DNA of 64,000 nucleotides, from the NCBI RefSeq assembly GCF_001613545.1, contig NZ_BDCO01000003.1, positions 496,001 through 560,000 of the forward strand. The letters run 5' to 3'. The stretch comes from Terrimicrobium sacchariphilum. GTDB lineage: Bacteria > Verrucomicrobiota > Verrucomicrobiia > Chthoniobacterales > Terrimicrobiaceae. A model generated the notes under the pieces. That model worked only from the letters and a program-made list of their open reading frames with translations, was not told where the DNA came from and searched no databases. Positions 1 through 64,000 of this stretch are shown one piece after another. Each line of letters begins with the position of its first letter. Positions within the stretch are counted from its first letter, which is position 1. A program made the position numbers and the translations under genes.

Positions 1-438
1 CCAGAAGGTGTAGTAAAACTCCAGCGCCTTGCGTACATACGAGCGGCCCTGCCAGAGGAAGACGGAGCGGGCGCACTGCATGGTGATGGTGGAGGCTCCC
101 CGTACGCTCTTGCCTTTTTCCTCCGCTGCCTCGATGGCCTTGCGCAGTTCGGCAAAGTCAAAGCCCCCATGTTTGAAAAACGCCTGATCCTCGGATGACC
201 AGATGAAATGGATCAACTGTACAGGCGTATCCTTCAGCGGTACCCAGATGATCGGGTGCTGGACCTCGGGCTTTGCGGAAAACCAGCTCTCGACGCGTCG
301 CTGGAACTGCATTGGACTCGTCGGTGGATTGAGGAATCTGGCGAGTGCGACCTGAAAGGGCGGGATCGCCGCTGCAACCAGGATGATGATCGCGAGGATC
401 TTGATCCATGGGCGGCGTTTAGGTTGCTTGGAGGCCAC
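1..438 (-). CDS. mtgA: Monofunctional peptidoglycan glycosyltransferase MtgA (C-terminus cut by window edge)
   Basis: The first 146 residues of a GT51 glycosyltransferase, which polymerises lipid II into glycan strands at the outer face of the inner membrane, are visible; the rest lies beyond position 1. A basic N-terminus is followed by one hydrophobic anchor (about residues 12-30). The family signatures SSEDQAFFKHGGFD, holding the catalytic Glu, and RGASTITMQCARSVFLW are intact. No penicillin-binding domain can be judged from this fragment, but the short N-terminus fits the monofunctional type. GTG at 438 is chosen because an in-frame TAG lies eight codons upstream and no in-frame ATG precedes the anchor. 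It is divergent from the SDR gene with about 60 bp between them. Confidence 0.88.
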   Translation of the reverse strand, partial: MASKQPKRRPWIKILAIIILVAAAIPPFQVALARFLNPPTSPMQFQRRVESWFSAKPEVQHPIIWVPLKDTPVQLIHFIWSSEDQAFFKHGGFDFAELRKAIEAAEEKGKSVRGASTITMQCARSVFLWQGRSYVRKALEFYYTFW

Positions 439-498
439 GGCGGGAGTTTGACTGGGTTCGATCTATTGAGAAGTCCGGATTTTTGCTACCTTCATCCT

Positions 499-1191
499 AT
501 GAGAAATATCGTTGTAACCGGTTGTTCGCGTGGGTTGGGCGAGGCACTGGTTCGCTTTTTCGGAGCAAACGGCGAGAGGGTCATCGGGTGCAGCCGGTCG
601 ATTGATCGGATGGAAACGCTCGGTGCGGAACTGGGCGGCGACCACGATTTCTCATCCGTGGATGTTTCCGATGATGAAGAGGTGAGACCGTGGGTGGCTC
701 GCATCGTGAACCGATACGGCCCGCCGGACCTGTTGATCAATAATGCTGCCGTGATCGCTCCCAACGCTCCGCTCTGGGAGGTCAGCCGTGCCGACTTTGA
801 CCAGGTAATCGATGTGAATATCAAGGGCGTCGCCAATGTGCTGCGGTATTTCCTGCCCTCGATGATCGAACGCAGGAAAGGTGTTGTGGTCAACTTCAGC
901 TCCGGTTGGGGGCGCTCCACCTCGCCGGAAGTGGCCGCCTACTGCGCCAGCAAATGGGCCATTGAGGGCCTTACGCAATCCCTGGCCCAGGAGTTGCCTG
1001 AGGGCATGGCAGCCATCGCGGTGAACCCGGGCATCATTGATACCGAAATGCTGCAAAGCTGCTTCGGAGCGGGCGCTTCCCATTATCCCGGTGCCTCGGA
1101 GTGGATTCGCTCTGCCGGACCATTTTTCGCCGGGCTGTCGGCTGCGCAGAACGGATGCTCGCTTACGGTCCCGGGGGCAATGGAGGAGTAG
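499..1191 (+). CDS. Short-chain dehydrogenase/reductase (SDR family)
   Basis: A 230-residue classical SDR with an NAD(P)-binding Rossmann fold. Visible motifs are TGCSRGLG (residues 7-14, cofactor binding), NNAA (81-84), a catalytic Ser near 135 and YCASK with Tyr148 and Lys152. The ATG at 499 places the first beta strand (RNIVVTG) directly at the N-terminus as in the family; the reading frame stays open upstream to 208, but that part shows no SDR sequence and overlaps mtgA. The substrate cannot be inferred. The 3' end overlaps the convergent glycosyltransferase gene by 29 bp. Confidence 0.85.
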   Translation: MRNIVVTGCSRGLGEALVRFFGANGERVIGCSRSIDRMETLGAELGGDHDFSSVDVSDDEEVRPWVARIVNRYGPPDLLINNAAVIAPNAPLWEVSRADFDQVIDVNIKGVANVLRYFLPSMIERRKGVVVNFSSGWGRSTSPEVAAYCASKWAIEGLTQSLAQELPEGMAAIAVNPGIIDTEMLQSCFGAGASHYPGASEWIRSAGPFFAGLSAAQNGCSLTVPGAMEE

Positions 1192-2740
1192 CCTCCGGCT
1201 TCGGGGGCAGGTAATAAAACTTGATCGCGGGCTGGAGGTATTGCTGCGGTCCGGAGGGACACTGCCAGAGCAGAGTCCCCTCTGCGAAGAGCTGCTGGTA
1301 AAAAGCCTTTCTCCGCTCGTACTCGGTACGATCCTCCGCCTTCGGCTTGTGCGTTTTGAGGAAGAAGCGGTTATAGTCGTCGTTGGCGACGGCGATATAA
1401 CGAATGTCTTGGGCGCGGAGTTCGTCGATTGTCCCGACGTCTGCGGCGAAGAGCTTGCCGAGGATTTTCTGGTCGACGAAGTACGGGCTGTCTGCGTGGC
1501 GCTTCTCGTCGCGGCTGGGCAGGTTGACTCGCTTGTCCTGCACGATGATCGCGTCGGGCGGGACGTTCTTTTTCACGAACTCGATCAAGGCCTGGCGAGA
1601 GTCATTCTGAAAAGCGGCATCCACCCTCGCCAGCATCGTGCCGGACCAGATAATCGCGCATCCCAGCAGGACATGCCGGGCGACGAGGGAAACGCGGGAA
1701 AACCTGTCTCTCGCCGGGTGAAATGCTGCGAGTGCTGCAATCGTGCAGAAGAGCAGCGTGTCCGGCAGGAAATAACGGTGATGTGTCTTGGGCGAAAACG
1801 AAAGGATCAGCATGTATGCCACCGGGAAAAGCGCGAGAGCCCACTCGCTGGCGTGCAGATTCCGCCATCGATACCCGACACCGAACATTCCGGCGTAGTA
1901 AATGATCAGCAACGCCCAGATGAATGGATTCGTCGCATCGGCAAAGACGCGGGTGTACACCCCGTGAGGCACGGACCGGGTCAGGCCTTTGTGACCGTGG
2001 GCGGCATAGTCCATCTCCCTTTCGACATTGCTGGTAAACTTCACGAACTCGCTGATCATCGGGTAGTTGATCGCGAGCAGGACCAGTGCGAGGCCTGTCA
2101 GCATGCAGCACAGCCAGCTGATCCAGCGGGAACGGTGAAGGAATATGGGGATCAGCGCGACCGGCAGCACCAGGGCCCCGATATATTTGCCCGAGATGGC
2201 CAAGGCCGCTGCTCCGCCGAGCAGGAGGAAGCGCGCGGGCGAGGGTGCGATCCAGCAACGCACAAGCGCCAGAAAAAACGCCGCGATGCCAAAGACCAGC
2301 GCGGGGTCTTCCTTCATGTAATGGGAAAGCTCGTAGAGCTGCGAATTTGTCACCACCAACAGCCCGGCCGCAGCAGCGGTCCACGCTCCGCGTAGGTGAG
2401 CTGCAGTGAGTACGAGGCATGCGATGGCTGCCGCGGAAAAGAGGGCCGAACTAAATCGTCCGGCTTCCGTCACCGCCTGTTGCGAGTCGCCTGCTTGCGT
2501 GAAGTACGCCACAAGCCTGGCCGTCTGCAAGAGCAGCAGCGGATGGTTGAAGTTGAACTCCCCCTGGATCAATTGGCGCGCCTTGCTGGGCTCGTCGGGG
2601 TGATAGAAGGAGGGGAAATGGTCGTGTCGGGTGAAAATCCCCAACGCGAGCGCAAAAAAGGCCACAGCGATGGCCCAATGCCGCCAGGATAGGCTCGCCC
2701 GCGGCGAAGGCTGGTCAATGGTGAAAAAGGACGTTATCAC
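1163..2740 (-). CDS. GT39/PMT-like integral membrane glycosyltransferase
   Basis: A 525-residue polytopic protein of the GT-C fold. After the first membrane segment (about residues 25-40) comes a loop with the acidic motif FYHPDEPSKARQLI, like the Asp-Glu loop that binds the polyprenyl-phosphate sugar in PMT/ArnT-type enzymes. Many hydrophobic segments follow to about residue 365, then a soluble C-terminal domain of about 150 residues. It would transfer a sugar from a lipid-linked donor on the outer side of the inner membrane; donor and acceptor are unknown. It lies 70 bp downstream of rho on the same strand and converges on the SDR gene with a 29-bp overlap. Confidence 0.65.
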   Translation of the reverse strand: MITSFFTIDQPSPRASLSWRHWAIAVAFFALALGIFTRHDHFPSFYHPDEPSKARQLIQGEFNFNHPLLLLQTARLVAYFTQAGDSQQAVTEAGRFSSALFSAAAIACLVLTAAHLRGAWTAAAAGLLVVTNSQLYELSHYMKEDPALVFGIAAFFLALVRCWIAPSPARFLLLGGAAALAISGKYIGALVLPVALIPIFLHRSRWISWLCCMLTGLALVLLAINYPMISEFVKFTSNVEREMDYAAHGHKGLTRSVPHGVYTRVFADATNPFIWALLIIYYAGMFGVGYRWRNLHASEWALALFPVAYMLILSFSPKTHHRYFLPDTLLFCTIAALAAFHPARDRFSRVSLVARHVLLGCAIIWSGTMLARVDAAFQNDSRQALIEFVKKNVPPDAIIVQDKRVNLPSRDEKRHADSPYFVDQKILGKLFAADVGTIDELRAQDIRYIAVANDDYNRFFLKTHKPKAEDRTEYERRKAFYQQLFAEGTLLWQCPSGPQQYLQPAIKFYYLPPKPEATPPLPPGP

Positions 2741-2746
2741 TGGCTC

Positions 2747-2809
2747 GGATTCCCGGGTAGAATCGACCTTGAAGAGGCTGACGAGCCAGCCTGTGCTGAC
2801 TGGGAATCC
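2747..2809. other. Long-range inverted repeat between rho and the glycosyltransferase gene
   Basis: GGATTCCC (2747-2754) is matched by GGGAATCC (2802-2809), perfect 8-bp arms that fill the rho to GT39 spacer, with smaller complementary segments inside. It could fold in the transcript leaving rho. No U-tract is visible, so I do not call it an intrinsic terminator. Confidence 0.35.
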
Positions 2810-2810
2810 C

Positions 2811-4112
2811 TCACGCGCCTTTCAGGCCGCCCAGGAGCAGTTCGGCGTTGAACCGGGTGTGCTTCAGGTTGGCTGCCAGGACCTCCATGGCTTCCGCCGC
2901 CGGTAGCTCGGAAAGCTGACGGCGTAGCACGACCACCTTCTCGTATTCATCGGGATGGTAGAGGAGTTCCTCACGGCGGGTGCCGGACTTGATGATATGG
3001 ATCGCAGGGAAGATTCTCTGCTCCGCGATGGATCGATCGAGATGCACCTCCATGTTGCCCGTCCCCTTGAATTCTTCAAAAATCAGATCATCCATGCGGC
3101 TCTTGGTTTCCACCAGCGCTGTGGCCAGGATGGTCAGGCTGCCGCCTTCCTCGGTATTACGAGCGGAACCGAAGAATTTCCGGGGCTTCGTCAGGGCCTT
3201 GGTGTCCACGCCGCCACTCATGGTACGCCCCTTGTTGGGCTGAAGATTGTTGTATCCCCGGGCCATGCGGGTGAGGGAATCCACCAGGACGATCACATCT
3301 TTGCGAAGCTCCACCATGCGCTTGGCGCGTTCCGACACCGCCTCGCATACCTGCACGTGGCGCGTGACGGGTTCATCAAAGGTCGAGCTGTAGATCTCGC
3401 AATCGAGGGAGCGTCGCAGGTCGGTGACTTCCTCCGGACGTTCGTCGACGAGGAGCAGGATCAGGACGGCCTTGGGATGGTTGTCGCGGATGGCTCGAGC
3501 GATGTCTTTCAGCATCATCGTCTTGCCAGCACGGGGCGGCGCCACGATGAGGCCGCGCTGGCCCATTCCTAGCGGGGCTACGATGTCGACCGCCCTTGCG
3601 CTGATCGAGGGGTGGGCATTGCTCTCGAGAAAGACGCGGCGATTGGGGAAGAGCGGGGTGAGCTTGTCGAAAGGCGTTGGCGGCTGCCACTCGGCCAGCG
3701 GAATATCTTCGATGAAGAGCAGAGTGTCGACGACCAGCCCTCGCTCGCGTTCTTTTGGCAGGCGAAGGGTGCAGCGCAGCATCAGGCCCGCTTCCAGCTT
3801 GAACTGGCGGAGCATCTGCTGCGGCACAAATACGTCATCGGGTCCTGGCCGGAGTCCAAAGGCGGGCCAGCGAAGCACGCCATGGTCACCATTGATCTCG
3901 AGGAGGCCGATGGCCTCGACCGCCGTACCCTGCGTGATGTGGTGCTTGGCGTGGTCGAGGACCAGATGGCGTTTGGTGGACTCGGGGCGGAGCTTCAGCC
4001 CGAGAGCGACTGCCTGGTCGAGCAGATGTGTGTGCGACAGCGCCTGCAGGTCGTTGAGCTTGATAACGGCTTGCGCGGCGGGAGGCGTGGATTCTTCAAC
4101 CGTGGCGGGCAT
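2811..4112 (-). CDS. rho: Transcription termination factor Rho
   Basis: A 433-residue hexameric RNA helicase that terminates transcription. An N-terminal helical and RNA-binding region (about residues 16-140) precedes a RecA-like ATPase domain with Walker A APPRAGKT (191-198), [13 protein letters not shown], Walker [16 protein letters not shown], the Q-loop segment [11 protein letters not shown], and the C-terminal segment [13 protein letters not shown]. The length is normal for a Rho without a large N-terminal insertion. The gene overlaps the 3' end of coaE by 17 bp, so the two are likely co-transcribed. Confidence 0.96.
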
Positions 4113-4698
4113 GCAAATAGCGGGAAAAAAGGTCGGCTTGAGTGATGAGCGCCTCGAGGGCGCCGTCGTTCCAGATGACGTGATGAGACTTCTCTATCTT
4201 GAGGCTGAGGGGCATCTGGGAGGCAATGATTTTTTCGGAAATCTGCCGGTCGAGTCCGCGGCGAGTCGCAAGGCGCTCGAGTTGGGTTTCCTTCGCACAG
4301 GCGACCGTGACGATGATGTCGAACAGCTTTTCCGCATTGGTCTCGAAGAGCAGCGGAATGTCGACGACAAAGAAGCGGTTGCCATACGCAGGCTCCTGAG
4401 CCTGGGCCGACCAGCGATCCCGGATGACCGGGTGGAGAATGGCTTCCAGCGTCGCTTTGCGGACGGCGTCTTGATAGATCAGCTGACGGAGGAGAGGGCG
4501 GTTGGGCGCTCCCTCCTCATCATAGGCTTGCGGATGGACCCGGGCCAGGACCTCCTGGCGTACGGTCGGATCCTTGTCAAGAAGCTCGCGAGCGCACGCA
4601 TCGGCATCGAAGTAATCAGCATCAATGCGCTCCAGAAGGAGGCGGCGAAACTCTGATTTGCCTGAGGCTATACCGCCGGTGATTCCGAGAATGGGCAT
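4096..4698 (-). CDS. coaE: Dephospho-CoA kinase
   Basis: A 200-residue P-loop kinase catalysing the last step of coenzyme A synthesis, phosphorylation of dephospho-CoA at the 3'-OH of its ribose. It shows GGIASGKS (residues 8-15), DADYFDAD for substrate binding, HPVIRDRW and the lid-adjacent VDIPLLFET. The length is typical. It is followed by rho with a 17-bp overlap and preceded on the same strand by the secretin operon, from which a hairpin at 4734-4755 separates it. Confidence 0.94.
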   Translation of the reverse strand: MPILGITGGIASGKSEFRRLLLERIDADYFDADACARELLDKDPTVRQEVLARVHPQAYDEEGAPNRPLLRQLIYQDAVRKATLEAILHPVIRDRWSAQAQEPAYGNRFFVVDIPLLFETNAEKLFDIIVTVACAKETQLERLATRRGLDRQISEKIIASQMPLSLKIEKSHHVIWNDGALEALITQADLFSRYLHARHG

Positions 4699-4733
4699 TG
4701 GTGCGTTGTCTTCCGAAGCCCGGCGGGAAAGTT

Positions 4734-4755
4734 GACGCCACGCAGAGGTGGCGTC
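4734..4755 (-). terminator. Hairpin terminator after the secretin operon
   Basis: GACGCCAC and GTGGCGTC form a perfect 8-bp stem with a 6-nt loop, six bases beyond the secretin stop codon. On the minus strand the stem is followed by AACTTTCCC, a short U-rich stretch, so termination may be partial and allow read-through into coaE. Confidence 0.6.
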
Positions 4756-4760
4756 GTTCC

Positions 4761-7349
4761 TTATTTGCCGAAGCTCTTGCCGAACTCGATGTTCGGAGCG
4801 GGAAGGTCTTCAGGAAGGCCGAGAGGCTCGACGACTTCATCTTCCTCAAAGTCCTGACGGAGAGGCTTGCCTTCCGCGTCGAGGAGACGCGCCGTGACGA
4901 AGATGATCAGGTTGCGCTTGATCTTCTGGTCGACATTGCTGCGGAAGAGGCGTCCCACGATCGGCACATCACCGACGATCGGCACCTTGTCCTGCACCTT
5001 CTGGACATCCTCGCGGATGAGTCCACCGAGCGAAACTGTCTGTCCGTCCCAGATGCTCACGCTGGTCGTGACCTTGCGTGTCGAGAAGATGGGCTGGTTG
5101 ATGACGTTCGGGGTGACCTCAAAGGTGCTGAAGGTTGCCGTGAGGCTGTTGTAGGTCGGGCCGGTGATCGGACTGCCGTAGTTGATGAAGCCATCGAACT
5201 CGACGACTTCAGGAGACAGATCCAGGTCGATCGTATAGCCGTCTGGACCGATCTGAGGCAGGACTTCCAGAGTGACACCGAGATCGCGCTTTTCGAAGGC
5301 CGTCGGGGTGGTCGGAGTGACCACGCCGGAGGTAGCGATGATGCCGGTCGAGCTGGTCAGCGAGGTGCTGCTGCTGCTGTTCTGCGTCTGCGGGATTTCC
5401 GGCGGATTGAACTCGGTCGGATATGGGAACTCACGGGCGACGCGCACGACAGCCTTGCGCCCGCTCTTGGCGACAACCTTCGGAGCGGACATCAGGTCGA
5501 TGCCTTTCTTTTGGTTGAGCGCCCGGATCACCATCTGGAATTGCGGGTTGGAAAAGATCCCCGCGAGACCGAAGATACCCGGCGACATCACGTTCGTGCC
5601 CTGCGGCACGCCGGCAATGAGGGCGTCGATGCTATTGGCCGTGACGGCGGAGTTTACGCTTGTTCCCACGCCGCTCCGGTTTCCACTGGTGATCGGATTG
5701 ACGCCGGTGGAGCCGAACGGGAAGTTGGAGTAATAGGAATCGGTGAGCGTGCCGCTACCACCACGGGTGCCGCCAGCGCCGTAGACTCCGCTGCTGCCGA
5801 TGGCAAAGGGACCGAGGAGCCAGTCAAAGCCAAGCTCGCTCAGGTTATTCTGAGAAATCTCGAGGAATTTGGACTCGATTTCGACCTGAGTGGGCTGGAC
5901 GCCGACTGCCGCATCCACCAGAGAATCGATGAAGTCGATGGCATCCGGTGTGTTGCGAACGATCAGGCGGCTGCCTGCTGGTGTGTACTGTGCAAACGCT
6001 CCAGGCGGGAACTGAACACCTTCCTTCTGAAGGTAGTCCATCGCATTTTGACGACCGGGAAGCTTGGAGTCATTGACATTGGCTGCGATCCGGCCTGCGC
6101 TCGGAGTGCTGTCACTGGAGCCAGCGGAAGCGGGGATGAACCCGGCCGGGACTCGGTATTCCTTGGTGACCAGATCGTCGATGTTCTCGGAAAGAGGCAC
6201 GATCGAGACCGCGTACTGCTCGATCTTGAACTTCAAGCCGGCCAGCTCCGTGAGGTAGCGCAGGGCTTCGATGAGCGGGACGTTGGACAGCGAGAGCGTG
6301 ATTTTGGAATCAGCCGTCACCGGGGCAGGCGTGGGAGCGGCACCTTCTGCCGGAGCAGCGGTGGCATCCGCGGCCGGAGCCGGAGAGGAAGGATTCAACT
6401 TGAGGACGATATTGACGCCGCGCTTGGCCTTCGGATCATCCGTCGAGGTATCTTGCTGACGGCTCAGCTGTTTCAGGCGTTCGACTGCGTCCTGCACCGT
6501 CTCATCCTGAAGATCGAGGCGGGGAATGATGATGCGATTGAGCTTGGCCGTGATTTGAGCCGTGTCACGTACGTCGCCGCGGGTCCGGGCGACATTGTCC
6601 GTGGTGCGATCCTTGACGCCGTGAACCGGACGCTCCCAGGAACGCTCGACCAACCAGAGGAGGCGGCTACGGGTTTCATCGTAAGCAGCCGTCTGGTACT
6701 TGGTGCGCTGGAGATTAACTTCCTCCATGCCCTTGCGAGCGGCGATGTTGTATCGGTCGATCAGGAGAACCTGCTCGTAGCGACGAATAGCCAGATCGTA
6801 ACGTCCGGACTGGTAGTATCCGTCGGCTTCGTTGAGCAATCGGGTGACCTTCTGGACGTCCTCCGCAGATTGGGGAGTGATCGTCTTGTTATAGTAGTCG
6901 GGCTGCTCGAGATTGGCGAGGAACTGTGCTGCCGGCTTGTAGGTCGGATTGTACTCCGGAAGGAGGACTGTCTTGGCGACCTTTTCGGCATCGGAGTAGC
7001 GGCCTTGTGTCACCAGCCACTGGGCGTAGCTGATCGCGGCGCTGGAGAATTTGGCCAGGATCTTCGCGTGGTCACTTTCGGTGGCGCCTCCCGGAGGGAC
7101 GAGCGCCAGAGCATCCATGTAGCTCAGGTAGGCCGTTTCAAAATCCTTGCTGGCTACCGCGGCGTCACCCTTGGCGATCAGCTTGTCCGCAACAACCAAA
7201 CCCTCCTGGCGGCGAACGATTTCCCGATCCGCAGTGGCCGCCACCGCCCCTTGTTGAGCCCGGCTAAGTACCGGAAAGAAGGCCGAGGTGAAGACGACCC
7301 ACAGGGCTAGTGAACTGCGAGCGATTCTTGTCGAATGTTGGAAAATCAT
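4761..7349 (-). CDS. Secretin-like outer-membrane protein, first tandem copy (Amuc_1098-like)
   Basis: An 862-residue exported protein expected to form a gated multimeric outer-membrane pore. It has a signal peptide (about residues 1-31), then a helical TPR-like region (about 40-235) with GRYDLAIRRYEQVL and DRYNIAARKGMEEV, an N0/STN-like domain with SLSNVPLIEALRYLTELAGL, and a C-terminal secretin core with IESKFLEISQNNLSELGFDWLL, the conserved proline/glycine segment DKVPIVGDVPIVGRLFRS and the closing beta strands RNLIIFVTARLLD. The TPR plus secretin layout and the neighbours match Akkermansia Amuc_1098 rather than plain PilQ. It begins 12 bp after the stop of its paralogue and is last in the operon. 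Confidence 0.88.
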   Translation of the reverse strand: MIFQHSTRIARSSLALWVVFTSAFFPVLSRAQQGAVAATADREIVRRQEGLVVADKLIAKGDAAVASKDFETAYLSYMDALALVPPGGATESDHAKILAKFSSAAISYAQWLVTQGRYSDAEKVAKTVLLPEYNPTYKPAAQFLANLEQPDYYNKTITPQSAEDVQKVTRLLNEADGYYQSGRYDLAIRRYEQVLLIDRYNIAARKGMEEVNLQRTKYQTAAYDETRSRLLWLVERSWERPVHGVKDRTTDNVARTRGDVRDTAQITAKLNRIIIPRLDLQDETVQDAVERLKQLSRQQDTSTDDPKAKRGVNIVLKLNPSSPAPAADATAAPAEGAAPTPAPVTADSKITLSLSNVPLIEALRYLTELAGLKFKIEQYAVSIVPLSENIDDLVTKEYRVPAGFIPASAGSSDSTPSAGRIAANVNDSKLPGRQNAMDYLQKEGVQFPPGAFAQYTPAGSRLIVRNTPDAIDFIDSLVDAAVGVQPTQVEIESKFLEISQNNLSELGFDWLLGPFAIGSSGVYGAGGTRGGSGTLTDSYYSNFPFGSTGVNPITSGNRSGVGTSVNSAVTANSIDALIAGVPQGTNVMSPGIFGLAGIFSNPQFQMVIRALNQKKGIDLMSAPKVVAKSGRKAVVRVAREFPYPTEFNPPEIPQTQNSSSSTSLTSSTGIIATSGVVTPTTPTAFEKRDLGVTLEVLPQIGPDGYTIDLDLSPEVVEFDGFINYGSPITGPTYNSLTATFSTFEVTPNVINQPIFSTRKVTTSVSIWDGQTVSLGGLIREDVQKVQDKVPIVGDVPIVGRLFRSNVDQKIKRNLIIFVTARLLDAEGKPLRQDFEEDEVVEPLGLPEDLPAPNIEFGKSFGK

Positions 7350-7361
7350 TGGGGTTCCGGA

Positions 7362-9866
7362 CTACTCTGGGGTTGGAATGGTGGTGGGATCGCCAGACAC
7401 TGCCTCGGAGCTCATGGCCTGAGCGCTGGGCTGGGCGGTAATCTCGTCTTCCTCGTCGACCTTGATCAAAGGCTGACCGGCGGGATCGAGAAGATTGGCT
7501 GTGACGAACATGATCAGGTTGCGCTTGATGTGCTGATCTGCGGTCGTACGGAAGAGGCGGCCTGCGAGCGGGATGTCTCCGAGGATCGGAGTTTTGTCCT
7601 CGACCTTCTGGACGTCCTCGCGGATGAGACCGCCAAGCACCACCGTCTGGCCGTCATAGACCGTCACGTCAGTCGTCACCTCACGAGTGGAGAAGACCGG
7701 CTGGTTGATGATGTTCTCCGTGGCGACGAAGGTGTAGGTCGGTGAGAGGAAGGAGACGATCGGCGTGGTAGTCGTTGTCAGCACCGCTGCAACAGAAGCG
7801 CTGATCGGGCTGCCGTAGTTGATGAAGCCATCGAACTCCACGACTCGCGGCGAAAGTGTAAGATCGATCGTGAATCCGTCGGGTCCAACCGTGGGTTCGA
7901 CTTCCAGCGTGATACCGACGGGCTTGGTGTCAAACGCCGTGGGTGTCGTCGGGATGACGGGCTGGAAAGTGCTTCCCGTGGAAGCGGATACCTGCGGCAG
8001 ATCGTACTCGGTTGGGTAGCGGAACTCGCGAACGATCTGGATCGTGGCGCGCTGGCCGCTCTTGGTCGTCACCTTGGGAGAGCTGACGAGATCCACGCCC
8101 TTGGACTGGCTGAGGGCGCGGATGACCACCTGAAACTGAGGATTCGTAAAGACACCTGCGAGGGTGAATGCTCCAGCCGCTGGCCCGAGCGGGCTGCCGA
8201 AGAGCAGGGCATCCACCGCGTTCACGCTGATTGCAGAACTGCCAGTGCGGTTTCCCGATGTGATCGGGCCGGAGGTCGCGTTGCTCGCGCCGACCGGTGT
8301 CGTCGTTCCCTGGTTGATGAACGGATAGCGGGAGCTGTTGATGGACTGGCCGAAGCCTTGCGTGCCGCCGCCACCATAGACACCCGTGCCAAACGGGAGC
8401 TTGAACTGTCCGAGGAGCCAGTCAAAGCCAAGCTCGTTGAGGTTGTTTTGAGTGACCTCGAGGAATTTCGACTCGATCTCGACCTGGCTCGGCGGGGTCT
8501 GGAGTTGGACCTCCACGAGGGAATCGATGATATCGAGATTTGCCTGCGTGTTCTTGACGATCAGCTTGCTCGAGGCTGTGAGGAAGTTGGCGCTTGCCCC
8601 GGTCGGGAAAGTGACGCCATTGGCCTCGAGAAATTGGCGAGCCGTCGAACGAGCGGCGACCGAAGACATGGAACCCGGAGCCACTTGAATGCCACCGCCG
8701 CCAGCAGAGGCTGAGGAGTCGGAGCTGGCTGGGAGAGCCGTGATGAAACTCGGAGGGACCTTGTATTCCTTGGTGATCAGGATATCGGTCGGCTCCGACT
8801 GGGGAACAACCACGACCGCGTAAGGCTCGATCTTGAGCTTCAGGTTTGCCGCCTTGGCGACATAGTCGATGGCCGTGCGGAGCGGGACGTCATTCAGAGA
8901 AAGGGAAATGCGCTGCTGGGCCTCCGGTGCATCGGGGCTGAGCTTGAGCACGATATTCACGCCGCGGCGGGAGGGATCCTGTTCGCTGGTGTCGAGAGCG
9001 ACCGCGCGCTGCTTGAGGAAGTCGAGAGCCTCGCGGATCGTTGCGTCGTTGAAGTCAACGCGGGGAATGATGATATCGTCGAGCTTGCGATTGATGGCCG
9101 AGGTGCCGCGGGTATCGAGCTGCGGCTGGTCGATGATGTTGGACCCCTTGACGTCAAATTTGCGAACAGGCAGCTCCCAGCCCTTGACGACCTCACGCAG
9201 CATGTCGCCGCGGGCTTCGTCGTAAGCGGTATTGGAGTATTTGGTACGGGCATTATTGACCAGTTCCATTCCTCGGCGGGCCGCGATGTTGTAGCGATCA
9301 ATATTGAGCACCTGCTCGTAGCGCTTCTGGGCCAGATCGAAACGTCCGGAATCGTAGAATCCTTGCGCCTCCGAGAGGAGTTGCTTCACTTCCTCGATGT
9401 TCGCGATGAAGTTGGGCGTGAGTGTTTTGTTAAAGGTGTTCGGGTCCTTCAGCTTGGCCTGCAGAGCGAGGGCCGGGGCGTAGGTCGGGTTGTATCGATC
9501 CTCGAGCACTACAGCCACTGTGCTGCTGGCATCCTGGAAGCGACCTTCAGAAACGCGCTGTTCGGCGAGTTTCACGGCAGCCTGACTGAAACCGGTGAGT
9601 GCCGTGGTGCGGAGGGTGCTGGAGGCATCTCCGCCGGAGGGGAGGACATCGACTGCACTCTTGTAAAAGGCGAACGCCGTCTCGTAGTCCTGATTTTTCA
9701 TCGCCTGCTGTCCTTTGGCGATGGCGTCTTCGGCGTAGTTCTTGAGCTGTTCCTGTCGCCGGATTTCGCGCTCCGCAAGTCCCTGAACGCCAGTTTGAGC
9801 AAGCGAGGTGGCGGTACTGAGAGCAAGCGAAGCGGCTGCGACGGCGGTTAGGATTTGCAACTTCAT
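7362..9866 (-). CDS. Secretin-like outer-membrane protein, second tandem copy (Amuc_1098-like)
   Basis: An 834-residue paralogue of the adjacent secretin with the same order of parts: signal peptide (MKLQILTAVAAASLALSTAT), TPR-like region with RFDLAQKRYEQVL and DRYNIAARRGMELV, N0-like SLNDVPLRTAIDYVAKAANL, and a secretin core with VEIESKFLEVTQNNLNELGF and DKTPILGDIPLAGRLFRT. ATG at 9866 is chosen because it starts a clean signal peptide; the frame stays open 17 codons further upstream. The two copies differ mainly in the variable loops of the core (poly-Thr and Gly/Ser-rich stretches), which suggests an old duplication that has diverged. Confidence 0.87.
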   Translation of the reverse strand: MKLQILTAVAAASLALSTATSLAQTGVQGLAEREIRRQEQLKNYAEDAIAKGQQAMKNQDYETAFAFYKSAVDVLPSGGDASSTLRTTALTGFSQAAVKLAEQRVSEGRFQDASSTVAVVLEDRYNPTYAPALALQAKLKDPNTFNKTLTPNFIANIEEVKQLLSEAQGFYDSGRFDLAQKRYEQVLNIDRYNIAARRGMELVNNARTKYSNTAYDEARGDMLREVVKGWELPVRKFDVKGSNIIDQPQLDTRGTSAINRKLDDIIIPRVDFNDATIREALDFLKQRAVALDTSEQDPSRRGVNIVLKLSPDAPEAQQRISLSLNDVPLRTAIDYVAKAANLKLKIEPYAVVVVPQSEPTDILITKEYKVPPSFITALPASSDSSASAGGGGIQVAPGSMSSVAARSTARQFLEANGVTFPTGASANFLTASSKLIVKNTQANLDIIDSLVEVQLQTPPSQVEIESKFLEVTQNNLNELGFDWLLGQFKLPFGTGVYGGGGTQGFGQSINSSRYPFINQGTTTPVGASNATSGPITSGNRTGSSAISVNAVDALLFGSPLGPAAGAFTLAGVFTNPQFQVVIRALSQSKGVDLVSSPKVTTKSGQRATIQIVREFRYPTEYDLPQVSASTGSTFQPVIPTTPTAFDTKPVGITLEVEPTVGPDGFTIDLTLSPRVVEFDGFINYGSPISASVAAVLTTTTTPIVSFLSPTYTFVATENIINQPVFSTREVTTDVTVYDGQTVVLGGLIREDVQKVEDKTPILGDIPLAGRLFRTTADQHIKRNLIMFVTANLLDPAGQPLIKVDEEDEITAQPSAQAMSSEAVSGDPTTIPTPE

Positions 9867-9981
9867 CGGGAAACTGTTCTTGGGGATGTCTTTTGAATAA
9901 CCATATGCCCGAGGCACAAGGTCTCGGTGCGCTGCGGTGATATTCCGAAGGCGCGCATGGTTAGGCTAGGGCAGGCGGCAC

Positions 9982-10917
9982 TTATTGGGCTGGGAGGATT
10001 TTGTGTTCCTCACCAGATTGGAGGTCTTTTATTAGGGCTTCTGATTGGGAAATGTCAATGAGTTTATACTTCCGGTCGCTCTGCGGAGCGAGGGTGAACT
10101 CGTCATCCTTTTTCACCGTAAAGTGCGAATTATCATAGAGGTATGAGAATTCGCCGAATGACGTCGGGTCGTTCGCTTCCTTGCGGAACACGAGGACGAG
10201 TTTCTGACCGGTTTCGGTATTTTCGATGGTGAGCTCAGAGACATCGACCTCCATTTCGTCCTTGGTCATCTTGCTGGGCTTGTACGAGAGCAGCTTGTAC
10301 GGGGTTCCCTCGACCATTTGTCCGAGCTGGAGGAACTGGGTGCGGCTCTTTCCGTCGATGGCGTTGATCGTGAAGGTCTGCCCTTCATCAGGCGTGCCGG
10401 TGAATTTCAGGCGGAACGGCTTGGAGATGAACTTTGCGAGGCGGAGCTTCGTCCAGTACGGCGGGACGGATTTTGCGTCGAGAGGATCAGTGTTGTTGAG
10501 AAACTCCTCGAGATTGGAGAAGCGATCGCCATCCGGATCCTGGTCCTTGATGTCGCCTTCCCAATAGGGGAGATCATATTTGATCAGCCAGGCATTGGTA
10601 ATCGGAGCGTGGAGGTCTTTCCCAGCAGCGAGAGGGTCGATCAGCTCGTTGTCCAACAACACGTAGGGACGTGAGATGAAGAGTGAGCCATCGTGAGAGG
10701 TCCACGTCTTTGGCTTATCCACTGTCTGGCTCGCGGTTTGCAGGGCTTCGATCGGGAGAGGCTTGATCGTATTGTCCGGGCGCTTCGAAGAGTTTCGACT
10801 TGAGAAGGTGCCCGGGAAATCCTGCGAACCCAGAACGATAAATACGCTGGAGCCGATCAGGGCGAGGATGGCGACGGCCAGGATGGCGCGCTCGTAGTTC
10901 TTTTTCAACCAGTCCAT
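9982..10917 (-). CDS. Single-pass protein, Amuc_1099-like pilus-cluster component
   Basis: A 311-residue protein with an N-terminal membrane anchor (about residues 10-29 after MDWLKKNYERA) and a periplasmic region. A segment with DQDPDGDRFSNLEEFLNNTDP resembles the calcium-binding type-3 repeats found in many Verrucomicrobia surface proteins. The beta-rich C-terminus has no recognised domain. It occupies the Amuc_1099 position between the Amuc_1100-like gene and the secretins. ATG at 10917 is chosen: it leaves one base after the upstream stop codon and places the anchor at the N-terminus, while the open frame 12 codons further upstream overlaps the neighbour. The function is probably structural within the pilus-like machine. 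Confidence 0.7.
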   Translation of the reverse strand: MDWLKKNYERAILAVAILALIGSSVFIVLGSQDFPGTFSSRNSSKRPDNTIKPLPIEALQTASQTVDKPKTWTSHDGSLFISRPYVLLDNELIDPLAAGKDLHAPITNAWLIKYDLPYWEGDIKDQDPDGDRFSNLEEFLNNTDPLDAKSVPPYWTKLRLAKFISKPFRLKFTGTPDEGQTFTINAIDGKSRTQFLQLGQMVEGTPYKLLSYKPSKMTKDEMEVDVSELTIENTETGQKLVLVFRKEANDPTSFGEFSYLYDNSHFTVKKDDEFTLAPQSDRKYKLIDISQSEALIKDLQSGEEHKILPAQ

Positions 10918-10918
10918 G

Positions 10919-11848
10919 TTATTTCGAAGCTTTCTCGGGGGTCGGGTCGGCAAAGTCGATCATCTCCAGGTGGAGGGAGACCCGGACGAGTTCACGCCCG
11001 AGGACGACGTTGAGGTCTTTTTTGGCCGTCTCTGTGGTGGTGGGAGTGTAGGCCGTATTGGGGGTGGCTTCAGCTTGGGCGACCGGAGGACCCGCCTGGT
11101 TGGTATTCTCCACGTTTACGCTGCGGATGATGAGGAACTGGTTGTCGTTGAGGAGGGAGTTGAAGGCGACCCGGAACTTGCTCTGCTCGGAAGTGAACGA
11201 GATATCGAAGGGCGAGCGCTCGAGAACCTTCACCGGGGTGGCTGGACCGTTATTGCCGCCCTTTTTCTGGTTGGCGGCAGCCGCTTGCTGGCTCGGGGCA
11301 TTGTTTCCCTCCTGGATGAGTGGAGCGCGGACCAATCCATCGATGGACTGGACGCGGAAATCAATGAGTCGGAGTACGAGCTGCTTGATGACAGTCAATT
11401 GCCGGGCGAGGAAGGGAGCCGCCTGTTCCGAAGGAAGGGAGTTCGCGTATTGGCTGAAGCCAAGGTAGAAATCGGTCGGAAGGCCGACGCCCGCCTGCTT
11501 GGCTTTGTCGGCGACTTCATTCACCGAGGCTCGAAGATCGTCCTGAAACCTCTGGGGATTGACCGACATGTCGAGCGGTGCCTCCATTGCGGCAAGTTTC
11601 TTGCGCAGCGAGAGCAACTGCTCCTTGTACTGTTCGGTCTGGGCTTTGCTTTTCTCCAGATTTTCAACGCTCGGGAACGGGACGCGTTCCTGGAGGCCGT
11701 GAAGTTTGGTGATAGCCTGGTTATAGGCTTCGGTAGCTTCCTGAGACCGCGTGAGAGCTTGCGAAAGGAGGAAAGCAAAGGCACCGGCTCCCACGATCGT
11801 GAAAGCGGTGATTCCGGCTAAAAAGGGGTTTTCCTGGAGCCACTTCAT
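10919..11848 (-). CDS. Amuc_1100-like membrane-anchored protein
   Basis: A 309-residue protein with a short cytoplasmic N-terminus, one transmembrane helix (about residues 10-32), a periplasmic coiled coil (about 40-90) and an alpha/beta domain ending in ELVRVSLHLEMIDFADPTPEKASK-type strands (the final strand motif is VSLHLEMIDF). This is the layout of Akkermansia Amuc_1100, which has a PilO-like fold and ends in VSLNLVHF. A Gln/Ala/Gly-rich linker near residues 185-205 also has a counterpart there. It overlaps the PilM-PilN gene by 4 bp (ATGA), which suggests coupled translation. The assignment rests on architecture, local similarity and gene order. Confidence 0.75.
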   Translation of the reverse strand: MKWLQENPFLAGITAFTIVGAGAFAFLLSQALTRSQEATEAYNQAITKLHGLQERVPFPSVENLEKSKAQTEQYKEQLLSLRKKLAAMEAPLDMSVNPQRFQDDLRASVNEVADKAKQAGVGLPTDFYLGFSQYANSLPSEQAAPFLARQLTVIKQLVLRLIDFRVQSIDGLVRAPLIQEGNNAPSQQAAAANQKKGGNNGPATPVKVLERSPFDISFTSEQSKFRVAFNSLLNDNQFLIIRSVNVENTNQAGPPVAQAEATPNTAYTPTTTETAKKDLNVVLGRELVRVSLHLEMIDFADPTPEKASK

Positions 11849-13608
11849 GGCAGAGCGATGGGATTACGGAGGGGTAGGATGATTGTGTAGGGATACGCCC
11901 AGCTTCTGCCATCGGGGGTCGTGCGCTGTGGCACGATGTCGGTGTCTTTCTTTCCTTCCAGATTGAAGGCAGGCGATTCTTTGAGCTGTTTTACGAATTC
12001 GTCGATGACCTTTGGGGCATCCAGACGATCGGGCGGATTGGCCAGAAAGAGGCCGTTGATCTGAAGGGCATCGATTTTCGGCGGGCCGGCATCGGGTTTT
12101 GCTCCAGGCGCCGGAGTTGTCGCGACGGGGGTGACGGCGGCGGTTTTCGTTCCTCCAAAGCTGTAGGGTTTGCCTTGCGACAGCGGCTGGAGGTTGGTGA
12201 CCCAGATATTATAAGCCGGGAGTCGCGTTGCGAGTTCGTCGACGACGTTTGCCCAGATCGCGCGCTCCGCGACGGTGAGGATGAGCGGGGCGGCTGTCTC
12301 CTGGAGGGCTTTGTTCTCGGCGTCCACCCCGGCAAATTGATTTGCCACCTGCTCGAGGCGGGAAGCCTCGGCGGTCACGCTATCAAGCTGCTCCTGGGTG
12401 ATGTCGGCGGAGCGATTGACGAAATACCACCATGCGCCGAGCGAGGCGATGATGCAGAGCGAGGCGAGAACGAGGAACGGCTTGCGTTTGGCGAGGTCCT
12501 GCTCGCGGACGACGCTCTGTGGGCGGAGATTAATCTCCACGGGGCAGTTGCCGATGGCGCGCAGGGCGCATCCCACGACTTCGCCCAAGGCATGAGCCCG
12601 GGTTGAGGCAAAATCCGCTACGACCTGACTGTTGACCGTGACGTTGCGAAGGGGATTGAAATACTCAATCGGCGTCTGCAGCTTCTCGCTGAAAAACTCG
12701 ACCATGTAGGGGAGGCCTACGGTACCGCCGCAGAGGAAAGTGCGGACAGGGGCGCTGCCTCCCTGGTTTTGGCGGTAAAAGCTGATCGAGCGGGCGATAT
12801 CTGCGTGCAGGCGGGTCATGGTGTTGCGCACGATCTTCGAGATGCGCATTTCCGTCGGGTCCTCCGGCTCGGCGTAGGCTCCGCCCAGACCGACAAATCC
12901 CTTTTCGAGCTTCAACTTCTCGCCGACAGTAACATCCTGCTTGAACTCCTTGGCGACGGCGGCACTGATGGTATTGCCTCCGACCGGAATGCTGCGGCTG
13001 AAAACGCGATCACCTTCCACGAAAATGAGGTTCGTGGTCCGCGCGCCGATATCGACCAGCAGCGAGCAGCCGCTCAGGTCGCTATAGTTGTAGCGAAAAG
13101 CGTTGTAGAGAGCCATCGGGGCGACGTCGATCGTCGCGCTGCGGAAACCGCCCTTGTTGATGGACGAGTTGATGTCTCCCAGTTGATCGGCCTTGATGGC
13201 GACGAGGACAACGTTCCAGTTGTTGTCCTTGGCTTCGCCCATGATCTGATGGTCCCAGACCACTTCATCAATGGGGAAGGGGACGTTCTGCTGGGCTTCA
13301 AAACCGATGATGCTTTCCACATCGTTCGGGCTGCTGCCGGGCAGTTTGACGAAGCGAGTGAAAACCGCCTGCGACGGGAGGGCAAAATGGATTTTTTCCT
13401 TGGCGGAAATTCCCAGAGCTTTGCGCAGGTTGGCCACTGCGGCCTCGATCTGCGCGGGACGAGTCAGATCCGCTGCCGGATCGACGATCAGCTCCTCTTG
13501 CTGGCAGGCGTGAAGGGTGACGCCGCCAGACGGGTTGGTGTGAAATTCCGCCAAAGTGACGGTCTGCATGCCCAGATTGAGGGCGAAGATACGGTTAGGC
13601 GAGGCCAT
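11845..13608 (-). CDS. pilM: PilM-PilN fusion, pilus inner-membrane platform protein (Amuc_1101-like)
   Basis: A 587-residue protein. Residues 1-375 are an actin-like PilM domain with the nucleotide-binding signatures FALNLGMQTV, LLVDIGARTTNLIF and FLCGGTVGLPYM. The motif INLRPQSVVREQ follows, corresponding to the INLLP motif at the start of PilN, then a transmembrane helix (about 390-410) and a periplasmic coiled coil plus an alpha/beta domain typical of PilN. In type IV pilus systems PilM and PilN are separate and bind each other through this motif; here they are covalently joined. It probably recruits the Amuc_1100-like (PilO-like) partner encoded directly downstream with a 4-bp overlap. 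Confidence 0.85.
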   Translation of the reverse strand: MASPNRIFALNLGMQTVTLAEFHTNPSGGVTLHACQQEELIVDPAADLTRPAQIEAAVANLRKALGISAKEKIHFALPSQAVFTRFVKLPGSSPNDVESIIGFEAQQNVPFPIDEVVWDHQIMGEAKDNNWNVVLVAIKADQLGDINSSINKGGFRSATIDVAPMALYNAFRYNYSDLSGCSLLVDIGARTTNLIFVEGDRVFSRSIPVGGNTISAAVAKEFKQDVTVGEKLKLEKGFVGLGGAYAEPEDPTEMRISKIVRNTMTRLHADIARSISFYRQNQGGSAPVRTFLCGGTVGLPYMVEFFSEKLQTPIEYFNPLRNVTVNSQVVADFASTRAHALGEVVGCALRAIGNCPVEINLRPQSVVREQDLAKRKPFLVLASLCIIASLGAWWYFVNRSADITQEQLDSVTAEASRLEQVANQFAGVDAENKALQETAAPLILTVAERAIWANVVDELATRLPAYNIWVTNLQPLSQGKPYSFGGTKTAAVTPVATTPAPGAKPDAGPPKIDALQINGLFLANPPDRLDAPKVIDEFVKQLKESPAFNLEGKKDTDIVPQRTTPDGRSWAYPYTIILPLRNPIALP

Positions 13609-13647
13609 CAGGCTGTTGGAGGTGATTCTTTGGTGTAGGCGGGGTGC

Positions 13648-14271
13648 TTAATTGCCGGAGGTCTTGGCTTTGACCGGCTCGAAATAATCCCATGCGAGAT
13701 GGGAGAAGGGGGTTTCCGTTTTATTCAGAACGAATCCCTGGACAGGCTGGAATTGGGTCCACCATTCGCCGCGTCCTTTGAGGCTGTTGGTGGCAACGAC
13801 CTGTCCCTGGCTGGTGATGGTCACGCCCACGTCAAAGACCGTGCTGGCCGGATTGGTCAGGGAGCCGCCATCGAAGAAGCGTTCCAAGGTGCGCGGGGCG
13901 ACATACACGACGGACTTGAGATCCTTGCCCGGCATGACCGTGGTATGGGTGACGGTGCCCACCAGCATGGTCGGTTTCCGATCTTCTGTGACCTGCTGGT
14001 TGTTGAGGAGGATGTAGTAGGTAAAGGTGAGGTCGTCGAGGTACTTGACGTCCTTGGTCCGGGGAGTCCAGTCAAACGCGGTCTCGATCTCCAGCCAGTT
14101 CTTTGCCTGCCGTACCCGCTTGTTGTAGGTGCCTGCTCCCTCGGGCGACTGCTGAAATGCCGGAGTGATCTTGTCGATCTTGAAATCGCTGTTCGCGACC
14201 TGCGCGGAAGCGCATGCCATGGAGAGAAGACCAGCTGCGACTACAAGGGGAACCAGTTTGCAGGGAGGCAT
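13648..14271 (-). CDS. Small exported protein, Amuc_1102-like, first gene of the pilus-like operon
   Basis: A 207-residue secreted protein with a signal peptide (MPPCKLVPLVVAAGLLSMACASAQ), followed by a beta-rich domain without a recognised catalytic motif. Its place upstream of the PilM-PilN gene corresponds to Amuc_1102 in Akkermansia. ATG at 14271 is chosen over a TTG seven codons upstream because it opens the signal peptide directly. A Cys near the end of the hydrophobic stretch (LLSMACAS) could alternatively be a lipobox. The function is unknown. Confidence 0.65.
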   Translation of the reverse strand: MPPCKLVPLVVAAGLLSMACASAQVANSDFKIDKITPAFQQSPEGAGTYNKRVRQAKNWLEIETAFDWTPRTKDVKYLDDLTFTYYILLNNQQVTEDRKPTMLVGTVTHTTVMPGKDLKSVVYVAPRTLERFFDGGSLTNPASTVFDVGVTITSQGQVVATNSLKGRGEWWTQFQPVQGFVLNKTETPFSHLAWDYFEPVKAKTSGN

Positions 14272-14300
14272 AGGGGGAGAAAAATATCCCAAATTCGCCG

Positions 14301-14323
14301 ATTAGTTCAATACATTAACTAAT
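14301..14323. promoter_or_regulatory. Inverted repeat upstream of the pilus-like operon
   Basis: ATTAGTT (14301-14307) and AACTAAT (14317-14323) are perfect 7-bp arms around a 9-bp AT-rich spacer, 30-52 bp upstream of the operon's first start codon, in a 158-bp divergence-free gap. The position suits an operator. No cognate regulator is identifiable nearby. Confidence 0.4.
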
Positions 14324-14450
14324 TTAATCACGATTCCCAGTCACCGTGCGTCGGGAATTCCTGTGTGAGCCGGTTTTCTCTGGGAAATTCGGAGAAAATA
14401 TCCGGTCGACCGGGAGGGGGGAATGCAGCTTCTCCGCAGGTATGGAAGGG

Positions 14451-15842
14451 CTATTTTGCGCCAGATCCCAGGAGCACCGCCGGTACGGTTCGGATCAGGA
14501 TGCCGAAATCAAGTGAGAGCGACCAGTGATCGATATACTCCAGGTCCATCTGCACCCAGTCGTCAAAGCTTGTTACGTTGTTGCGTCCCCGCACCTGCCA
14601 GATGCAGGTGAGCCCGGGCTTCATGCTGAGTCGTCGCCGATGGGAGACGTTTTGGAATTGCTCAACCTCGTAAAGCGGCAGGGGGCGGGGGCCGACGAGG
14701 CTCATCTCTCCTCGGAGCACGTTAAAGAGCTGGGGTAGTTCGTCGAGGCTGGTCTTGCGCAACCAGCGGCCAATGGGCGTGATGCGCGGATCGTTTTGCA
14801 CTTTGAAGACGGGTCCGCTCATTTCATTCAGGGCCTGGAGCTCCGCCTGACGTTTTTCGGCATCCGAGTACATTGTTCGGAACTTGAACATGGTGAACGG
14901 CTTACCGTGAATCCCAGCGCGGCGCTGCCGGAAGATGATCGGGCCTGGGGACGTGAACTTCACCAGCAGCGCGATGATGATGAGCGCTGGGCTGATGACG
15001 AGCAAGCCGAGCGCAGAGCTGGCTCGATCAAAGGCCGCTTTCACCAGCAAGGCCCATGAAACGTCGGGAGTGGCGCGAAAGACCAGCATGGGACGCCGGC
15101 CCAGGCTCTCGTAGGTGGGTCGGGCGACCGAAGTGCGAATAAAATCCGCGCTCAACCAGGCTTCGACTCCCTCGACTTCGCAGGCTTCGATGGCTTTCTG
15201 CACGGTTTCCAGCTCGATGCGCCGGAAGGCGAGGATGACACGACCGACATTCTGGCGATGAATGGCATCGACGAGATTTGCCACCGGAGACTTCTCCAAA
15301 TCGACCAGCTCCACGACGGTGATCTCCAGCCGCTGGGAGGGGCTGAAAGCGGCGACGATTTCGCGGGCTTTGTCCAATTCCCCCGCGATGATGATTCGTT
15401 CGCCAGCCCCGCCAAGGGAGAGTTGATGAATCCGTCGCCAGACCGCCAGACGTTCCTTGATGATCAGCGCAGCGGGAGCGAGAAGGCAAAACAGGATGAG
15501 GACGGAGCGGCTCGGCACCTCCTGACGGAGGAAGATTACCGCGGCACCCAGCATGAGGCCGAGGAAGACCCCCGCCCGGGCGATCTGCTGGAGAGAGCGA
15601 ACGATGGTTTTTTCCAGCGGATAGTTATAGTAGCCCTGCACCTCAAGGAGAAACGGGCCGAAAGGCATGATGATCGCCAGCATCCAGAGAAACCGCTCGA
15701 ACCCCGGGATGTCGTAGGCATGATCGAGGACGATGAACTTCGTCGCGCGAAGCGTGTACGCAAACCAGAACATCGCGCCTAGTATGAAGGCATCGATCAA
15801 CTGGTTGAGTTGAAGGTTTATTTCGGTTTTTCGTGCCAGCAT
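14451..15842 (-). CDS. Polyprenyl-phosphate sugar-1-phosphate transferase (exopolysaccharide initiation)
   Basis: A 463-residue inner-membrane enzyme that loads the first sugar phosphate onto undecaprenyl phosphate to start polysaccharide synthesis. Four N-terminal membrane helices (to about residue 150) and a Rossmann-like central domain precede the C-terminal bacterial sugar transferase domain, with KRAAFDR-like entry helix ([16 protein letters not shown]), [20 protein letters not shown], the catalytic region [24 protein letters not shown] and [17 protein letters not shown] at 15842 is chosen; the alternative TTG five codons upstream adds little. No other polysaccharide-assembly genes are adjacent, so the product polymer is unknown. 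Confidence 0.88.
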
Positions 15843-15890
15843 ATGGCTACTCGCCAAGGGAGAGGATCAACGCTATCATGTCCTTTAAAT

Positions 15891-16556
15891 ATGCGAAGAA
15901 AGAAAAGGAGCCTTCCGCAATCAGCGGTTGTGGGAACGATTCACACTCTCCGAGGATTCAAACTGGCTCCGAAGGCTGATGTCGACTGGTGCGAGGTGCG
16001 GGTCGACCTCCTGCCGAGGCCTCCTGAACCCGAACTCCTGAACGGTGTTAAGAAACCTTTGATCCTAACAGTGCGTCGCGGGGATGAGGGGGGCGGTCTC
16101 GCCTTGGCCGAAGAGGTGCGGGCGGAACTCTATCACGAGTATCTTCCCCTGGTGGATGCGGTGGATATCGAGGCAAGGTCACTGTCTGCGCTGGAGGGGG
16201 TGGTCGCTGCAGCGAAAATATCCGGCAAACTGGTCGTGGTTTCCTTCCATGACTTTGAGGGTATGCCCTCTTCCCGCCGGCTGCGAAGGATCGAAAAGGG
16301 GGCGCGTGATGACGGAGCCGACATCGTCAAGGTGGCGGCTGTGACGACGGGACCCCGGGATGTCGCAGTCCTCCTGGATTTTCTCGATGGGGCGGAGGGT
16401 GCTGCCTCCGCGATGGGGATGGGCGAGCTTGGCAGGGCGTCCCGATTGCTCCTGGCCAAGGCCGGGTCTGCTCTGAACTACGGCTGGTTGGATAAACCCC
16501 AGGTTCCCGGCCAGTGGCAGGCGGAGGAGTTTGCCGCCTTGTTACGGCAGGCCTGA
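15891..16556 (+). CDS. aroD: 3-dehydroquinate dehydratase, type I
   Basis: A 221-residue TIM-barrel enzyme of the shikimate pathway that dehydrates 3-dehydroquinate through a Schiff base. The active-site residues are visible: EVRVDL (Glu35, Arg37), VDIEA, SFHDFEG (His120) and VKVAAVT (Schiff-base Lys147), plus GMGELGRASR and GSALNYGWL near the end. ATG at 15891 starts just before the first strand (AVVGTI). The start codon of the transporter gene overlaps its stop (TGATG), so aroD, the transporter and trpD form a compact operon that combines two steps of aromatic amino acid synthesis. Confidence 0.9.
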   Translation: MRRKKRSLPQSAVVGTIHTLRGFKLAPKADVDWCEVRVDLLPRPPEPELLNGVKKPLILTVRRGDEGGGLALAEEVRAELYHEYLPLVDAVDIEARSLSALEGVVAAAKISGKLVVVSFHDFEGMPSSRRLRRIEKGARDDGADIVKVAAVTTGPRDVAVLLDFLDGAEGAASAMGMGELGRASRLLLAKAGSALNYGWLDKPQVPGQWQAEEFAALLRQA

Positions 16557-17434
16557 TGATTCACTCGAGCATCAGCCTCGCGCTGGTCGCCGCGCTTGGC
16601 TACACGCTGGCCGCATTGTTCCTGAAGTCCTCGTTGCAACGGGGAGCCAACGCCGCGCAGGTGAACTTTGCCGCCAATCTGGCAATGGGGCTGGTGGTTC
16701 AGCCCTTGTGGTTTTTTCAGGGACCGGCGGCAGGTCCGCCGCTCTGGCAGCCCCTGGTGTGCGCGACCACGTTTTTCCTAGGACAGATTTTCACCTTTGC
16801 CGCGCTGTCTCGTGGCGATGTTTCGGTGGCGACGCCGATGATGGGGACCAAGATCATTCTGGTTACGGCCATGAACGCACTGGTGTTTGGCCAGGCAATC
16901 AGCCAGCGCTGGTGGTGGGCGGCAGCCATTGCGTCGATATCGATCTGGTTGCTCGCGGGAGTTGCCCCCAAGGGAAAGCACCATGATGTGCTCCTCACGG
17001 CGTTGCTGGCGCTGGTATCGGCGTTTTTCTTTTCTCTCACCGATGTCCTGGTGCAGCACTGGGCAGCCGCAGCGGATGAGCTGGAGTTTCTGCCGACGAT
17101 GTTTCTCTGGACCGCGATTCTTTCCTCATTCTTTTACCTCGCCATGGACCGATCGGCATTGAAGCCACCCCGTGCGGTGATGCCATCCCTCACGATGGGA
17201 GCCGCTTTACTGGGGCTGCAGGCCGGGCTCATGTTCCTGGCCCTGACGTGGTCGCATGACGCGACGGGCGCGAATGTCCTCTACAGCTCCCGGAGCATCT
17301 GGAGTGTCGTGATCGCCTGGTCGGGAGGGCATCTTCTGGGGCTCAAGGACGTGGAGGCGGGGTTGCCGGTGATGTTGAGCCGTCTGGCAGGAGCGCTCTT
17401 GCTCTTTGGAGCCATCATTCTCATTCTCCTCTAG
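16556..17434 (+). CDS. EamA/DMT-family transporter
   Basis: A 292-residue inner-membrane protein with ten predicted hydrophobic helices arranged as two homologous halves, as in drug/metabolite transporters. Typical features are the N-terminal helix with LGYTLAALFLKSSL, a Gly/Pro-containing helix with GDVSVATPMMGTK, and a second half ending in a hydrophobic run to the last residue. ATG at 16556 shares one base with the aroD stop. Its place between aroD and trpD suggests export of an aromatic compound or intermediate, but the substrate cannot be read from the sequence. Confidence 0.8.
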   Translation: MIHSSISLALVAALGYTLAALFLKSSLQRGANAAQVNFAANLAMGLVVQPLWFFQGPAAGPPLWQPLVCATTFFLGQIFTFAALSRGDVSVATPMMGTKIILVTAMNALVFGQAISQRWWWAAAIASISIWLLAGVAPKGKHHDVLLTALLALVSAFFFSLTDVLVQHWAAAADELEFLPTMFLWTAILSSFFYLAMDRSALKPPRAVMPSLTMGAALLGLQAGLMFLALTWSHDATGANVLYSSRSIWSVVIAWSGGHLLGLKDVEAGLPVMLSRLAGALLLFGAIILILL

Positions 17435-17436
17435 CC

Positions 17437-18465
17437 ATGCTGGCCCAATTTACCGAACAACTGCGCGCGGGCGCGGCGATGACTCGTCCCGATATCGAAA
17501 CAGTCTGCTCGCTCCTCCTGGATGAGGGGCAGTCCATTCCCATGCGAGCCGATTTTCTTCGCGCCTTGGAGGGCAAGGGGGCTACAGCGGATGAAATCGC
17601 GTCGTTTGTCGAGGTGCTGCTTCTGCGGGCAAACTCCCCTGCGATCACTCCGGAGGGCATCATCGATGTTTGCGGGACGGGTGGAGATCGCCATGGCTTG
17701 GTCAATATTTCGACGGCTTCGATGTTCGTCACTGCGGGCTGCGGGATTCCGGTCGTGAAGCATGGCAATCGTGGCGTGACCTCAAAAAGTGGAGGTGCAG
17801 ATGTGCTGGAGGCGCTCGGAGTGCGCATCGATACCGCTCCGGAGCAGGCTGCGGAGATCCTGGAGAGAGCTGGTTGCGTGTTCCTTTTCGCGCCGCGGTA
17901 TCATCCCACCTTCAAGGCTATCGCTCCCGTGCGCAAACTCCTGGCAGAGGAGGGCACTCCCACCATTTTCAACCTGCTCGGGCCGCTTCTCAATCCCGCA
18001 AAGCCGGAGTTTCAGCTCGCCGGGGTTTTCAATCCCAGCCTGCTTCCGCTCTACGCGGAGGTCTTCCGGCTTCTCGGTCGCCACAGCGCCTGGGCGGTGC
18101 ATGGCGAATCACCCGAGGGCGGCCTCGACGAAGTATCCACTCTGGGACCGACGACGGTTCACCGCGTGGAGGATGGCGAGATTTTTCAGGATCAGCTCGA
18201 TACTGAAAAACTACCCATCTTCCCAGCAGTATTGACCGACCTGAAGGGCGGAGGCGCGGAGGAAAATGCCCGTACGGTGGTCGAGGTGCTGGAGGGTTCC
18301 GGTCCCGTTGCGATCCGTCAGATCATCGCCCTGAATGCTGCGTGTTCCCTGCTGGTGACGGGGGCCGAGGTGCAACTCGACGAGGCCTTCCGCCGGGCGG
18401 AGGAGTCGATATCCGCCGGGCGGGCTCTGGAGTCGCTGAACAAGCTGCGCCGCGCCACCAACTGA
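17437..18465 (+). CDS. trpD: Anthranilate phosphoribosyltransferase
   Basis: A 342-residue enzyme of tryptophan synthesis that joins anthranilate and PRPP. An N-terminal helical domain precedes the conserved PRPP-binding segment CGTGGD (residues 79-84), NISTAS (90-95), KHGNRGVTSKSGGAD (108-122), the GPLLNP motif and the later GLDEVS motif that binds the Mg-PRPP complex. The length is typical. It starts 2 bp after the transporter stop. No other trp genes are nearby. The gene converges on the rhomboid-like gene with a 9-bp gap. Confidence 0.95.
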   Translation: MLAQFTEQLRAGAAMTRPDIETVCSLLLDEGQSIPMRADFLRALEGKGATADEIASFVEVLLLRANSPAITPEGIIDVCGTGGDRHGLVNISTASMFVTAGCGIPVVKHGNRGVTSKSGGADVLEALGVRIDTAPEQAAEILERAGCVFLFAPRYHPTFKAIAPVRKLLAEEGTPTIFNLLGPLLNPAKPEFQLAGVFNPSLLPLYAEVFRLLGRHSAWAVHGESPEGGLDEVSTLGPTTVHRVEDGEIFQDQLDTEKLPIFPAVLTDLKGGGAEENARTVVEVLEGSGPVAIRQIIALNAACSLLVTGAEVQLDEAFRRAEESISAGRALESLNKLRRATN

Positions 18466-18474
18466 GGAGGCGGA

Positions 18475-19251
18475 CTATTTGGGCAGGTGCCGGGAGCAGT
18501 ATTCCCGGCCATCCGCGGCGACGCGGAAGTCCTCGTGGGGATTGCTGACCTCGTTGGCTCCGCAAACCTCGCAATGATGCATGTACTCAGGAGCGCTCTT
18601 TACGGCTTGGTCAAATTTGGCCCGGCGCTGGGCGTTGACCCGGTCGGACTTCATACGTCGGAAAATTTCGGGGGCGAAGAAAAGCAGGTAATTTGCGAGG
18701 CTCCAGGTCGTCGCGACCTGTACGCTGGGAGGTCCGACAAAAAACATGTAGGTGGGCCCGAGTAGACCCCAGATAGCAAGCCACTTGATCTTCACGGGAA
18801 AGACGAAAAACAGGAGTATCTCCAGGTTGGGTGCGATGGTGGCGAGGGCAAGGAACAGAGTGAAATTCAGGGAGATGGAAGCGCTGGAACCGCCGAAAAC
18901 GAGGGCCACAGCCACATACCCTAGCATGCCTAGCAGATAATATAGCGTCAGGCGGAAGGAACCCCAATTGGCCTCGAGCATGTCACCGATCCACCACGTA
19001 AAGTAGACGTAGAAAATCATGAACAGTGGGCCGAACAAGCCGGAGCCAGCACTCGGGATGAAAATCCAGCTGACGAGACGCCATATCTCACCCCGCCAGA
19101 TGGCATCGCGATCGGCAACGAGGAGGGAGAGAAAGCCCGGGTTCGCGATCGCGAGGAGATACACCAGGATATTCAGGATCATGACGTAACGGATCAGGCC
19201 TGGAATGGCGAGGAAGCCGAAGCGTCGTTCTAAACGGTCTAGGAAAGTCAC
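18475..19251 (-). CDS. Rhomboid-like membrane protein lacking a visible catalytic dyad, with C-terminal Cys/His cluster
   Basis: A 258-residue protein with a rhomboid-style core of about six helices, including the L1-type segment EIWRLVSWIFIP and the GDMLEANWGSFRL helix. The protease GxSG motif is replaced by GGSSASISLNF and the last-helix His is absent (VATTWSLANYLLFF), so I expect a non-proteolytic, derlin-like role. The soluble tail (about residues 210-258) contains HHCEVCG and EYCSRH, which could bind zinc. The gene is convergent with trpD and lies 45 bp downstream of the UPF0104-type gene on the same strand. Confidence 0.6.
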   Translation of the reverse strand: MTFLDRLERRFGFLAIPGLIRYVMILNILVYLLAIANPGFLSLLVADRDAIWRGEIWRLVSWIFIPSAGSGLFGPLFMIFYVYFTWWIGDMLEANWGSFRLTLYYLLGMLGYVAVALVFGGSSASISLNFTLFLALATIAPNLEILLFFVFPVKIKWLAIWGLLGPTYMFFVGPPSVQVATTWSLANYLLFFAPEIFRRMKSDRVNAQRRAKFDQAVKSAPEYMHHCEVCGANEVSNPHEDFRVAADGREYCSRHLPK

Positions 19252-19296
19252 GGCGGTATTACTCGTCGGTCAGGCGGCTCGGATCAACGCCCAAGT

Positions 19297-20334
19297 TTAA
19301 TCCGTCGGTGGGACTGGATTGTAGCGCCGCTTGATGCGCTCCAGGTAAAACACGCCGCCGAGCAGGCCCCAGAGGAGGTACACGGCCATGCCAGCGATGG
19401 AGATCGTGGTGCCGATGCCCGCGGGGGTGTGGCAGAGCTCCTGCAGGAGATTGTCGAGGAAGGCCTCGCGCAGGCCGATGCCATTGAGGCTGATGGGGAG
19501 AGAGGAAATGGCGGTCACCAGCGGCATGATCGAGGTCATGTCCCAGAAACTCACCTGATTGGTAAAGGCTTTGGCCGCGAAGCAGAAAGCCATAAAGTAG
19601 GCGAAGAGCATTGGCACCGTATAGATCGTGCCGAGAATGGCCTCGCGACGATTTTCGATACAGAGCTGCCAGATCTTTGAGAGCTTGATGAGGTAGGATC
19701 GAAAGGGGAAGCGACGGGGCAGGCGGCTGACGAGGCTGCGTTTGGTCAGGATGAATGAGGCGATGAGCGCAGTGGCCATGACAAAAAGCGTGATCGCGAA
19801 AATCTTCATCATGTTGCCGACAGCGAAGCTCTGGGCAAACCAGGCGGAGCGCGTCCAGGCAAAGATCAGGCCGATGATAACAAGGACGAAGATGGCCAGT
19901 ACCCGGTCGACAGCCACGCTGAGGAAACCCTCGGTTTTGTGTTCCGGGTGGTCACGCATGAGAAATATCACCCGCACCACATCGCCCCCGGTGGTGCCGG
20001 GGAGGAACTGGTTGAAAAACGCGCCGATGAAGAAGAGGCGGGTGATTTCCTTCAGGGGCACCTCGATATGGAGCATGCGGAGGAAAAGCTGCCAGCGAAG
20101 GATGCCGAAGAACTCGCAAACACCCGCGGCGGCGACGGCGAGGATCATCCACCTCCAGTCGGCCGTGGTGAGGGCCTTCCAGATGGTGATACGACGCTGC
20201 TCGTCGTGAAAGAGCCACCAGAGGAGGCCGAGGGTGACCGCCACCTGGAGGACGGTCATGAGATGATGCAACAGCGATGGCGCCTCAATGCGAGGCGCGG
20301 CTGACTCGTTGCCTGGAGGAAGCTTTGGCGTCAT
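19297..20334 (-). CDS. Lysylphosphatidylglycerol synthase TM-region / UPF0104-family membrane protein
   Basis: A 345-residue polytopic protein with about eight helices. It carries signatures of the LPG_synthase_TM family: WRWMILAVAAAGVCEFFGILRW, the conserved FFIGAFFNQFLPGTTGGDVVR segment (here read at about residues 100-120) and SLPISLNGIGLREA. Stand-alone members are often proposed lipid or polyprenol flippases; there is no synthase domain attached. It starts 51 bp downstream of sdhB and may be read together with the rhomboid-like gene. Confidence 0.8.
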   Translation of the reverse strand: MTPKLPPGNESAAPRIEAPSLLHHLMTVLQVAVTLGLLWWLFHDEQRRITIWKALTTADWRWMILAVAAAGVCEFFGILRWQLFLRMLHIEVPLKEITRLFFIGAFFNQFLPGTTGGDVVRVIFLMRDHPEHKTEGFLSVAVDRVLAIFVLVIIGLIFAWTRSAWFAQSFAVGNMMKIFAITLFVMATALIASFILTKRSLVSRLPRRFPFRSYLIKLSKIWQLCIENRREAILGTIYTVPMLFAYFMAFCFAAKAFTNQVSFWDMTSIMPLVTAISSLPISLNGIGLREAFLDNLLQELCHTPAGIGTTISIAGMAVYLLWGLLGGVFYLERIKRRYNPVPPTD

Positions 20335-20385
20335 CGACGGCGAACTTTGTAGTCGCCGCCGTCTTTGACGCCCAGCAGTTTTTGA

Positions 20386-21147
20386 TCAGATGGTGGTCGC
20401 ACCGACCGCTTCGCGAGCCGCAGCACTGGTGTACTGGCGGTTCAGGCGGGCGATGAACGACGCCGAGATGCCAGCGGGGCAGACGGCCTCGCAGGCATAG
20501 TAGTTGGAGCAGTTGCCGAAGCCGAGATCGTCCATGGTGCGGACCATGCGGACCGTGCGGCGCTCGCTCTCGGGCTTGCCCTGGGGCAGGAGGCCGAGGT
20601 GGGCTGCCTTGGCGCTGACGAAGAGCATGGCGGAGCTGTTCGGACAGGCGGCGGCACAGGCGCCACAGCCGATACAGGCGGCGGCGTCCATCGACTCGTC
20701 GGCGATGACTTTGGGGATCGGTACGGAATTCGCATCCGGCGCGGAGCCGGTGCGAGCGGTGATGAAACCGCCGGCCTGGATCACCTTGTCGAGAGCGGTG
20801 CGGTTCACGGCGAGGTCGCGGAGGATCGGGAAAGCCCCGACCCGGAACGGCTCGATCGTGATGACGTCGCCGTCCTGGAACTTGCGCATGTAAAGCTGGC
20901 AGGTCGTGCCGCGGCCGGGGCCGTGGGGCACGCCATTGATGGTCAGGCTGCACATGCCGCAGATGCCTTCGCGGCAGTCGTGGTCAAACTGGACCGATTC
21001 CTTGCCTGCCTTCTCCAGCTCCTCGTTGACGATATCGAGCATCTCCAGGAAGGAGGCTTCGTCAGGGATGTTTTTCGCCGGGTATTCTTCGAAACGACCG
21101 GAAGTAGTCGGGCCGTCCTGTCTCCAGACGCGTAGAGTGAAGTTCAT
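20386..21147 (-). CDS. sdhB: Succinate dehydrogenase/fumarate reductase iron-sulfur subunit
   Basis: A 253-residue electron-transfer subunit. The N-terminal plant-ferredoxin-like domain has CREGICGMC plus a following Cys (GRGTTC) for the 2Fe-2S cluster. The C-terminal domain has [12 protein letters not shown] and the later [12 protein letters not shown] for the 4Fe-4S and 3Fe-4S clusters. It passes electrons from the flavoprotein to the haem-containing SdhC. It is the last gene of sdhCAB, 13 bp after sdhA. The sequence resembles the B-type (Wolinella/Bacillus-like) complex, in keeping with a single long cytochrome subunit. Confidence 0.94.
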
Positions 21148-21160
21148 GGGATAATCAGAA

Positions 21161-23076
<1,916 letters not shown>

Positions 23077-23080
<4 letters not shown>

Positions 23081-23820
23081 TTGATCGTGTTCTTGCCCAG
23101 TCCAAAGATGAGGATGGAGATGGGGATGGAGGAGTAACCGACGAACAGCGCCCACGCATAGACGCGGGCGATTGCTTCATAAACCGGACGCATCTTGCGG
23201 CTGGTCACGCCGAGCGTCTGGAAGAGGCTGCCGATGCCGTGGCTGAGGTGGAAGGCGAGGAGCCCCAGGGAGATGATGTAGAACGCACTGACGACCGGGT
23301 TGCTGAACCCGAGGACTACCATGCGGTAGACGTCGTGCACCGTTTCACCGTGCAGCTCGGTATCGAGGTGCGCCCAGCTGGGATTGAAGATCAGCAGGGT
23401 GAAGTGCGCGAGATGGAAGACCACGAAGGCCAGGACGATGAGGCCGGTGAGGCGCATCGTGCGGGCGAAGACCGTCGTCTTGATCGGGTCGCCCACGGCA
23501 TACTTCTGCGGGCGGGCGACGGCGTTTTCCTTCCACAGCAGCATCGTGAAAAAGATGTGCAGGAAGACCGTGGCCAGCAGCCCGAGGCGAATCACCCAGA
23601 GGAACGGCCCCAGGTCGCGGAGGTGCTTGGCGTAGGCATTGATGAGATCCGGGCCAAAGTAGATGGTGAAGTTGCCGAGCATGTGCCCGGTAACGAACAG
23701 GACGAGAAGGATTCCGGTTACGGCGACGATCGTTTTTTTCCCAATAGAGGAAAAGACCCATCGGCATAATGCCTCATGGATCGGGATGCCAGCCGTAGAC
23801 GTAGCAGAGGAAGCGGACAT
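23077..23820 (-). CDS. sdhC: Succinate dehydrogenase cytochrome b subunit (b558 family)
   Basis: A 247-residue membrane anchor with five hydrophobic helices. Histidines in GHMLGNF, VFLHIFF, FHLAHF and HLSHGIG are placed as expected for two b-type haems. The single-subunit anchor and its length match the sdhC b558 family that reduces menaquinone. ATG at 23820 is preferred to an in-frame TTG 11 codons upstream. A TTGCTT-17-TATCTA promoter-like pair lies directly before this ATG, so the message may be nearly leaderless. Confidence 0.9.
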
Positions 23821-23826
23821 GGCAGA

Positions 23827-23841
23827 ATTAGATATTCTAAT
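23827..23841. promoter_or_regulatory. Palindrome ATTAG-N5-CTAAT overlapping the sdhCAB promoter
   Basis: The 15-bp element ATTAGATATTCTAAT sits seven bases before the sdhC start codon and contains the putative -10 TATCTA on the minus strand, with TTGCTT 17 bp upstream as -35. The same ATTAG-N5-CTAAT pattern lies before the malic enzyme gene at 27883-27897. Confidence 0.4.
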
Positions 23842-23900
23842 ACGTTTGGACAAGCAAGAGCCTAACCATCCTGCCGAGGGAAAAATTTTTCCGTGGCCCC

Positions 23901-24791
23901 TTATTTCGTCGCGAAATCGACGAAATCGGTAAGTGTCAATTCCGGCTTGGCTTCTGAAATGGCGTTGTCCTCATTGAGTAAAACGACGCGGCTGGGTCTG
24001 TCGGAGGCGGTGAAGCCGATGAGCCAGAGATATTTGTCGTAGCCGGTGTCGGTCTTCTTGGCGGCGCTGGCGACGAGGACATAATCACCGGGAGCCGGGG
24101 TGACCATGTCGACCCGGCCATTGGAGTCCGTGATGGTGACCGAGATGGGCGAGGAGAGGATGGACTTGAGCTTTTCTGACGCATCGGAGAATCCGAGCGA
24201 TTTATCCGCTGCCACCGTGGAAATTGCCTGTTCCACGCTCTCCCGTGGATAAAGACCCACGGTGGAGCCGCTCATGACGGCGACCTGTCCGGCGGTGGGA
24301 GAGTAGGTGATGATGCCGCGGATTTTGCCAGCCGGAGTGACCTCGTTGAGGACCTGATTCTCCAGTTTGAGGGTTCGCTGCGTTTCTGTTGCCTGACGGT
24401 TCTTTTCCCGCAGCACATTGATCTCGTCACTGAGAGTGAAGACCCATGCGACGAGGCCGGCACCGATGCAAAGAAAGACGAGGGTGATGAGCCAGGGCAG
24501 GACATTGCCCTTTTTGCTGCGATGAGAGCGAGACGAGCGGCGGGAATGTCCCTCCGACGAAGAGCTTTTCGGGGCGGAATCCTGCGGGGCTGTGCTGGCG
24601 GGCTGCCGGGCCGACGCGGAAGGATGGGCATCTTGCCACTGGTCGAGGGTTTTCCAAGCGCCGCTTTTCTCGTCGAAGAAGTGGTCGGTCGACTTCAGGG
24701 TGCCCATCTCGACGTAGTCGGAGATTTTATCCGAATCGTACACGCCGAGGAGTTGACCGTTGCGTGCGATATGGATCTGGGTCTTCTTCAC
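23901..24791 (-). CDS. GYF_2 (DUF4339)-domain membrane protein
   Basis: A 296-residue protein. Residues 1-55 form a GYF_2-like domain (IHIARNGQLLGVYDSDKISDYVEMG, with a downstream W), followed by a Ser/Arg/Lys-rich linker, one transmembrane helix (about 95-118), a coiled coil and a C-terminal domain of unknown role. It is probably cytoplasmic at the N-terminus and periplasmic at the C-terminus. The GTG at 24791 is chosen because it overlaps the cca stop codon by 4 bp (GTGA), a coupling pattern used throughout the window; an ATG 12 codons upstream lies inside cca. The function is unknown. Confidence 0.65.
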   Translation of the reverse strand: MKKTQIHIARNGQLLGVYDSDKISDYVEMGTLKSTDHFFDEKSGAWKTLDQWQDAHPSASARQPASTAPQDSAPKSSSSEGHSRRSSRSHRSKKGNVLPWLITLVFLCIGAGLVAWVFTLSDEINVLREKNRQATETQRTLKLENQVLNEVTPAGKIRGIITYSPTAGQVAVMSGSTVGLYPRESVEQAISTVAADKSLGFSDASEKLKSILSSPISVTITDSNGRVDMVTPAPGDYVLVASAAKKTDTGYDKYLWLIGFTASDRPSRVVLLNEDNAISEAKPELTLTDFVDFATK

Positions 24792-26107
24792 TTGGGGAGG
24801 TCTTTGGATTGATGGTCGCGCACCCATGCCAGGGCTTCCTCTCGCGAGGTGAGTTGACCTTCGAGTTGCAGGGTTTCGACCGCCTCTAGGACTTGCTTGA
24901 AAACCGGCCCCGGTGTCCAGCCTAGAGCGATCAAATCGCGACCATTGATGAGCGGCTCCGGAATAAGCGGTTCATTGGCAAACTCCTGCTCTTTTGCGAG
25001 GAGGAAGTGATAATTGTCCAGCATGCCGTGACTGCTCTGGCAATCGACGCGGTGAAGTTCGAGTTCGTCAATGAAGGTCGGGCGTGCCATGAAGCGCTTC
25101 AGGCGTGCCACCCGCATGTTTTGCACATCCTTGAAAGTCATGTGATGCTGGACGATCTCGATCGTTGCCTCGATCTCGTCGTTGGAAAACTTCAGCCGAC
25201 GCATGATGGCATCCGTCATGCGGGCGCTGACCGTCTCGTGGCCATTGAAGCGGATGCGTCCGGTGGGATCGACCTGCCGGGTGGGCACCTTGCCGATGTC
25301 GTGAAAGAGGACACCGAAGACGAGAGGCAGCGAAACCTCCTCCGGCAGCATGTCCAGCATGATGCGGGTGTGGACGTAGACGTCACCCTCCGGGTGAAAC
25401 TCCGGTGGCTGGTCGCAGCCTTTCATCGCGGTGATCTCGGGTAGAAGTTCGTCCAGGAGGCCGCTGGCGTCGAGCAGGTCAAAGCCTGCAACGCGGCGCG
25501 GGGAGAGGAAGATTTTCACGAGTTCCTCGCGGATGCGTTCGGCGCTGACATCATGGATGCGCGGCGCGTACTCGCGGATGGCCTCCCAGGTGGCGGGCTC
25601 GATATCGAAAGCGAGTGTCGCGCCAAACCGCACTCCGCGCAGGATGCGCAGGCGATCCTCCTCGAAGCGCTTGCGCGGCTCCCCGATGGCGCGGAGGAGG
25701 CGGAGCTGGAGGTCGGCCTCCCCGCCGACGTAATCCAGCACCTGCTGGACTATGGGATCGTAAAAAAGGCCGTTGATCGTGAAATCGCGCCGCGAGGCGT
25801 CGCCCTCGGCGGTCGTATAGACGACTCCCTCGGGATGACGTCCGTCGATGTAGGCGCCATCGGCCCGGAACGTCGCCACCTGGTATTCCTCACCCCGGGA
25901 AACCACGAGGACCACGCCGAACTGCGCCCCGACTGGCACGGTGCGGGGAAAAATCTCCTGCACGCGTTCCGGCGTCGCATCCGTGGCGATGTCAAAGTCC
26001 ACCGGCGCCTTGCCGAGCAGCCGGTCGCGTACGCAGCCGCCCGCGAAATAGGCAATATGCCCGGCTTCGCGCAGGATGCGGATGATCTCGGTGGCTTCGG
26101 CTTCCAT
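24788..26107 (-). CDS. cca: CCA tRNA nucleotidyltransferase / poly(A) polymerase family with HD domain
   Basis: A 439-residue class II nucleotidyltransferase that adds or repairs the 3' CCA of tRNAs. The head domain has GGCVRDRLLG (residues 23-32) and the metal-binding pair VDFDIATDA (Asp37, Asp39), then RRDFTINGLFYD and the RFEEDRLRILRGVRF segment. The C-terminal half contains an HD-type motif (FHDIGK with a later His in NGHE). The ATG at 26107 is chosen over an in-frame TTG 13 codons upstream. The local tRNA-Leu gene already encodes its CCA, so the enzyme may serve mainly for repair or for other tRNAs. Confidence 0.92.
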   Translation of the reverse strand: MEAEATEIIRILREAGHIAYFAGGCVRDRLLGKAPVDFDIATDATPERVQEIFPRTVPVGAQFGVVLVVSRGEEYQVATFRADGAYIDGRHPEGVVYTTAEGDASRRDFTINGLFYDPIVQQVLDYVGGEADLQLRLLRAIGEPRKRFEEDRLRILRGVRFGATLAFDIEPATWEAIREYAPRIHDVSAERIREELVKIFLSPRRVAGFDLLDASGLLDELLPEITAMKGCDQPPEFHPEGDVYVHTRIMLDMLPEEVSLPLVFGVLFHDIGKVPTRQVDPTGRIRFNGHETVSARMTDAIMRRLKFSNDEIEATIEIVQHHMTFKDVQNMRVARLKRFMARPTFIDELELHRVDCQSSHGMLDNYHFLLAKEQEFANEPLIPEPLINGRDLIALGWTPGPVFKQVLEAVETLQLEGQLTSREEALAWVRDHQSKDLPK

Positions 26108-26178
26108 GGAAACCGGCACGATAGCGTGTCCCGCAGCGGGCCGCAAAGTTTCCCGGCGGGATGTAATATAAAATTCGT

Positions 26179-27846
26179 CTAGTCTGTGACGAGGGTGGGA
26201 TAGGACGGCTGGAACATCAGCGCGGAGATCGCGTCCTCAGGAGTCGCTCCGAGATCGTTCCTGGCCAGTCCGAGGCGGGTGGCCTCCACGACGGTAGCCT
26301 GAGCCACCTTGAGCGAGACTTCGCGAATGCGGGTGAGTTTCGGATAGACGCAACCCTGGGCGAGATCCTCGGGGGTGGTCTCCGCGGCGAGGGCTCGTGC
26401 GGCGGCGAGGAACATCGTGTCGGTCACGGTCGGGGTATTGGCGGCGAGGACGCCCAGGCCGACGCCCGGGAAGATATAGACATTGTTTCCCTGGCCTGGT
26501 CGGAAGGTTCGCCCGCCGATCTCCACCTGGGCAAACGGGCTGCCGCTCGCGTAGATGGCGCGTCCCCCGGTGGCTTCGTAGGCCTGCACGGGAGTGCATT
26601 CCGCCTTGGAGGTGGGATTCGAGAGGGCAAAGATGATCGGACGGTGGTTATACTCGCCCATGCGTTGCAGGATCTCGGGCGTGAAGGCGGGCCCGATTCC
26701 GGCCACACCGATGAGCGCGGTCGGGCGGATACGCTCGACAGCCTCGGCGAGGGTGGCCGCCTGCGGAGCCTCGTGGGCGTAGGGCGCTTTATGAGAGGGA
26801 AGCTTGGTATCGCGTCCCGCCACGAGGAGACCCTTGGAGTCGACGAACCAACAGCGTTTTCGCGCCTCGGCCTCGGACATTCCCGCCTCAACCAAGGCCC
26901 GGACGAACAATCCGGCGATGCCTGTGCCCGCCTCGCCTGCGCCCAGGAACAGGACGGTCTGGTCCGTCAGCGGCTTGCCGGTTTCCTTGCTCGCGGCGAT
27001 CAGACCTGCCACGGCGACAGCGGCAGTTCCCTGGATGTCGTCGTTGAAGCAGCAGATGCGGTCGCGCCACTTTTCCAGCAGGGTGAAGGCATTGTGGTTC
27101 GCAAAATCCTCGAACTGAACGAGACAGCCGGGGAATACCTCCTGCGTCGCGGCGATGAATTCATCCATCAACGCCTCGTATGCTTCGCCGCGTACACGCT
27201 TTTGCGGTAGGCCGATGTAAAACGGGTCATCTAGGAAGCGGGGATTCTCCGTGCCGACGTCGATCGTGATGGGCAGGCACTCGGAGGGATGGACTCCCGC
27301 GCAGGCGGAGTAGAGAGCGAGCTTGCCGACGGGGATGCCCATGCCGTAGGCGCCAAGATCGCCGAGGCCGAGGATGCGCTCACCGTCGGTGACGACGATG
27401 ACGCGGACATTGGTTTGTGGCCAGTTGCGCAGGACGGACGCGATGCGCCCGCGATCGTTGCTGGTGATCCACAGGCCGCGCGGATGGCGCAGGATGCTGC
27501 CGTATTCCAGGCAGGCCTGGCCGACGGTCGGGGTGTAGATGATCGGCATCGTCTCCTCCAAGTGGTCGATCAGCAGCTTGTAAAAGAGGGTTTCGTTCCG
27601 CTGCTGGAGCGCGGAGAGGAAGATGTATTTCTCCAGGTCGTTCGACTTGCAGCGGAGCTGGGCCAGCACGCGCTCGACCTGCAGTTCCAGATTGACCACG
27701 CGGGGCGGCAGGAGCCCGCGTAGGCCGAGCTGATCCCGCTCCTCCTCGCTGAAGGCGGTGGCTTTGTTCAAAAGGGGGTGGCGAAGGAGCTCCACACCAT
27801 GCGGAAGGTGCGGCTCATGAGAAGAGAGCGAAGCAGCAGCGGACAT
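26179..27846 (-). CDS. maeA: NAD-type malic enzyme (malate to pyruvate, decarboxylating)
   Basis: A 555-residue enzyme of the long, SfcA-like type. It shows the catalytic Tyr in PIIYTPTVGQAC, the Arg region RGLWIT, LGLGDLGAYGMGIPVGKLALY with the catalytic Lys, the metal-binding FEDFANHNAF, a Rossmann motif LGAGEAGTGIAGL and ALSNPTSKAECTP. The length and layout match E. coli MaeA; whether NAD or NADP is preferred cannot be settled by eye. It is a single gene with its own upstream region containing the ATTAG-N5-CTAAT palindrome. Confidence 0.93.
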   Translation of the reverse strand: MSAAASLSSHEPHLPHGVELLRHPLLNKATAFSEEERDQLGLRGLLPPRVVNLELQVERVLAQLRCKSNDLEKYIFLSALQQRNETLFYKLLIDHLEETMPIIYTPTVGQACLEYGSILRHPRGLWITSNDRGRIASVLRNWPQTNVRVIVVTDGERILGLGDLGAYGMGIPVGKLALYSACAGVHPSECLPITIDVGTENPRFLDDPFYIGLPQKRVRGEAYEALMDEFIAATQEVFPGCLVQFEDFANHNAFTLLEKWRDRICCFNDDIQGTAAVAVAGLIAASKETGKPLTDQTVLFLGAGEAGTGIAGLFVRALVEAGMSEAEARKRCWFVDSKGLLVAGRDTKLPSHKAPYAHEAPQAATLAEAVERIRPTALIGVAGIGPAFTPEILQRMGEYNHRPIIFALSNPTSKAECTPVQAYEATGGRAIYASGSPFAQVEIGGRTFRPGQGNNVYIFPGVGLGVLAANTPTVTDTMFLAAARALAAETTPEDLAQGCVYPKLTRIREVSLKVAQATVVEATRLGLARNDLGATPEDAISALMFQPSYPTLVTD

Positions 27847-27882
27847 GAAACGTAAGTTTATGCCCTTGTGCTGTTGCTGTAA

Positions 27883-27897
27883 ATTAGTAAATCTAAT
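27883..27897. promoter_or_regulatory. Palindrome ATTAG-N5-CTAAT upstream of malic enzyme
   Basis: The 15-bp element ATTAGTAAATCTAAT lies 37 bp before the malic enzyme start codon, with perfect 5-bp arms. The same pattern overlaps the sdhCAB promoter, which makes a shared regulator possible. AT-richness of promoters could also explain the match. Confidence 0.35.
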
Positions 27898-27955
27898 ACA
27901 AGCCCGGAACAGGCGTTCGGTCCCCGCCCTTGCCGGGCAAAATTTTCTTCTTCGA

Positions 27956-28882
27956 CTACGAGGCTGCTGGCAGCGGAGGCACTTGAGACTGAGCGGGTTC
28001 CTCTGCGGCGAGCAGGCGCTTGAGCAGGCCGTCTTTATCGGGCGGGATCACGGTCAGAGCGACATCGCCGTGAAGCATCTTTTCCGTTTCGAGGATTTCA
28101 AAAACCGCATTCAGGATCTCCCGGTCGGCGGCGATTTCCTGAATGGCCTTGCCGACGAGGTACGGGCGTACGGCGGCGGCGTGGGCAAATTCCTTTGCAG
28201 CCGTGCGCTCCGCTCCACTGCGAATGATGGCGACCTGGTTGGCACCCTGCTGGCGGATGGCGGAGGTGACCTGCCTGAGGCGGTTGACCACCTTTTGCTC
28301 GATCTGCTGGATCATCTGCTGATCGCGGAAGTGGACCTTGCGGATGTAGACCGAGCCGAGCTGGTATCCCCAGGCGATGGACTTGGGCGAGACCTCATCG
28401 CGCACGCGGTGGCTCATCGAGTGGCGGTCCTCAAGCAGGCTCTGCAGCGGCATGTTGCTCAGGCAGCGCACGGCGGCATTGCGGACGTTGGCGCGCAGGG
28501 AACCGCGCGGATCGGTATTGCGAAAGAGGTACTCCACCGGGTCGGACACAGCCATCTCGTACCAGACGCCGATGCCCATGGGCGTTCCCTCCTCGGAGTT
28601 GACCGGCTGGCTGCGGAGGTACTCCTGATCGATGCGCATGTCGACCTTGCGCACGCCGCCGAAGAACCGGATGAGCAGGCTTTGCGGTCCGATCTTGAGT
28701 GGCAGGAAGTGCAGGCCGGGCTCGGAGAGCACTCCCACGACCCGCCCGAAAAGCAGAAACACCTGGGATTCGCGCTCCTGGACGACGGCGAAGAGGCAGA
28801 AAAACTCTGCCAGCCCCATCAGCGCGGGAACGGCAATGAGGCAAAAGAAAAAGGTGACAAAGGCGACGGCGAGAAAGGTCAT
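27956..28882 (-). CDS. SPFH/Band 7 membrane protein, downstream partner
   Basis: A 308-residue protein with an N-terminal hydrophobic segment (about residues 1-33), a Band 7 domain (about 35-230; QVFLLFGRVVGVLSEPGLHFLP is its typical first beta hairpin) and an Ala/Glu-rich C-terminal helix. Such proteins form large membrane-associated assemblies that scaffold or control proteases. It overlaps the upstream SPFH gene by 4 bp (ATGA), so the pair is probably made and assembled together, as with HflK and HflC; no FtsH gene is in the window. Confidence 0.8.
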   Translation of the reverse strand: MTFLAVAFVTFFFCLIAVPALMGLAEFFCLFAVVQERESQVFLLFGRVVGVLSEPGLHFLPLKIGPQSLLIRFFGGVRKVDMRIDQEYLRSQPVNSEEGTPMGIGVWYEMAVSDPVEYLFRNTDPRGSLRANVRNAAVRCLSNMPLQSLLEDRHSMSHRVRDEVSPKSIAWGYQLGSVYIRKVHFRDQQMIQQIEQKVVNRLRQVTSAIRQQGANQVAIIRSGAERTAAKEFAHAAAVRPYLVGKAIQEIAADREILNAVFEILETEKMLHGDVALTVIPPDKDGLLKRLLAAEEPAQSQVPPLPAAS

Positions 28883-29856
28883 GACTTTGCCTCCACGATG
28901 ATGCGGCGGGCGCGCTTGTAGAGATCGAGGCGTACGTTTCTCAGATAGCCGGGAATGGCATCGGGGCCGCTTTGCTTGAGCTGGCGGAGTTGCTCGGCCA
29001 GCCAGTTGAGCGGTTCGACCTCGGCTTCCGCGTTCATGGTCTGGATTTCCACGGCGCGGCGGCTTTCCTCGATACGCTGGTCGGCGAGGGCCTGGGCCAC
29101 GCTGATCTCGGAGGAAACTTCGTTGTGCGCGGTGTTGATCGCGGCGAGTGCGCCGTCGATCTGCGGCGGCGGGTCGATGCCGGTGATGAGCGAGGCGTCG
29201 AGGACGATGCCATAGCGTGCGGCGGAGCTGCGGCAGTGCTGGTCCATCTGCTCGTTGAGGAGATTCAAGTTCTTGCGCAGGTCGTTAATCGAGATGCCCT
29301 CGAGGTGCTGTTCGCCGGAGGTGTTATCCTCCGGCGCGCGGAAGGTCGCGATGCGTTCCCGCAGCACGGAAACGAAATATCCCATCACGTGGGCGATGGG
29401 GTTCTTCACGCCGAAGAGGAAGGCATAGAGATTCGCCTCGCAAATGCTGAAGCGGATCTGCCCGGTGACGCCGATATTGAGTTGATCCTGCGTCACGGCC
29501 TCGAGGACCATGCCACCCTGGTTGGCGTCGGGTGTCTCGGGATCGTAGGCGATGCTGGCGGTCGCAATGGCGATGTTGACCTTGTGCACTTTTTGCCAGG
29601 GCCAGCGGAAATATGGGCCGCCGGGCGGGATCACCTGGATTTGCGGAAAGATATAGCGCTCGCGGTCCGTCTCGGAGAGATCATCCGCGAGGGGAGTGTC
29701 GAGTGTGCTTCCCTTCAGCCGTTGAGCCCGGCCAAAGCTGGTGATGACCGCACGCTCGTTGGGCGCGACGGTATAGAAACCGAGGGCGAGCGAGCGGAAG
29801 ATAAGATAAGCCGTTAATCCGAAGAGTAACCCGAAGAAGATCTCGATGCTGGTCAC
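28879..29856 (-). CDS. SPFH/Band 7 membrane protein, upstream partner
   Basis: A 325-residue protein with one N-terminal membrane helix (about residues 5-28) and a Band 7 domain starting YTVAPNERAVITSFGRAQ, then a helical region rich in Ala, Glu and Gln (EISVAQALADQRIEESRRAVE) typical of the stalk that packs the oligomer. It is the first gene of a two-gene operon with the other SPFH protein. The sequence is not close enough to HflK, HflC or QmcA to name by eye. The terminator of the GH94 gene lies in its upstream region. Confidence 0.8.
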   Translation of the reverse strand: MTSIEIFFGLLFGLTAYLIFRSLALGFYTVAPNERAVITSFGRAQRLKGSTLDTPLADDLSETDRERYIFPQIQVIPPGGPYFRWPWQKVHKVNIAIATASIAYDPETPDANQGGMVLEAVTQDQLNIGVTGQIRFSICEANLYAFLFGVKNPIAHVMGYFVSVLRERIATFRAPEDNTSGEQHLEGISINDLRKNLNLLNEQMDQHCRSSAARYGIVLDASLITGIDPPPQIDGALAAINTAHNEVSSEISVAQALADQRIEESRRAVEIQTMNAEAEVEPLNWLAEQLRQLKQSGPDAIPGYLRNVRLDLYKRARRIIVEAKS

Positions 29857-29923
29857 GGCGGGGTGTTTTGCCCGTTATCGGGAAACGCCCCAAGGGAGGC
29901 AAGTGCCGAATTGAAAACACAAG

Positions 29924-29962
29924 GAACCGGTCGCACGCCTGAGCGGGTGGCGCGACCGGTTC
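29924..29962 (-). terminator. Rho-independent terminator of the GH94 gene
   Basis: GAACCGGTCGC (29924-29934) and GCGACCGGTTC (29952-29962) form a perfect 11-bp stem with a 17-nt loop, 18 bp beyond the GH94 stop codon. On the minus strand the stem is followed by CTTGTGTTTTC, a U-rich tail. It insulates the SPFH operon from the carbohydrate genes. Confidence 0.78.
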
Positions 29963-29980
29963 TGTAAGTTTCTACTAAGC

Positions 29981-32428
29981 TTAGGCGAGTACGGCCTCGA
30001 CCGTTACAGTCCGACCGGCCGGGGCTGTCGGTATGATGTTGCCAGGGACCATCTGGCCATCGACCACGAGCGAAGTAATGCCCTTCGATTTGCCGGAGGG
30101 ATTTTTCACCGTGATGTCATAAGTCGCGCCGCGGAATTTGCGGGTGACCTTGAACTCCGGCCAGTGGGACGGAATGCACGGATCGAGGCGCAGCCCGGTG
30201 TAGTCGGGCTGGATGCCGCAGAATCCCTGGCTGACCGTCAGGAAGGTCCATGCCGCGCAGCCGGTGAGCCATGCATTTTTGGCTTCGCCCGGGTTGGCGG
30301 CGTCCTTGCCCGCGATCATCTGGCTGTAGACGTAGGGTTCCGCGCGATAGGTATCGATGATGTCTTCCTTCGCGGCCGGGCAGATCGAGAGATAGTACAG
30401 GAAGGCGCGGTCGCCGTCGCCCAGCTTCATCAGGGCAAACTGAATCCACGGGTTGTTGTGGCAGAATACGCCGGCATTCTCTTTGTAGCCCGGCGGATAG
30501 CTGGAGACCTCGCCCAGCTCGACGTGATACTCGCTGTACGCGGGCTGTTGCAGCACGCAGCCATGCTCGAAGAAAAGGTGCTCGTGCACGCTGTCGAGCG
30601 CAGTGCGGGCGCGTCCGTCCTCGATGCCGACTCCGCCAAGGATGCACCATCCCTGGCTCTCGATGTAAATGCGGCCTTCCTCGTTGACGGCGGAGCCGAC
30701 CGGCTTGCCGTAGGCGTCGTAGGCGCGGACGAACCACTTTCCATCCCAGCCGTGCTGGTCGACGGCGGAGAGGATTGTGTCGTATCCGGCCCGAATGCGC
30801 GCGGCATCCCCCGCTTGGCCGAGATGGTCGTAGAGACCGGCCAGCAGATCGGAGGCGTTGAGAAACAGTCCGGCGATCATTACGGATTCCGCCACCTTGT
30901 CATCGGCTCCATGCCCTGCGAGCTGGAAGGATTCGTTCGGCTCGGTCGAGAAGCAGTTGAGGTTCAGGCAATCGTTCCAGTCGGCGTGGCCGATGAGCGG
31001 GAGGCCGTGCGGCCCGACATTCTCCAGGCAGTAGCGGATGGAGAGTTCCAGATGGTCGAGCAGCGTGCCGGATTTGGCATCATCCGGCTGGTCGGCATAG
31101 CCGATATCCTCGCTGAGTATTGACGTATCCCCGGTTTCCTTGATGTACGCGCAGGTGGAGAGGACAAGCCAGAGATGGTCGTCCATGAACCCTCCGCCGA
31201 TGTCGGCGTTGCCCTTCTTGGTGAGCGGTTGGTACTGGTGAAAGCACAGTCCGCTGGACATCTGCGTGGCGGCGATGTCGAGCACGCGCTGGCGGGCCTT
31301 CTCCGGCACCATGTGGACAAAGCCGAGGATGTCCTGGTTGGAGTCACGGTAGCCCATACCTCGCCCGATGCCGGTCTCGAACAGCGAGGCCGAGCGGCTG
31401 AGGTTGAAGGTGGTCATGCACTGCACCTGGTTCCAGATGTTCCCCATGCGGTTGAGTTCCGGGCTGGGGCTTTGCACCTGGAAGACACCGAGGCGTTCAT
31501 CCCAACGGGTCGTCATATCGGTGAAGGCGCGGTCGACGTCTTTGACGTCGCTGTACTTCTCCATGATGGCCCGGCCAGCCGCCTTGTTCATGACGAAGGG
31601 AGCGTCGAATTTCGCTGCGTCGCCGACCTCGACGTAACCGAGGACGAAGGTGAAGACCTTCTCCTCTCCGCCAGCGAGATGCAGATCGAGGGAGTGGGAC
31701 CCGATGGGATTCCAGCCATGCGCGATGGAGTTAGCGGATTTCCCGGCCAGGACGACCTTTGGATCGTGCAGGCCGTTGTGAACGCCGACAAAGGCGTCGC
31801 GCGAGGTGTCAAAGCCGGCCACGGGATGCGTGCAGCCAAAGATGGTGTAATGACTGCGCCGTTCGCGGTATTCCGTTTTGTGATAGATCACGCCGTCCTC
31901 CTGCTCGACCTCGCCGATCGAGTAGGTGCGCTGGTAGTTCGTCGCGTCGTTCTGGGCCTCGTAGAGACAGAATTCAATGAAGCTGAAGAGCTGGATGTCG
32001 CGGGCCTGGCCGGATTTGTTGCGGACGGTGGTCTTCCACAGTTCCACCGTCTCGTTGTTGGGAATGAAAAAGAGCACCTCGACCTCGATGCCGTTCTTCT
32101 CTGCCGTGATGCGGCTGTAGCCGAGGCCATGGCGGCACTCGTAACGATCCAGCGCCGTACGGGTCGGTTTCCATGTCGGATTCCAGATCGTGTCGCCGTC
32201 CTTGATGTAGAGGTATCGCCCGTTATTGTCGTACGGGATCTCGTTGTAGCGGTAGCGGGTGAGGCGGCGAAGCTTGGCGTCGCGGTAAAAGGTATAGCCG
32301 CCGCCGGTATTCGTGCAGAGGCCGAAGAGGTCGTCCTGGCCGAGATAGTTCAGCCAGGGGAGCGGTGTGTCCGGGCGCGTGATGACGTATTCCCGGTTGT
32401 CGTCGTCGAAGTAACCGTAAGGATTCAC
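29981..32428 (-). CDS. Cellobiose phosphorylase (GH94)
   Basis: An 815-residue cytoplasmic phosphorylase that splits cellobiose with phosphate into glucose 1-phosphate and glucose. It follows the known cellobiose phosphorylases closely from the first residues (YGYFDDDNREYVITRPDTPL, WLNYLGQDDLFGL, NTGGGYTFYRDAKLRRLTRY). The active-site segments RGMGYRDSNQDILGF (about 356-370) and HADWNDCLN with the general acid Asp486 are intact. No signal peptide is present, so cellobiose must be imported. Other GH94 specificities exist, but the N-terminal similarity favours cellobiose. It starts 26 bp after the beta-glucuronidase stop and ends at a strong terminator. Confidence 0.9.
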   Translation of the reverse strand: MNPYGYFDDDNREYVITRPDTPLPWLNYLGQDDLFGLCTNTGGGYTFYRDAKLRRLTRYRYNEIPYDNNGRYLYIKDGDTIWNPTWKPTRTALDRYECRHGLGYSRITAEKNGIEVEVLFFIPNNETVELWKTTVRNKSGQARDIQLFSFIEFCLYEAQNDATNYQRTYSIGEVEQEDGVIYHKTEYRERRSHYTIFGCTHPVAGFDTSRDAFVGVHNGLHDPKVVLAGKSANSIAHGWNPIGSHSLDLHLAGGEEKVFTFVLGYVEVGDAAKFDAPFVMNKAAGRAIMEKYSDVKDVDRAFTDMTTRWDERLGVFQVQSPSPELNRMGNIWNQVQCMTTFNLSRSASLFETGIGRGMGYRDSNQDILGFVHMVPEKARQRVLDIAATQMSSGLCFHQYQPLTKKGNADIGGGFMDDHLWLVLSTCAYIKETGDTSILSEDIGYADQPDDAKSGTLLDHLELSIRYCLENVGPHGLPLIGHADWNDCLNLNCFSTEPNESFQLAGHGADDKVAESVMIAGLFLNASDLLAGLYDHLGQAGDAARIRAGYDTILSAVDQHGWDGKWFVRAYDAYGKPVGSAVNEEGRIYIESQGWCILGGVGIEDGRARTALDSVHEHLFFEHGCVLQQPAYSEYHVELGEVSSYPPGYKENAGVFCHNNPWIQFALMKLGDGDRAFLYYLSICPAAKEDIIDTYRAEPYVYSQMIAGKDAANPGEAKNAWLTGCAAWTFLTVSQGFCGIQPDYTGLRLDPCIPSHWPEFKVTRKFRGATYDITVKNPSGKSKGITSLVVDGQMVPGNIIPTAPAGRTVTVEAVLA

Positions 32429-32454
32429 AGAGGAGGGTGGGTTGGGGAGGGGAA

Positions 32455-34245
32455 TTAGTTTATTTTTTTACGAGGTTCACTCCAGCGCTTTCGTAAAGCA
32501 TGAGCCGCCGCCTTGGGCTGGCGCTGGCGGGTGAAGACGCCTTTTTTGTTGCCGATGACCCGGCTGACGCCCTGTTTGGTCGCGAAGTCCGCAAAATTCC
32601 AAACATGCTCTCCGATAACGAAATGGAGCCGGTCAAAGCCCTTGTGAAAGTTCTCCAGCATGGCCACTTGATACTCCTCGCTGAACATGACCGGAGGATC
32701 GGCATGAAAGCCGGCGATGGTGTCGGCGCCATATTCACTAATGATGAGCGGCTTTTGAAAATGCTCGTGCCACGGAGTGAGTTCCGCCACGGTTTGCAAC
32801 TCGATCAACTCCAGGTGGCCGGGGTCTGAGTACCAACTGTGGTAGCGATTGATGCACATCACGTCGACATGCTGAAAGGGATGGCACTCGGCGGGCTTCA
32901 CCACGTCGCCGATGACGAGCGTGACCGGCCGGGTGGGATCGAGCCTGCGGGTTTCCGCCACGACCTCGCCCCAGTAGTCGCCCGCCTTGGGCTCATTGAC
33001 GATGGGTTCGTTGCCCACGCTCCACATCACGACGCAGGGGTGGTTCTTGTCGCGAGTGATGAGTTCGCGCATGACCTGCTTGTGGTGGGCGAGGGTGCGC
33101 GACGAGATGCGCTCCTCGCTGTAGGTGGGCTCGGCGGGATTGTCGGACCGCATTCCCACGGCGGGGGATTCGTCGATGATCACCATGCCGGTGCGATCCG
33201 CAAGCTGGAGGATTTCCTCGGAGTAGGGATAATGCGAGGTGCGGAAGGAATTCGCCCCGATCCAGTTCATGAGGTTGAAGTCCTTGATGTTGAGCGCGTG
33301 GTCGAGGCCGCGGCCCTTCAGGTCCATGTCCTCGTGCTTGCAGCAGCCCTGGAAATAAAACGGCTCGTCGTTGATGAAGAACTGCGTGTCGGTCACCCGC
33401 ACCGTACGAACGCCGAAGGTCTCGCGGTAGATGTCCACGACAGCGCCCGTGCTGACTGTGGCTTTTGCCTCCAGCGTGTAAAGGTAGGCCTGGCCGGGCT
33501 TCCAAAGCGTGACGTTTTCGATCTTCAGGGTGCCTGACGCCTCGGCGGCGGCAGCGACCTCGCGGCCCAGTTCATCGAGAATGCGCACGGTAATCCGGGC
33601 GGAGTCGCCCGTGGTGGTCACGGCGTAATCGACGATGCCAGTGCAGCCCTCGCTGTTCGCGCGAATGGCTATGTCCTCAATGCGGGTCGGCGAGGTGGCG
33701 GTCAATACCACCGGGCGGCTGAGGCCGGAGTAGTTGAAAAAGTCGAACTGGATCTCCTGGATGCGATATCCCGGAGGGTGGTTCATGTCGTCGTACGTGC
33801 GGATGAAGCCCGGCGGCAGGGTGTCCCAGGTGAGGATGTTGTTCACCACGACGGTAACGCGGTTTTCCGCTCCGTAGGTGACGATGTCGGAGATGTCGGC
33901 GGCGAATGGCAGGTGGCCGCCCTTGTGCGCGACGACCTCGCGTCCATTCACCCACGCCACTGCGTTATGCTCGGCGCTCGAAAAGCGAATGCTCACCCGC
34001 TTGCCGCGCCAGGAGGAGGGGACGTAGAAGGTGCGTTCGTACCAGACGTCGCCGATGTGATCGCGAATGGTGATGTCCTGGGTGAGGTCGTTGTAACTCG
34101 CTGGCACCGGCATCGGCATGGTGTCGGAGAGAGGCTGGCGGAACCACTCTTCGTCGCGGCCCGTCGAGTGGCGATCGACGCGGAAGTTCCAGACTCCCGA
34201 GAGGTCTTTGACTTCGCGGGTTTCGTTTTCTTGGGGATAGAGCAT
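32455..34245 (-). CDS. uidA: Beta-glucuronidase (GH2)
   Basis: A 596-residue enzyme aligned almost without gaps to E. coli GUS by residue number. The jelly-roll domain starts at TREVKDLSGVWNF. The TIM barrel holds the acid/base Glu413 in GNEP and the nucleophile Glu504 in SEYG. The NKK segment at 566-568 (GNKKGVFTR) is the motif that contacts the glucuronate carboxylate and separates glucuronidases from galactosidases. The loop that is extended in gut bacterial enzymes is short here. There is no signal peptide, so it acts on imported glucuronides. It lies between the SGNH hydrolase and GH94 genes, with 20 and 26 bp gaps, as one operon. Confidence 0.92.
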   Translation of the reverse strand: MLYPQENETREVKDLSGVWNFRVDRHSTGRDEEWFRQPLSDTMPMPVPASYNDLTQDITIRDHIGDVWYERTFYVPSSWRGKRVSIRFSSAEHNAVAWVNGREVVAHKGGHLPFAADISDIVTYGAENRVTVVVNNILTWDTLPPGFIRTYDDMNHPPGYRIQEIQFDFFNYSGLSRPVVLTATSPTRIEDIAIRANSEGCTGIVDYAVTTTGDSARITVRILDELGREVAAAAEASGTLKIENVTLWKPGQAYLYTLEAKATVSTGAVVDIYRETFGVRTVRVTDTQFFINDEPFYFQGCCKHEDMDLKGRGLDHALNIKDFNLMNWIGANSFRTSHYPYSEEILQLADRTGMVIIDESPAVGMRSDNPAEPTYSEERISSRTLAHHKQVMRELITRDKNHPCVVMWSVGNEPIVNEPKAGDYWGEVVAETRRLDPTRPVTLVIGDVVKPAECHPFQHVDVMCINRYHSWYSDPGHLELIELQTVAELTPWHEHFQKPLIISEYGADTIAGFHADPPVMFSEEYQVAMLENFHKGFDRLHFVIGEHVWNFADFATKQGVSRVIGNKKGVFTRQRQPKAAAHALRKRWSEPRKKIN

Positions 34246-34265
34246 GGGATGGTTGAGTGAAAGGG

Positions 34266-35648
34266 TTAGCGCGAAGCGGCGCTGGCATCGTCGACTTTGA
34301 TCTTGAGCAGCGCCTCGCGCAGCGGCGGCGCGAGCAGGGCATAACCCGCCGGGCGCGGATGAGTGCCGTCGCCCGTTGCGTAGGCCTTCGTTCCATTCGT
34401 GATCCAGAGATGTGAATTCTCCGGATCAGCCACGGGTGTGAGCGTGTCGACCAGGGTGTCGATCTTTCCTTCGGCGAGAGCCTTGGACAGGAGGTCATTG
34501 AGCTGGTCGCGTGCTTCGCCAGGTCCCCAGCCTGGGTTGGGCGTCTGATCCGCGGCGCTGGCCCATTGGCGATCCGTCGACGATGTGCGAGGCATCAGGC
34601 GGGTGCGGACGATCTTTTGCACTCCGGCCTCGCGGGCGGTGTTCCAAATGCTCTGGAGACGCTCGTAAACGCCTTGGGGGTTGGCCTTGCTTCCATTGGA
34701 GCCGATGTCATTGGTGCCGAATTCCTCCACGACCACATTGGCGAAGGGCAGTAGTTGGGCCTGCCGATCGTGCCTGGCGACCCATGTGGCGGCGGTCTCG
34801 CCGGAGCGCGTCAGGTTGAGCATGGCGATGGCGTTGGCTCCCTTTTCATCGACGGCGGCGCGATTGAAGAATCCGAAGCCCGATATCACCGACACGGGAT
34901 TCTCGGAATCGCCCATGCCGAAAAGAATGCTGTCGCCCAGGCCGATGACCGAGAGGTGGCCGGGTTCCGTATAGCGACCGAGAAAAAGCAGAGGCAGACC
35001 TGCGGGGCGTGCGTTGGCTCCGGGAATCGCGGGCAGTGGACCGGCGACATCTTTGGCTCCTGGCTCTTTCGTTCCGTCGTAAACGAGGAATCGCGACCCA
35101 CTGTAGCTTGCCGGAGTGCCAACCGGCAGCGAGCCGCCGGACGGAATGCTGCCCTTGGCATGGACCCAGAAAATCTCATCTCGCGAGGGTGGCGTGCCCT
35201 GCCAGACCGAGGACGGCACGGGATCTGACAAATGATATGGGGCGACGTCGTTGGCTGGCATGACAAGCTGACGCCCGCCGGTAAAGGTCAGTGGAACGAT
35301 CTGGCCGGTGCTGCCGCGCTCCAGCCACGCGTATTCAATCGTCACCGGGCTGGGGTTCGGCGCCTCCATCGATGTCGTGTGCAGCCAGTTCATGAAGCCG
35401 ATGGTGATTTCTGAAACCGGACCGCCCAGCATGTGCGGGGTGCGCTGCCAGTAGGCGGATACCGGCCCCGCCTGTTTGTAAGCCCCGACGCCAATGCGTC
35501 CTCCGGTGCCGACGACGCGCAAGGGATGATCGGCAGCGACGGCATCAAGGGACAGAAAGACGGAAAGCAGGAGCCCTGCGACACCCGCGCGTGTCATCCG
35601 GCGTCGGAGAACGGGCGCGTAAAGCCTGGGGAGAGGGTGGAAAAACAT
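34266..35648 (-). CDS. Exported SGNH/GDSL-type hydrolase
   Basis: A 460-residue protein with a signal peptide whose hydrophobic core is RAGVAGLLLSVFLSLDAVAA. The C-terminal half carries the SGNH blocks: GLGDSILFGMG (nucleophile Ser), a Gly block in LTRSGETAATW, FGTNDIG (Asn) and DGTHPRP (Asp and His). Such enzymes are usually esterases that remove acetyl or other acyl groups from polysaccharides. The N-terminal 200 residues look beta-rich and may bind carbohydrate. ATG at 35648 is chosen because the open frame upstream crosses the AT-rich promoter region. It is the first gene of the operon with uidA and GH94. Confidence 0.75.
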   Translation of the reverse strand: MFFHPLPRLYAPVLRRRMTRAGVAGLLLSVFLSLDAVAADHPLRVVGTGGRIGVGAYKQAGPVSAYWQRTPHMLGGPVSEITIGFMNWLHTTSMEAPNPSPVTIEYAWLERGSTGQIVPLTFTGGRQLVMPANDVAPYHLSDPVPSSVWQGTPPSRDEIFWVHAKGSIPSGGSLPVGTPASYSGSRFLVYDGTKEPGAKDVAGPLPAIPGANARPAGLPLLFLGRYTEPGHLSVIGLGDSILFGMGDSENPVSVISGFGFFNRAAVDEKGANAIAMLNLTRSGETAATWVARHDRQAQLLPFANVVVEEFGTNDIGSNGSKANPQGVYERLQSIWNTAREAGVQKIVRTRLMPRTSSTDRQWASAADQTPNPGWGPGEARDQLNDLLSKALAEGKIDTLVDTLTPVADPENSHLWITNGTKAYATGDGTHPRPAGYALLAPPLREALLKIKVDDASAASR

Positions 35649-35659
35649 GAAAGGAGAAG

Positions 35660-35681
35660 TGCTATATAAATGCATTGCTAT
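35660..35681. promoter_or_regulatory. Divergent control region with two TGCTAT half-sites
   Basis: TGCTAT occurs at 35660-35665 and again at 35676-35681, flanking AATGCAT, in the 144-bp gap between the divergent SGNH hydrolase and FAD oxidoreductase genes. Read on the minus strand, ATAGC-AATGCATTT resembles the element before the PEP-CTERM gene. A further ATATAGC lies at 35763-35770. The nearby GntR/LacI-type regulator is the natural candidate to bind here. Confidence 0.4.
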
Positions 35682-35792
35682 TCGCTGGATTGCAACTTCA
35701 AACACCGAATGCGACCCAATGTTTATCGGCTGTTTTCCGCAACCCAAGGTTGACACAGCAATAATATAGCCAAAGATGAGGGAACTTCTCCC

Positions 35793-37343
35793 ATGTCTGC
35801 ACTGCACTATCATCTCCCCTCAGAACACACTCTGAACCTCACCCTGAAGCGCGATCTTTGTATCTACGGAGGAAACTCCGGTGGCATTGCTGCGGCGGTG
35901 GCGGCGAGGCGCCTGGGATTGAGCGTCGTCGTCCTGGAGCCCGGGCGGCATCTGGGGGGAATGACGGCAGGTGGATTGAGCCTGACCGATATCGGCAACA
36001 AACATGCGATCGGCGGAGTCTCTCGGGAGTTCTATCGACGGGTGGGGCGACACTATGGAGTGCCGGAGCACTGGCGATTTGAACCCCACGCAGCCGAGCA
36101 GACTTATCTCGACTGGGTGGCGGAGGAGGGAATCGAGGTTCACTACGGGAGCTTCCTTGCGGCCGTGGAGGTGAGGGATCGCGACATCGTCCGGCTTTGG
36201 ACGGAGAGCGGCGTCGAGGTGCAGGCGAGATGCTTTATCGACTGCTCCTACGAGGGCGATCTCATGGCGGCGGCGGGTGTGTCTTTTACAATTGGGCGGG
36301 AATCCAATAGCGCCTACGGTGAGACGCTCAACGGCGCCCAGGTGCGGAACAAGCACCAGTTCGAACTGCCGGTCGATCCGTATGTGGTCGAGGGGGACTC
36401 CGCCAGCGGATTGCTGCCCGGCATCGAGCCGGGCGAGCCGGTGATCGGCCGGGGTGATCGTCGCGTGCAGGCTTATAATTTCCGCCTTTGCCTGAGCAGG
36501 AATCCGGAAAATCAGCGGCCTTTTGAGAAACCCGAGGGCTATGACCGTGGGCGCTACGAGCTATTCGCCCGATACCTGCGAGCGGGTTACGTGCCGGTCT
36601 TTAACAAGTTCGACGCGCTGGTGAATGACAAGGTGGACATGAACAACCATGGGGCCTTCTCGACGGATTTCATCGGAGGGAATCACGCGTTCCTCACCGC
36701 GAGCTACGCAGGGCGGGAGGAGATTTTTCAGCGCCATGTCGCTCACGTGAAGGGTCTCCTGTGGTTCTGGAAGCAGGACCCGGAGGTGCCGCGGGAGTTT
36801 CAGGAGCCATTTCAAAACTGGGGCTGGGCGAAGGACGAGTTTGTCGATTGCGGGGGATTTCCCCATTCGCTCTATGTGCGCGAAGGCCGTCGGTTGGTGG
36901 GAGACGTCGTAATGACGGAACATCACTGCACGGGCGCAGAGCGAATCGAGGATTCAGTCGGCCTCGCTGCCTATACGATGGATTCGCACAACTGCCGGCG
37001 CTTCGTGCGCGACGGCAAGGTGCTCAATGAGGGTGACGTGCAGGTGCACTCCGGGCCGCCTTACCCGATCTCCTATCGGGCGCTGATTCCACGCCGGGGC
37101 GAATGCGGCAACCTTTTCGTGCCTTTCGGGCTGTCCGCGTCGCACATCGCATTTGGCTCGATCCGCATGGAGCCTGTTTTCATGCTTCTTGCAGAGTCCT
37201 GTGTCCACGCGGCGCTGCTGGCCATCCGCGGAGGAGTCGATGTGCAGGACGTCCCCTACGAAAAGCTGCGGGATGAACTCCTGAACGCCGGGCAGGTGTT
37301 GGATCCGAACATCAACGCAGCCGACCCGCAAAGCGGAGAGTAG
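35793..37343 (+). CDS. FAD-dependent oxidoreductase
   Basis: A 516-residue flavoprotein of the FAD-dependent oxidoreductase 2/PF12831 type. The Rossmann motif YGGNSGGIAAAVAARRLG (about residues 25-42) is followed by the conserved VLEPGRHLGGMTAGGLS, and FIDCSYEGDLMAAAGV supports the family. There is no signal peptide. The AAGATGAGGG stretch before the ATG provides a ribosome binding site. In carbohydrate loci such enzymes are often found without known substrate. It is divergent from the SGNH-uidA-GH94 operon and convergent with the regulator gene, and may be controlled from the same region. Confidence 0.78.
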   Translation: MSALHYHLPSEHTLNLTLKRDLCIYGGNSGGIAAAVAARRLGLSVVVLEPGRHLGGMTAGGLSLTDIGNKHAIGGVSREFYRRVGRHYGVPEHWRFEPHAAEQTYLDWVAEEGIEVHYGSFLAAVEVRDRDIVRLWTESGVEVQARCFIDCSYEGDLMAAAGVSFTIGRESNSAYGETLNGAQVRNKHQFELPVDPYVVEGDSASGLLPGIEPGEPVIGRGDRRVQAYNFRLCLSRNPENQRPFEKPEGYDRGRYELFARYLRAGYVPVFNKFDALVNDKVDMNNHGAFSTDFIGGNHAFLTASYAGREEIFQRHVAHVKGLLWFWKQDPEVPREFQEPFQNWGWAKDEFVDCGGFPHSLYVREGRRLVGDVVMTEHHCTGAERIEDSVGLAAYTMDSHNCRRFVRDGKVLNEGDVQVHSGPPYPISYRALIPRRGECGNLFVPFGLSASHIAFGSIRMEPVFMLLAESCVHAALLAIRGGVDVQDVPYEKLRDELLNAGQVLDPNINAADPQSGE

Positions 37344-37371
37344 CCGGAACGGCGTGACGCCTCGAGAATGC

Positions 37372-38577
37372 TCAGGGCGTCGAGGAAAGGGCTGGCTCTT
37401 CTTCGTCCTCCTCGGAGATTACTGGCTCCGGAAGTCCCTTGCTGTCGAGGATGAGGTCGATCGTGGGAAGCTGGAAGGTTTTCAACGTATCGAGGTGATC
37501 CATGCCACCGCAGGTGTTGCGCACGAGCAATTGAAGCTTCGGGTCTTTCGAGGACTGGCAGATGCGGTTCTTGCTCAGGCCGAGCGCACTTTTCAGGAGC
37601 CATTCGCCGATGTAGTCAAAGTTTTGGCGTACCGAACTGAGCGGTGGGTCGCTGTACCGGCTGGCCTCGGTGTCGTTATACCCGATGATGGCGTAGTCAT
37701 CCGGTGCGTTGAGACCGATCTTGTGCATGGCGGTCATGAAGCGGATGGCGTGCTCGTCGTCGTAGCTCAGGATCGCCAGGTCGCCGCGGAAGCTCTTCCA
37801 GCGCTCGGCCAGCTTGTCCATCGCCGGAGCGCCTGGGGAAACCAGGCCGGAGGGACTTGGCAGATTCTCGCGCGACGTGAAGCAGACAAAGGAGGTGAGC
37901 ACCTTCTGGAGGAAGACATCATTCGTCGTATCCGGGCCGATGAAGGCGAGGCGCTTGTGGCCGAGGCCGAGGTAATACTGACACAGGTCCTCGATGGGGG
38001 AGTTGCCGCCGAACGCGCCGGACTCCACGAAGCTGTTCTTTTCCAGGCCGGGAATCGGCATGGGCAGGCTGATGGGCAGCGGACTGCGCAGGACGAACTT
38101 CCGCACCTCGTCGATCTTTTGATGAGGGAACCACGGGAGCGTCACCGCCACGCAGCCGTCGGACTTGAGCTGCTCGACCACGCGCAGGGACTGATCGGAG
38201 AAATCACGTATCCAGCTGGAGCGCAGATGGACGTGCTGCTCGAGGCCGGCATGGGCTATGGCCTGGATGAGGCGATTGGCGTAGGCGTTGCTCTCCTGCA
38301 CCACGAGGACACCGATGTGCTTGTCCGTACCGGACGGAGAATTGGGTTCGTTGCTTTTGCGTGCCACGAACGTTCCGCTGCCGATGCGGCGCACGATAGT
38401 GCCGTCGTCCACCAACTGCTTGAGCGACTTGCGCACGGTGAGGAAGTTGCAGTCGTAGGAGATCGCGAGATCCCGCTCCGCCGGGAGTTTGCTCCCGACA
38501 GGCAGCGTCATCACGAGCTGGCGCAACTCGGCTTCCACGCGCTTGTACTTCAGTTGATTGGGAATGGGTGTTTTCAA
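37372..38577 (-). CDS. Transcriptional regulator: GntR-type DNA-binding domain fused to a LacI-type sugar sensor
   Basis: A 401-residue regulator. Residues 8-73 form a GntR winged helix (YKRVEAELRQLV, GSKLPAERDLA, TVRKSLKQLVDDG, the wing RRIGSGTFV). Residues 85-345 form a periplasmic-binding-protein-like effector domain (HIGVLVVQESN, GLGHKRLAFIGPD, YAIIGYNDTEAS), as in the arabinose regulator AraR. An acidic tail ends the protein. The start is the TTG at 38577, because an in-frame TAA lies nine codons upstream and no ATG precedes the winged helix. It probably represses nearby carbohydrate genes until a sugar binds; a half-site in its own promoter suggests autoregulation. Confidence 0.85.
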   Translation of the reverse strand: MKTPIPNQLKYKRVEAELRQLVMTLPVGSKLPAERDLAISYDCNFLTVRKSLKQLVDDGTIVRRIGSGTFVARKSNEPNSPSGTDKHIGVLVVQESNAYANRLIQAIAHAGLEQHVHLRSSWIRDFSDQSLRVVEQLKSDGCVAVTLPWFPHQKIDEVRKFVLRSPLPISLPMPIPGLEKNSFVESGAFGGNSPIEDLCQYYLGLGHKRLAFIGPDTTNDVFLQKVLTSFVCFTSRENLPSPSGLVSPGAPAMDKLAERWKSFRGDLAILSYDDEHAIRFMTAMHKIGLNAPDDYAIIGYNDTEASRYSDPPLSSVRQNFDYIGEWLLKSALGLSKNRICQSSKDPKLQLLVRNTCGGMDHLDTLKTFQLPTIDLILDSKGLPEPVISEEDEEEPALSSTP

Positions 38578-38640
38578 AATGGGATATCGAGCCGGGTGTT
38601 ATGTGCGCGCGGGTTGCGTTGCGCCAAACTCTTGTCGCGA

Positions 38641-38668
38641 TATATATAGCATTTTGCTTTGTTTGCAA
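38641..38668 (-). promoter_or_regulatory. Putative promoter of the GntR/LacI-type regulator with overlapping half-site
   Basis: On the minus strand TTGCAA (38668-38663) and TATATA (38646-38641) are spaced by 16 bp, 64 bp before the TTG start. The half-site ATAGCA (38646-38651, + strand) overlaps the -10. The 374-bp divergent gap 38578-38951 holds this promoter, the facing promoter at 38873-38900 and otherwise AT-rich DNA without a gene I can support. Confidence 0.5.
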
Positions 38669-38872
38669 CATCTTTTCCTCACGCAACATTGAGGGAGGAG
38701 GGGGTGAAGGAAGGGTTGCTGCGTTTTTCTCGGCATTCTGGCGCATAGTACTTCGTGATGCAGAGGGAGTGTATCCTTGGACGAGGCGGGGCGCGTGGGT
38801 TGCTATCGAGCCAATTTGCCATGGGGATGAACATCCTGCTGGATCTAGCATTTCAAAAAATAAAAAATGTAA

Positions 38873-38900
38873 TTGCATAGCACAATGCATTTGCTATACA
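38873..38900 (+). promoter_or_regulatory. Promoter and overlapping palindromic operator of the PEP-CTERM gene
   Basis: TTGCAT (38873-38878) and TATACA (38895-38900) form a sigma70-like pair with a 16-bp spacer. Exactly between and over them lies ATAGCA (38877-38882), then the self-complementary AATGCATT (38884-38891), then TGCTAT (38892-38897). A protein bound to this dyad would block the promoter. The start codon is 51 bp downstream of the -10. Confidence 0.55.
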
Positions 38901-38951
38901 TCTGCGTAAAGTTATCCGTTTCGTAGCTTCAACTCCCCCTCCAAGAATTTT

Positions 38952-41306
38952 ATGAAAATCACCGCCTGTTTGAGTTCGATTCACTTCGGCGAACCACTGT
39001 CCGCGCGTGCTTTGGCTATCGCCATTGGCGCTCTCTCCGTTTTTGGGATGAGCGCGGCATCGGCAGATACTCTTTACTGGGATACCAATGGAACCAGTCC
39101 GGGGTTGGGAGGAAGTGGAACTTGGGGTGGAGGATCGGCAAGCAATTTCTGGAACCTGGTGGCCGATGGCACGGGAACGCCGGGAGCTTACATTGCGGGC
39201 AGCGATGCGGTATTCTCGGCAGGCAGCACCGCCGTGGCCAGTGCTGTCTCCTTGGGAGGATCGGTTTCCGCGAACAGTCTGACGTTTAGTATCGGAGCAA
39301 CCACGATTACTAATTCTGTGGCCAATCAAGCGATCACCGTCGGGTTGGGTGGTATCACGCTTGCTGCGGGATCCGGGGAGGTGCTCATCGGTAATGCGAG
39401 TGGTGATACCAAGGTGACCGTGTCGGGAAATCAGACGTGGGCAAATAACAGTTCAAGTCGTCTGCTCGTGGGAGGCGGAACTATCAATGGTCAGGTGACC
39501 ATCGCCGGGCCCGGGCTTGTTCAGTTGGGTAATGACGGGACGAATAACAGTTTCGCTGGCACGGGAGGCAGCTTTGTGGTGGGTACATCTGGCACCTCGG
39601 GAAAGCTGGCGCTGTCGATCGCAAATGGCGGTCTGAACAACGATCTCTACCTGGTCAATGGAACTCTGCTCGGAGCTGGGTCTTCCCAAAGTACAAAGGT
39701 CAAAGGGATGAAGTCCACGGGATTGTTTTTACAAGGCGACTTCACGATTGCGATGGGCAATGACGCGCAGGAGTTCAAGTCTTTGACTTTGGATGCGAAT
39801 AAGGTGCTGACCGTTAACGGAACCAACGGAAATAGTTCCGCTACGCCGTTCGCGGTGGCGAGGGTGGATGATGGAGCCTCTAATTCCGGCGCGATCCTTA
39901 CGAAGGCGGGAGCCGGTTATATGTGGATTATAGGAAATACCAGCACGTACAGCGGGGGCACTGTCTTGTCGGGCGGGGTGTTGCGCGTGGCCTACGACGA
40001 GTCTTTGGGCGCGGCGTCTTCAGGGATCTCGTTCACGGCTGACTCCACTTTGCAGGCGGGACTTTCCGGGACCAATCTGTCTCTGGTGGCTAACGGGACG
40101 GTCACGCTGGGGGCTTCTCGGGCAATATCTATAGCGAATGGAGTGACGGCAACGTTCGACACCCAGCCGGGATCGACGCAGCAGAACATGGTGGTCAATA
40201 GCGCGATCTCGGGTGGCGGGGCGCTGCAAAAGACCGGTCTGGGAACGCTTACTCTGAACGGAGCTAACTCCTATGGAGGAATCACCACAGTGTCCGGAGG
40301 CATTCTGGCCGTGTCCAATCTTGCCGATGGCGGCGCTGCAAGCAGTGTGGGAAATTCTTCGAATGCTGCCAGTAACCTGGTGCTGAAGAATGGAACGACG
40401 CTCCAGTATACCGGCAGCGGCAGCACCTCCAACCGATCATTTACAATTGCCGGCACGGGTAATAGCCAAGGCGCGACGCTGGATGCTTCCGGTACTGGGG
40501 CTCTTAACCTGACAAACACGAGCTCGATTGCATATGGGACGACGAATCAAAGCCGTACGCTGACGCTCACTGGCGCCAATACGGATAACAACACACTCGC
40601 TGCGGCGTTGAGCAACAACGGGAGCGGGGTGGTTTCCTTGACCAAGACCGGCGCAGGCAAGTGGATCCTCTCGGGTGCCAGCTCCTACACGGGAGCAACG
40701 ACAGTTAGCGCAGGTACGTTGATCATCAACGGATCGACCTCGGCGACCTCTGCTGTCTCAGTGGCATCTGGAGCCATCCTCGGTGGCAGCGGCACGATCA
40801 ATGGCGCGGTCAACGTCAGCGGTACGCTCGCTCCGGGCAATTCTCCGGGCAATCTTACGGTGAACAACAACGTCACCATCCTCGATGGCGGTGCGGTGAA
40901 CATGGAGATCGCTGGGGCGACGGTCGGCACCCAATACGATCGGGTGACAATGACTGGCGCCTCGTCAGTATTCTCGCTCACTGGTACGAACAACCTCGCG
41001 CTGACCCTGAGCTATACGCCGGCGGTTAACGCCCTGTTCTTCTTGGTCGACAACCAGGGCAGCAGCGCCATCGCGGGCGTCTTTGAACAGCTCAATGGCG
41101 TGACGACGGACCTCTCGCAGGGAGCCCTCTTTACGGTGAGCGGTCAGCAGTTCCGCATCAGCTATACGGGTGATGTGACGACGAGCAGTTTCACCGGCGG
41201 CAATGACCTCGTGGTGCAGGCGGTTCCGGAGCCATCGACCTGGCTGTTGCTCACCGCCAGCCTAGCCTCGGTGATCGTGTTTCGCCGCGCTCGCAAGTCG
41301 TGCTAA
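38952..41306 (+). CDS. Autotransporter-type beta-strand-repeat protein with PEP-CTERM sorting signal
   Basis: A 784-residue exported, very Ser/Thr/Gly/Asn-rich protein predicted to form a beta-helix. A signal peptide (about residues 1-38) is followed by TLYWDTNGTSPGLGGSGTW, typical of this family, and by repeats such as LQKTGLGTLTLNGANSYGG and LTKTGAGKWILSGASSYTG. It ends with VPEPSTWLLLTASLASVIVF and RRARKSC: a PEP motif, one hydrophobic helix and a basic tail, the signal for exosortase-dependent sorting. There is no C-terminal autotransporter barrel. It is probably a surface or matrix protein. Lower GC and codon content than its neighbours fit its Asn/Thr-rich composition. Confidence 0.87.
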   Translation: MKITACLSSIHFGEPLSARALAIAIGALSVFGMSAASADTLYWDTNGTSPGLGGSGTWGGGSASNFWNLVADGTGTPGAYIAGSDAVFSAGSTAVASAVSLGGSVSANSLTFSIGATTITNSVANQAITVGLGGITLAAGSGEVLIGNASGDTKVTVSGNQTWANNSSSRLLVGGGTINGQVTIAGPGLVQLGNDGTNNSFAGTGGSFVVGTSGTSGKLALSIANGGLNNDLYLVNGTLLGAGSSQSTKVKGMKSTGLFLQGDFTIAMGNDAQEFKSLTLDANKVLTVNGTNGNSSATPFAVARVDDGASNSGAILTKAGAGYMWIIGNTSTYSGGTVLSGGVLRVAYDESLGAASSGISFTADSTLQAGLSGTNLSLVANGTVTLGASRAISIANGVTATFDTQPGSTQQNMVVNSAISGGGALQKTGLGTLTLNGANSYGGITTVSGGILAVSNLADGGAASSVGNSSNAASNLVLKNGTTLQYTGSGSTSNRSFTIAGTGNSQGATLDASGTGALNLTNTSSIAYGTTNQSRTLTLTGANTDNNTLAAALSNNGSGVVSLTKTGAGKWILSGASSYTGATTVSAGTLIINGSTSATSAVSVASGAILGGSGTINGAVNVSGTLAPGNSPGNLTVNNNVTILDGGAVNMEIAGATVGTQYDRVTMTGASSVFSLTGTNNLALTLSYTPAVNALFFLVDNQGSSAIAGVFEQLNGVTTDLSQGALFTVSGQQFRISYTGDVTTSSFTGGNDLVVQAVPEPSTWLLLTASLASVIVFRRARKSC

Positions 41307-41317
41307 GCTAAAGGCAA

Positions 41318-41399
41318 CCGGCGAGAAAAGCGCCGGGAAACCTTGCGAACGACAGTCTGTCTTTTCTGGTGGCCGCGGAGCTTGGGGGAGCTTCGCGGC
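41318..41399 (+). other. Two hairpins downstream of the PEP-CTERM gene
   Basis: CCGGCG (41318-41323) pairs with CGCCGG (41331-41336). A stronger one pairs GCCGCG-G-AGCT (41372-41382) with AGCT-T-CGCGGC (41389-41399), an 11-bp stem with one G-U pair and a 6-nt loop. Neither has a clear U-tract. They may end or stabilise the PEP-CTERM transcript, or act with Rho, before the GH5 gene. Confidence 0.5.
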
Positions 41400-41444
41400 G
41401 CTCACCATCTGCGTCCACCCCAGTACTAGATTTTTTGCATTCCC

Positions 41445-43703
41445 ATGATGACTTGTTCCCTTCGCTCGTTCGTCCGTAGCTGCACGCAGGTGCGGCGCTT
41501 GATTCCCAGCGCGGTGCTCGCGCTCACCGTTGGCCTGTCACTGTCTCATGCCGCCGATACCGGCATCGATTTGCTGAAGAATGGCGATCTCGAAACGGAT
41601 GCCAACTCCGACCAGTGGCCGGATGACTGGAGCAAAGCCAAAGTCGGCGGAAGTTGGGAGGCGGAGGAGGGGAACCACTTCATTCGCCTGAAGGCCAGCG
41701 AGCCGGACCAGATGATCATGATATACCGGGAAATCCCGATCCCGGCCGGAGCAAAGGCGCTGCAACTCAAGTTTCGCGCCCGGGTGTCGGGCCTCCAGAT
41801 CGGCACGTCGTCGTGGTTCGACGCGCGCATCATGATGGATTTCCTCGGAGCCGACCGCCAGGTGGTCAAGCCCGGTCCGCCCGCGCCGAGTTTCCGCAAG
41901 GATACCGAGGGCTGGGTGGATAAGGATGTGACGTTCCTCGTGCCGGAGGGCACGAAAATTTTGAAGTTCATGCCGACCCTTTTCAAGGTCACGGCGGGGA
42001 CCTTCGACATCGACAATCTTTCGCTTACGGTGATCGACGATACCGAGGTGAAGGCGGCGGCTGCCGCGAAACAGGAAGAGGCGCAGGCCAAGCAGACCCA
42101 GAAGGCAGATGCCAGGCGAGCGAAAGCCGCGGCTAATGTGCAGGCGGACGGATCCCTCATCGCCAACGGAAATTTCGAGGCCAGCAAAAACAATGAATGG
42201 CCCGACGGCTGGCCGCATCCCAAGACAGGAGGAAGCTGGCCGAGTGAAGACGGAAATCATTTCCTCAGACTCTCCTCCTCGACTCCCGGTGAGATGGTGA
42301 TGCTGTATCGCGAGCTGGATTTACCGGCCGGAGTGAAAGCGCTGGAACTCAAGTGGCGCTGGCGTGTCACCGGGCTCAAGAAAGGCGCTGTGCCGTGGAA
42401 CGACGCGCGAATCCTTTTCAAACTCAAGGACGCAGCAGGAAAGGATATCCCGAATCCGCCGGGACCAGTCTATTCACAGAAGGATACGGATGGCTGGGTG
42501 GAAAAGACGACGAGCTTCCTCGTGCCGGAGAATGCGGTCTCGCTCGTGCTGATGCCGGCGGTGTTTCAGGCTCAGGCAGGAACGCTTGATATCGACGATT
42601 TCTCGATCAAGCCGACTGCCCCGGAGCCGCTCATTGCGGCCAAGGCAGCGCAGGAGGCAGCGGACAAGAAGCTCTATGTCGCACCTGAGGAACCGAACAA
42701 GGCGAAGTGGCCAAAGGAACTGCACGTCGACGGCAAGAAGGTTCTCGATTCCGATGGGAAGGAAGTGCTTTTGCAGGGCGTTAATGCGGGAGGCCTGGAG
42801 ACACTGGCTACCGAGAAGCACATCATGCGGTCGGCGCTGGTCGGCATGGAGTGGGGGTCGAACATCATCCGGCTCCCAGTGAAGGAGGAGTTCTGGTTCG
42901 GACGCAACCCCATCCAGAAGGACGGCGGCAAAGCCTATCGCGAGACGGTCGACAACATCGTGAACCTCGTCGCTAATCGCGGCGGGTATGTGCTCCTGGA
43001 CCTGCACCGCTTCCGCGCGCCGAAGCCGGAGCATGTGGAGTTTTGGAAAGACGCCGCAGAGCATTACAAGAATCACCCCGCCGTGCTCTTCGATCTTTTC
43101 AACGAGCCGCACGACATCAGCTGGGATGTGTGGAAGAACGGCGGATTCGTGGAGGAGAAGAAAGGTGCGGACGAGTCGGCTTTCCTCTCCGACGAGGAAA
43201 AGGCGAAGAACTCCGGTTTCCAATCCGTCGGGATGCAGGCTCTGCTCGATGCGGTACGCTCGACCGGAGCGAAAAACATTGTGATCGTCGGTGGCCTGGG
43301 CTGGTCGGGTGATCTCTCTGGGATCGCCAATGGATATACGCTGGATGACAAGGGCGGCAACGGCATCATTTACGGCTGGCACATTTACAACTGGCACAAG
43401 GACTGGCAGGGACGCGTAATGGCGGCAGCCGAGAAATACCCGATCCTCGTCGGCGAATTCGGCGCGGATGAGAAGAAGGTGAATTTCCTCCCGGTTGAGA
43501 TCCAGGAGGATCCCTATACCTGGGTGCCCGACATGCTGGGGTTCCTCCAGAAGAACGGATTTCACTGGACCGCCTGGTGCCTGCATCCCAAGGCCACGCC
43601 CGTATTGATCTCCGATTGGGAATACACGCCCACGCCGTTCTGGGGAGAATTCGCCAAGCGCGCATTGAAGGGCGAAAAATTTGAGATGAAAAAGATGCGC
43701 TAG
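41445..43703 (+). CDS. GH5 glycoside hydrolase with duplicated N-terminal carbohydrate-binding-like domains
   Basis: A 752-residue exported enzyme. A signal peptide (to about residue 37) is followed by two homologous beta-sandwich domains (about 40-197 and 236-389); both contain a GN(G/D)xE start, GGSW, GNHF(I/L)RL and end in a DID strand. They are joined by an Ala/Lys/Gln-rich linker (200-233). The catalytic TIM barrel (about 425-745) has HRFRAP, the acid/base Glu554 in LFDLFNEPH and the nucleophile in LVGEFGAD. It probably cleaves beta-1,4-linked glucan or mannan outside the cytoplasm. It follows the PEP-CTERM gene by 138 bp and precedes the heparinase-like gene by 23 bp. Confidence 0.85.
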   Translation: MMTCSLRSFVRSCTQVRRLIPSAVLALTVGLSLSHAADTGIDLLKNGDLETDANSDQWPDDWSKAKVGGSWEAEEGNHFIRLKASEPDQMIMIYREIPIPAGAKALQLKFRARVSGLQIGTSSWFDARIMMDFLGADRQVVKPGPPAPSFRKDTEGWVDKDVTFLVPEGTKILKFMPTLFKVTAGTFDIDNLSLTVIDDTEVKAAAAAKQEEAQAKQTQKADARRAKAAANVQADGSLIANGNFEASKNNEWPDGWPHPKTGGSWPSEDGNHFLRLSSSTPGEMVMLYRELDLPAGVKALELKWRWRVTGLKKGAVPWNDARILFKLKDAAGKDIPNPPGPVYSQKDTDGWVEKTTSFLVPENAVSLVLMPAVFQAQAGTLDIDDFSIKPTAPEPLIAAKAAQEAADKKLYVAPEEPNKAKWPKELHVDGKKVLDSDGKEVLLQGVNAGGLETLATEKHIMRSALVGMEWGSNIIRLPVKEEFWFGRNPIQKDGGKAYRETVDNIVNLVANRGGYVLLDLHRFRAPKPEHVEFWKDAAEHYKNHPAVLFDLFNEPHDISWDVWKNGGFVEEKKGADESAFLSDEEKAKNSGFQSVGMQALLDAVRSTGAKNIVIVGGLGWSGDLSGIANGYTLDDKGGNGIIYGWHIYNWHKDWQGRVMAAAEKYPILVGEFGADEKKVNFLPVEIQEDPYTWVPDMLGFLQKNGFHWTAWCLHPKATPVLISDWEYTPTPFWGEFAKRALKGEKFEMKKMR

Positions 43704-43726
43704 GCGCGTATCGCGGCTCCCACCTC

Positions 43727-45574
43727 ATGATCAACCTGCTCGAGCAACGGATCTCGCGCGCGGAACTGACAGCCATACTGGTGGATCGGGAGTATAGGCT
43801 GATCCCTCCCTGCGAGTCTCCGGAGTGGACGCAGGCACGGCAAAATCCCGCCGTGCGAAAATGGAAAGCTGCGATCGACGCCCGTGTCGATCGTGAGCGG
43901 CATGAGCCTCTGCCCCCGTTGCCAGACGAGCTTTACGCCCTCTTCTATCAGACGGGCGAGAGACTGCCGTTTGAGGGTGTTTATTTCGAGAGGCGTCGGC
44001 GCCTGGGGCGTATTGCCGCATCAGCGGTACTCGCCGATGGGGAACGCAGGAAAAGCCTTCTGCCCATCCTCATCGAACGCGTCGAGGAGACAATGGCTGA
44101 GGAATCGTGGACTTTCCCTGCTCATGCCTGGACGGAGCCAACGGGAAAAGACCCGTACAAGATCGACCTGTTCGCCGCCGAGACGGCAAACGTCCTTGGG
44201 GAACTGGTATGTGTCTTCGGTGAGATGCTCCCGCTTTCGCTCCGGCAGAGAATACGAGCAAGACTGCGCGAGCAGATGTTTGTGAATTACCTGCATCCGC
44301 GATCCGAGATCACCTGGAAGCACCTGCCGATGAACTGGAATGCGGTTTGCCATCAGGGCGTGCTCGGCGCGGCGCTCGCCCTGGAGGACGATTCTGATCT
44401 CGTGGCCGAGATGCTGGAATCCGCCGCGGAATGCCTGCCAAAATTCCTGGCTGGATTCGGGGATGATGGATCGACCTCCGAGGGGCCGGGATACTGGAGC
44501 TATGGCTTTGGACGGTTTGCCGAGCTGAACTGCCAGTTGGAGGCGGCGACGCGCGGACGGCTGTCATTTTTCGGCAGGAATGAAAAGGTGAGGCGCATCG
44601 CGCAGTTTGCCCCGGCGATGGTGCTGTCCAGCGGCTACATGGTGAACTTCTCAGATGGTATGCAGCGCGACCGGCTCGGCCCGGCTCTGCTTGCCTATCT
44701 CGGTGACCGGTTGAGTCTGCCCGAGGTGGCCGCGGAAAGCGCCTGGGGTTTCCGGCATGAAGTGGAGACCGCGATCAACCTGGATTCCCAGAGGTGCGAT
44801 TTCTTTTACTTCGACCGACTGTGTCTCCGCTGCCCCGAGGACGTGGTCGGCGCTCGGGAACCCCACCGCCCGGATCGATTTTTCGAAGATTACGGAGCCG
44901 TAGTCTGCCGGGGTGACGATGACGCCTGGGAGTTTGCCGCCAAGGGCGGGCACAATGCGGAGCACCATAATCATAATGATTGCGGCAGTTTTATCTTTCA
45001 CGTGGAGCATACGCCGGTCGTCGTCGAAATCGGGGCGCCGGAGTACGTGGGGAGTTATTTCAGCAGCGATGAGACGCGCTACGCGTTTCTTGCGGCACGT
45101 TCGCTCGGGCACTCGGTCCCGCTGATCAAGGGATGCGAGCAGGCCCCCGGCGCCGAGTTTGCAGCTCGTGTGCTGCGGTGCGAGCTGGAGGGACCCCGAG
45201 TGGAGTTCGTCGTCGATCTGACCTCTTGCTATCCTGCCGCCGCGGGCTGCCGGAAGCTCGTTCGATCGTTTTTCCTCGATCGGGAGTCCGGACGGCTGGA
45301 GGTGAGGGATGAGTACGAACTGGACGGGATTGGTGAGGTCGAGTCGATGATTATTTGCGCAAGACCGGTGCTGCCGGGTGCGGAGGGCGTCTTGATTCCC
45401 TGCGGCGACCGGCAGGTGCAGGTCACGCCGGAACGGCACACGGTTTTCCGCTCGGTGGATACATGCGAATTTCGGAACCGTGAAGGAAAGGACGATCGCG
45501 TCTACCGGTTACGGTTCGGGTCCGATTTGGCGAAAAGCAGGGGATCATTGAGAGTGGTGCTGCAACCCCGTTGA
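43727..45574 (+). CDS. Heparinase II/III-like protein
   Basis: A 615-residue protein with the alpha-toroid plus beta-sandwich order of this lyase superfamily. The toroid includes KHLPMNWNAVCHQGVLGAALAL and STSEGPGYWSYGFGRF; the sheet domain begins with AAKGGHNAEHHNHNDCGSFIFH, the conserved His/Asn-rich region that binds metal and substrate. There is no signal peptide, unusual for a polysaccharide lyase, so it may act on imported oligosaccharides or be a hydrolase relative. It is co-directional with GH5 (23 bp gap) and convergent with GH130 across a hairpin. Confidence 0.8.
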   Translation: MINLLEQRISRAELTAILVDREYRLIPPCESPEWTQARQNPAVRKWKAAIDARVDRERHEPLPPLPDELYALFYQTGERLPFEGVYFERRRRLGRIAASAVLADGERRKSLLPILIERVEETMAEESWTFPAHAWTEPTGKDPYKIDLFAAETANVLGELVCVFGEMLPLSLRQRIRARLREQMFVNYLHPRSEITWKHLPMNWNAVCHQGVLGAALALEDDSDLVAEMLESAAECLPKFLAGFGDDGSTSEGPGYWSYGFGRFAELNCQLEAATRGRLSFFGRNEKVRRIAQFAPAMVLSSGYMVNFSDGMQRDRLGPALLAYLGDRLSLPEVAAESAWGFRHEVETAINLDSQRCDFFYFDRLCLRCPEDVVGAREPHRPDRFFEDYGAVVCRGDDDAWEFAAKGGHNAEHHNHNDCGSFIFHVEHTPVVVEIGAPEYVGSYFSSDETRYAFLAARSLGHSVPLIKGCEQAPGAEFAARVLRCELEGPRVEFVVDLTSCYPAAAGCRKLVRSFFLDRESGRLEVRDEYELDGIGEVESMIICARPVLPGAEGVLIPCGDRQVQVTPERHTVFRSVDTCEFRNREGKDDRVYRLRFGSDLAKSRGSLRVVLQPR

Positions 45575-45577
45575 GGC

Positions 45578-45609
45578 GAATCCGCCCCGCATTGGCGCGG
45601 AGCGGATTC
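45578..45609. terminator. Bidirectional hairpin between convergent heparinase-like and GH130 genes
   Basis: GAATCCGC (45578-45585) and GCGGATTC (45602-45609) are perfect 8-bp arms, with further pairing possible inside (CGC-ATTG-GCG). It fills the 43-bp gap between two stop codons facing each other, which fits a shared terminator, although no U-tract is visible on either side. Confidence 0.6.
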
Positions 45610-45617
45610 CGAGACGG

Positions 45618-46613
45618 TCAACGACCGACCGGCTGGCAGAGAGCGAGCAGATCGTCGACGTGGGCGGTGGCGAGCGCCTCCACGGTATCGGCTGCTCCGT
45701 AGTAGATCTTCACCTCGCCGGAATCCTCAAGGATCATGCCGCCGGGGAAGACGACATCATTGCGGAAGCCGATGCGCTCGTAAGTAGCCTCCGGCTTGAT
45801 GAGGGGCTCGGGGGAGAGGCCAATGATTTTCGAGGGGTTCTCGAGATCGAGGAGCATGAGGCCTGCGTAGTAGGTCTTGTGCCAGGAGGGCTCCCAGCCG
45901 CCGAGATTGATCGACTGGTCCCGCCAGACCGCGTGAAAGGTGGTGAGCCAGCCTTTGGAGGTTTTGATGGGCGGAGCGGCAGGTCCGGTCTTGTCATTGG
46001 CAAACGCGACATGCTCGACTCCGAGCACCAGGTCGTGATCGCCCCAATGCTTCAGGTCGGGCGACCATCCGCACCAGGTGTCGAATTGATCGCGGCCCCG
46101 GCTGTAGACCGGGAAGGGGCGCTCCAGTCGGAAATACCGACCGCCGATTTTCTCGGGAAACAGGACCATGTTGCGATTGTCCGGCACGCTGAGGGAGAGG
46201 ATGTCGAACCTTGAGAAATCCTCCGTGCGGGCGATGCCGCCGCGCACGCCGTGCCGTGTGTCCATGGCGAAGCAAATATGCGCCACGCCGTCGATGATGG
46301 TGATGCGCGGATCGTAAACGCGAAGCACCTCGTCCGAGGCGACTTTCCAGCAAGGCTTTGGCTCGACGTTCCACTTTACTCCGTCGTCGCTGAAGGCGAG
46401 GCCGAGTGAGGTTTGCAGCCCCGGCGGCTTGTTCACCTTGCCCTCCTTGAAGGGCCTCCAGTCCTCCTCGGTGGTGCCGTAGTCATTGCGGAAGATCATG
46501 ACATAGCGGCCTTCGTACTTAGCGACTCCGGCATTGAAGATCAGCGAGGCCGGGTAGGGGATGTCTTTGGCGGAGAGGATCGGGTTGTTGGCGTGACGGG
46601 TGATGGGTGACAT
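45618..46613 (-). CDS. GH130-family beta-mannoside phosphorylase/hydrolase
   Basis: A 331-residue cytoplasmic protein with a five-bladed beta-propeller pattern. It has the GH130 opening HANNPILSAKDIPYPASLIFNAG, RNDYG, GLAFSDDGVKWN, VYDPRITIIDG with the catalytic-type Asp, and WLTTFHAVW and YYAGLMLLDLENP later. Family members phosphorolyse beta-1,4-mannosyl-glucose or beta-mannosides in mannan or N-glycan breakdown. It is the last gene of a three-gene operon after the GPH transporter and a small membrane protein, so it probably processes what that transporter imports. Confidence 0.85.
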   Translation of the reverse strand: MSPITRHANNPILSAKDIPYPASLIFNAGVAKYEGRYVMIFRNDYGTTEEDWRPFKEGKVNKPPGLQTSLGLAFSDDGVKWNVEPKPCWKVASDEVLRVYDPRITIIDGVAHICFAMDTRHGVRGGIARTEDFSRFDILSLSVPDNRNMVLFPEKIGGRYFRLERPFPVYSRGRDQFDTWCGWSPDLKHWGDHDLVLGVEHVAFANDKTGPAAPPIKTSKGWLTTFHAVWRDQSINLGGWEPSWHKTYYAGLMLLDLENPSKIIGLSPEPLIKPEATYERIGFRNDVVFPGGMILEDSGEVKIYYGAADTVEALATAHVDDLLALCQPVGR

Positions 46614-46644
46614 GGACGTATGAGGTGGGAGTTTGGAGAGGAGG

Positions 46645-47220
46645 TTATTTTTGCCCGGTTGGTTCCGATGGAGCGGAGATGTGCGGGAGCTCTATGGGAC
46701 GGCGAGCCCAGTAGAGAAGGAAGGAGGCGACGACGGCTCCCGCCAGCCCGCCGAGAGCGAGCAGGCTCGGGACAAGCCACGTGCCGATGAGGGTGGGAAA
46801 GATAATGCGCCGGGGGTTCTCGGGGTTATAGCAGACGATAACGGTCGTGGGCAATCCATCCGCATTCCGAAGCGGAAAAAGCGGGGAGATCCTGCTTCCG
46901 ACATTCGCCCGTACGGGAATCCGTTCTCCGGCCTCGGTGTGAATGACGAAGTCATTCCAGTACACGTAGCTGCGATCGTGCGGCGCCTGGTTTGCGACGA
47001 TTTCATTGTCGCTGTGCATCACGAGGTCCGGCATCCCGACTTTGGTTCTCGTCACAGAAATGGCTTCCGCCTCACTGCGGTGACCAAAAAGCAGAAGCCG
47101 GAGGGGAGCCCCGAGCTGGGAAAGGCCAAAGGCCAGAATGAGGAGGCTGACGATTAATAGCGTCATTTTCTGCGCCACGCAGCCAGGCGTGTAGGTCTCG
47201 ATGGCGTGTGGGGAACTCAT
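46645..47220 (-). CDS. Two-helix membrane protein of unknown function (DUF3592-like)
   Basis: A 191-residue protein with a hydrophobic helix near residues 19-45, an external beta-rich domain of about 95 residues and a second helix near 145-170. The layout resembles DUF3592 proteins, but I cannot confirm the family by eye. Its start overlaps the transporter stop by 4 bp (ATGA), and GH130 follows after 31 bp, so it is probably produced with the transporter. Confidence 0.55.
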   Translation of the reverse strand: MSSPHAIETYTPGCVAQKMTLLIVSLLILAFGLSQLGAPLRLLLFGHRSEAEAISVTRTKVGMPDLVMHSDNEIVANQAPHDRSYVYWNDFVIHTEAGERIPVRANVGSRISPLFPLRNADGLPTTVIVCYNPENPRRIIFPTLIGTWLVPSLLALGGLAGAVVASFLLYWARRPIELPHISAPSEPTGQK

Positions 47221-49730
47221 GATGCCAGCGCCTCCTCCACGCCTCGTTTCCGGATGATGCCTCGTGCTTCAAGCTTGCCGAAGACAAGCGTAAGGATGAT
47301 GCCAATCGTCCCCATGAAGAACATCCAGAGATATCCGCTCATATAATCGTAGCGCATCCGAACATAACCGGAGGTGAGCACGGGATGGGCGATGGTGATA
47401 CGCTGCGCGGCAGCGGCTTTCTCCAGACGGTCGTAAAAGGCCAGAATCTCGGGAGCCTTGTCGCCAGCGACGAGGGAAAGCTTCTCTTCCAGCTTGTTTC
47501 CGGGAGTTGCCCGCGGCGGAGTCCCGGGAGCCTGCGGTTCCAGCACGGCAGTGACGGAGATTGAACGCTCGACCGGGCCGGGAATGGCCCGCACATGGTT
47601 GGTCTGTGCCGGGTCGCGAAGGCTACTGCCCGTTGCCATCAAGCGTCGGGCGGGATTGAGTTCATGCCCAAAAGGTGCAAGCATCGCGTGGAGGAGGCGG
47701 CTTACGGGAGAGACGTAGGTATCCAGCGGTTCCTCCACCACTTGGAGATCAAGCGTCACGGCGGGCTGGATCCGAGAGGATGCCGGGGTGCTGTCGGCTG
47801 TGACCAGCGACTTCTGCCGCGAAACTCCGAGGTGATCCAAACTGGCCTGGAGGCGATGCTGGGCCTCCGCGCTCGATTCGCCGCCTGTCATGAGTGTGCT
47901 GACGGCCAGCCCGTAGCCATCGGCGATCTTGACAGGGCGCATGTCTATGACGGCGGGATCTTGCCGGCGCAAGGCATCGAGTTCCTGCTCAATGGCACGC
48001 GAGGCGGGGCGAGCGGCTATGGCGTATTCCACCACGAGCGCCTGCCCCATTCGCGCATCCAGCAGTTGATCTCCATCCGCCATGAGCCTGCCGCCGAGCA
48101 CGGTAGAGACCTGCTTGCGGAAATCCGCCGCGCGCGTTTTCAGGATCGCATCAAGCTTTTCGATTTCGTGCGAAAGCTCCTCGATGCGGGGCTGGAGCGA
48201 ATGCCCCGGGTGGGCGGTCGACGGATCCTGGCCCAGCTTGCGAAGGCGCGCCGCCTCCATGTCGCGGGCCATCGCCTCCCTGGATAAAAGCGCGGATTTT
48301 TCCGCTTCGAGGTCGGTTTTTCTTTTCTCGAGAGTTTCGCTGTCCTTGTTGCCGTGGCGGATCTCCCACGTGCGGCCGGTCTGCGCGATCATCCCGTTTG
48401 CCTGCCAGACATCCGCAGCGAGATGGTCGGCAGTGATGGGATCGGCTGAGTCGACCGCTGGCCAGCTGGCCTGTTGCAGGAAGGAGACAAACTCGCTCCT
48501 GGTCGCTGGATTATGCAGTACCACCCGGGTCATCTCCCCCGCCGGAGGTTGAAAGACCGAGGCGTAGAAGGTCACGAAGAGACCCACTCCGTTCAAAGTG
48601 ATGAGCCTCGCCGCCAGCCCGACGATGGAGGCTCCCGCAGCATAGGTGCCCATGCGATTGCGCCGGACATAATCATAGACGAGCGGCACGTAGAGCAGAC
48701 CGGTGAGGATCGCCAGGACGGACAGGGTCTCGCCAAAGACGATGATTTCAAAAAGGGTCGGGCGCTTGTCCGGCAGGACAAACTCGACGTAGCAGTAGTA
48801 AAGGACGTTGCCCAGGAGCGACAGGCAGAGTGTCGTCTGGTAGGCCTTCATGCGGTTGAGCTTGCTGGCGAAGGCGGTGAGCAGGCCGATGATGAAGAGA
48901 TTGGCGATGCCGCCGATGGCCACGTTCACCCCCATCTCCTGCTTCGTGTAGTCCCACTGGTCCGTGTAGAGCAGGTTGCTGAGAGCTCCGAGACCGGCGT
49001 AGAAGTTCAGGCACGCGTTGCCAAACACCAGGAGATAAACCGGCCAGAGTTCGCGATCGAGCAAGCCGCCGACAAAGTTACGCAGCGTAAGTTTTTGACC
49101 GCGGAGGGAGCTTTTGGGGTCAGTCTCCTTGATGCCGAGAATGATCAGCAGGAGCAGCAGGGCCAGCAGCAAACCCGCCGACCAGTAGATCACCCATTCG
49201 CCATCAAGCTTCAGTCCCGCCAGATAGCTCACATCGTCGAATCTCCCCAGCATGACGAAGTAAAATGTCATCGTCGCCAGGTTGCTGCACCAGGCCATGG
49301 CACCCGTCGCCCACACGCGATCCTTTGGCGGGATGATCTCCTGCTTCAGCGGCTCCATGGGGGAGTTCAGATCGGAGGAGAAGTGGTAAAGAATATAGGC
49401 CGCCAGCAGGAGCCAGAAATTGGGCATCAGCGGCATGAGGATCATCGCCGTGAGCATGCCGGTCCAGGAGACGATGATGAACGGCTTGCGCCGACCGAAT
49501 CGTGTCCAGATGCGATCGGACAGGAAGCTCGCCACCGGGGACACCGCCATCGCCAGGATGCCGGGGATGCTCATGATGAAGGTCAGCCCTGCGGGGTTCT
49601 CGATGAATTTCTTCAGCGAGAAGAGAAAGGCCGTCCCCACGACTGCGCTGTTGAAGGTGAACGAGGCCCACGGGAGAATGGCGAAAATGACCCAGCGCCT
49701 GGGAATTTCTTGTTTGCAGGTAACAATCAC
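47217..49730 (-). CDS. GPH/MFS sugar transporter with ~400-residue insertion before the last helix
   Basis: An 837-residue transporter. Residues 12-390 contain eleven hydrophobic helices of the glycoside-pentoside-hexuronide type, with SDRIWTRFGRRKPFI as the conserved 2-3 loop and LNSPMEPLKQEIIP after helix 4. About 400 polar residues follow, including a coiled coil (LEKRKTDLEAEKSALL, RIEELSHEIEKLDAIL), before the final helix YLWMFFMGTIGIILTLVFG (about 800-818). Such insertions are not part of normal GPH transporters. The GTG at 49730 is chosen because a promoter and palindrome occupy 49773-49812, inside the longer open frame, and no ATG precedes helix 1. It is likely a sugar-cation symporter for the GH130 substrate. 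Confidence 0.8.
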   Translation of the reverse strand: MIVTCKQEIPRRWVIFAILPWASFTFNSAVVGTAFLFSLKKFIENPAGLTFIMSIPGILAMAVSPVASFLSDRIWTRFGRRKPFIIVSWTGMLTAMILMPLMPNFWLLLAAYILYHFSSDLNSPMEPLKQEIIPPKDRVWATGAMAWCSNLATMTFYFVMLGRFDDVSYLAGLKLDGEWVIYWSAGLLLALLLLLIILGIKETDPKSSLRGQKLTLRNFVGGLLDRELWPVYLLVFGNACLNFYAGLGALSNLLYTDQWDYTKQEMGVNVAIGGIANLFIIGLLTAFASKLNRMKAYQTTLCLSLLGNVLYYCYVEFVLPDKRPTLFEIIVFGETLSVLAILTGLLYVPLVYDYVRRNRMGTYAAGASIVGLAARLITLNGVGLFVTFYASVFQPPAGEMTRVVLHNPATRSEFVSFLQQASWPAVDSADPITADHLAADVWQANGMIAQTGRTWEIRHGNKDSETLEKRKTDLEAEKSALLSREAMARDMEAARLRKLGQDPSTAHPGHSLQPRIEELSHEIEKLDAILKTRAADFRKQVSTVLGGRLMADGDQLLDARMGQALVVEYAIAARPASRAIEQELDALRRQDPAVIDMRPVKIADGYGLAVSTLMTGGESSAEAQHRLQASLDHLGVSRQKSLVTADSTPASSRIQPAVTLDLQVVEEPLDTYVSPVSRLLHAMLAPFGHELNPARRLMATGSSLRDPAQTNHVRAIPGPVERSISVTAVLEPQAPGTPPRATPGNKLEEKLSLVAGDKAPEILAFYDRLEKAAAAQRITIAHPVLTSGYVRMRYDYMSGYLWMFFMGTIGIILTLVFGKLEARGIIRKRGVEEALAS

Positions 49731-49772
49731 GAGGCGAACGTTGCGAGGTGGCCGAACAGGACAGACCTGCCG

Positions 49773-49812
49773 GTAAAGCGCTATAATAATCGCTTTACTT
49801 AAATCTTGGCAA
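49773..49812 (-). promoter_or_regulatory. Promoter of the GPH transporter operon with operator-like palindrome
   Basis: On the minus strand TTGCCA (49812-49807) and TATTAT (49788-49783) are spaced by 18 bp. GTAAAGCG (49773-49780) and CGCTTTAC (49791-49798) are perfect 8-bp arms with a 10-bp spacer centred on the -10, so bound repressor would cover it. The GTG start of the transporter is 53 bp downstream of the -10. Confidence 0.6.
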
Positions 49813-49857
49813 GAGAGGTTTCTTTGGTCTTTCAGGTGGAGAAATCCCAAAAAACGG

Positions 49858-49890
49858 TTGCATAGTGATAATATAGCATATAAAGAGGAT
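49858..49890 (+). promoter_or_regulatory. Upstream region of the Verru_Chthon cassette with TGCTAT half-site
   Basis: TTGCAT (49858-49863), GATAAT (49867-49872), ATAGCA (49873-49878, the TGCTAT half-site on the minus strand) and a GAGG ribosome-binding site (49885-49888) precede the ATG at 49900. The TTGCATAG start and the ATAGCA half-site are shared with the PEP-CTERM promoter. The exact -10/-35 pair is uncertain because the spacing is not standard. Confidence 0.4.
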
Positions 49891-49899
49891 ATAGCTCTT

Positions 49900-50664
49900 A
49901 TGTTCCTTCTCCCCCAGAGATGCTCGGTCTCGAGTTCGCTTTCCCGCCCCCGGAATGGGTTCAGTCTCATAGAGCTTCTGGTGGTTATTGCGATCCTTGG
50001 GCTTCTGGTTGCGCTGGTTATTCCCGCTTTGGGTGCGCGAGGTAATGGATCGGTGACTCAGGCGGTCACTCAGATGTCGGATTTCCTCCAGCAGGCCCGC
50101 GCATATGCCATGGCCAACAATACCTATGTCTGGGTGGGTTTTTGCGAGGAGGACGGCGTAGCGCCGAGTGGTCCCGTTACAAGCGCGCCACCCTATCAGG
50201 GCAAGGGGCGGGTCCTCCTGGCGGCGGTGGCTTCCGTCGATGGCACGCGGATCTTTGATGAGAATGCCACTCCGACGATGCTGCCTGCGGCGCGTGTCGT
50301 GCCGATCGATCGCATCTTGAAGATCGACGGCGTGCATCTCACGGATCTTCCAGCCCCCGAGGGCGGCGACTCGCGGAAGATCAGCGGTCGCTCGGCCACG
50401 CCTTCGCAGGATGCCTCCAGCCGCATCAGTAGTGATAGCGGCAGTCGGTCAAACTTCCCATTCAGCATCCAGGGTTATCAGTTTTACAAGACAGTCAGGT
50501 TCAGTCCGCGCGGTGAGGTGGTCATCAATGACAGTGCGCTCAAGCGAGTGGGGGAGATCGGGTTGCGCCCGGTCAGGGGAAATGTCGTGGACCAGACCTC
50601 TCCCAACATCGCCGCCATCCAGTTCACGGGCGTCGGCGGCAACTTGCAGATTTTTCGGCCATGA
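49900..50664 (+). CDS. Verru_Chthon cassette protein D (GspH-like pseudopilin)
   Basis: A 254-residue prepilin. The leader RPRNG is followed by FSLIELLVVIAILGLLVALVIP, with the prepilin peptidase site after Gly20 and the conserved Glu at position 5 of the mature protein. A globular C-terminal domain has no recognised motif. The ATG at 49900 has a GAGG site; an earlier TTG lies inside the promoter-like region. By order and N-terminus it is the D protein of the four-gene cassette known from Chthoniobacter and Verrucomicrobium, and it corresponds to GspH/FimT-type minor pseudopilins. It overlaps the next gene by 4 bp. Confidence 0.8.
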   Translation: MFLLPQRCSVSSSLSRPRNGFSLIELLVVIAILGLLVALVIPALGARGNGSVTQAVTQMSDFLQQARAYAMANNTYVWVGFCEEDGVAPSGPVTSAPPYQGKGRVLLAAVASVDGTRIFDENATPTMLPAARVVPIDRILKIDGVHLTDLPAPEGGDSRKISGRSATPSQDASSRISSDSGSRSNFPFSIQGYQFYKTVRFSPRGEVVINDSALKRVGEIGLRPVRGNVVDQTSPNIAAIQFTGVGGNLQIFRP

Positions 50665-51137
50665 AAGTGCGTTCCCTATCCCCCAAAGGTTTCTCCCTTG
50701 TCGAAGTCACCCTGGCTATCGGTATTGCCGGGTTTTGCCTCATCGCTCTCTTCGGCATGTTGCCGGTGGGATTGAAAAGCAATCAGGCGGCCGTGCAGCA
50801 GATGCTGGCCAATGGCATTCTCACCAGCGTGGTCTCGGATCTGAAAACCACGCCGGTGACCGAACCCCGCGGGTCGGCGACGAGTTCGCCGCGCTTTCAG
50901 ATTCCGCTTCCTGCACAGAACTCCACAGGAGCAAGTAATCCGCTGTACTTCACCGAGGATGGACGCCTGACTTCCGACCAGGGGCAATCGATGTTTCGCC
51001 TCACCGTGACCTTTCTGCCCAATTCCGGCAAGCGATCGGCGAGTCTTGCAAATGTGAAGATCACCTGGCCTTCGGTCGCGTCGACCGACAAAGCCTCAGG
51101 CGGTGTGGAGACCTTTGTCGCGATGGACCGCAACTAG
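50661..51137 (+). CDS. Verru_Chthon cassette protein B (GspI-like pseudopilin)
   Basis: A 158-residue prepilin with a very short leader (cleavage after Gly10) and FSLVEVTLAIGIAGFCLIALFGMLPVG, with Glu at position 5. The mature domain is small and ends in the strand ETFVAMDR. Size and position between the D and C proteins match GspI in the GspH-I-J-K order of type II secretion minor pseudopilins. Translation is probably coupled to the D gene through ATGA. The function is inferred from family and architecture only. Confidence 0.8.
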   Translation: MKVRSLSPKGFSLVEVTLAIGIAGFCLIALFGMLPVGLKSNQAAVQQMLANGILTSVVSDLKTTPVTEPRGSATSSPRFQIPLPAQNSTGASNPLYFTEDGRLTSDQGQSMFRLTVTFLPNSGKRSASLANVKITWPSVASTDKASGGVETFVAMDRN

Positions 51138-51138
51138 G

Positions 51139-52017
51139 ATGAGCGTGGGCCGACATGCATGTCGGGGAGGCGTGGAAATCCGACGCCACTCCCGGGCGGG
51201 ATTTACCATCATTGAGATGCTCGTGGCGGTGGCGGTCTTTACCATGCTGCTCGTTCTCATAACGATGCTTTTCAAGAACGCGAGCGCCTTGGTCACGGCC
51301 AACAGCCGGCGGCTCGATGCCGATACGCAGGCCCGGCAGCTCCTTGACCGGCTGGCAGTGGACCTTGCCCAGATGCTCAAGCGGGACGATGTCGACTATT
51401 TCATGAAGTCCTCGATGTCTCCGCAGAGCGGCAATGACCAGATGGCTTTCTTTAGCGAGGTACCCGGGTATTTCTCCAGCTCTTCAAGCAGCCAGAGTCC
51501 GATGTCTCTGGTGGCCTATCGCGTGAATGACTCGGCGTCCTCCGGTCGGCTTCATAGCGTGGAGCGTCTCGGCAAGGGGCTGGAGTGGGGCGGAACGAGC
51601 GGCTCCGGAGGCAAGATGGCGTTTCTTCCCCTGACCATCAAGGGACTCTGGCCCCAGGCAGCCAACAACTCGGCCGATGACGACTACGAGCAACTCGGGA
51701 CGGACATCTTTCGATTTGAGTATTTTTACCTTCTGCAAGACGGCACGCTTTCGACGGACTTTCCCAAGTCGATCAACGATGTTGCCGGCATCTGTGTCGT
51801 CGTTGCGGTGATCGATCCGAAATCGCGTGCCATTGTGAGCGATGACCGACTCGCGACGCTGGCTGGGCGCATGGCCGACTTTGACAACAGCATGAAGACC
51901 GGCGAACTGGAGAAAAAGTGGCGTGACGCCATAGACACCAGCGATCTTCCCAAGGCGGCGCTCTCATCCGTGAGGGTGTACGGGCGGACGTTTTATCTCA
52001 ACCCGCTGGCTCTATGA
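51139..52017 (+). CDS. Verru_Chthon cassette protein C (GspJ-like pseudopilin)
   Basis: A 292-residue prepilin. After a 21-residue basic leader (cleavage after Gly21) comes FTIIEMLVAVAVFTMLLVLITMLF with Glu at position 5, then a helix with ARQLLDRLAVDLAQML, typical of GspJ, and a globular domain. ATG at 51139 begins one base after the B stop; a longer open frame from 51103 would overlap B. The C-terminal end overlaps the A gene by 4 bp. Confidence 0.8.
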   Translation: MSVGRHACRGGVEIRRHSRAGFTIIEMLVAVAVFTMLLVLITMLFKNASALVTANSRRLDADTQARQLLDRLAVDLAQMLKRDDVDYFMKSSMSPQSGNDQMAFFSEVPGYFSSSSSSQSPMSLVAYRVNDSASSGRLHSVERLGKGLEWGGTSGSGGKMAFLPLTIKGLWPQAANNSADDDYEQLGTDIFRFEYFYLLQDGTLSTDFPKSINDVAGICVVVAVIDPKSRAIVSDDRLATLAGRMADFDNSMKTGELEKKWRDAIDTSDLPKAALSSVRVYGRTFYLNPLAL

Positions 52018-55000
52018 CTTACCCGCGTTCCAGATTTGCCGCCCGGCGCGGAGGCATGGCTCTGGTCATCGTCCTGGCCTTTGTCGTTTTGCTTTCCGGT
52101 CTCGTGCTGGCGTACATTTCGCACTCCATGCTGACGCGGAAGATGTCCGACAGCAGCCTGGGCGACACGCGTGCGCGCCAACTTGCAGAAAGTTCGCTGG
52201 AGGTAATCGTTTCGGATCTCAAGCAGGAGATTGCCAATGGCTCTACGACGAACACCTACGGTACAAATATCGTCTATCTGCCTTCTTCCAACGCCTACAT
52301 CGTGCCGATGCGAAGCGGCAACCCGACGGTCAGCGGCACCAACGATCCCATCCCCAATCTCATTCGCCGTAGCGTGCGCTCCGATGTCATTGCCTCTCCC
52401 GGGGTGCCTAGCCGGGCATCGGCTGTCAACTCCGCCACAGACCCCTCTCGCAATGGGCGCTTTATCAGCCCGGCCCGCTGGAACAAGCATTACCTGATCC
52501 CGCGATCGGACAAGGGAAACAGTGTCGATACCACTCCCAATGTGTCGGCAAATTTCACTGCTCCAGACTGGGTCTATGTGACGACCAACGGTCCTGCCGT
52601 GCTCAACGCTCCCAATACCAGTGTGATCGGGCGCTACGCCTATGCCATCTATGATGAGGGCGGTCTGCTGGATGCAAATGTCGCAGGCTATCCATCGGCC
52701 TCTGAAGTGCGAAAGACCGCAGCCAGCGGGGCGGCTACGGGAGTATGGGGTACCGGAAACAAGGGAGGTTCCGCGGCCGCCGATCTCACCGTCCTGGGCC
52801 TGAAACAACAGGAGATCGACCAGATCGTCGGGTGGCGGACCTTTGCCAGCAGTCGTCCCTCTGGAGCGTTGCCGGGACTGACCTTCGACGAGGGCGCGGC
52901 GAAGCGGTACTACGACCTTTGGAAGGCCCATCCCTATGCGTTCCTGAAAGTTCCCCGGGTCTCTGCATCGTCTACGGATCAGGTTTTCACCAGCCGACAG
53001 TCGCTGCTGGAGTTTCGCAAGCTCGTGGGATTCTCGCAGGATGCGCTGCAGTATCTGGGCACGTTTTCCCGGGACCTTGAGCAACCTGCATTCATCCCCA
53101 ATCCCAATCGCCCAAAGGTTCAGGCGAACTGGAACAACAACAGCACCTACGGCACCGGAAATGACGCCTTTGGCGCGGATCGAGACACGACTCCGGAGTC
53201 GGACATCAATCCTCCATTTCCCCAGGTGAGGGTCACAAAGTCGTTCACGCGACGGGATGGCACCATGGCGGTGGTCGGAGAGCCATTGGTGAAAAAACGG
53301 TTCGCCCTGAGCCGTCTCGGCGAGATTCTCCGAACAGCCACAGCCTCGAAAAGTGACAGTGATTCGATCTATCGCGACTTTGGCATCTACCGCGGCGCGG
53401 CTACCGAACCCTGGCAATACGGCCATGGCGACGACTCGGGGATCTTGCGGCTGGATAAGGTGGCCGCCCAGGGGCGCGAACCGGATTTCTTTGAGTTGCT
53501 CAAGGCAGCCATCAATGTCGGCAGCCTCGGCAAGAGCGCAGCTCAGCCCGGCTGGAACCAGACGGGCACCTACAGCGAGTTGCAGCACTCCGGTCGCGAT
53601 ATTTATACGAATCTTCAGATCCTTCAGATTGGTGCCAACATCATCGATCAGGCAGATAATGACGGCTATCCGACGCGTATTGCCTTTGCCGGAGATTCGA
53701 CCAAGGAAGTGCGCGGGGTCGAGTCGTTGCCCTATCTATATCGGTTGCGCGTCCGTTATGCGCCTCAGACGGATATGCCTGCGGCTGGCGGAGCGCCGGC
53801 CTCGTATCCGGCTTCCATGCTGGTTAATCCGGAAGTGTGGAACCCGCACGCGACCGACGCCCCATCGGATGCCCCGACAGATTTTCGCATCCATGCGACC
53901 AGCGCCCTCGGGGCAGGAGTACCGACCTCGTCCACGCTCGCCTACAAGGATGGGACGACGACGGTCGTCCCGATCGATTGGGACTCTGCCGGCAATCTCA
54001 CCTTTCGCACGGGTGGCAGTCTCTACCGGGAACCCACCGTGCTGGTTAAGCCCGGCATTCCTTCCGGCAGCGGACTCTCTGGACCAAGCCGGGCGGATGC
54101 CCTCTCGGGCTTGAACCTCACGGGACTGGTGGCCTTTGATTTCCAGCGCAAGAAGGGAGCCTCCGATGTCGACAAGGGGTTCCTCGGGCTGCCGGACTCC
54201 GGCCCCGTCATTATCTACCTGGAATACAAGGATGGGGCGTCTTATCGCATATACGACCAGATGATCGTTCAATGGAGCGGAGCCACGTTCTCGCCCAAGG
54301 AGGAAAGCACCGCGACGTATCCGAATCCTCCGAAAAGCTGGGTGAACTACCCCTCCAAGCTCGTGAAGGTTGAGTTTGAGCGCAATGATCCCCGTACCTC
54401 GCGCTGGGGGGTTAGCGCATGGGACCTGCTCGGGCTCATGGCTCCTACGGACCCCACCAACATGATCTTCCCGTCGAATTGGGCTGGCCTCGACCAGCCA
54501 CCGCGCGGCCCGAAGACGGGCGTCCCATCGGACAAGGGATTTGTCAATGTATTCGGCTCCGGAGTGGCTCCTTCAAACTACAATAACAACGACCTTTATC
54601 CCAATAATGATTCGAGTTTCCGTGGGTTCAAGCAAGGGTACTGGACGATGAACACGGTGCGCGACCAGAGGGGATTCTACGGCGTGAGCGACCAGGCATT
54701 TTATAATCGAGACCCGGACGGCATCGTGCGCAGGGCGATGGGCGGGTATAGCTCCGATACTGCCTCGGGCGGTTCGACGAGCACCTCCCAGGGGTTGCCT
54801 ATGATCACTGGCAACAAGGCAAGCCGTCCCGTGATTCTTAACCGCCCGTTTCGCTCTGTGGCGGAACTCGGCTATACCTTTCGCGACACGCCGTGGAAGA
54901 ACCTGGATTTCTCCTTCCCGGAAAGCGGGGATGCAGCGCTGCTCGACGTCTTTTGCGTGGATGAAGTCAATAACGACAGCTCTCTGATCGCCGGAAAGGT

Positions 55001-55541
55001 GAACCTGAATACCCGCCAGATGCCTGTGCTGAAAGCGCTGCTGGCCGGATCGATCGTGGATGAATTGTCGTCGACTCCCACGGTTCTCGGTGAAGCCGTG
55101 GCGGAGTCCATCGCCAGCAAGCTCATTGAGCGCACCACATCCAAGGATACTGACAAGGGACCGCTCGCCGCCCGAGGGGAGCTCGTCGGGCGTTGGAAGG
55201 GCACGGGAGCCAGCCCTGCGACCTCTCCAAACAAGGACCCCGATGCTCTCTACTCGGGATTCTCCCTTGATGTAGGCACCGTGAGCGGGATGAAGGGCAC
55301 TGATGCCGCTTTCATCACCGCGCAGCGCGAGGCCGCCGTCCGGGCGCTGGCGGATTCTGGCACCACCCGGGTATGGAACCTGCTCATCGATGTGGTGGCC
55401 CAGGCCGGTCGGTTCGCGCCCGGGCAATCCAGCCTCAGCGGATTCTACGTCGAGGGTGAGAAACGTTACTGGCTGCACATCGCCATCGATCGGTTCACCG
55501 GAAAGGTTTTGGACAAGCAACTGGAGGTCGTGACGGAATGA
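52014..55541 (+). CDS. Verru_Chthon cassette protein A (very large GspK-like protein)
   Basis: A 1175-residue protein. A basic leader RSRFAARRGG precedes MALVIVLAFVVLLSGLVLAYIS, a pilin-like helix that lacks Glu5, as in GspK/PilX proteins that sit at the pseudopilus tip. The next helix ARQLAESSLEVIVSDLKQEI is also typical. The C-terminal part (about 1020-1100) has KVNLNTRQMPVLKALLAG, similar to the NxNxA-type helical region of GspK. The long middle section is rich in Pro, Ser and Asn and could be an adhesive or substrate-binding domain. It overlaps both neighbours by 4 bp. Confidence 0.82.
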   Translation: MTYPRSRFAARRGGMALVIVLAFVVLLSGLVLAYISHSMLTRKMSDSSLGDTRARQLAESSLEVIVSDLKQEIANGSTTNTYGTNIVYLPSSNAYIVPMRSGNPTVSGTNDPIPNLIRRSVRSDVIASPGVPSRASAVNSATDPSRNGRFISPARWNKHYLIPRSDKGNSVDTTPNVSANFTAPDWVYVTTNGPAVLNAPNTSVIGRYAYAIYDEGGLLDANVAGYPSASEVRKTAASGAATGVWGTGNKGGSAAADLTVLGLKQQEIDQIVGWRTFASSRPSGALPGLTFDEGAAKRYYDLWKAHPYAFLKVPRVSASSTDQVFTSRQSLLEFRKLVGFSQDALQYLGTFSRDLEQPAFIPNPNRPKVQANWNNNSTYGTGNDAFGADRDTTPESDINPPFPQVRVTKSFTRRDGTMAVVGEPLVKKRFALSRLGEILRTATASKSDSDSIYRDFGIYRGAATEPWQYGHGDDSGILRLDKVAAQGREPDFFELLKAAINVGSLGKSAAQPGWNQTGTYSELQHSGRDIYTNLQILQIGANIIDQADNDGYPTRIAFAGDSTKEVRGVESLPYLYRLRVRYAPQTDMPAAGGAPASYPASMLVNPEVWNPHATDAPSDAPTDFRIHATSALGAGVPTSSTLAYKDGTTTVVPIDWDSAGNLTFRTGGSLYREPTVLVKPGIPSGSGLSGPSRADALSGLNLTGLVAFDFQRKKGASDVDKGFLGLPDSGPVIIYLEYKDGASYRIYDQMIVQWSGATFSPKEESTATYPNPPKSWVNYPSKLVKVEFERNDPRTSRWGVSAWDLLGLMAPTDPTNMIFPSNWAGLDQPPRGPKTGVPSDKGFVNVFGSGVAPSNYNNNDLYPNNDSSFRGFKQGYWTMNTVRDQRGFYGVSDQAFYNRDPDGIVRRAMGGYSSDTASGGSTSTSQGLPMITGNKASRPVILNRPFRSVAELGYTFRDTPWKNLDFSFPESGDAALLDVFCVDEVNNDSSLIAGKVNLNTRQMPVLKALLAGSIVDELSSTPTVLGEAVAESIASKLIERTTSKDTDKGPLAARGELVGRWKGTGASPATSPNKDPDALYSGFSLDVGTVSGMKGTDAAFITAQREAAVRALADSGTTRVWNLLIDVVAQAGRFAPGQSSLSGFYVEGEKRYWLHIAIDRFTGKVLDKQLEVVTE

Positions 55542-56260
55542 GTATCTGGAAAAAAGTCGCATCCCTGCTGGTGGCGGGAATGAGTGTTGCCATCTCCTCC
55601 CATGGACAGGAAATACCGAAGCCGCCATTCCTGCAGGAGCATGCCCCGGAGATGAGTCGCTGGACAGTGGCTTTTCAATACGGTGGCAAGGAGGGCTCAC
55701 GGCCGACGGCTCCCATGGTGCTGGGGCAGAGATTATCCCGTGTCGAGGTGATCAAGACAGGCCGGATCCGCTCCATCGTCGGTACGTTTGCCGGTGGCGC
55801 GGTGCAGGAGGTTTGGGAGCAGGGGCCATTGCAAGTTTTGCGCGATCCGGGTTTCCAGCACGAGATCGTTCGCCGCTCCACCCAGCGGGGAGGGGATTTC
55901 CCAGAGTTCTGGTGGATAGCCGCAGATCGGTACAAGGGACGCCAGACGGTGGATCAAAAGGAGTGCCTTGTATTCTCGGGGGAGTATTTCCCGCTCCAGT
56001 TTGCCGATCCGGGGCTCTATGCTGCCGCCACGGCTGATGAAAATTCCGTAATCGAACTGGGAAGCAAGGTGCCGGTGACCGCGTATATCGATCCGACATC
56101 CCGATTGCCGGTTAAGCTCATGGTTGGCGACGATGTGCGGGTCTATACTTTCGGAGAGCCCCCGACGACGCAGCTCGCCATCCCGGCAGAGTTTCAGGCT
56201 GCGCTTGCCGATGTGCAGCAGCGTTACAACGCAATCGTCAAGCCACTCTCTCCTCCCTGA
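55538..56260 (+). CDS. Exported protein of unknown function, fifth gene of the Verru_Chthon operon
   Basis: A 240-residue protein with a signal peptide (MSIWKKVASLLVAGMSVAISSHG) and no recognised domain. The rest alternates short beta strands, with QTVDQKECLVFSGEY and TAYIDPTSRLPVKLMVGDDVRVYTF. The latter is reminiscent of outer-membrane lipoprotein-sorting-type folds, but I cannot assign it. The start overlaps the A stop by 4 bp (ATGA), so it is translated with the cassette and probably works with it in the periplasm. GH38 starts 33 bp downstream on the same strand. Confidence 0.7.
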   Translation: MSIWKKVASLLVAGMSVAISSHGQEIPKPPFLQEHAPEMSRWTVAFQYGGKEGSRPTAPMVLGQRLSRVEVIKTGRIRSIVGTFAGGAVQEVWEQGPLQVLRDPGFQHEIVRRSTQRGGDFPEFWWIAADRYKGRQTVDQKECLVFSGEYFPLQFADPGLYAAATADENSVIELGSKVPVTAYIDPTSRLPVKLMVGDDVRVYTFGEPPTTQLAIPAEFQAALADVQQRYNAIVKPLSPP

Positions 56261-56293
56261 TCTCGGTCTTCGCAGCTTCTACCCATTACTTCC

Positions 56294-59200
56294 GTGTTAC
56301 CTGATAATCCCTTCCTTCAGCTGGTTCTCCCCCGGGCGCATTCTGTGCTCGACCGCATTCAGTCCTTGATCTGGATTCGTGCGGCTAACGTGGAGTGCGA
56401 GTTTGGAGGATCTTTTCGCGATGCGATTTCTTTCGAGCATGCCGCGGGCCTTCCTTATGAAAAAATAGTCCTGCCCTTTTATTGGGGCGGGATTTTTGAC
56501 AGAGGGTGGTTCCGGGTGCGGGTGCCGGAAGGCTGCGTGCGGCCGCTCTACCTGCACTGGAGGGATCAGGGCGAGGGAACTTTATATATCGATGGCGTGC
56601 CCTACTACGGGTTTGACGTGGCTCATCGTCGCTGCCGGCTGCCGGAGGGGGTGACGGAGTTTCATGTGGAGGGCCTTTGCCTCCAGAGCGCGATCTGGCA
56701 CCCGGAGGCGACCGGCCTCGATGCCCGGGGGAGCGCGCTCACCGTGGCCGAGGTATGCCATCGCGATGATCTGGCCTGGGAGGTGTATCATGATACCCGC
56801 GTGCTCCTGGATCTCGCCATTGAGGAAGCCAAGGCGGCCAATCCCTTTGAAGCTCCGAAGCTCGTGGGTGCTGGGTATCGCCCGGTGCTGAATTCCATCC
56901 CGGTGCTCTATCGACGGATGCTGCGAGCGCTGGATGATGTGTTCAACGCCTTCGATCGCGGCGGGTTGGCAGGGGCCAGGAACGCGTTGAAATCCGCCTA
57001 TGAACTGCTTTCGGGGCAGAAGGAAACCATCCGTGCCGTGCTCACCGGGCATGCTCATATCGATCTCGTCTGGCTCTGGCCCGAGCGGGGCAGTGAATAC
57101 AAGGCGGTGCATACCTTCTCGACCATGACGCGGCTCATGGACATGTATCCGGAGTTTATCTTCGGGTATTCACAGCCCGCCAGCTACGATGCGGTGGAGC
57201 GGCTCAGCCCGGCCCTTATGGAGCGGGTGCGCGACCGCATGGGCGAGGGACGCTGGGAGGCGGTGGGGGCGACCGAGGTCGAGTCCGATACCCAGATGGC
57301 CTGCGGCGAGGCCCTGGCTCGCAGTTTCCTTCTTGGCCAGGATGGATTTCGTCGCCTGCAGGGCCGCCCGTCCCCCGTGCTGTGGCTGCCAGATGTCTTT
57401 GGCTATAGCGGATGTCTGCCCCAGATCATGAGGCAGACAGGCGTGCCGTATTTCTTCACGACCAAACTTACCTGGTCAAACATCAACCTGTTTCCCTACA
57501 GCAGCTTTGTGTGGAAGGGCATCGATGGATCGGAAGTTCTCGTCCACGTCACCCAGGACAATGGCTACAACCAGGTGGCGTCTGCCGAGGAGCTGCGGCG
57601 GGGAGCGAGAGCCTATCGCCAGTCCGACGTCCATGACGAATTTCTCGCCCCTACCGGCTATGGGGACGGAGGAGGCGGTGTCACCGAGGAAATGTGCGAG
57701 AGGGTGCGTCGATTTCAAGTGCTGGCCGGGACTCCTCATGTCGGCTGGGGCCGTATTGAGGATTACTTTGAGCGTCTTGATGAGGTGCGCCCGAGATTGC
57801 CCGTTTATCAAGGTGAGCTTTATCTCGAGTATCACCGCGGTGTGTTTACCACGCACGGCAATCTCAAGGCGGTTTTCCGCCAGTGCGAGCGCGCTCTGCA
57901 AATCTGGGAGGCTGCTCGCGTGGCCATGGGAGGCGGGGAGCTTGAAGCTCACTACTGGCGCCGCATGGTCATGGCCCAGTTTCATGACTACATCCCGGGC
58001 AGTTCGATCTGGGAGGTGTATGAGGAGGGACTGCCCGAGCTAGCGGCCATCGCGGAAAGGGCCGTTGCATCGGCGGCTGATGAACTCCACTCCGGGCCGG
58101 AACCAGCGCTTTTCAACCCGCTTCCAGTCAGTCGCACGGTCATCGTACATGACCAGGGCGATGAGCAAAAGGCGTATCGACTCCCCCCTCTCTCGGGATC
58201 ATCGTTGCAGACACTGCCGGAGGTTTTCGTTTCCGAGTACGCTGTCTCCGTCACCGCTACCTCGCTGCAGAGCAGCCGCGTCTCCGCTGGCTTCGATGGT
58301 CGGGGGCGGGTGACTTCTCTGGCGTTCAATGATCGGGACGTTGCTATTGCCTCTCCCCTCGGCGCCCTGGTTATTTACCCTGATCATCCATCGGATTTCG
58401 ACGCCTGGGATATTGATAGACAGACCCTCAATCTTGGCGCGGAGATTTCCGCGACGGGGAAGCCGCGAGTGTCGCTCTCCGAACTGGAGGCGGGAATCGA
58501 GTTCACCCTCGCACTTGGCGAACGCAGCACGGGAGTTGTGCGTTATCGGGTCGATGCCTTTCAGCCGGTGCTCCATATCGAGTACGACATCGACTGGCAG
58601 GAGGAGGAAAAACTCTTGCGGGTGAATTTCCCGACAGAGTACGCCGGGCGCATGGCGCGCTTTGGCACTCCGTTTGGCAGCATCCTGCGCAGCCAGCAGC
58701 CGGGCGAGTCTCGCGATGAGGCGATGTTTGAAACACCGGCCAGCCGGTGGGCGATTGTCTCGGATGATGGTGAGGCGGAGGGCCTCGGGTTGGTTACGGA
58801 GTCCAAGTACGGCTTTTCCTGCCGTGCGGGCACGCTGGGGGTTTCCCTGGTGCGCTCGCCGCGCGTGACGGGCGGGGAACCCGAGCCAAAGCAAAAGATG
58901 TTTCCCGCCTCGCTGCGCCATGGCGGAGCAAGGGCCGCATTCACCGACCAGGGGCGGCATGTCATTCGGATGGCCCTCTGTTTCCAAGCCCCCGACCTGG
59001 CCCGGGAAGACCTGGCGCCGGTCCTCGCAGATACACTGTACACCGACGTTGTGCCCTATCGCGGTGGCGCGGTGACCTCGGGGTTCCTTGGTCTTGAGGG
59101 AGGCGAAAGCCTGGTTCCCTGCTGGGCAAAGCCGGCAAGGTCCGTCTCGTCGGGATGGGTCCTGCGCCTGCATGAAACGCTGGGCCGACGCGGGCGGGCC

Positions 59201-59332
59201 AAGGTGCGTTTGGCCGAGGGCTATCAGGCCGTCCGCACCGACCTGACCGAGGCCGTGGCGGATGGTGTCCCGGTCACTCACGTTTCTTTCGGTCCCTACG
59301 AGATCATCAGTCTTTTAGTTGAACGCAAGTAA
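56294..59332 (+). CDS. Alpha-mannosidase (GH38)
   Basis: A 1012-residue cytoplasmic enzyme that removes alpha-linked mannose. After an N-terminal region of about 245 residues, the catalytic domain shows GHAHIDLVWLWPERG with zinc ligands His255 and Asp257, WLPDVFGYSG with the nucleophile Asp367, a central helical domain with MAQFHDYIPGSSIWEVYE (another zinc His), and C-terminal beta domains (about 600-1012). The order matches bacterial and vacuolar GH38 enzymes. The start is a GTG at 56294, since no ATG lies before the conserved N-terminal region. It probably acts with GH130 on mannose-containing glycans. Confidence 0.9.
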   Translation: MLPDNPFLQLVLPRAHSVLDRIQSLIWIRAANVECEFGGSFRDAISFEHAAGLPYEKIVLPFYWGGIFDRGWFRVRVPEGCVRPLYLHWRDQGEGTLYIDGVPYYGFDVAHRRCRLPEGVTEFHVEGLCLQSAIWHPEATGLDARGSALTVAEVCHRDDLAWEVYHDTRVLLDLAIEEAKAANPFEAPKLVGAGYRPVLNSIPVLYRRMLRALDDVFNAFDRGGLAGARNALKSAYELLSGQKETIRAVLTGHAHIDLVWLWPERGSEYKAVHTFSTMTRLMDMYPEFIFGYSQPASYDAVERLSPALMERVRDRMGEGRWEAVGATEVESDTQMACGEALARSFLLGQDGFRRLQGRPSPVLWLPDVFGYSGCLPQIMRQTGVPYFFTTKLTWSNINLFPYSSFVWKGIDGSEVLVHVTQDNGYNQVASAEELRRGARAYRQSDVHDEFLAPTGYGDGGGGVTEEMCERVRRFQVLAGTPHVGWGRIEDYFERLDEVRPRLPVYQGELYLEYHRGVFTTHGNLKAVFRQCERALQIWEAARVAMGGGELEAHYWRRMVMAQFHDYIPGSSIWEVYEEGLPELAAIAERAVASAADELHSGPEPALFNPLPVSRTVIVHDQGDEQKAYRLPPLSGSSLQTLPEVFVSEYAVSVTATSLQSSRVSAGFDGRGRVTSLAFNDRDVAIASPLGALVIYPDHPSDFDAWDIDRQTLNLGAEISATGKPRVSLSELEAGIEFTLALGERSTGVVRYRVDAFQPVLHIEYDIDWQEEEKLLRVNFPTEYAGRMARFGTPFGSILRSQQPGESRDEAMFETPASRWAIVSDDGEAEGLGLVTESKYGFSCRAGTLGVSLVRSPRVTGGEPEPKQKMFPASLRHGGARAAFTDQGRHVIRMALCFQAPDLAREDLAPVLADTLYTDVVPYRGGAVTSGFLGLEGGESLVPCWAKPARSVSSGWVLRLHETLGRRGRAKVRLAEGYQAVRTDLTEAVADGVPVTHVSFGPYEIISLLVERK

Positions 59333-59356
59333 CCTCCCAACTCCCCAGATACTCCC

Positions 59357-59902
59357 ATGAAAACCCTGAAAATGACTGCATCGCTCCGCTTCCTGCGAGC
59401 CGCGGCCTTGAGCGGTCTGGTGATGCTCGCCGCCTCATCGACCTACTCCCAGACAATCCTGAATCCAGGATTCGAGGAAGGGCTGAGCGATTGGATTCCC
59501 CGGATGGATCGTAACATGAGCACCGCATCAGCCGAGGCCGCGCACAGCGGATCGTTCGGCCTGCGCATCGTGGATCAGGATGAAAAGCAAGGCAGCGGAC
59601 TACTTTCCCTGACCACGGATGCGGAAGCCGGGAAAAAATACGAACTCTCCTTCTGGTATCGCACGACGTCGGGGGAGGGAAGTGTCCAGGTCTCATTATT
59701 CTTTGTCAACCAGGACGGAAAGCCCCTCCAGAAAAAGCCACCGACTGTGCTGACGGACAAATCTCCGGAGTGGAAGCGCTTTTCTGTTGTCGCTGTCGCC
59801 CCGGAGGGAACGAGCGGGATGTTCATCCAGATTCACTCGGTCAATGCGGGAACGGTCGTGGCCGATCTGGACGACTTCGAGCTAAAGGAAGTGGCTAACT
59901 AG
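59357..59902 (+). CDS. Small exported carbohydrate-binding-like protein
   Basis: A 181-residue protein with a signal peptide (to about residue 31, ending AASSTYSQ) and one jelly-roll domain of the CBM4/9-like type. It starts ILNPGFEEGLSDW, contains AHSGSFGLRI and ends DLDDFELKEV. The domain resembles each half of the GH5 N-terminal duplication (NGDLE/NGNFE start and DID strand end). No catalytic domain is attached. It may bind glycan in the periplasm or at the surface. It lies 24 bp after GH38. Confidence 0.7.
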   Translation: MKTLKMTASLRFLRAAALSGLVMLAASSTYSQTILNPGFEEGLSDWIPRMDRNMSTASAEAAHSGSFGLRIVDQDEKQGSGLLSLTTDAEAGKKYELSFWYRTTSGEGSVQVSLFFVNQDGKPLQKKPPTVLTDKSPEWKRFSVVAVAPEGTSGMFIQIHSVNAGTVVADLDDFELKEVAN

Positions 59903-59918
59903 TTCTGGAGAAGGAAAG

Positions 59919-60929
59919 TTGAACGCAGCGGTCTTTACCAACGGGGTGCCCTGGTATCCCGGCGACATCGTTCAGTACGTGTACGGCGAGGAGCGATTGC
60001 GCAAGATCGCTGGGATGTTTTCTCTCCATCCCACCATCATTACGGAGGAAAATTTTGCTGCTCACGCAAAGTACCTGCGGGATGTGGAGGCCATCTTCTC
60101 CTGCTGGGGTGCCTTTGCGCCCACTCCGGAGCAGTTTCAGCAGATGCCCCGCCTGCGCAGTCTTTTTCATGCCGGGGGATCGCTGCGTGCGATCGCAGAA
60201 CCCTTCCTCAAGCGTGGAGTGACGATTTGCACGGCGGTGGAAGCCAACGCCGTACCGGTGGCGGAGTTTTGCCTCGGGCAGATCCTGCTCTCATGCAAAG
60301 GCGCTTACCGTAACACGAGCTACTGTCGGCAAGGCTCCTGGGCCGGGCAGAATCCGCCTATCGGCCGGGGCGCATACGGGGAGACTGTGGCTCTTATCGG
60401 CATCGGGGCCATCAGCCGGCACCTCCTTCGGCTACTCGCGCATTTCGATCTCAGAGTGATCGCTGTTTGCGAGTACCTTACGCCCGCGCAGGCCCGAGAG
60501 ATCGGCATCGACGCGCTGGTGGACATCGAAACAGCATTTCGCGAAGCCTATGTGATCAGCAACCAACTCGCGGATACCCCGGCAAATGCCTGCGTCCTGC
60601 AGGAACCCCACTTTGCCTCGATGCGGGAGGGCGCGACCTTTATCAACACTGGACGTGGCGCTCAAGTCGACGAACCTGGCATGCTGGCTGTCCTCCGCCG
60701 TCGCTCCGACCTGACAGCGCTTCTCGACGTCCAGGCCATCGAACCACCTCTGCCCGGCAGCGACCTGTACACGCTGCCCAATGTCTTCATCACCAGTCAT
60801 ATCGCCGGGAGTGCCAATGATGAGGTGCGCAGAATGGCCGACTATGTGATCCGCGACGCAGAGCATTTTCTGAGAGGCGAGCCGATGCCGGGATGGCTCG
60901 ATCCGAAAATGTTCCTCAGCCGTGCCTGA
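59919..60929 (+). CDS. D-isomer-specific 2-hydroxyacid dehydrogenase family protein
   Basis: A 336-residue NAD-dependent enzyme of the phosphoglycerate dehydrogenase-like family. The Rossmann domain has GETVALIGIGAISRHLLRLL, where GIGAIS replaces the usual GxGxxG. Active-site segments are INTGRGAQVDEPGM (Glu) and TSHIAGS (His). The substrate is unknown; a role in sugar-acid metabolism would fit the setting. The start is a TTG with a strong purine-rich GGAGAAGGAAAG site 6-17 bases upstream; the first in-frame ATG is about 30 codons later and would remove the first beta strands. It ends the GH38 run. Confidence 0.78.
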   Translation: MNAAVFTNGVPWYPGDIVQYVYGEERLRKIAGMFSLHPTIITEENFAAHAKYLRDVEAIFSCWGAFAPTPEQFQQMPRLRSLFHAGGSLRAIAEPFLKRGVTICTAVEANAVPVAEFCLGQILLSCKGAYRNTSYCRQGSWAGQNPPIGRGAYGETVALIGIGAISRHLLRLLAHFDLRVIAVCEYLTPAQAREIGIDALVDIETAFREAYVISNQLADTPANACVLQEPHFASMREGATFINTGRGAQVDEPGMLAVLRRRSDLTALLDVQAIEPPLPGSDLYTLPNVFITSHIAGSANDEVRRMADYVIRDAEHFLRGEPMPGWLDPKMFLSRA

Positions 60930-61128
60930 AAAGTGAACCGGCCGAGGCGCTGGAAATTGCCTCAAGGATATAAATATCGTGCATGCCGTTCATTTTAAGG
61001 GAAATGCGTTGTTCTTTATGCGTTAATCAGTTGTTGGACTGAAGCGGATATGTCCATTTCCCTGTTTCGCAATTGTCTTCATGCAGGGCTGGCGCTTCGA
61101 GGGGTTTTCTGGAATGGTCTCACCTCCT

Positions 61129-61214
61129 CGGCGCGTGGCGAAATGGCAGACGCAGCAGACTTAAAATCTGCTGGAGGAAACTCCGTGCGGGTTCGAGTCC
61201 CGCCGCGCCGACCA
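61129..61214 (+). tRNA. tRNA-Leu (anticodon TAA)
   Basis: A complete class II tRNA. Acceptor arms CGGCGCG (61129-61135) and CGCGCCG (61204-61210), discriminator A211 and encoded CCA (61212-61214). D stem GCG/CGC, anticodon stem GCAGA/TCTGC around loop CTTAAAA (anticodon TAA), a long variable arm with GGAG-GAAA-CTCC and T arm GCGGG-TTCGAGT-CCCGC. It reads UUA and probably UUG codons. The convergent clan A glycosidase gene ends 11 bp away. Confidence 0.96.
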
Positions 61215-61225
61215 CTTTGTCATTA

Positions 61226-62668
61226 TCAGTCCTGGCTCAGAGTCGAGCCGGCGATCTCAAAAGTCACTATCAGCGGCGAACTGCGAAACGGTAGGTCGCG
61301 GAGAATAATCCTTTGGCTGTACTGTCCGCTGGAAGGCGGTTGCTCCAGGCGGGCGGCTAATTGCTCGCCCGTGACGACGTCCTCGATCGATATGCCTGAC
61401 ACGGCTGGAGCATGTTCCCAGATGAGGCGTCCGCGAGGCGGGGTTTCCTCGCCGTTGATGCGCCCTGCATTCCAAAGAATGGCGAGACAGCGATCCGGGG
61501 TTTGAAACCAGTAAAGCAGGGGGCCGTCAATCTTCACAAAAGGATCTGGCAATACTTTTTGCCAGCCGAGGCCTTTTTGAAAATCCTCCGAGGGGACATC
61601 GATCCAGGCCGGGGGTTCGTTCACCATCTCCCATGCCGTACCAAGATGCGCTATGAGACGCTGAATCGCGAAAAAGGCTGGTTTACGTTCGTATCCCTGT
61701 TCCTCATTGCGGATCAGGCCAAAGTTGTGCTCGGCATCCTGTTCCATGCAGCCGTCATTCATCAGGTCGTAAATGCATGGGCTTTGCACCCCGGCGACGA
61801 GACATAGCACGACAGCGCGAGCCAGATAGCAGGCTTGTGCGGTTTCGGTGTACCCGGAAAACCACCCGGGGGCGGGATGCGCGTTGTAACTGGGAAATCC
61901 GAACTCCGTGGCGAAAAGCTGAATGCGCCGCCCCAGGTGTTTTTCGCCATGCTCGATTGTGCGCCGGAAGAGGGAAAGAAAACTGTGATCATCATCGGCG
62001 CAGACGGCGCCGTCCTCTACACTGATGTCGCCGCCGCCCAGGGGGAGCGTCTCGGGAGGAAAGCGCACGCTGTAGGGATGGTGGCTTACGCCATCGAGGC
62101 GGGCGAGGTGCTGTGAGTGCTTCTCTGCCATGTGGAAGAACTGCGGCTCGCCGGGATTTGCAATCACTGTGGCTGCGGGATCGGCTTCCTTGATCGCGGC
62201 TGAGGCCGCATCGATGAGTTCTGCGAAACGATCGAGCCACGGACATTCGCCCTTTCCGCTCCAGGTCCCTCCGTAAGTCTTCAAAAAATAGAAGTTCGTC
62301 GGTTCATTCCAAATCTCGTAGGCGACGGTTGGATAATCTCGGAGTTCCTTCGCCATGAAGCCCGCGTAGGCCGCGAATCCCTCGGCGTCCAGTGGATGGT
62401 CATAGAGTGGATTTCCGTAATCGAGGATGAGGATGACGCCGAGACCAGCCTCGCGCACGGCGTCCATCCACTGGCGGGAAATGGCGGGAATCACGTAAAC
62501 GCCTTTCTCCTTTTCCACCCACTCCCATTTGATTTCCTGGCGCACATGGCCGATGCCCAGTTCCAGCAATACGGGCAGCAGATTCTCGATTTTCCAACCG
62601 AGTTCGCGCGATTCGAAATGCGTACAGACGCCAATGCTGTTCCGATATGGGGAGATGACTCTGGTCAT
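61226..62668 (-). CDS. Clan GH-A glycoside hydrolase (GH39/GH5-like)
   Basis: A 480-residue cytoplasmic TIM-barrel hydrolase. YEIWNEPTN carries the acid/base Glu122, preceded by IRQEIKWEWVE-like strand 1 (VRQEIKWEWVE), and the nucleophile Glu255 lies in FATEFGFPSY. HHPYS after strand 6 is also characteristic. The C-terminal 100 residues form a beta domain. It may be a beta-xylosidase, iduronidase or glucosidase; the exact family is undecided. There is no signal peptide. The gene has its own upstream operator (62729-62743) identical to that of the LacI regulator encoded next to it, so it is the regulator's clearest target. Confidence 0.78.
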   Translation of the reverse strand: MTRVISPYRNSIGVCTHFESRELGWKIENLLPVLLELGIGHVRQEIKWEWVEKEKGVYVIPAISRQWMDAVREAGLGVILILDYGNPLYDHPLDAEGFAAYAGFMAKELRDYPTVAYEIWNEPTNFYFLKTYGGTWSGKGECPWLDRFAELIDAASAAIKEADPAATVIANPGEPQFFHMAEKHSQHLARLDGVSHHPYSVRFPPETLPLGGGDISVEDGAVCADDDHSFLSLFRRTIEHGEKHLGRRIQLFATEFGFPSYNAHPAPGWFSGYTETAQACYLARAVVLCLVAGVQSPCIYDLMNDGCMEQDAEHNFGLIRNEEQGYERKPAFFAIQRLIAHLGTAWEMVNEPPAWIDVPSEDFQKGLGWQKVLPDPFVKIDGPLLYWFQTPDRCLAILWNAGRINGEETPPRGRLIWEHAPAVSGISIEDVVTGEQLAARLEQPPSSGQYSQRIILRDLPFRSSPLIVTFEIAGSTLSQD

Positions 62669-62728
62669 GGAAAAATCATCAGTGCTGCGACTGGGGCAAA
62701 GCTCAATGGAAATCTCGAGAGCATTTTA

Positions 62729-62743
62729 CCTACACGTAGGATT
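62729..62743. promoter_or_regulatory. LacI-type operator upstream of the clan A glycosidase gene
   Basis: CCTACACGTAGGATT, with 5-bp arms CCTAC/GTAGG around a 2-bp centre, lies 61 bp before the glycosidase start codon. The identical 15 bp occur in the same orientation relative to transcription before the regulator gene (63941-63955). Confidence 0.78.
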
Positions 62744-62827
62744 GGAGTTGTCAGGGTGGTCAATAGCCTACGAACGCAGTTTCATTCTTCGGAGGCCGAC
62801 GTAGTCTTCGCACCCGGCACCCGGGAT

Positions 62828-63889
62828 TCATTGCTGCTGACGAGACGAGGATGGGAGTGGCGACCGGCCCGGACCATGTGAGCCAGGATCCACCCATTCG
62901 CCATCCAGCATGAGAGTGAGGGGCTGCGAGGGGAGGCCGTGCTGGTTGTTCTGGATCTGGCCGACGAGAAAGGAGACAGCTTCTTTTCCCTGGGCTGACG
63001 GATTCTGAAAGATGCCCGGGCAGTCGCCCCATTCGGGGCTGTGATCGAGCGTCGCGATATCCACCTTATGTGTCAGGCTCGCCGCGTTGCGCTCGAGCCA
63101 TTGCCTGACCTGTAGGTGCATGGTTAGGATCACGTCTGGTTTCTCCCGGAGAACCCAGTCGGACAGAATGTTGGCAGGGAAGGAGTTTTGCGGCAAATAG
63201 AGTGGAGCGGGACGTGATACAGCCGGCAGGTTCTCGTGAAAGGAGAGATACCCGGCGGTCCAAAAGCGATCGAGTTGCCGGTCCATATGGGTGGTCAGCA
63301 CCAGACCGATCCTGCGGTATCCTTTTCGCCGTAGCTGGCGACAGGCCAGCTGGCTGCCGCGACATTGGTTGTGCCTCACACGATGAAGTCCCGGCTGTAC
63401 GAGCGAATTACAAAGCGCCACGGAAGCAAAACCGTGCAAAGGACGGGGCAGATGCCCCTTGCCACGTCGCCATGGACCCAGCAATAGCCCCGGAATGGCC
63501 CGGGTCCGAAGGATCTGAGCGAGCCGGGTGGCATTCAGATCCCCGGAATAGAGGTGAAAGGTCTCCAGCCGATAGCCCATTTCGAGACAGCGTTCCCGAG
63601 CTCCCTCCAGATACTGCTTTTCGAAGATGGACGGGTCCTTAACATCCAGGGACGGATACGAGATGTACGCCAGCACGGAGGAATGGCTGGGTTGGCGTTG
63701 AGCGCGCTTTTGCGCCATTAATGTGGCGACCAGGGGATTCGGACGATACCCCATATGGTTCGCGATCTTCACGACCCGGTCTCGGGTTTTTTCCGCAACT
63801 CTCGGGGAGTTCCGCAGCGCAAGGGCCACCGTGGTAAAATGGATTCCGCAGGCGCGGGCGATATCTCGCACGGTCACCGGTGAATGCAT
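62828..63889 (-). CDS. LacI-family transcriptional regulator
   Basis: A 353-residue repressor. The N-terminal helix-turn-helix and hinge follow the family pattern: VTVRDIARACGIHFTTVALALRNSPRVAEKTRDRV, here at residues 5-39, then NHMGYRPNPLVATLMAQKRAQR. The periplasmic-binding-protein-like sensor domain extends from about 60 to 335 (LAYISYPS, YRRIGLVLT, IFQNPSAQGKEAVSFLVGQI). ATG at 63889 is chosen over a TTG two codons upstream. The gene is 159 bp upstream of the glycosidase gene on the same strand. An operator in front of each gene points to control of both, the inducer probably being the glycosidase's sugar. Confidence 0.9.
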   Translation of the reverse strand: MHSPVTVRDIARACGIHFTTVALALRNSPRVAEKTRDRVVKIANHMGYRPNPLVATLMAQKRAQRQPSHSSVLAYISYPSLDVKDPSIFEKQYLEGARERCLEMGYRLETFHLYSGDLNATRLAQILRTRAIPGLLLGPWRRGKGHLPRPLHGFASVALCNSLVQPGLHRVRHNQCRGSQLACRQLRRKGYRRIGLVLTTHMDRQLDRFWTAGYLSFHENLPAVSRPAPLYLPQNSFPANILSDWVLREKPDVILTMHLQVRQWLERNAASLTHKVDIATLDHSPEWGDCPGIFQNPSAQGKEAVSFLVGQIQNNQHGLPSQPLTLMLDGEWVDPGSHGPGRSPLPSSSRQQQ

Positions 63890-63940
63890 ACTCAAGACCT
63901 AGTGCCTTTTCCCAAGGGGGCACAAGTTTTCAATCGGAAA

Positions 63941-63955
63941 AATCCTACGTGTAGG
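63941..63955. promoter_or_regulatory. LacI-type operator upstream of its own regulator gene
   Basis: AATCCTACGTGTAGG is the exact reverse complement of the 15-bp element before the glycosidase gene. It lies 52 bp before the lacI-type start codon, indicating autoregulation. The 111-bp stretch from 63890 to the window end contains no other gene start that I can support. Confidence 0.75.
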
Positions 63956-64000
63956 CATGAGTCGCCATTGAGGACGGGAGGACGATGCGGGAACGTCTGG

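Follow-up and report, generated by a model that had tools for sequence, protein, structure and literature searches.

What could a set of minor prepilins be doing among sugar-utilization genes, with no pilus or secretion motor detected beside it? The question is raised by four pilin-like genes, D, B, C and A, of Terrimicrobium sacchariphilum, located in a 64,000-nt stretch of NZ_BDCO01000003.1 (positions 496,001-560,000; hereafter the window, whose numbering is used for the coordinates below). The best explanation, to which we would give an even chance, is that these genes specify a set of minor tip pilins, of the GspH-I-J-K (FimU-PilV-PilW-PilX) type, for a core that is encoded elsewhere.

The four genes are consecutive and all lie on the forward strand (Table 1), with 4-base overlaps at D/B and C/A and, toward the next gene downstream, at A/E. 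The mature N-termini of D, B and C contain Glu5, which is required for pilus assembly in known systems; that of A is a pilin helix without Glu5. A preliminary description of this DNA, which had read the cassette as a tightly packed, complete set of three Glu5 prepilins and one giant protein with a Glu5-less pilin helix, is borne out by these N-termini and overlaps, but it overlooked a fifth gene of the operon, E. Gene calls were made with a codon-usage finder trained on the genes of the window, and this finder called no further prepilin beside the cassette. An alternative TTG start is possible for D at 49858, and the start of C is ambiguous (51103, 51139 or 51172, with the end at 52017).

Table 1. 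Window features of the prepilin cassette, its downstream neighbor and the candidate shared core. In prepilin sites, the slash precedes the mature N-terminus.
Feature	Position	Strand	Remarks
Second secretin	4761..7349	-	52% identical to the Amuc_1098-type secretin
Amuc_1098-family secretin, candidate shared core	7362..9866	-	E 1.2e-262, above cut-off
Amuc_1099-family protein, candidate shared core	9982..10917	-	E 3.4e-84, above cut-off
Amuc_1100-family protein, candidate shared core	10919..11848	-	E 2e-93, above cut-off
Amuc_1101-family PilM-like protein, candidate shared core	11845..13608	-	E 4.1e-218, above cut-off
Amuc_1102-family pilin-like protein, candidate shared core	13648..14220	-	E 1.5e-31, above cut-off
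D, GspH/FimU-like minor prepilin, 254 aa	49900..50664	+	Site NG/FSLIE
B, GspI-like minor prepilin, 158 aa	50661..51137	+	Site KG/FSLVE
C, GspJ-like minor prepilin, about 281-304 aa	51139..52017	+	Site AG/FTIIE
A, giant GspK-like protein, 1175 aa	52014..55541	+	Site GG/MALVI, no Glu5
E, fifth cassette gene, 240 aa	55538..56260	+	Signal-peptide-like N-terminus, LolA/RseB-type fold (predicted)
GH38-type alpha-mannosidase, neighbor outside the core cassette	56294..59332	+	PRK09819 match

Matches to NCBIfam models place the prepilin cassette beyond chance: D matched GspH (2.4e-9) and Verru_Chthon D (2.6e-7), B matched Verru_Chthon B (TIGR02598; 3.5e-11, 43.5 bits), C matched Verru_Chthon C (8.3e-6) and GspJ (4e-5 over 117 positions), and A matched Verru_Chthon A (1.9e-5) and GspK (8.9e-4). 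In full-length profile comparisons with the pseudopilins of type II secretion systems (T2SS), D paired best with GspH (score 76.5 vs 35-49 for G, I and J), B with GspI over 102 columns (55.8 vs 33-45), and C, by a small margin, with GspJ (55.3 vs 49.5 for GspI), supporting the assignment of D as probably GspH-like, of B as probably GspI-like and, weakly, of C as GspJ-like. With the first 32 residues removed D was still best with H, but at E 0.0096, and no convincing match was obtained for B or C. Among proteins of known structure, the D family profile matched FimU (4ipu, E 0.0011, positions 43-137) and C weakly matched GspJ chains (5bw0, E 0.52; 3nje, E 0.8; positions 36-129), while a profile search of PDB sequences with A and B returned no relevant match. 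The order of the cassette genes is that of the minor pseudopilins in the T2SS operons of relatives and in the genome's own T2SS, for which H, I and J were assigned by position and weak matches.

The sequence profiles tie A to GspK weakly; its AlphaFold model does so more specifically. GspK chains were the only matches of the model above Z 8 (3ci0_K, Z 10.3; 5vtm_X, 10.0; 6utu_C, 9.9; 9a1f_T, 9.5), the best other match reaching Z 6.8, and the top four of the 996 chains aligned to A are all GspK/XcpX, with 232-266 residues aligned in chains of 259-295. A Foldseek search by itself found nothing significant for this model, nor did a search of a viral library with A. Toward both ends A is highly conserved (53-57% identity), and it is variable across residues 581-935; together with the predicted model, this supports A as a GspK that owes its extra size to a rapidly changing middle. 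We considered whether that middle could be a carbohydrate-binding module, but its beta-sandwich matches, to HAP2, C2 and GH2 domains, are at background level (Z at most 6.8). The H-I-J-K-type tip set of the preliminary description is thus supported, with the A model matching GspK, the D-H and B-I pairings clear in full-length profiles, C-J separated there by a small margin, and the gene order the same.

E is predicted to have a LolA/RseB-type fold: its model matches RseB (E 3.6e-6) and gives Z 10.2-11.2 to 2yzy, 8i34, RseB and LprF. A search of 22 E members for LolA-type Pfam domains returned no match at E up to 1. Counted from the copies of E, its linkage to A genes of the window's kind (class II, see below) is strict: of the 49 copies found in 58 genomes, 48 immediately follow a class II A and the remaining one is a tandem second copy, and none was found beside a class I A in the same genomes. 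Counted from A, 11 of 59 class II loci are without E.

The genome contains 25 A genes that fall into two classes, with 11 of the window's kind in class II and 13 class I genes above the TIGR02600 cut-off. The A proteins of the two classes are homologous (hhalign 98.4%, E 5.2e-15). Scores of the window cassette are below the curated cut-offs of all four Verru_Chthon families (score/cut-off: D, TIGR02596, 30.9/70; B, TIGR02598, 43.5/51.4; C, TIGR02599, 25.3/256.5; A, TIGR02600, 22.8/332.3), and we therefore regard it as a divergent sister class. D, B and C were all called beside A in 20 of 25 cases. Incomplete sets include an A alone (locus L043), a split cassette (L040) and a lone giant A-like gene in each of three g29 genomes; where D or B is absent, at loci L058, L060 and L068, the genes may have been missed, because the finder was trained on window genes. 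The E gene of L068 was missed by the finder and recovered by profile.

If these cassettes encode tips, where is the machine that drives them? The genome has eight PF00437 matches, five of which are assembly-type ATPases; one of the three shorter PF00437 proteins scanned as PilT-family, and we guess from their length that the other two are PilT-like. Among the detected positions, none of the 25 A genes has an ATPase or secretin closer than 40 kb, so cassettes do not regularly come with a secretion system of their own; we accordingly rejected cassettes with dedicated motors, and the window cassette does not constitute a complete T2SS. The nearest such gene to the window cassette is a secretin of the window, at a distance of 44 kb from A and of about 42 kb measured from where D starts. 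That many cassettes coexist with few motors is supported, and the earlier observation that neither motor nor secretin lies beside the cassette holds, as far as such genes were detected, for all 25. Across 58 genomes, first-look A candidates, which are unconfirmed genes, correlate with ATPase matches (rho 0.42, p 0.001), with rho 0.39 in the 46 genomes at least 90% complete and 0.35 (p 0.17) when these are narrowed to the 17 that belong to the same family. The correlation is weak but positive, and we rejected a motor number that scales one-to-one with cassettes. We likewise set aside the idea that class II cassettes are linked to assembly ATPases: the two lie near each other at 3 of 59 loci (in the relatives G036, G032 and G050), which is about chance by a rough estimate.

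A candidate for the shared core is present in the window itself. The preliminary description had pointed to secretins at 4761-14271; these are present, and the region 4761-14292 proves to be a complete Amuc_1098-1102 (MUL2-type) locus in which the secretin is doubled. The five MUL2 families (Amuc_1098, 1099, 1100, 1101 and 1102) occur together at 7362-14220, and not in the cassette. In Akkermansiaceae, MUL2 is described as a glycan-attachment pilus locus (PMC13174399). We also considered whether a link to MUL2 could be proved from the joint presence, across the phylum, of A and the secretin of the window; however, secretin matches are found in 137 of the 144 phylum genomes, for each of which four A candidates were scored, and co-occurrence therefore cannot single out MUL2. 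The cassette may encode an exchangeable tip on a shared core, for which the locus at 4761-14292 is the best candidate.

The surroundings of the cassettes suggest what such tips could be for. In addition to the GH38-type mannosidase behind E, which clusters with three other flank genes, the glycosidases that had been reported near the cassette include GH130 at 45618, GH5 at 41514 and GH2 at 32455. At another locus (L161), E is followed by a gene of about the length of the GH38 mannosidase. For all cassettes, flanks were defined as up to two non-cassette genes of at least 100 aa per side, with E excluded, and 98 of the 134 listed genes were counted; under this definition the gene immediately preceding A was never counted, by which one true neighbor was lost (at L043). 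The control comprised 20 of 25 evenly spaced, hand-chosen points, four having been dropped because they fell within or next to a cassette or inside the window, and one more to keep the set to 20 regions. One control point (L145) is about 9 kb from a cassette. Peripla_BP_3 was found in 10 of 98 flank proteins and, among 80 proteins of the control, in no more than one (Fisher p 0.024 for one), the latter being a bound because the control tally gives the first 25 Pfam families; the flank proteins further include LacI (5), GntR (5) and Glyco_hydro_38 (4). Sugar-responsive regulators and glycosidases are thus commoner beside cassettes than in the control.

Such neighbors could also be read in favor of an ordinary secretion role, in which the cassettes provide alternative tips for the genome's one complete T2SS (C2:3001000-3019000), aiding the export of nearby enzymes such as glycosidases. 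This T2SS encodes GspD, E, F and G, it is with the H-I-J-K of exactly such systems that D-B-C-A pairs, and T2SS export of alginases has been proposed (PMC13274419). On the other hand, this system comes with an H-I-J-K set of its own, in which GspK is of normal size (304 residues), and the neighbors of the cassettes also include regulators, transporters and phosphorylases, for which a location inside the cell or in the membrane would be expected. We consider this role possible but somewhat improbable. We are more doubtful of a static envelope complex or adhesin, which would be processed like a pilin without a motor, with A and E serving a single glycan as a scaffold in the periplasm or at the surface. 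The retention of Glu5 in D, B and C, and of all three pilin genes beside 20 of the 25 A genes, speaks against such a complex, even though it would readily accommodate the lack of a detected motor near any of the 25 cassettes, an A far larger than known GspK, the predicted periplasmic LolA-type fold of E, and the incomplete sets described above.

The divergence of the cassette genes bears on a third alternative. Correlated divergence was observed in class II for A-C (rho 0.39, p 0.006), B-C (0.69, p 0.0005), A-D (0.38, p 0.019) and B-D (0.38, p 0.036), and in class I for A-B (0.46, p 0.014), A-D (0.49, p 0.0045) and B-D (0.68, p 0.0005), but not in class II for A-B (0.20, p 0.13), A-E (0.21, p 0.13) or C-D (0.19, p 0.11). 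A selfish or neutral expansion, hitch-hiking with sugar-utilization islands and functionally unrelated to its neighbors, would suit the latter pairs and a copy number that differs strongly among relatives (0-38 first-look A candidates), but it is very improbable in view of the pairs that do diverge together, the strict linkage of E, the conserved ends of A and the open frames, without stops, of all 25 A genes.

The initial interpretation is thus partly supported, in its H-I-J-K set, the many cassettes with few motors, and the sugar-related flanks; that tips are exchanged on a shared core, that the locus at 4761-14292 is this core and that A binds glycan are proposals. Returning to the tip set with a core encoded elsewhere, we infer that about 25 interchangeable tips may be available to a small number of pilus-type machines that they share, the genes of each lying beside those for a particular sugar diet. 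After a prepilin peptidase had processed the four pilins, D-B-C-A would come together in the inner membrane as the primer of a pilus or pseudopilus, the driving core of which would most likely be the MUL2-type locus plus one dispersed assembly ATPase. A would be placed at the tip, where its variable middle could contact the glycan (or enzyme) of the adjoining sugar cluster; E, as a predicted periplasmic LolA-fold protein, could act as a chaperone of A or a receiver of the tip's cargo; and local sugar regulators would choose which tip is made. In its most specific form, this would be a catalogue pilus in which one or two cores, MUL2 first, carry any of some 25 sugar-regulated tips, the giant GspK of each, with its variable body, would capture a particular glycan at the surface, and the class II LolA-fold protein would receive or chaperone that glycan. 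We offer this version tentatively, as a possibility rather than an expectation.

The capture and uptake of large polysaccharides is largely unstudied in the Verrucomicrobiota; the same has been stated for aquatic Akkermansiaceae, where pilus-like attachment and accumulation of glycans in periplasmic regions have been described (PMC13174399). If each sugar cluster has its own tip, the substrate could be guessed from the neighbors and each guess checked one gene at a time, while the variable bodies of A would amount to a catalogue of candidate glycan receptors. A catalogue pilus, if it exists, would be a pilus-based counterpart of the paired receptors of Bacteroidota sugar loci and would provide Verrucomicrobiota with a means of selfish polysaccharide uptake. 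It would also explain many genes whose present names go no further than "Verru_Chthon cassette protein" or "prepilin-type protein". For a structural identity of these families a more modest claim would be enough, if the predicted models are right: TIGR02600-type proteins as giant GspKs, and a LolA-fold protein as the fifth member in class II. The term "Verru_Chthon" is absent from the open-access literature searched, and H-I-J-K cassettes beside sugar clusters are undescribed in open-access titles and the beginnings of abstracts among the matches listed.

Several known systems resemble the cassette in part. All five MUL2 families of Akkermansiaceae are found above cut-off in the window, with the secretin doubled here; the main text of PMC13174399 describes no such cassettes and contains neither "pseudopilin" nor "minor". 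In Verruconatronum alginivorum, another isolate of the Verrucomicrobiota, a pulG-like pseudopilin (pgaptmp_000050) is part of an alginate gene cluster and has 67 homologues in the genome (PMC13274419); as presented in the available text of that report, these are single pulG-like proteins, in contrast to the H-I-J-K set with a giant GspK. The Verru_Chthon A-D families (TIGR02600, TIGR02598, TIGR02599 and TIGR02596) are the same four gene families, with a homologous A, but class II falls under all four cut-offs and carries E. With the GspH-I-J-K tip (3ci0, 5vtm, 9a1f) and FimU-PilV-PilW-PilX, the cassette shares four pilin-like genes in H-I-J-K order, a GspH/FimU-like D, Glu5 in three proteins and its absence from the K-like A, and the predicted K fold of A. 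It departs from them in the size of A (1175 residues vs about 300, with a variable extra body), in the 25 A genes of this one genome, in the lack of a dedicated core, and in the LolA-fold fifth gene.

The cassette of the window consists of five genes rather than four. The preliminary description had placed D, B, C and A correctly, all on the forward strand, and had rightly seen Glu5 in the prepilin sites of D, B and C and its absence from that of A, but its list missed E, which belongs to the cassette operon. The D/B and C/A junctions have 4-base overlaps. All four listed genes match Verru_Chthon families of NCBIfam, each with a score under its curated cut-off, indicating that the window cassette represents a divergent class. 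Among named relatives, the nearest to its A (79% identity) is in a Verrucomicrobia MAG that keeps the block: an MFS-like gene, D-B-C-A, an E-like gene and a 1000-residue gene. The window MFS transporter has about 840-917 residues, with the MFS match ending near residue 455 and a long remainder beyond; the MAG retains a protein of equal called length.

Coordinates of the cassette, its neighbouring transporter and the pilus locus in the window
Feature	Position	Strand	Remarks
Second secretin	4761-7349		52% identity to the Amuc_1098-type secretin, in tandem
Amuc_1098, 1099, 1100, 1101 and 1102 family members	7362-14220		all over cut-off
MFS transporter	47217-49970		cassette neighbour
D	49900-50664	+	prepilin site G|FSLIE
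B	50661-51137	+	prepilin site G|FSLVE
C	end 52017	+	prepilin site G|FTIIE
A	52014-55541	+	site G|MALVI, without Glu5
E	55538-56260		fifth operon gene, 4-base overlap with the end of A

Family searches, together with the window protein as query, identified 25 A genes in the 4.75-Mb genome (three contigs): 13 over the TIGR02600 cut-off (class I), 11 that resemble the window A (class II) and an intermediate one (C3:266906-270046). The A proteins of the two classes are homologous, and the other ten class II members share 31-40% identity with the window A. By our own gene calls, D, B and C all adjoin A in 20 of the 25 loci (8/11 in class II, 12/14 among the others), a count that includes locus L054, whose C was recognised separately. 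The place of D varies: it can precede B, follow A or sit between C and A; one locus (L043) has A alone and another (L040) is a split cassette. Gene order also varies across the phylum, as one genome has A called ahead of three prepilins (L136:9163-15245). Three genomes of one genus encode a giant GspK-like protein of about 1300 residues (L132:3807-7760, L134:3573-7412, L135:3867-7766), beside which none of D, B and C was called.

In all likelihood, D-B-C-A is a tip set of the H-I-J-K type. Reference G, H, I and J were taken from T2SS operons of relatives, located via the GspK family, and compared profile against profile. At full length, D reaches 76.5 against H and 35-49 against the other three; the best partner of B is I (55.8 over 102 columns; other profiles 33-45); C scores 55.3 against J, ahead of I at 49.5. 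These scores come mostly from the shared N-terminal part. Without the first 32 residues, H is still the best fit for D, at an E-value of only 0.0096, and neither B nor C fits G, H, I or J convincingly. In its globular part, the D profile also matches FimU, the GspH relative of type IV pili; the C profile matches GspJ chains weakly, and the B search returned no match.

For A, profile agreement with GspK is weak (69.7% over 16 columns, 994-1009), as it is for class I A (84.4% over the N-terminal helix). An AlphaFold model of A (25 sequences; mean pLDDT 66, pTM 0.74) gave no significant match with Foldseek alone. In a second comparison by VIA-align, restricted to Foldseek's top 1000 chains, four GspK chains lead: 3ci0_K (Z 10.3, 245 of 280 residues aligned), 5vtm_X (10.0, 233 of 259), 6utu_C (9.9, 232 of 261) and 9a1f_T (9.5, 266 of 295), and the next match among those 1000 has Z 6.8. 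The 3ci0_K alignment spans residue 43 to the last residue, which places GspK parts at both ends of A with a large body between. Among the 11 class II paralogues, pairwise identity is 43% in residues 451-580, 53% in 936-1010 and 57% in 1101-1175; residues 581-935 are the most variable (21-22%), and 1011-1100, between the conserved ends, are likewise variable (23%).

E has a signal-like helix at its N-terminus. Its model (pLDDT 82) matches RseB (Foldseek E-value 3.6e-6), LprF, LppX and LolA, with best VIA matches at Z 10-11, and no LolA-type Pfam match was found among 22 family members. We found 49 copies in 15 of 58 genomes searched, none of them stand-alone: 48 directly follow a class II A on the same strand (gaps of -4 to 110 bases), and the remaining one, in G027, is the second of a tandem pair. 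The converse linkage is looser, with E at 48 of 59 class II A loci and none detected at 11. The source genome has E at 10 of 11, the exception being L054; both sister species likewise have a class II A without a detected E (G001:C3:66182-69742, G002:C10:470570-474145).

If the cassettes are assembled at all, they probably work with a core encoded elsewhere, judging from the counts. Against 25 A genes stand eight PF00437 matches, five of them long and matching GspE/PilB and three shorter, one of which is confirmed as PilT-family. Six secretin matches lie on C2 at 2.10, 2.47 (two) and 3.01 Mb and, for the other two, in the window. None of these 14 matches is within 40 kb of any of the 25 A genes; the closest approach is 44 kb, between a secretin and the A gene of the window. 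The condition set earlier for refuting a shared core, cassettes always accompanied by a complete secretion system of their own, thus does not hold for these 25. The complete T2SS at C2:3001000-3019000 has its own G-H-I-J-K. Across 58 relatives, A candidates (0-38 per genome) and ATPase matches (0-13) correlate with rho 0.42.

Prepilin-type matches number 97 at E-values up to 0.01, a threshold that misses several cassette prepilins; 39 have an A gene within 3 kb, and the other 58 leave no shortage of candidates for a major pilin. These 58 N-termini could belong to major pilins or to single substrate-linked pilins. Two tandem PilB/GspE-type ATPases (L061:7941-11307), with no other pilus gene called alongside, are a candidate motor for scattered pilins; similar spacing recurs in many relatives. 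A further GspE-like ATPase of 640 residues (L063:8082-10004) has a secreted-protein-like start, its first ~230 residues lacking a GspE match. Two genomes belonging to one family (G032 and G050; L181:8563-14365, L182:14768-17394) have a GspE/PilB-like ATPase gene, preceded by a 303-residue gene, in the vicinity of a class II cassette; two small genes further on in L181 resemble what we take to be an MglA-type GTPase and a roadblock protein.

Very probably, the cassettes belong to sugar-utilisation neighbourhoods. The glycosidase setting first described for the window holds: GH130, GH5, GH2, heparinase-like and GH38-type mannosidase genes surround the cassette, with GntR-type (sugar-binding domain) and LacI-type regulators. 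Over all cassettes, the flanks (98 proteins) contain Peripla_BP_3 (10), LacI (5), GntR (5), GH38 (4), AXE1 (3), SSF (3) and CBM_4_9 (3), while none of these seven families reaches two members among 80 control proteins at 20 points. For Peripla_BP_3, a single test of a single family gives Fisher p 0.024, with the control set at 1/80. GFO_IDH_MocA and PATR are common to both sets (each 4 vs 2). That A itself meets the glycan has an even chance at best. Excerpts of PMC13274419 report an alginate gene cluster that includes a pulG-like pseudopilin (pgaptmp_000050), a protein with 67 homologues in that genome. Seventeen genes were over-expressed on alginate, 14 of them in two clusters; one of the remaining three encodes a pseudopilin. 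Taken whole, the picture of H-I-J-K-type tips fitted to a shared core encoded elsewhere, beside sugar-utilisation genes, is evenly balanced.

The region 4761-14271, previously noted for its secretins, does hold two, but also the Amuc_1099-1102 families, and so contains a complete Amuc_1098-1102 (MUL2-type) pilus locus; a similar doubled secretin occurs in G003. This locus (MUL2) could be the core for the cassettes, a proposal based on two points: minor-pilin genes are lacking from its operon, and the T2SS is already equipped with them. We rate it no better than a toss-up. Secretin matches occur in 137 of 144 phylum genomes, so co-occurrence is no proof of a link. Minor-pilin cassettes go unmentioned in the main text of PMC13174399 and in the portions consulted of the review PMC12418764. 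In Akkermansiaceae, amuc_1099-1102 constitute MUL2, a type IV-like pilus locus that serves attachment to glycans rich in fucose (PMC13174399); work cited in that paper found mul genes to be required for glycan accumulation in A. muciniphila, and a section of the review likewise states that accumulation in internal compartments needs MUL genes, such as those for pili and periplasmic protein complexes (PMC12418764).
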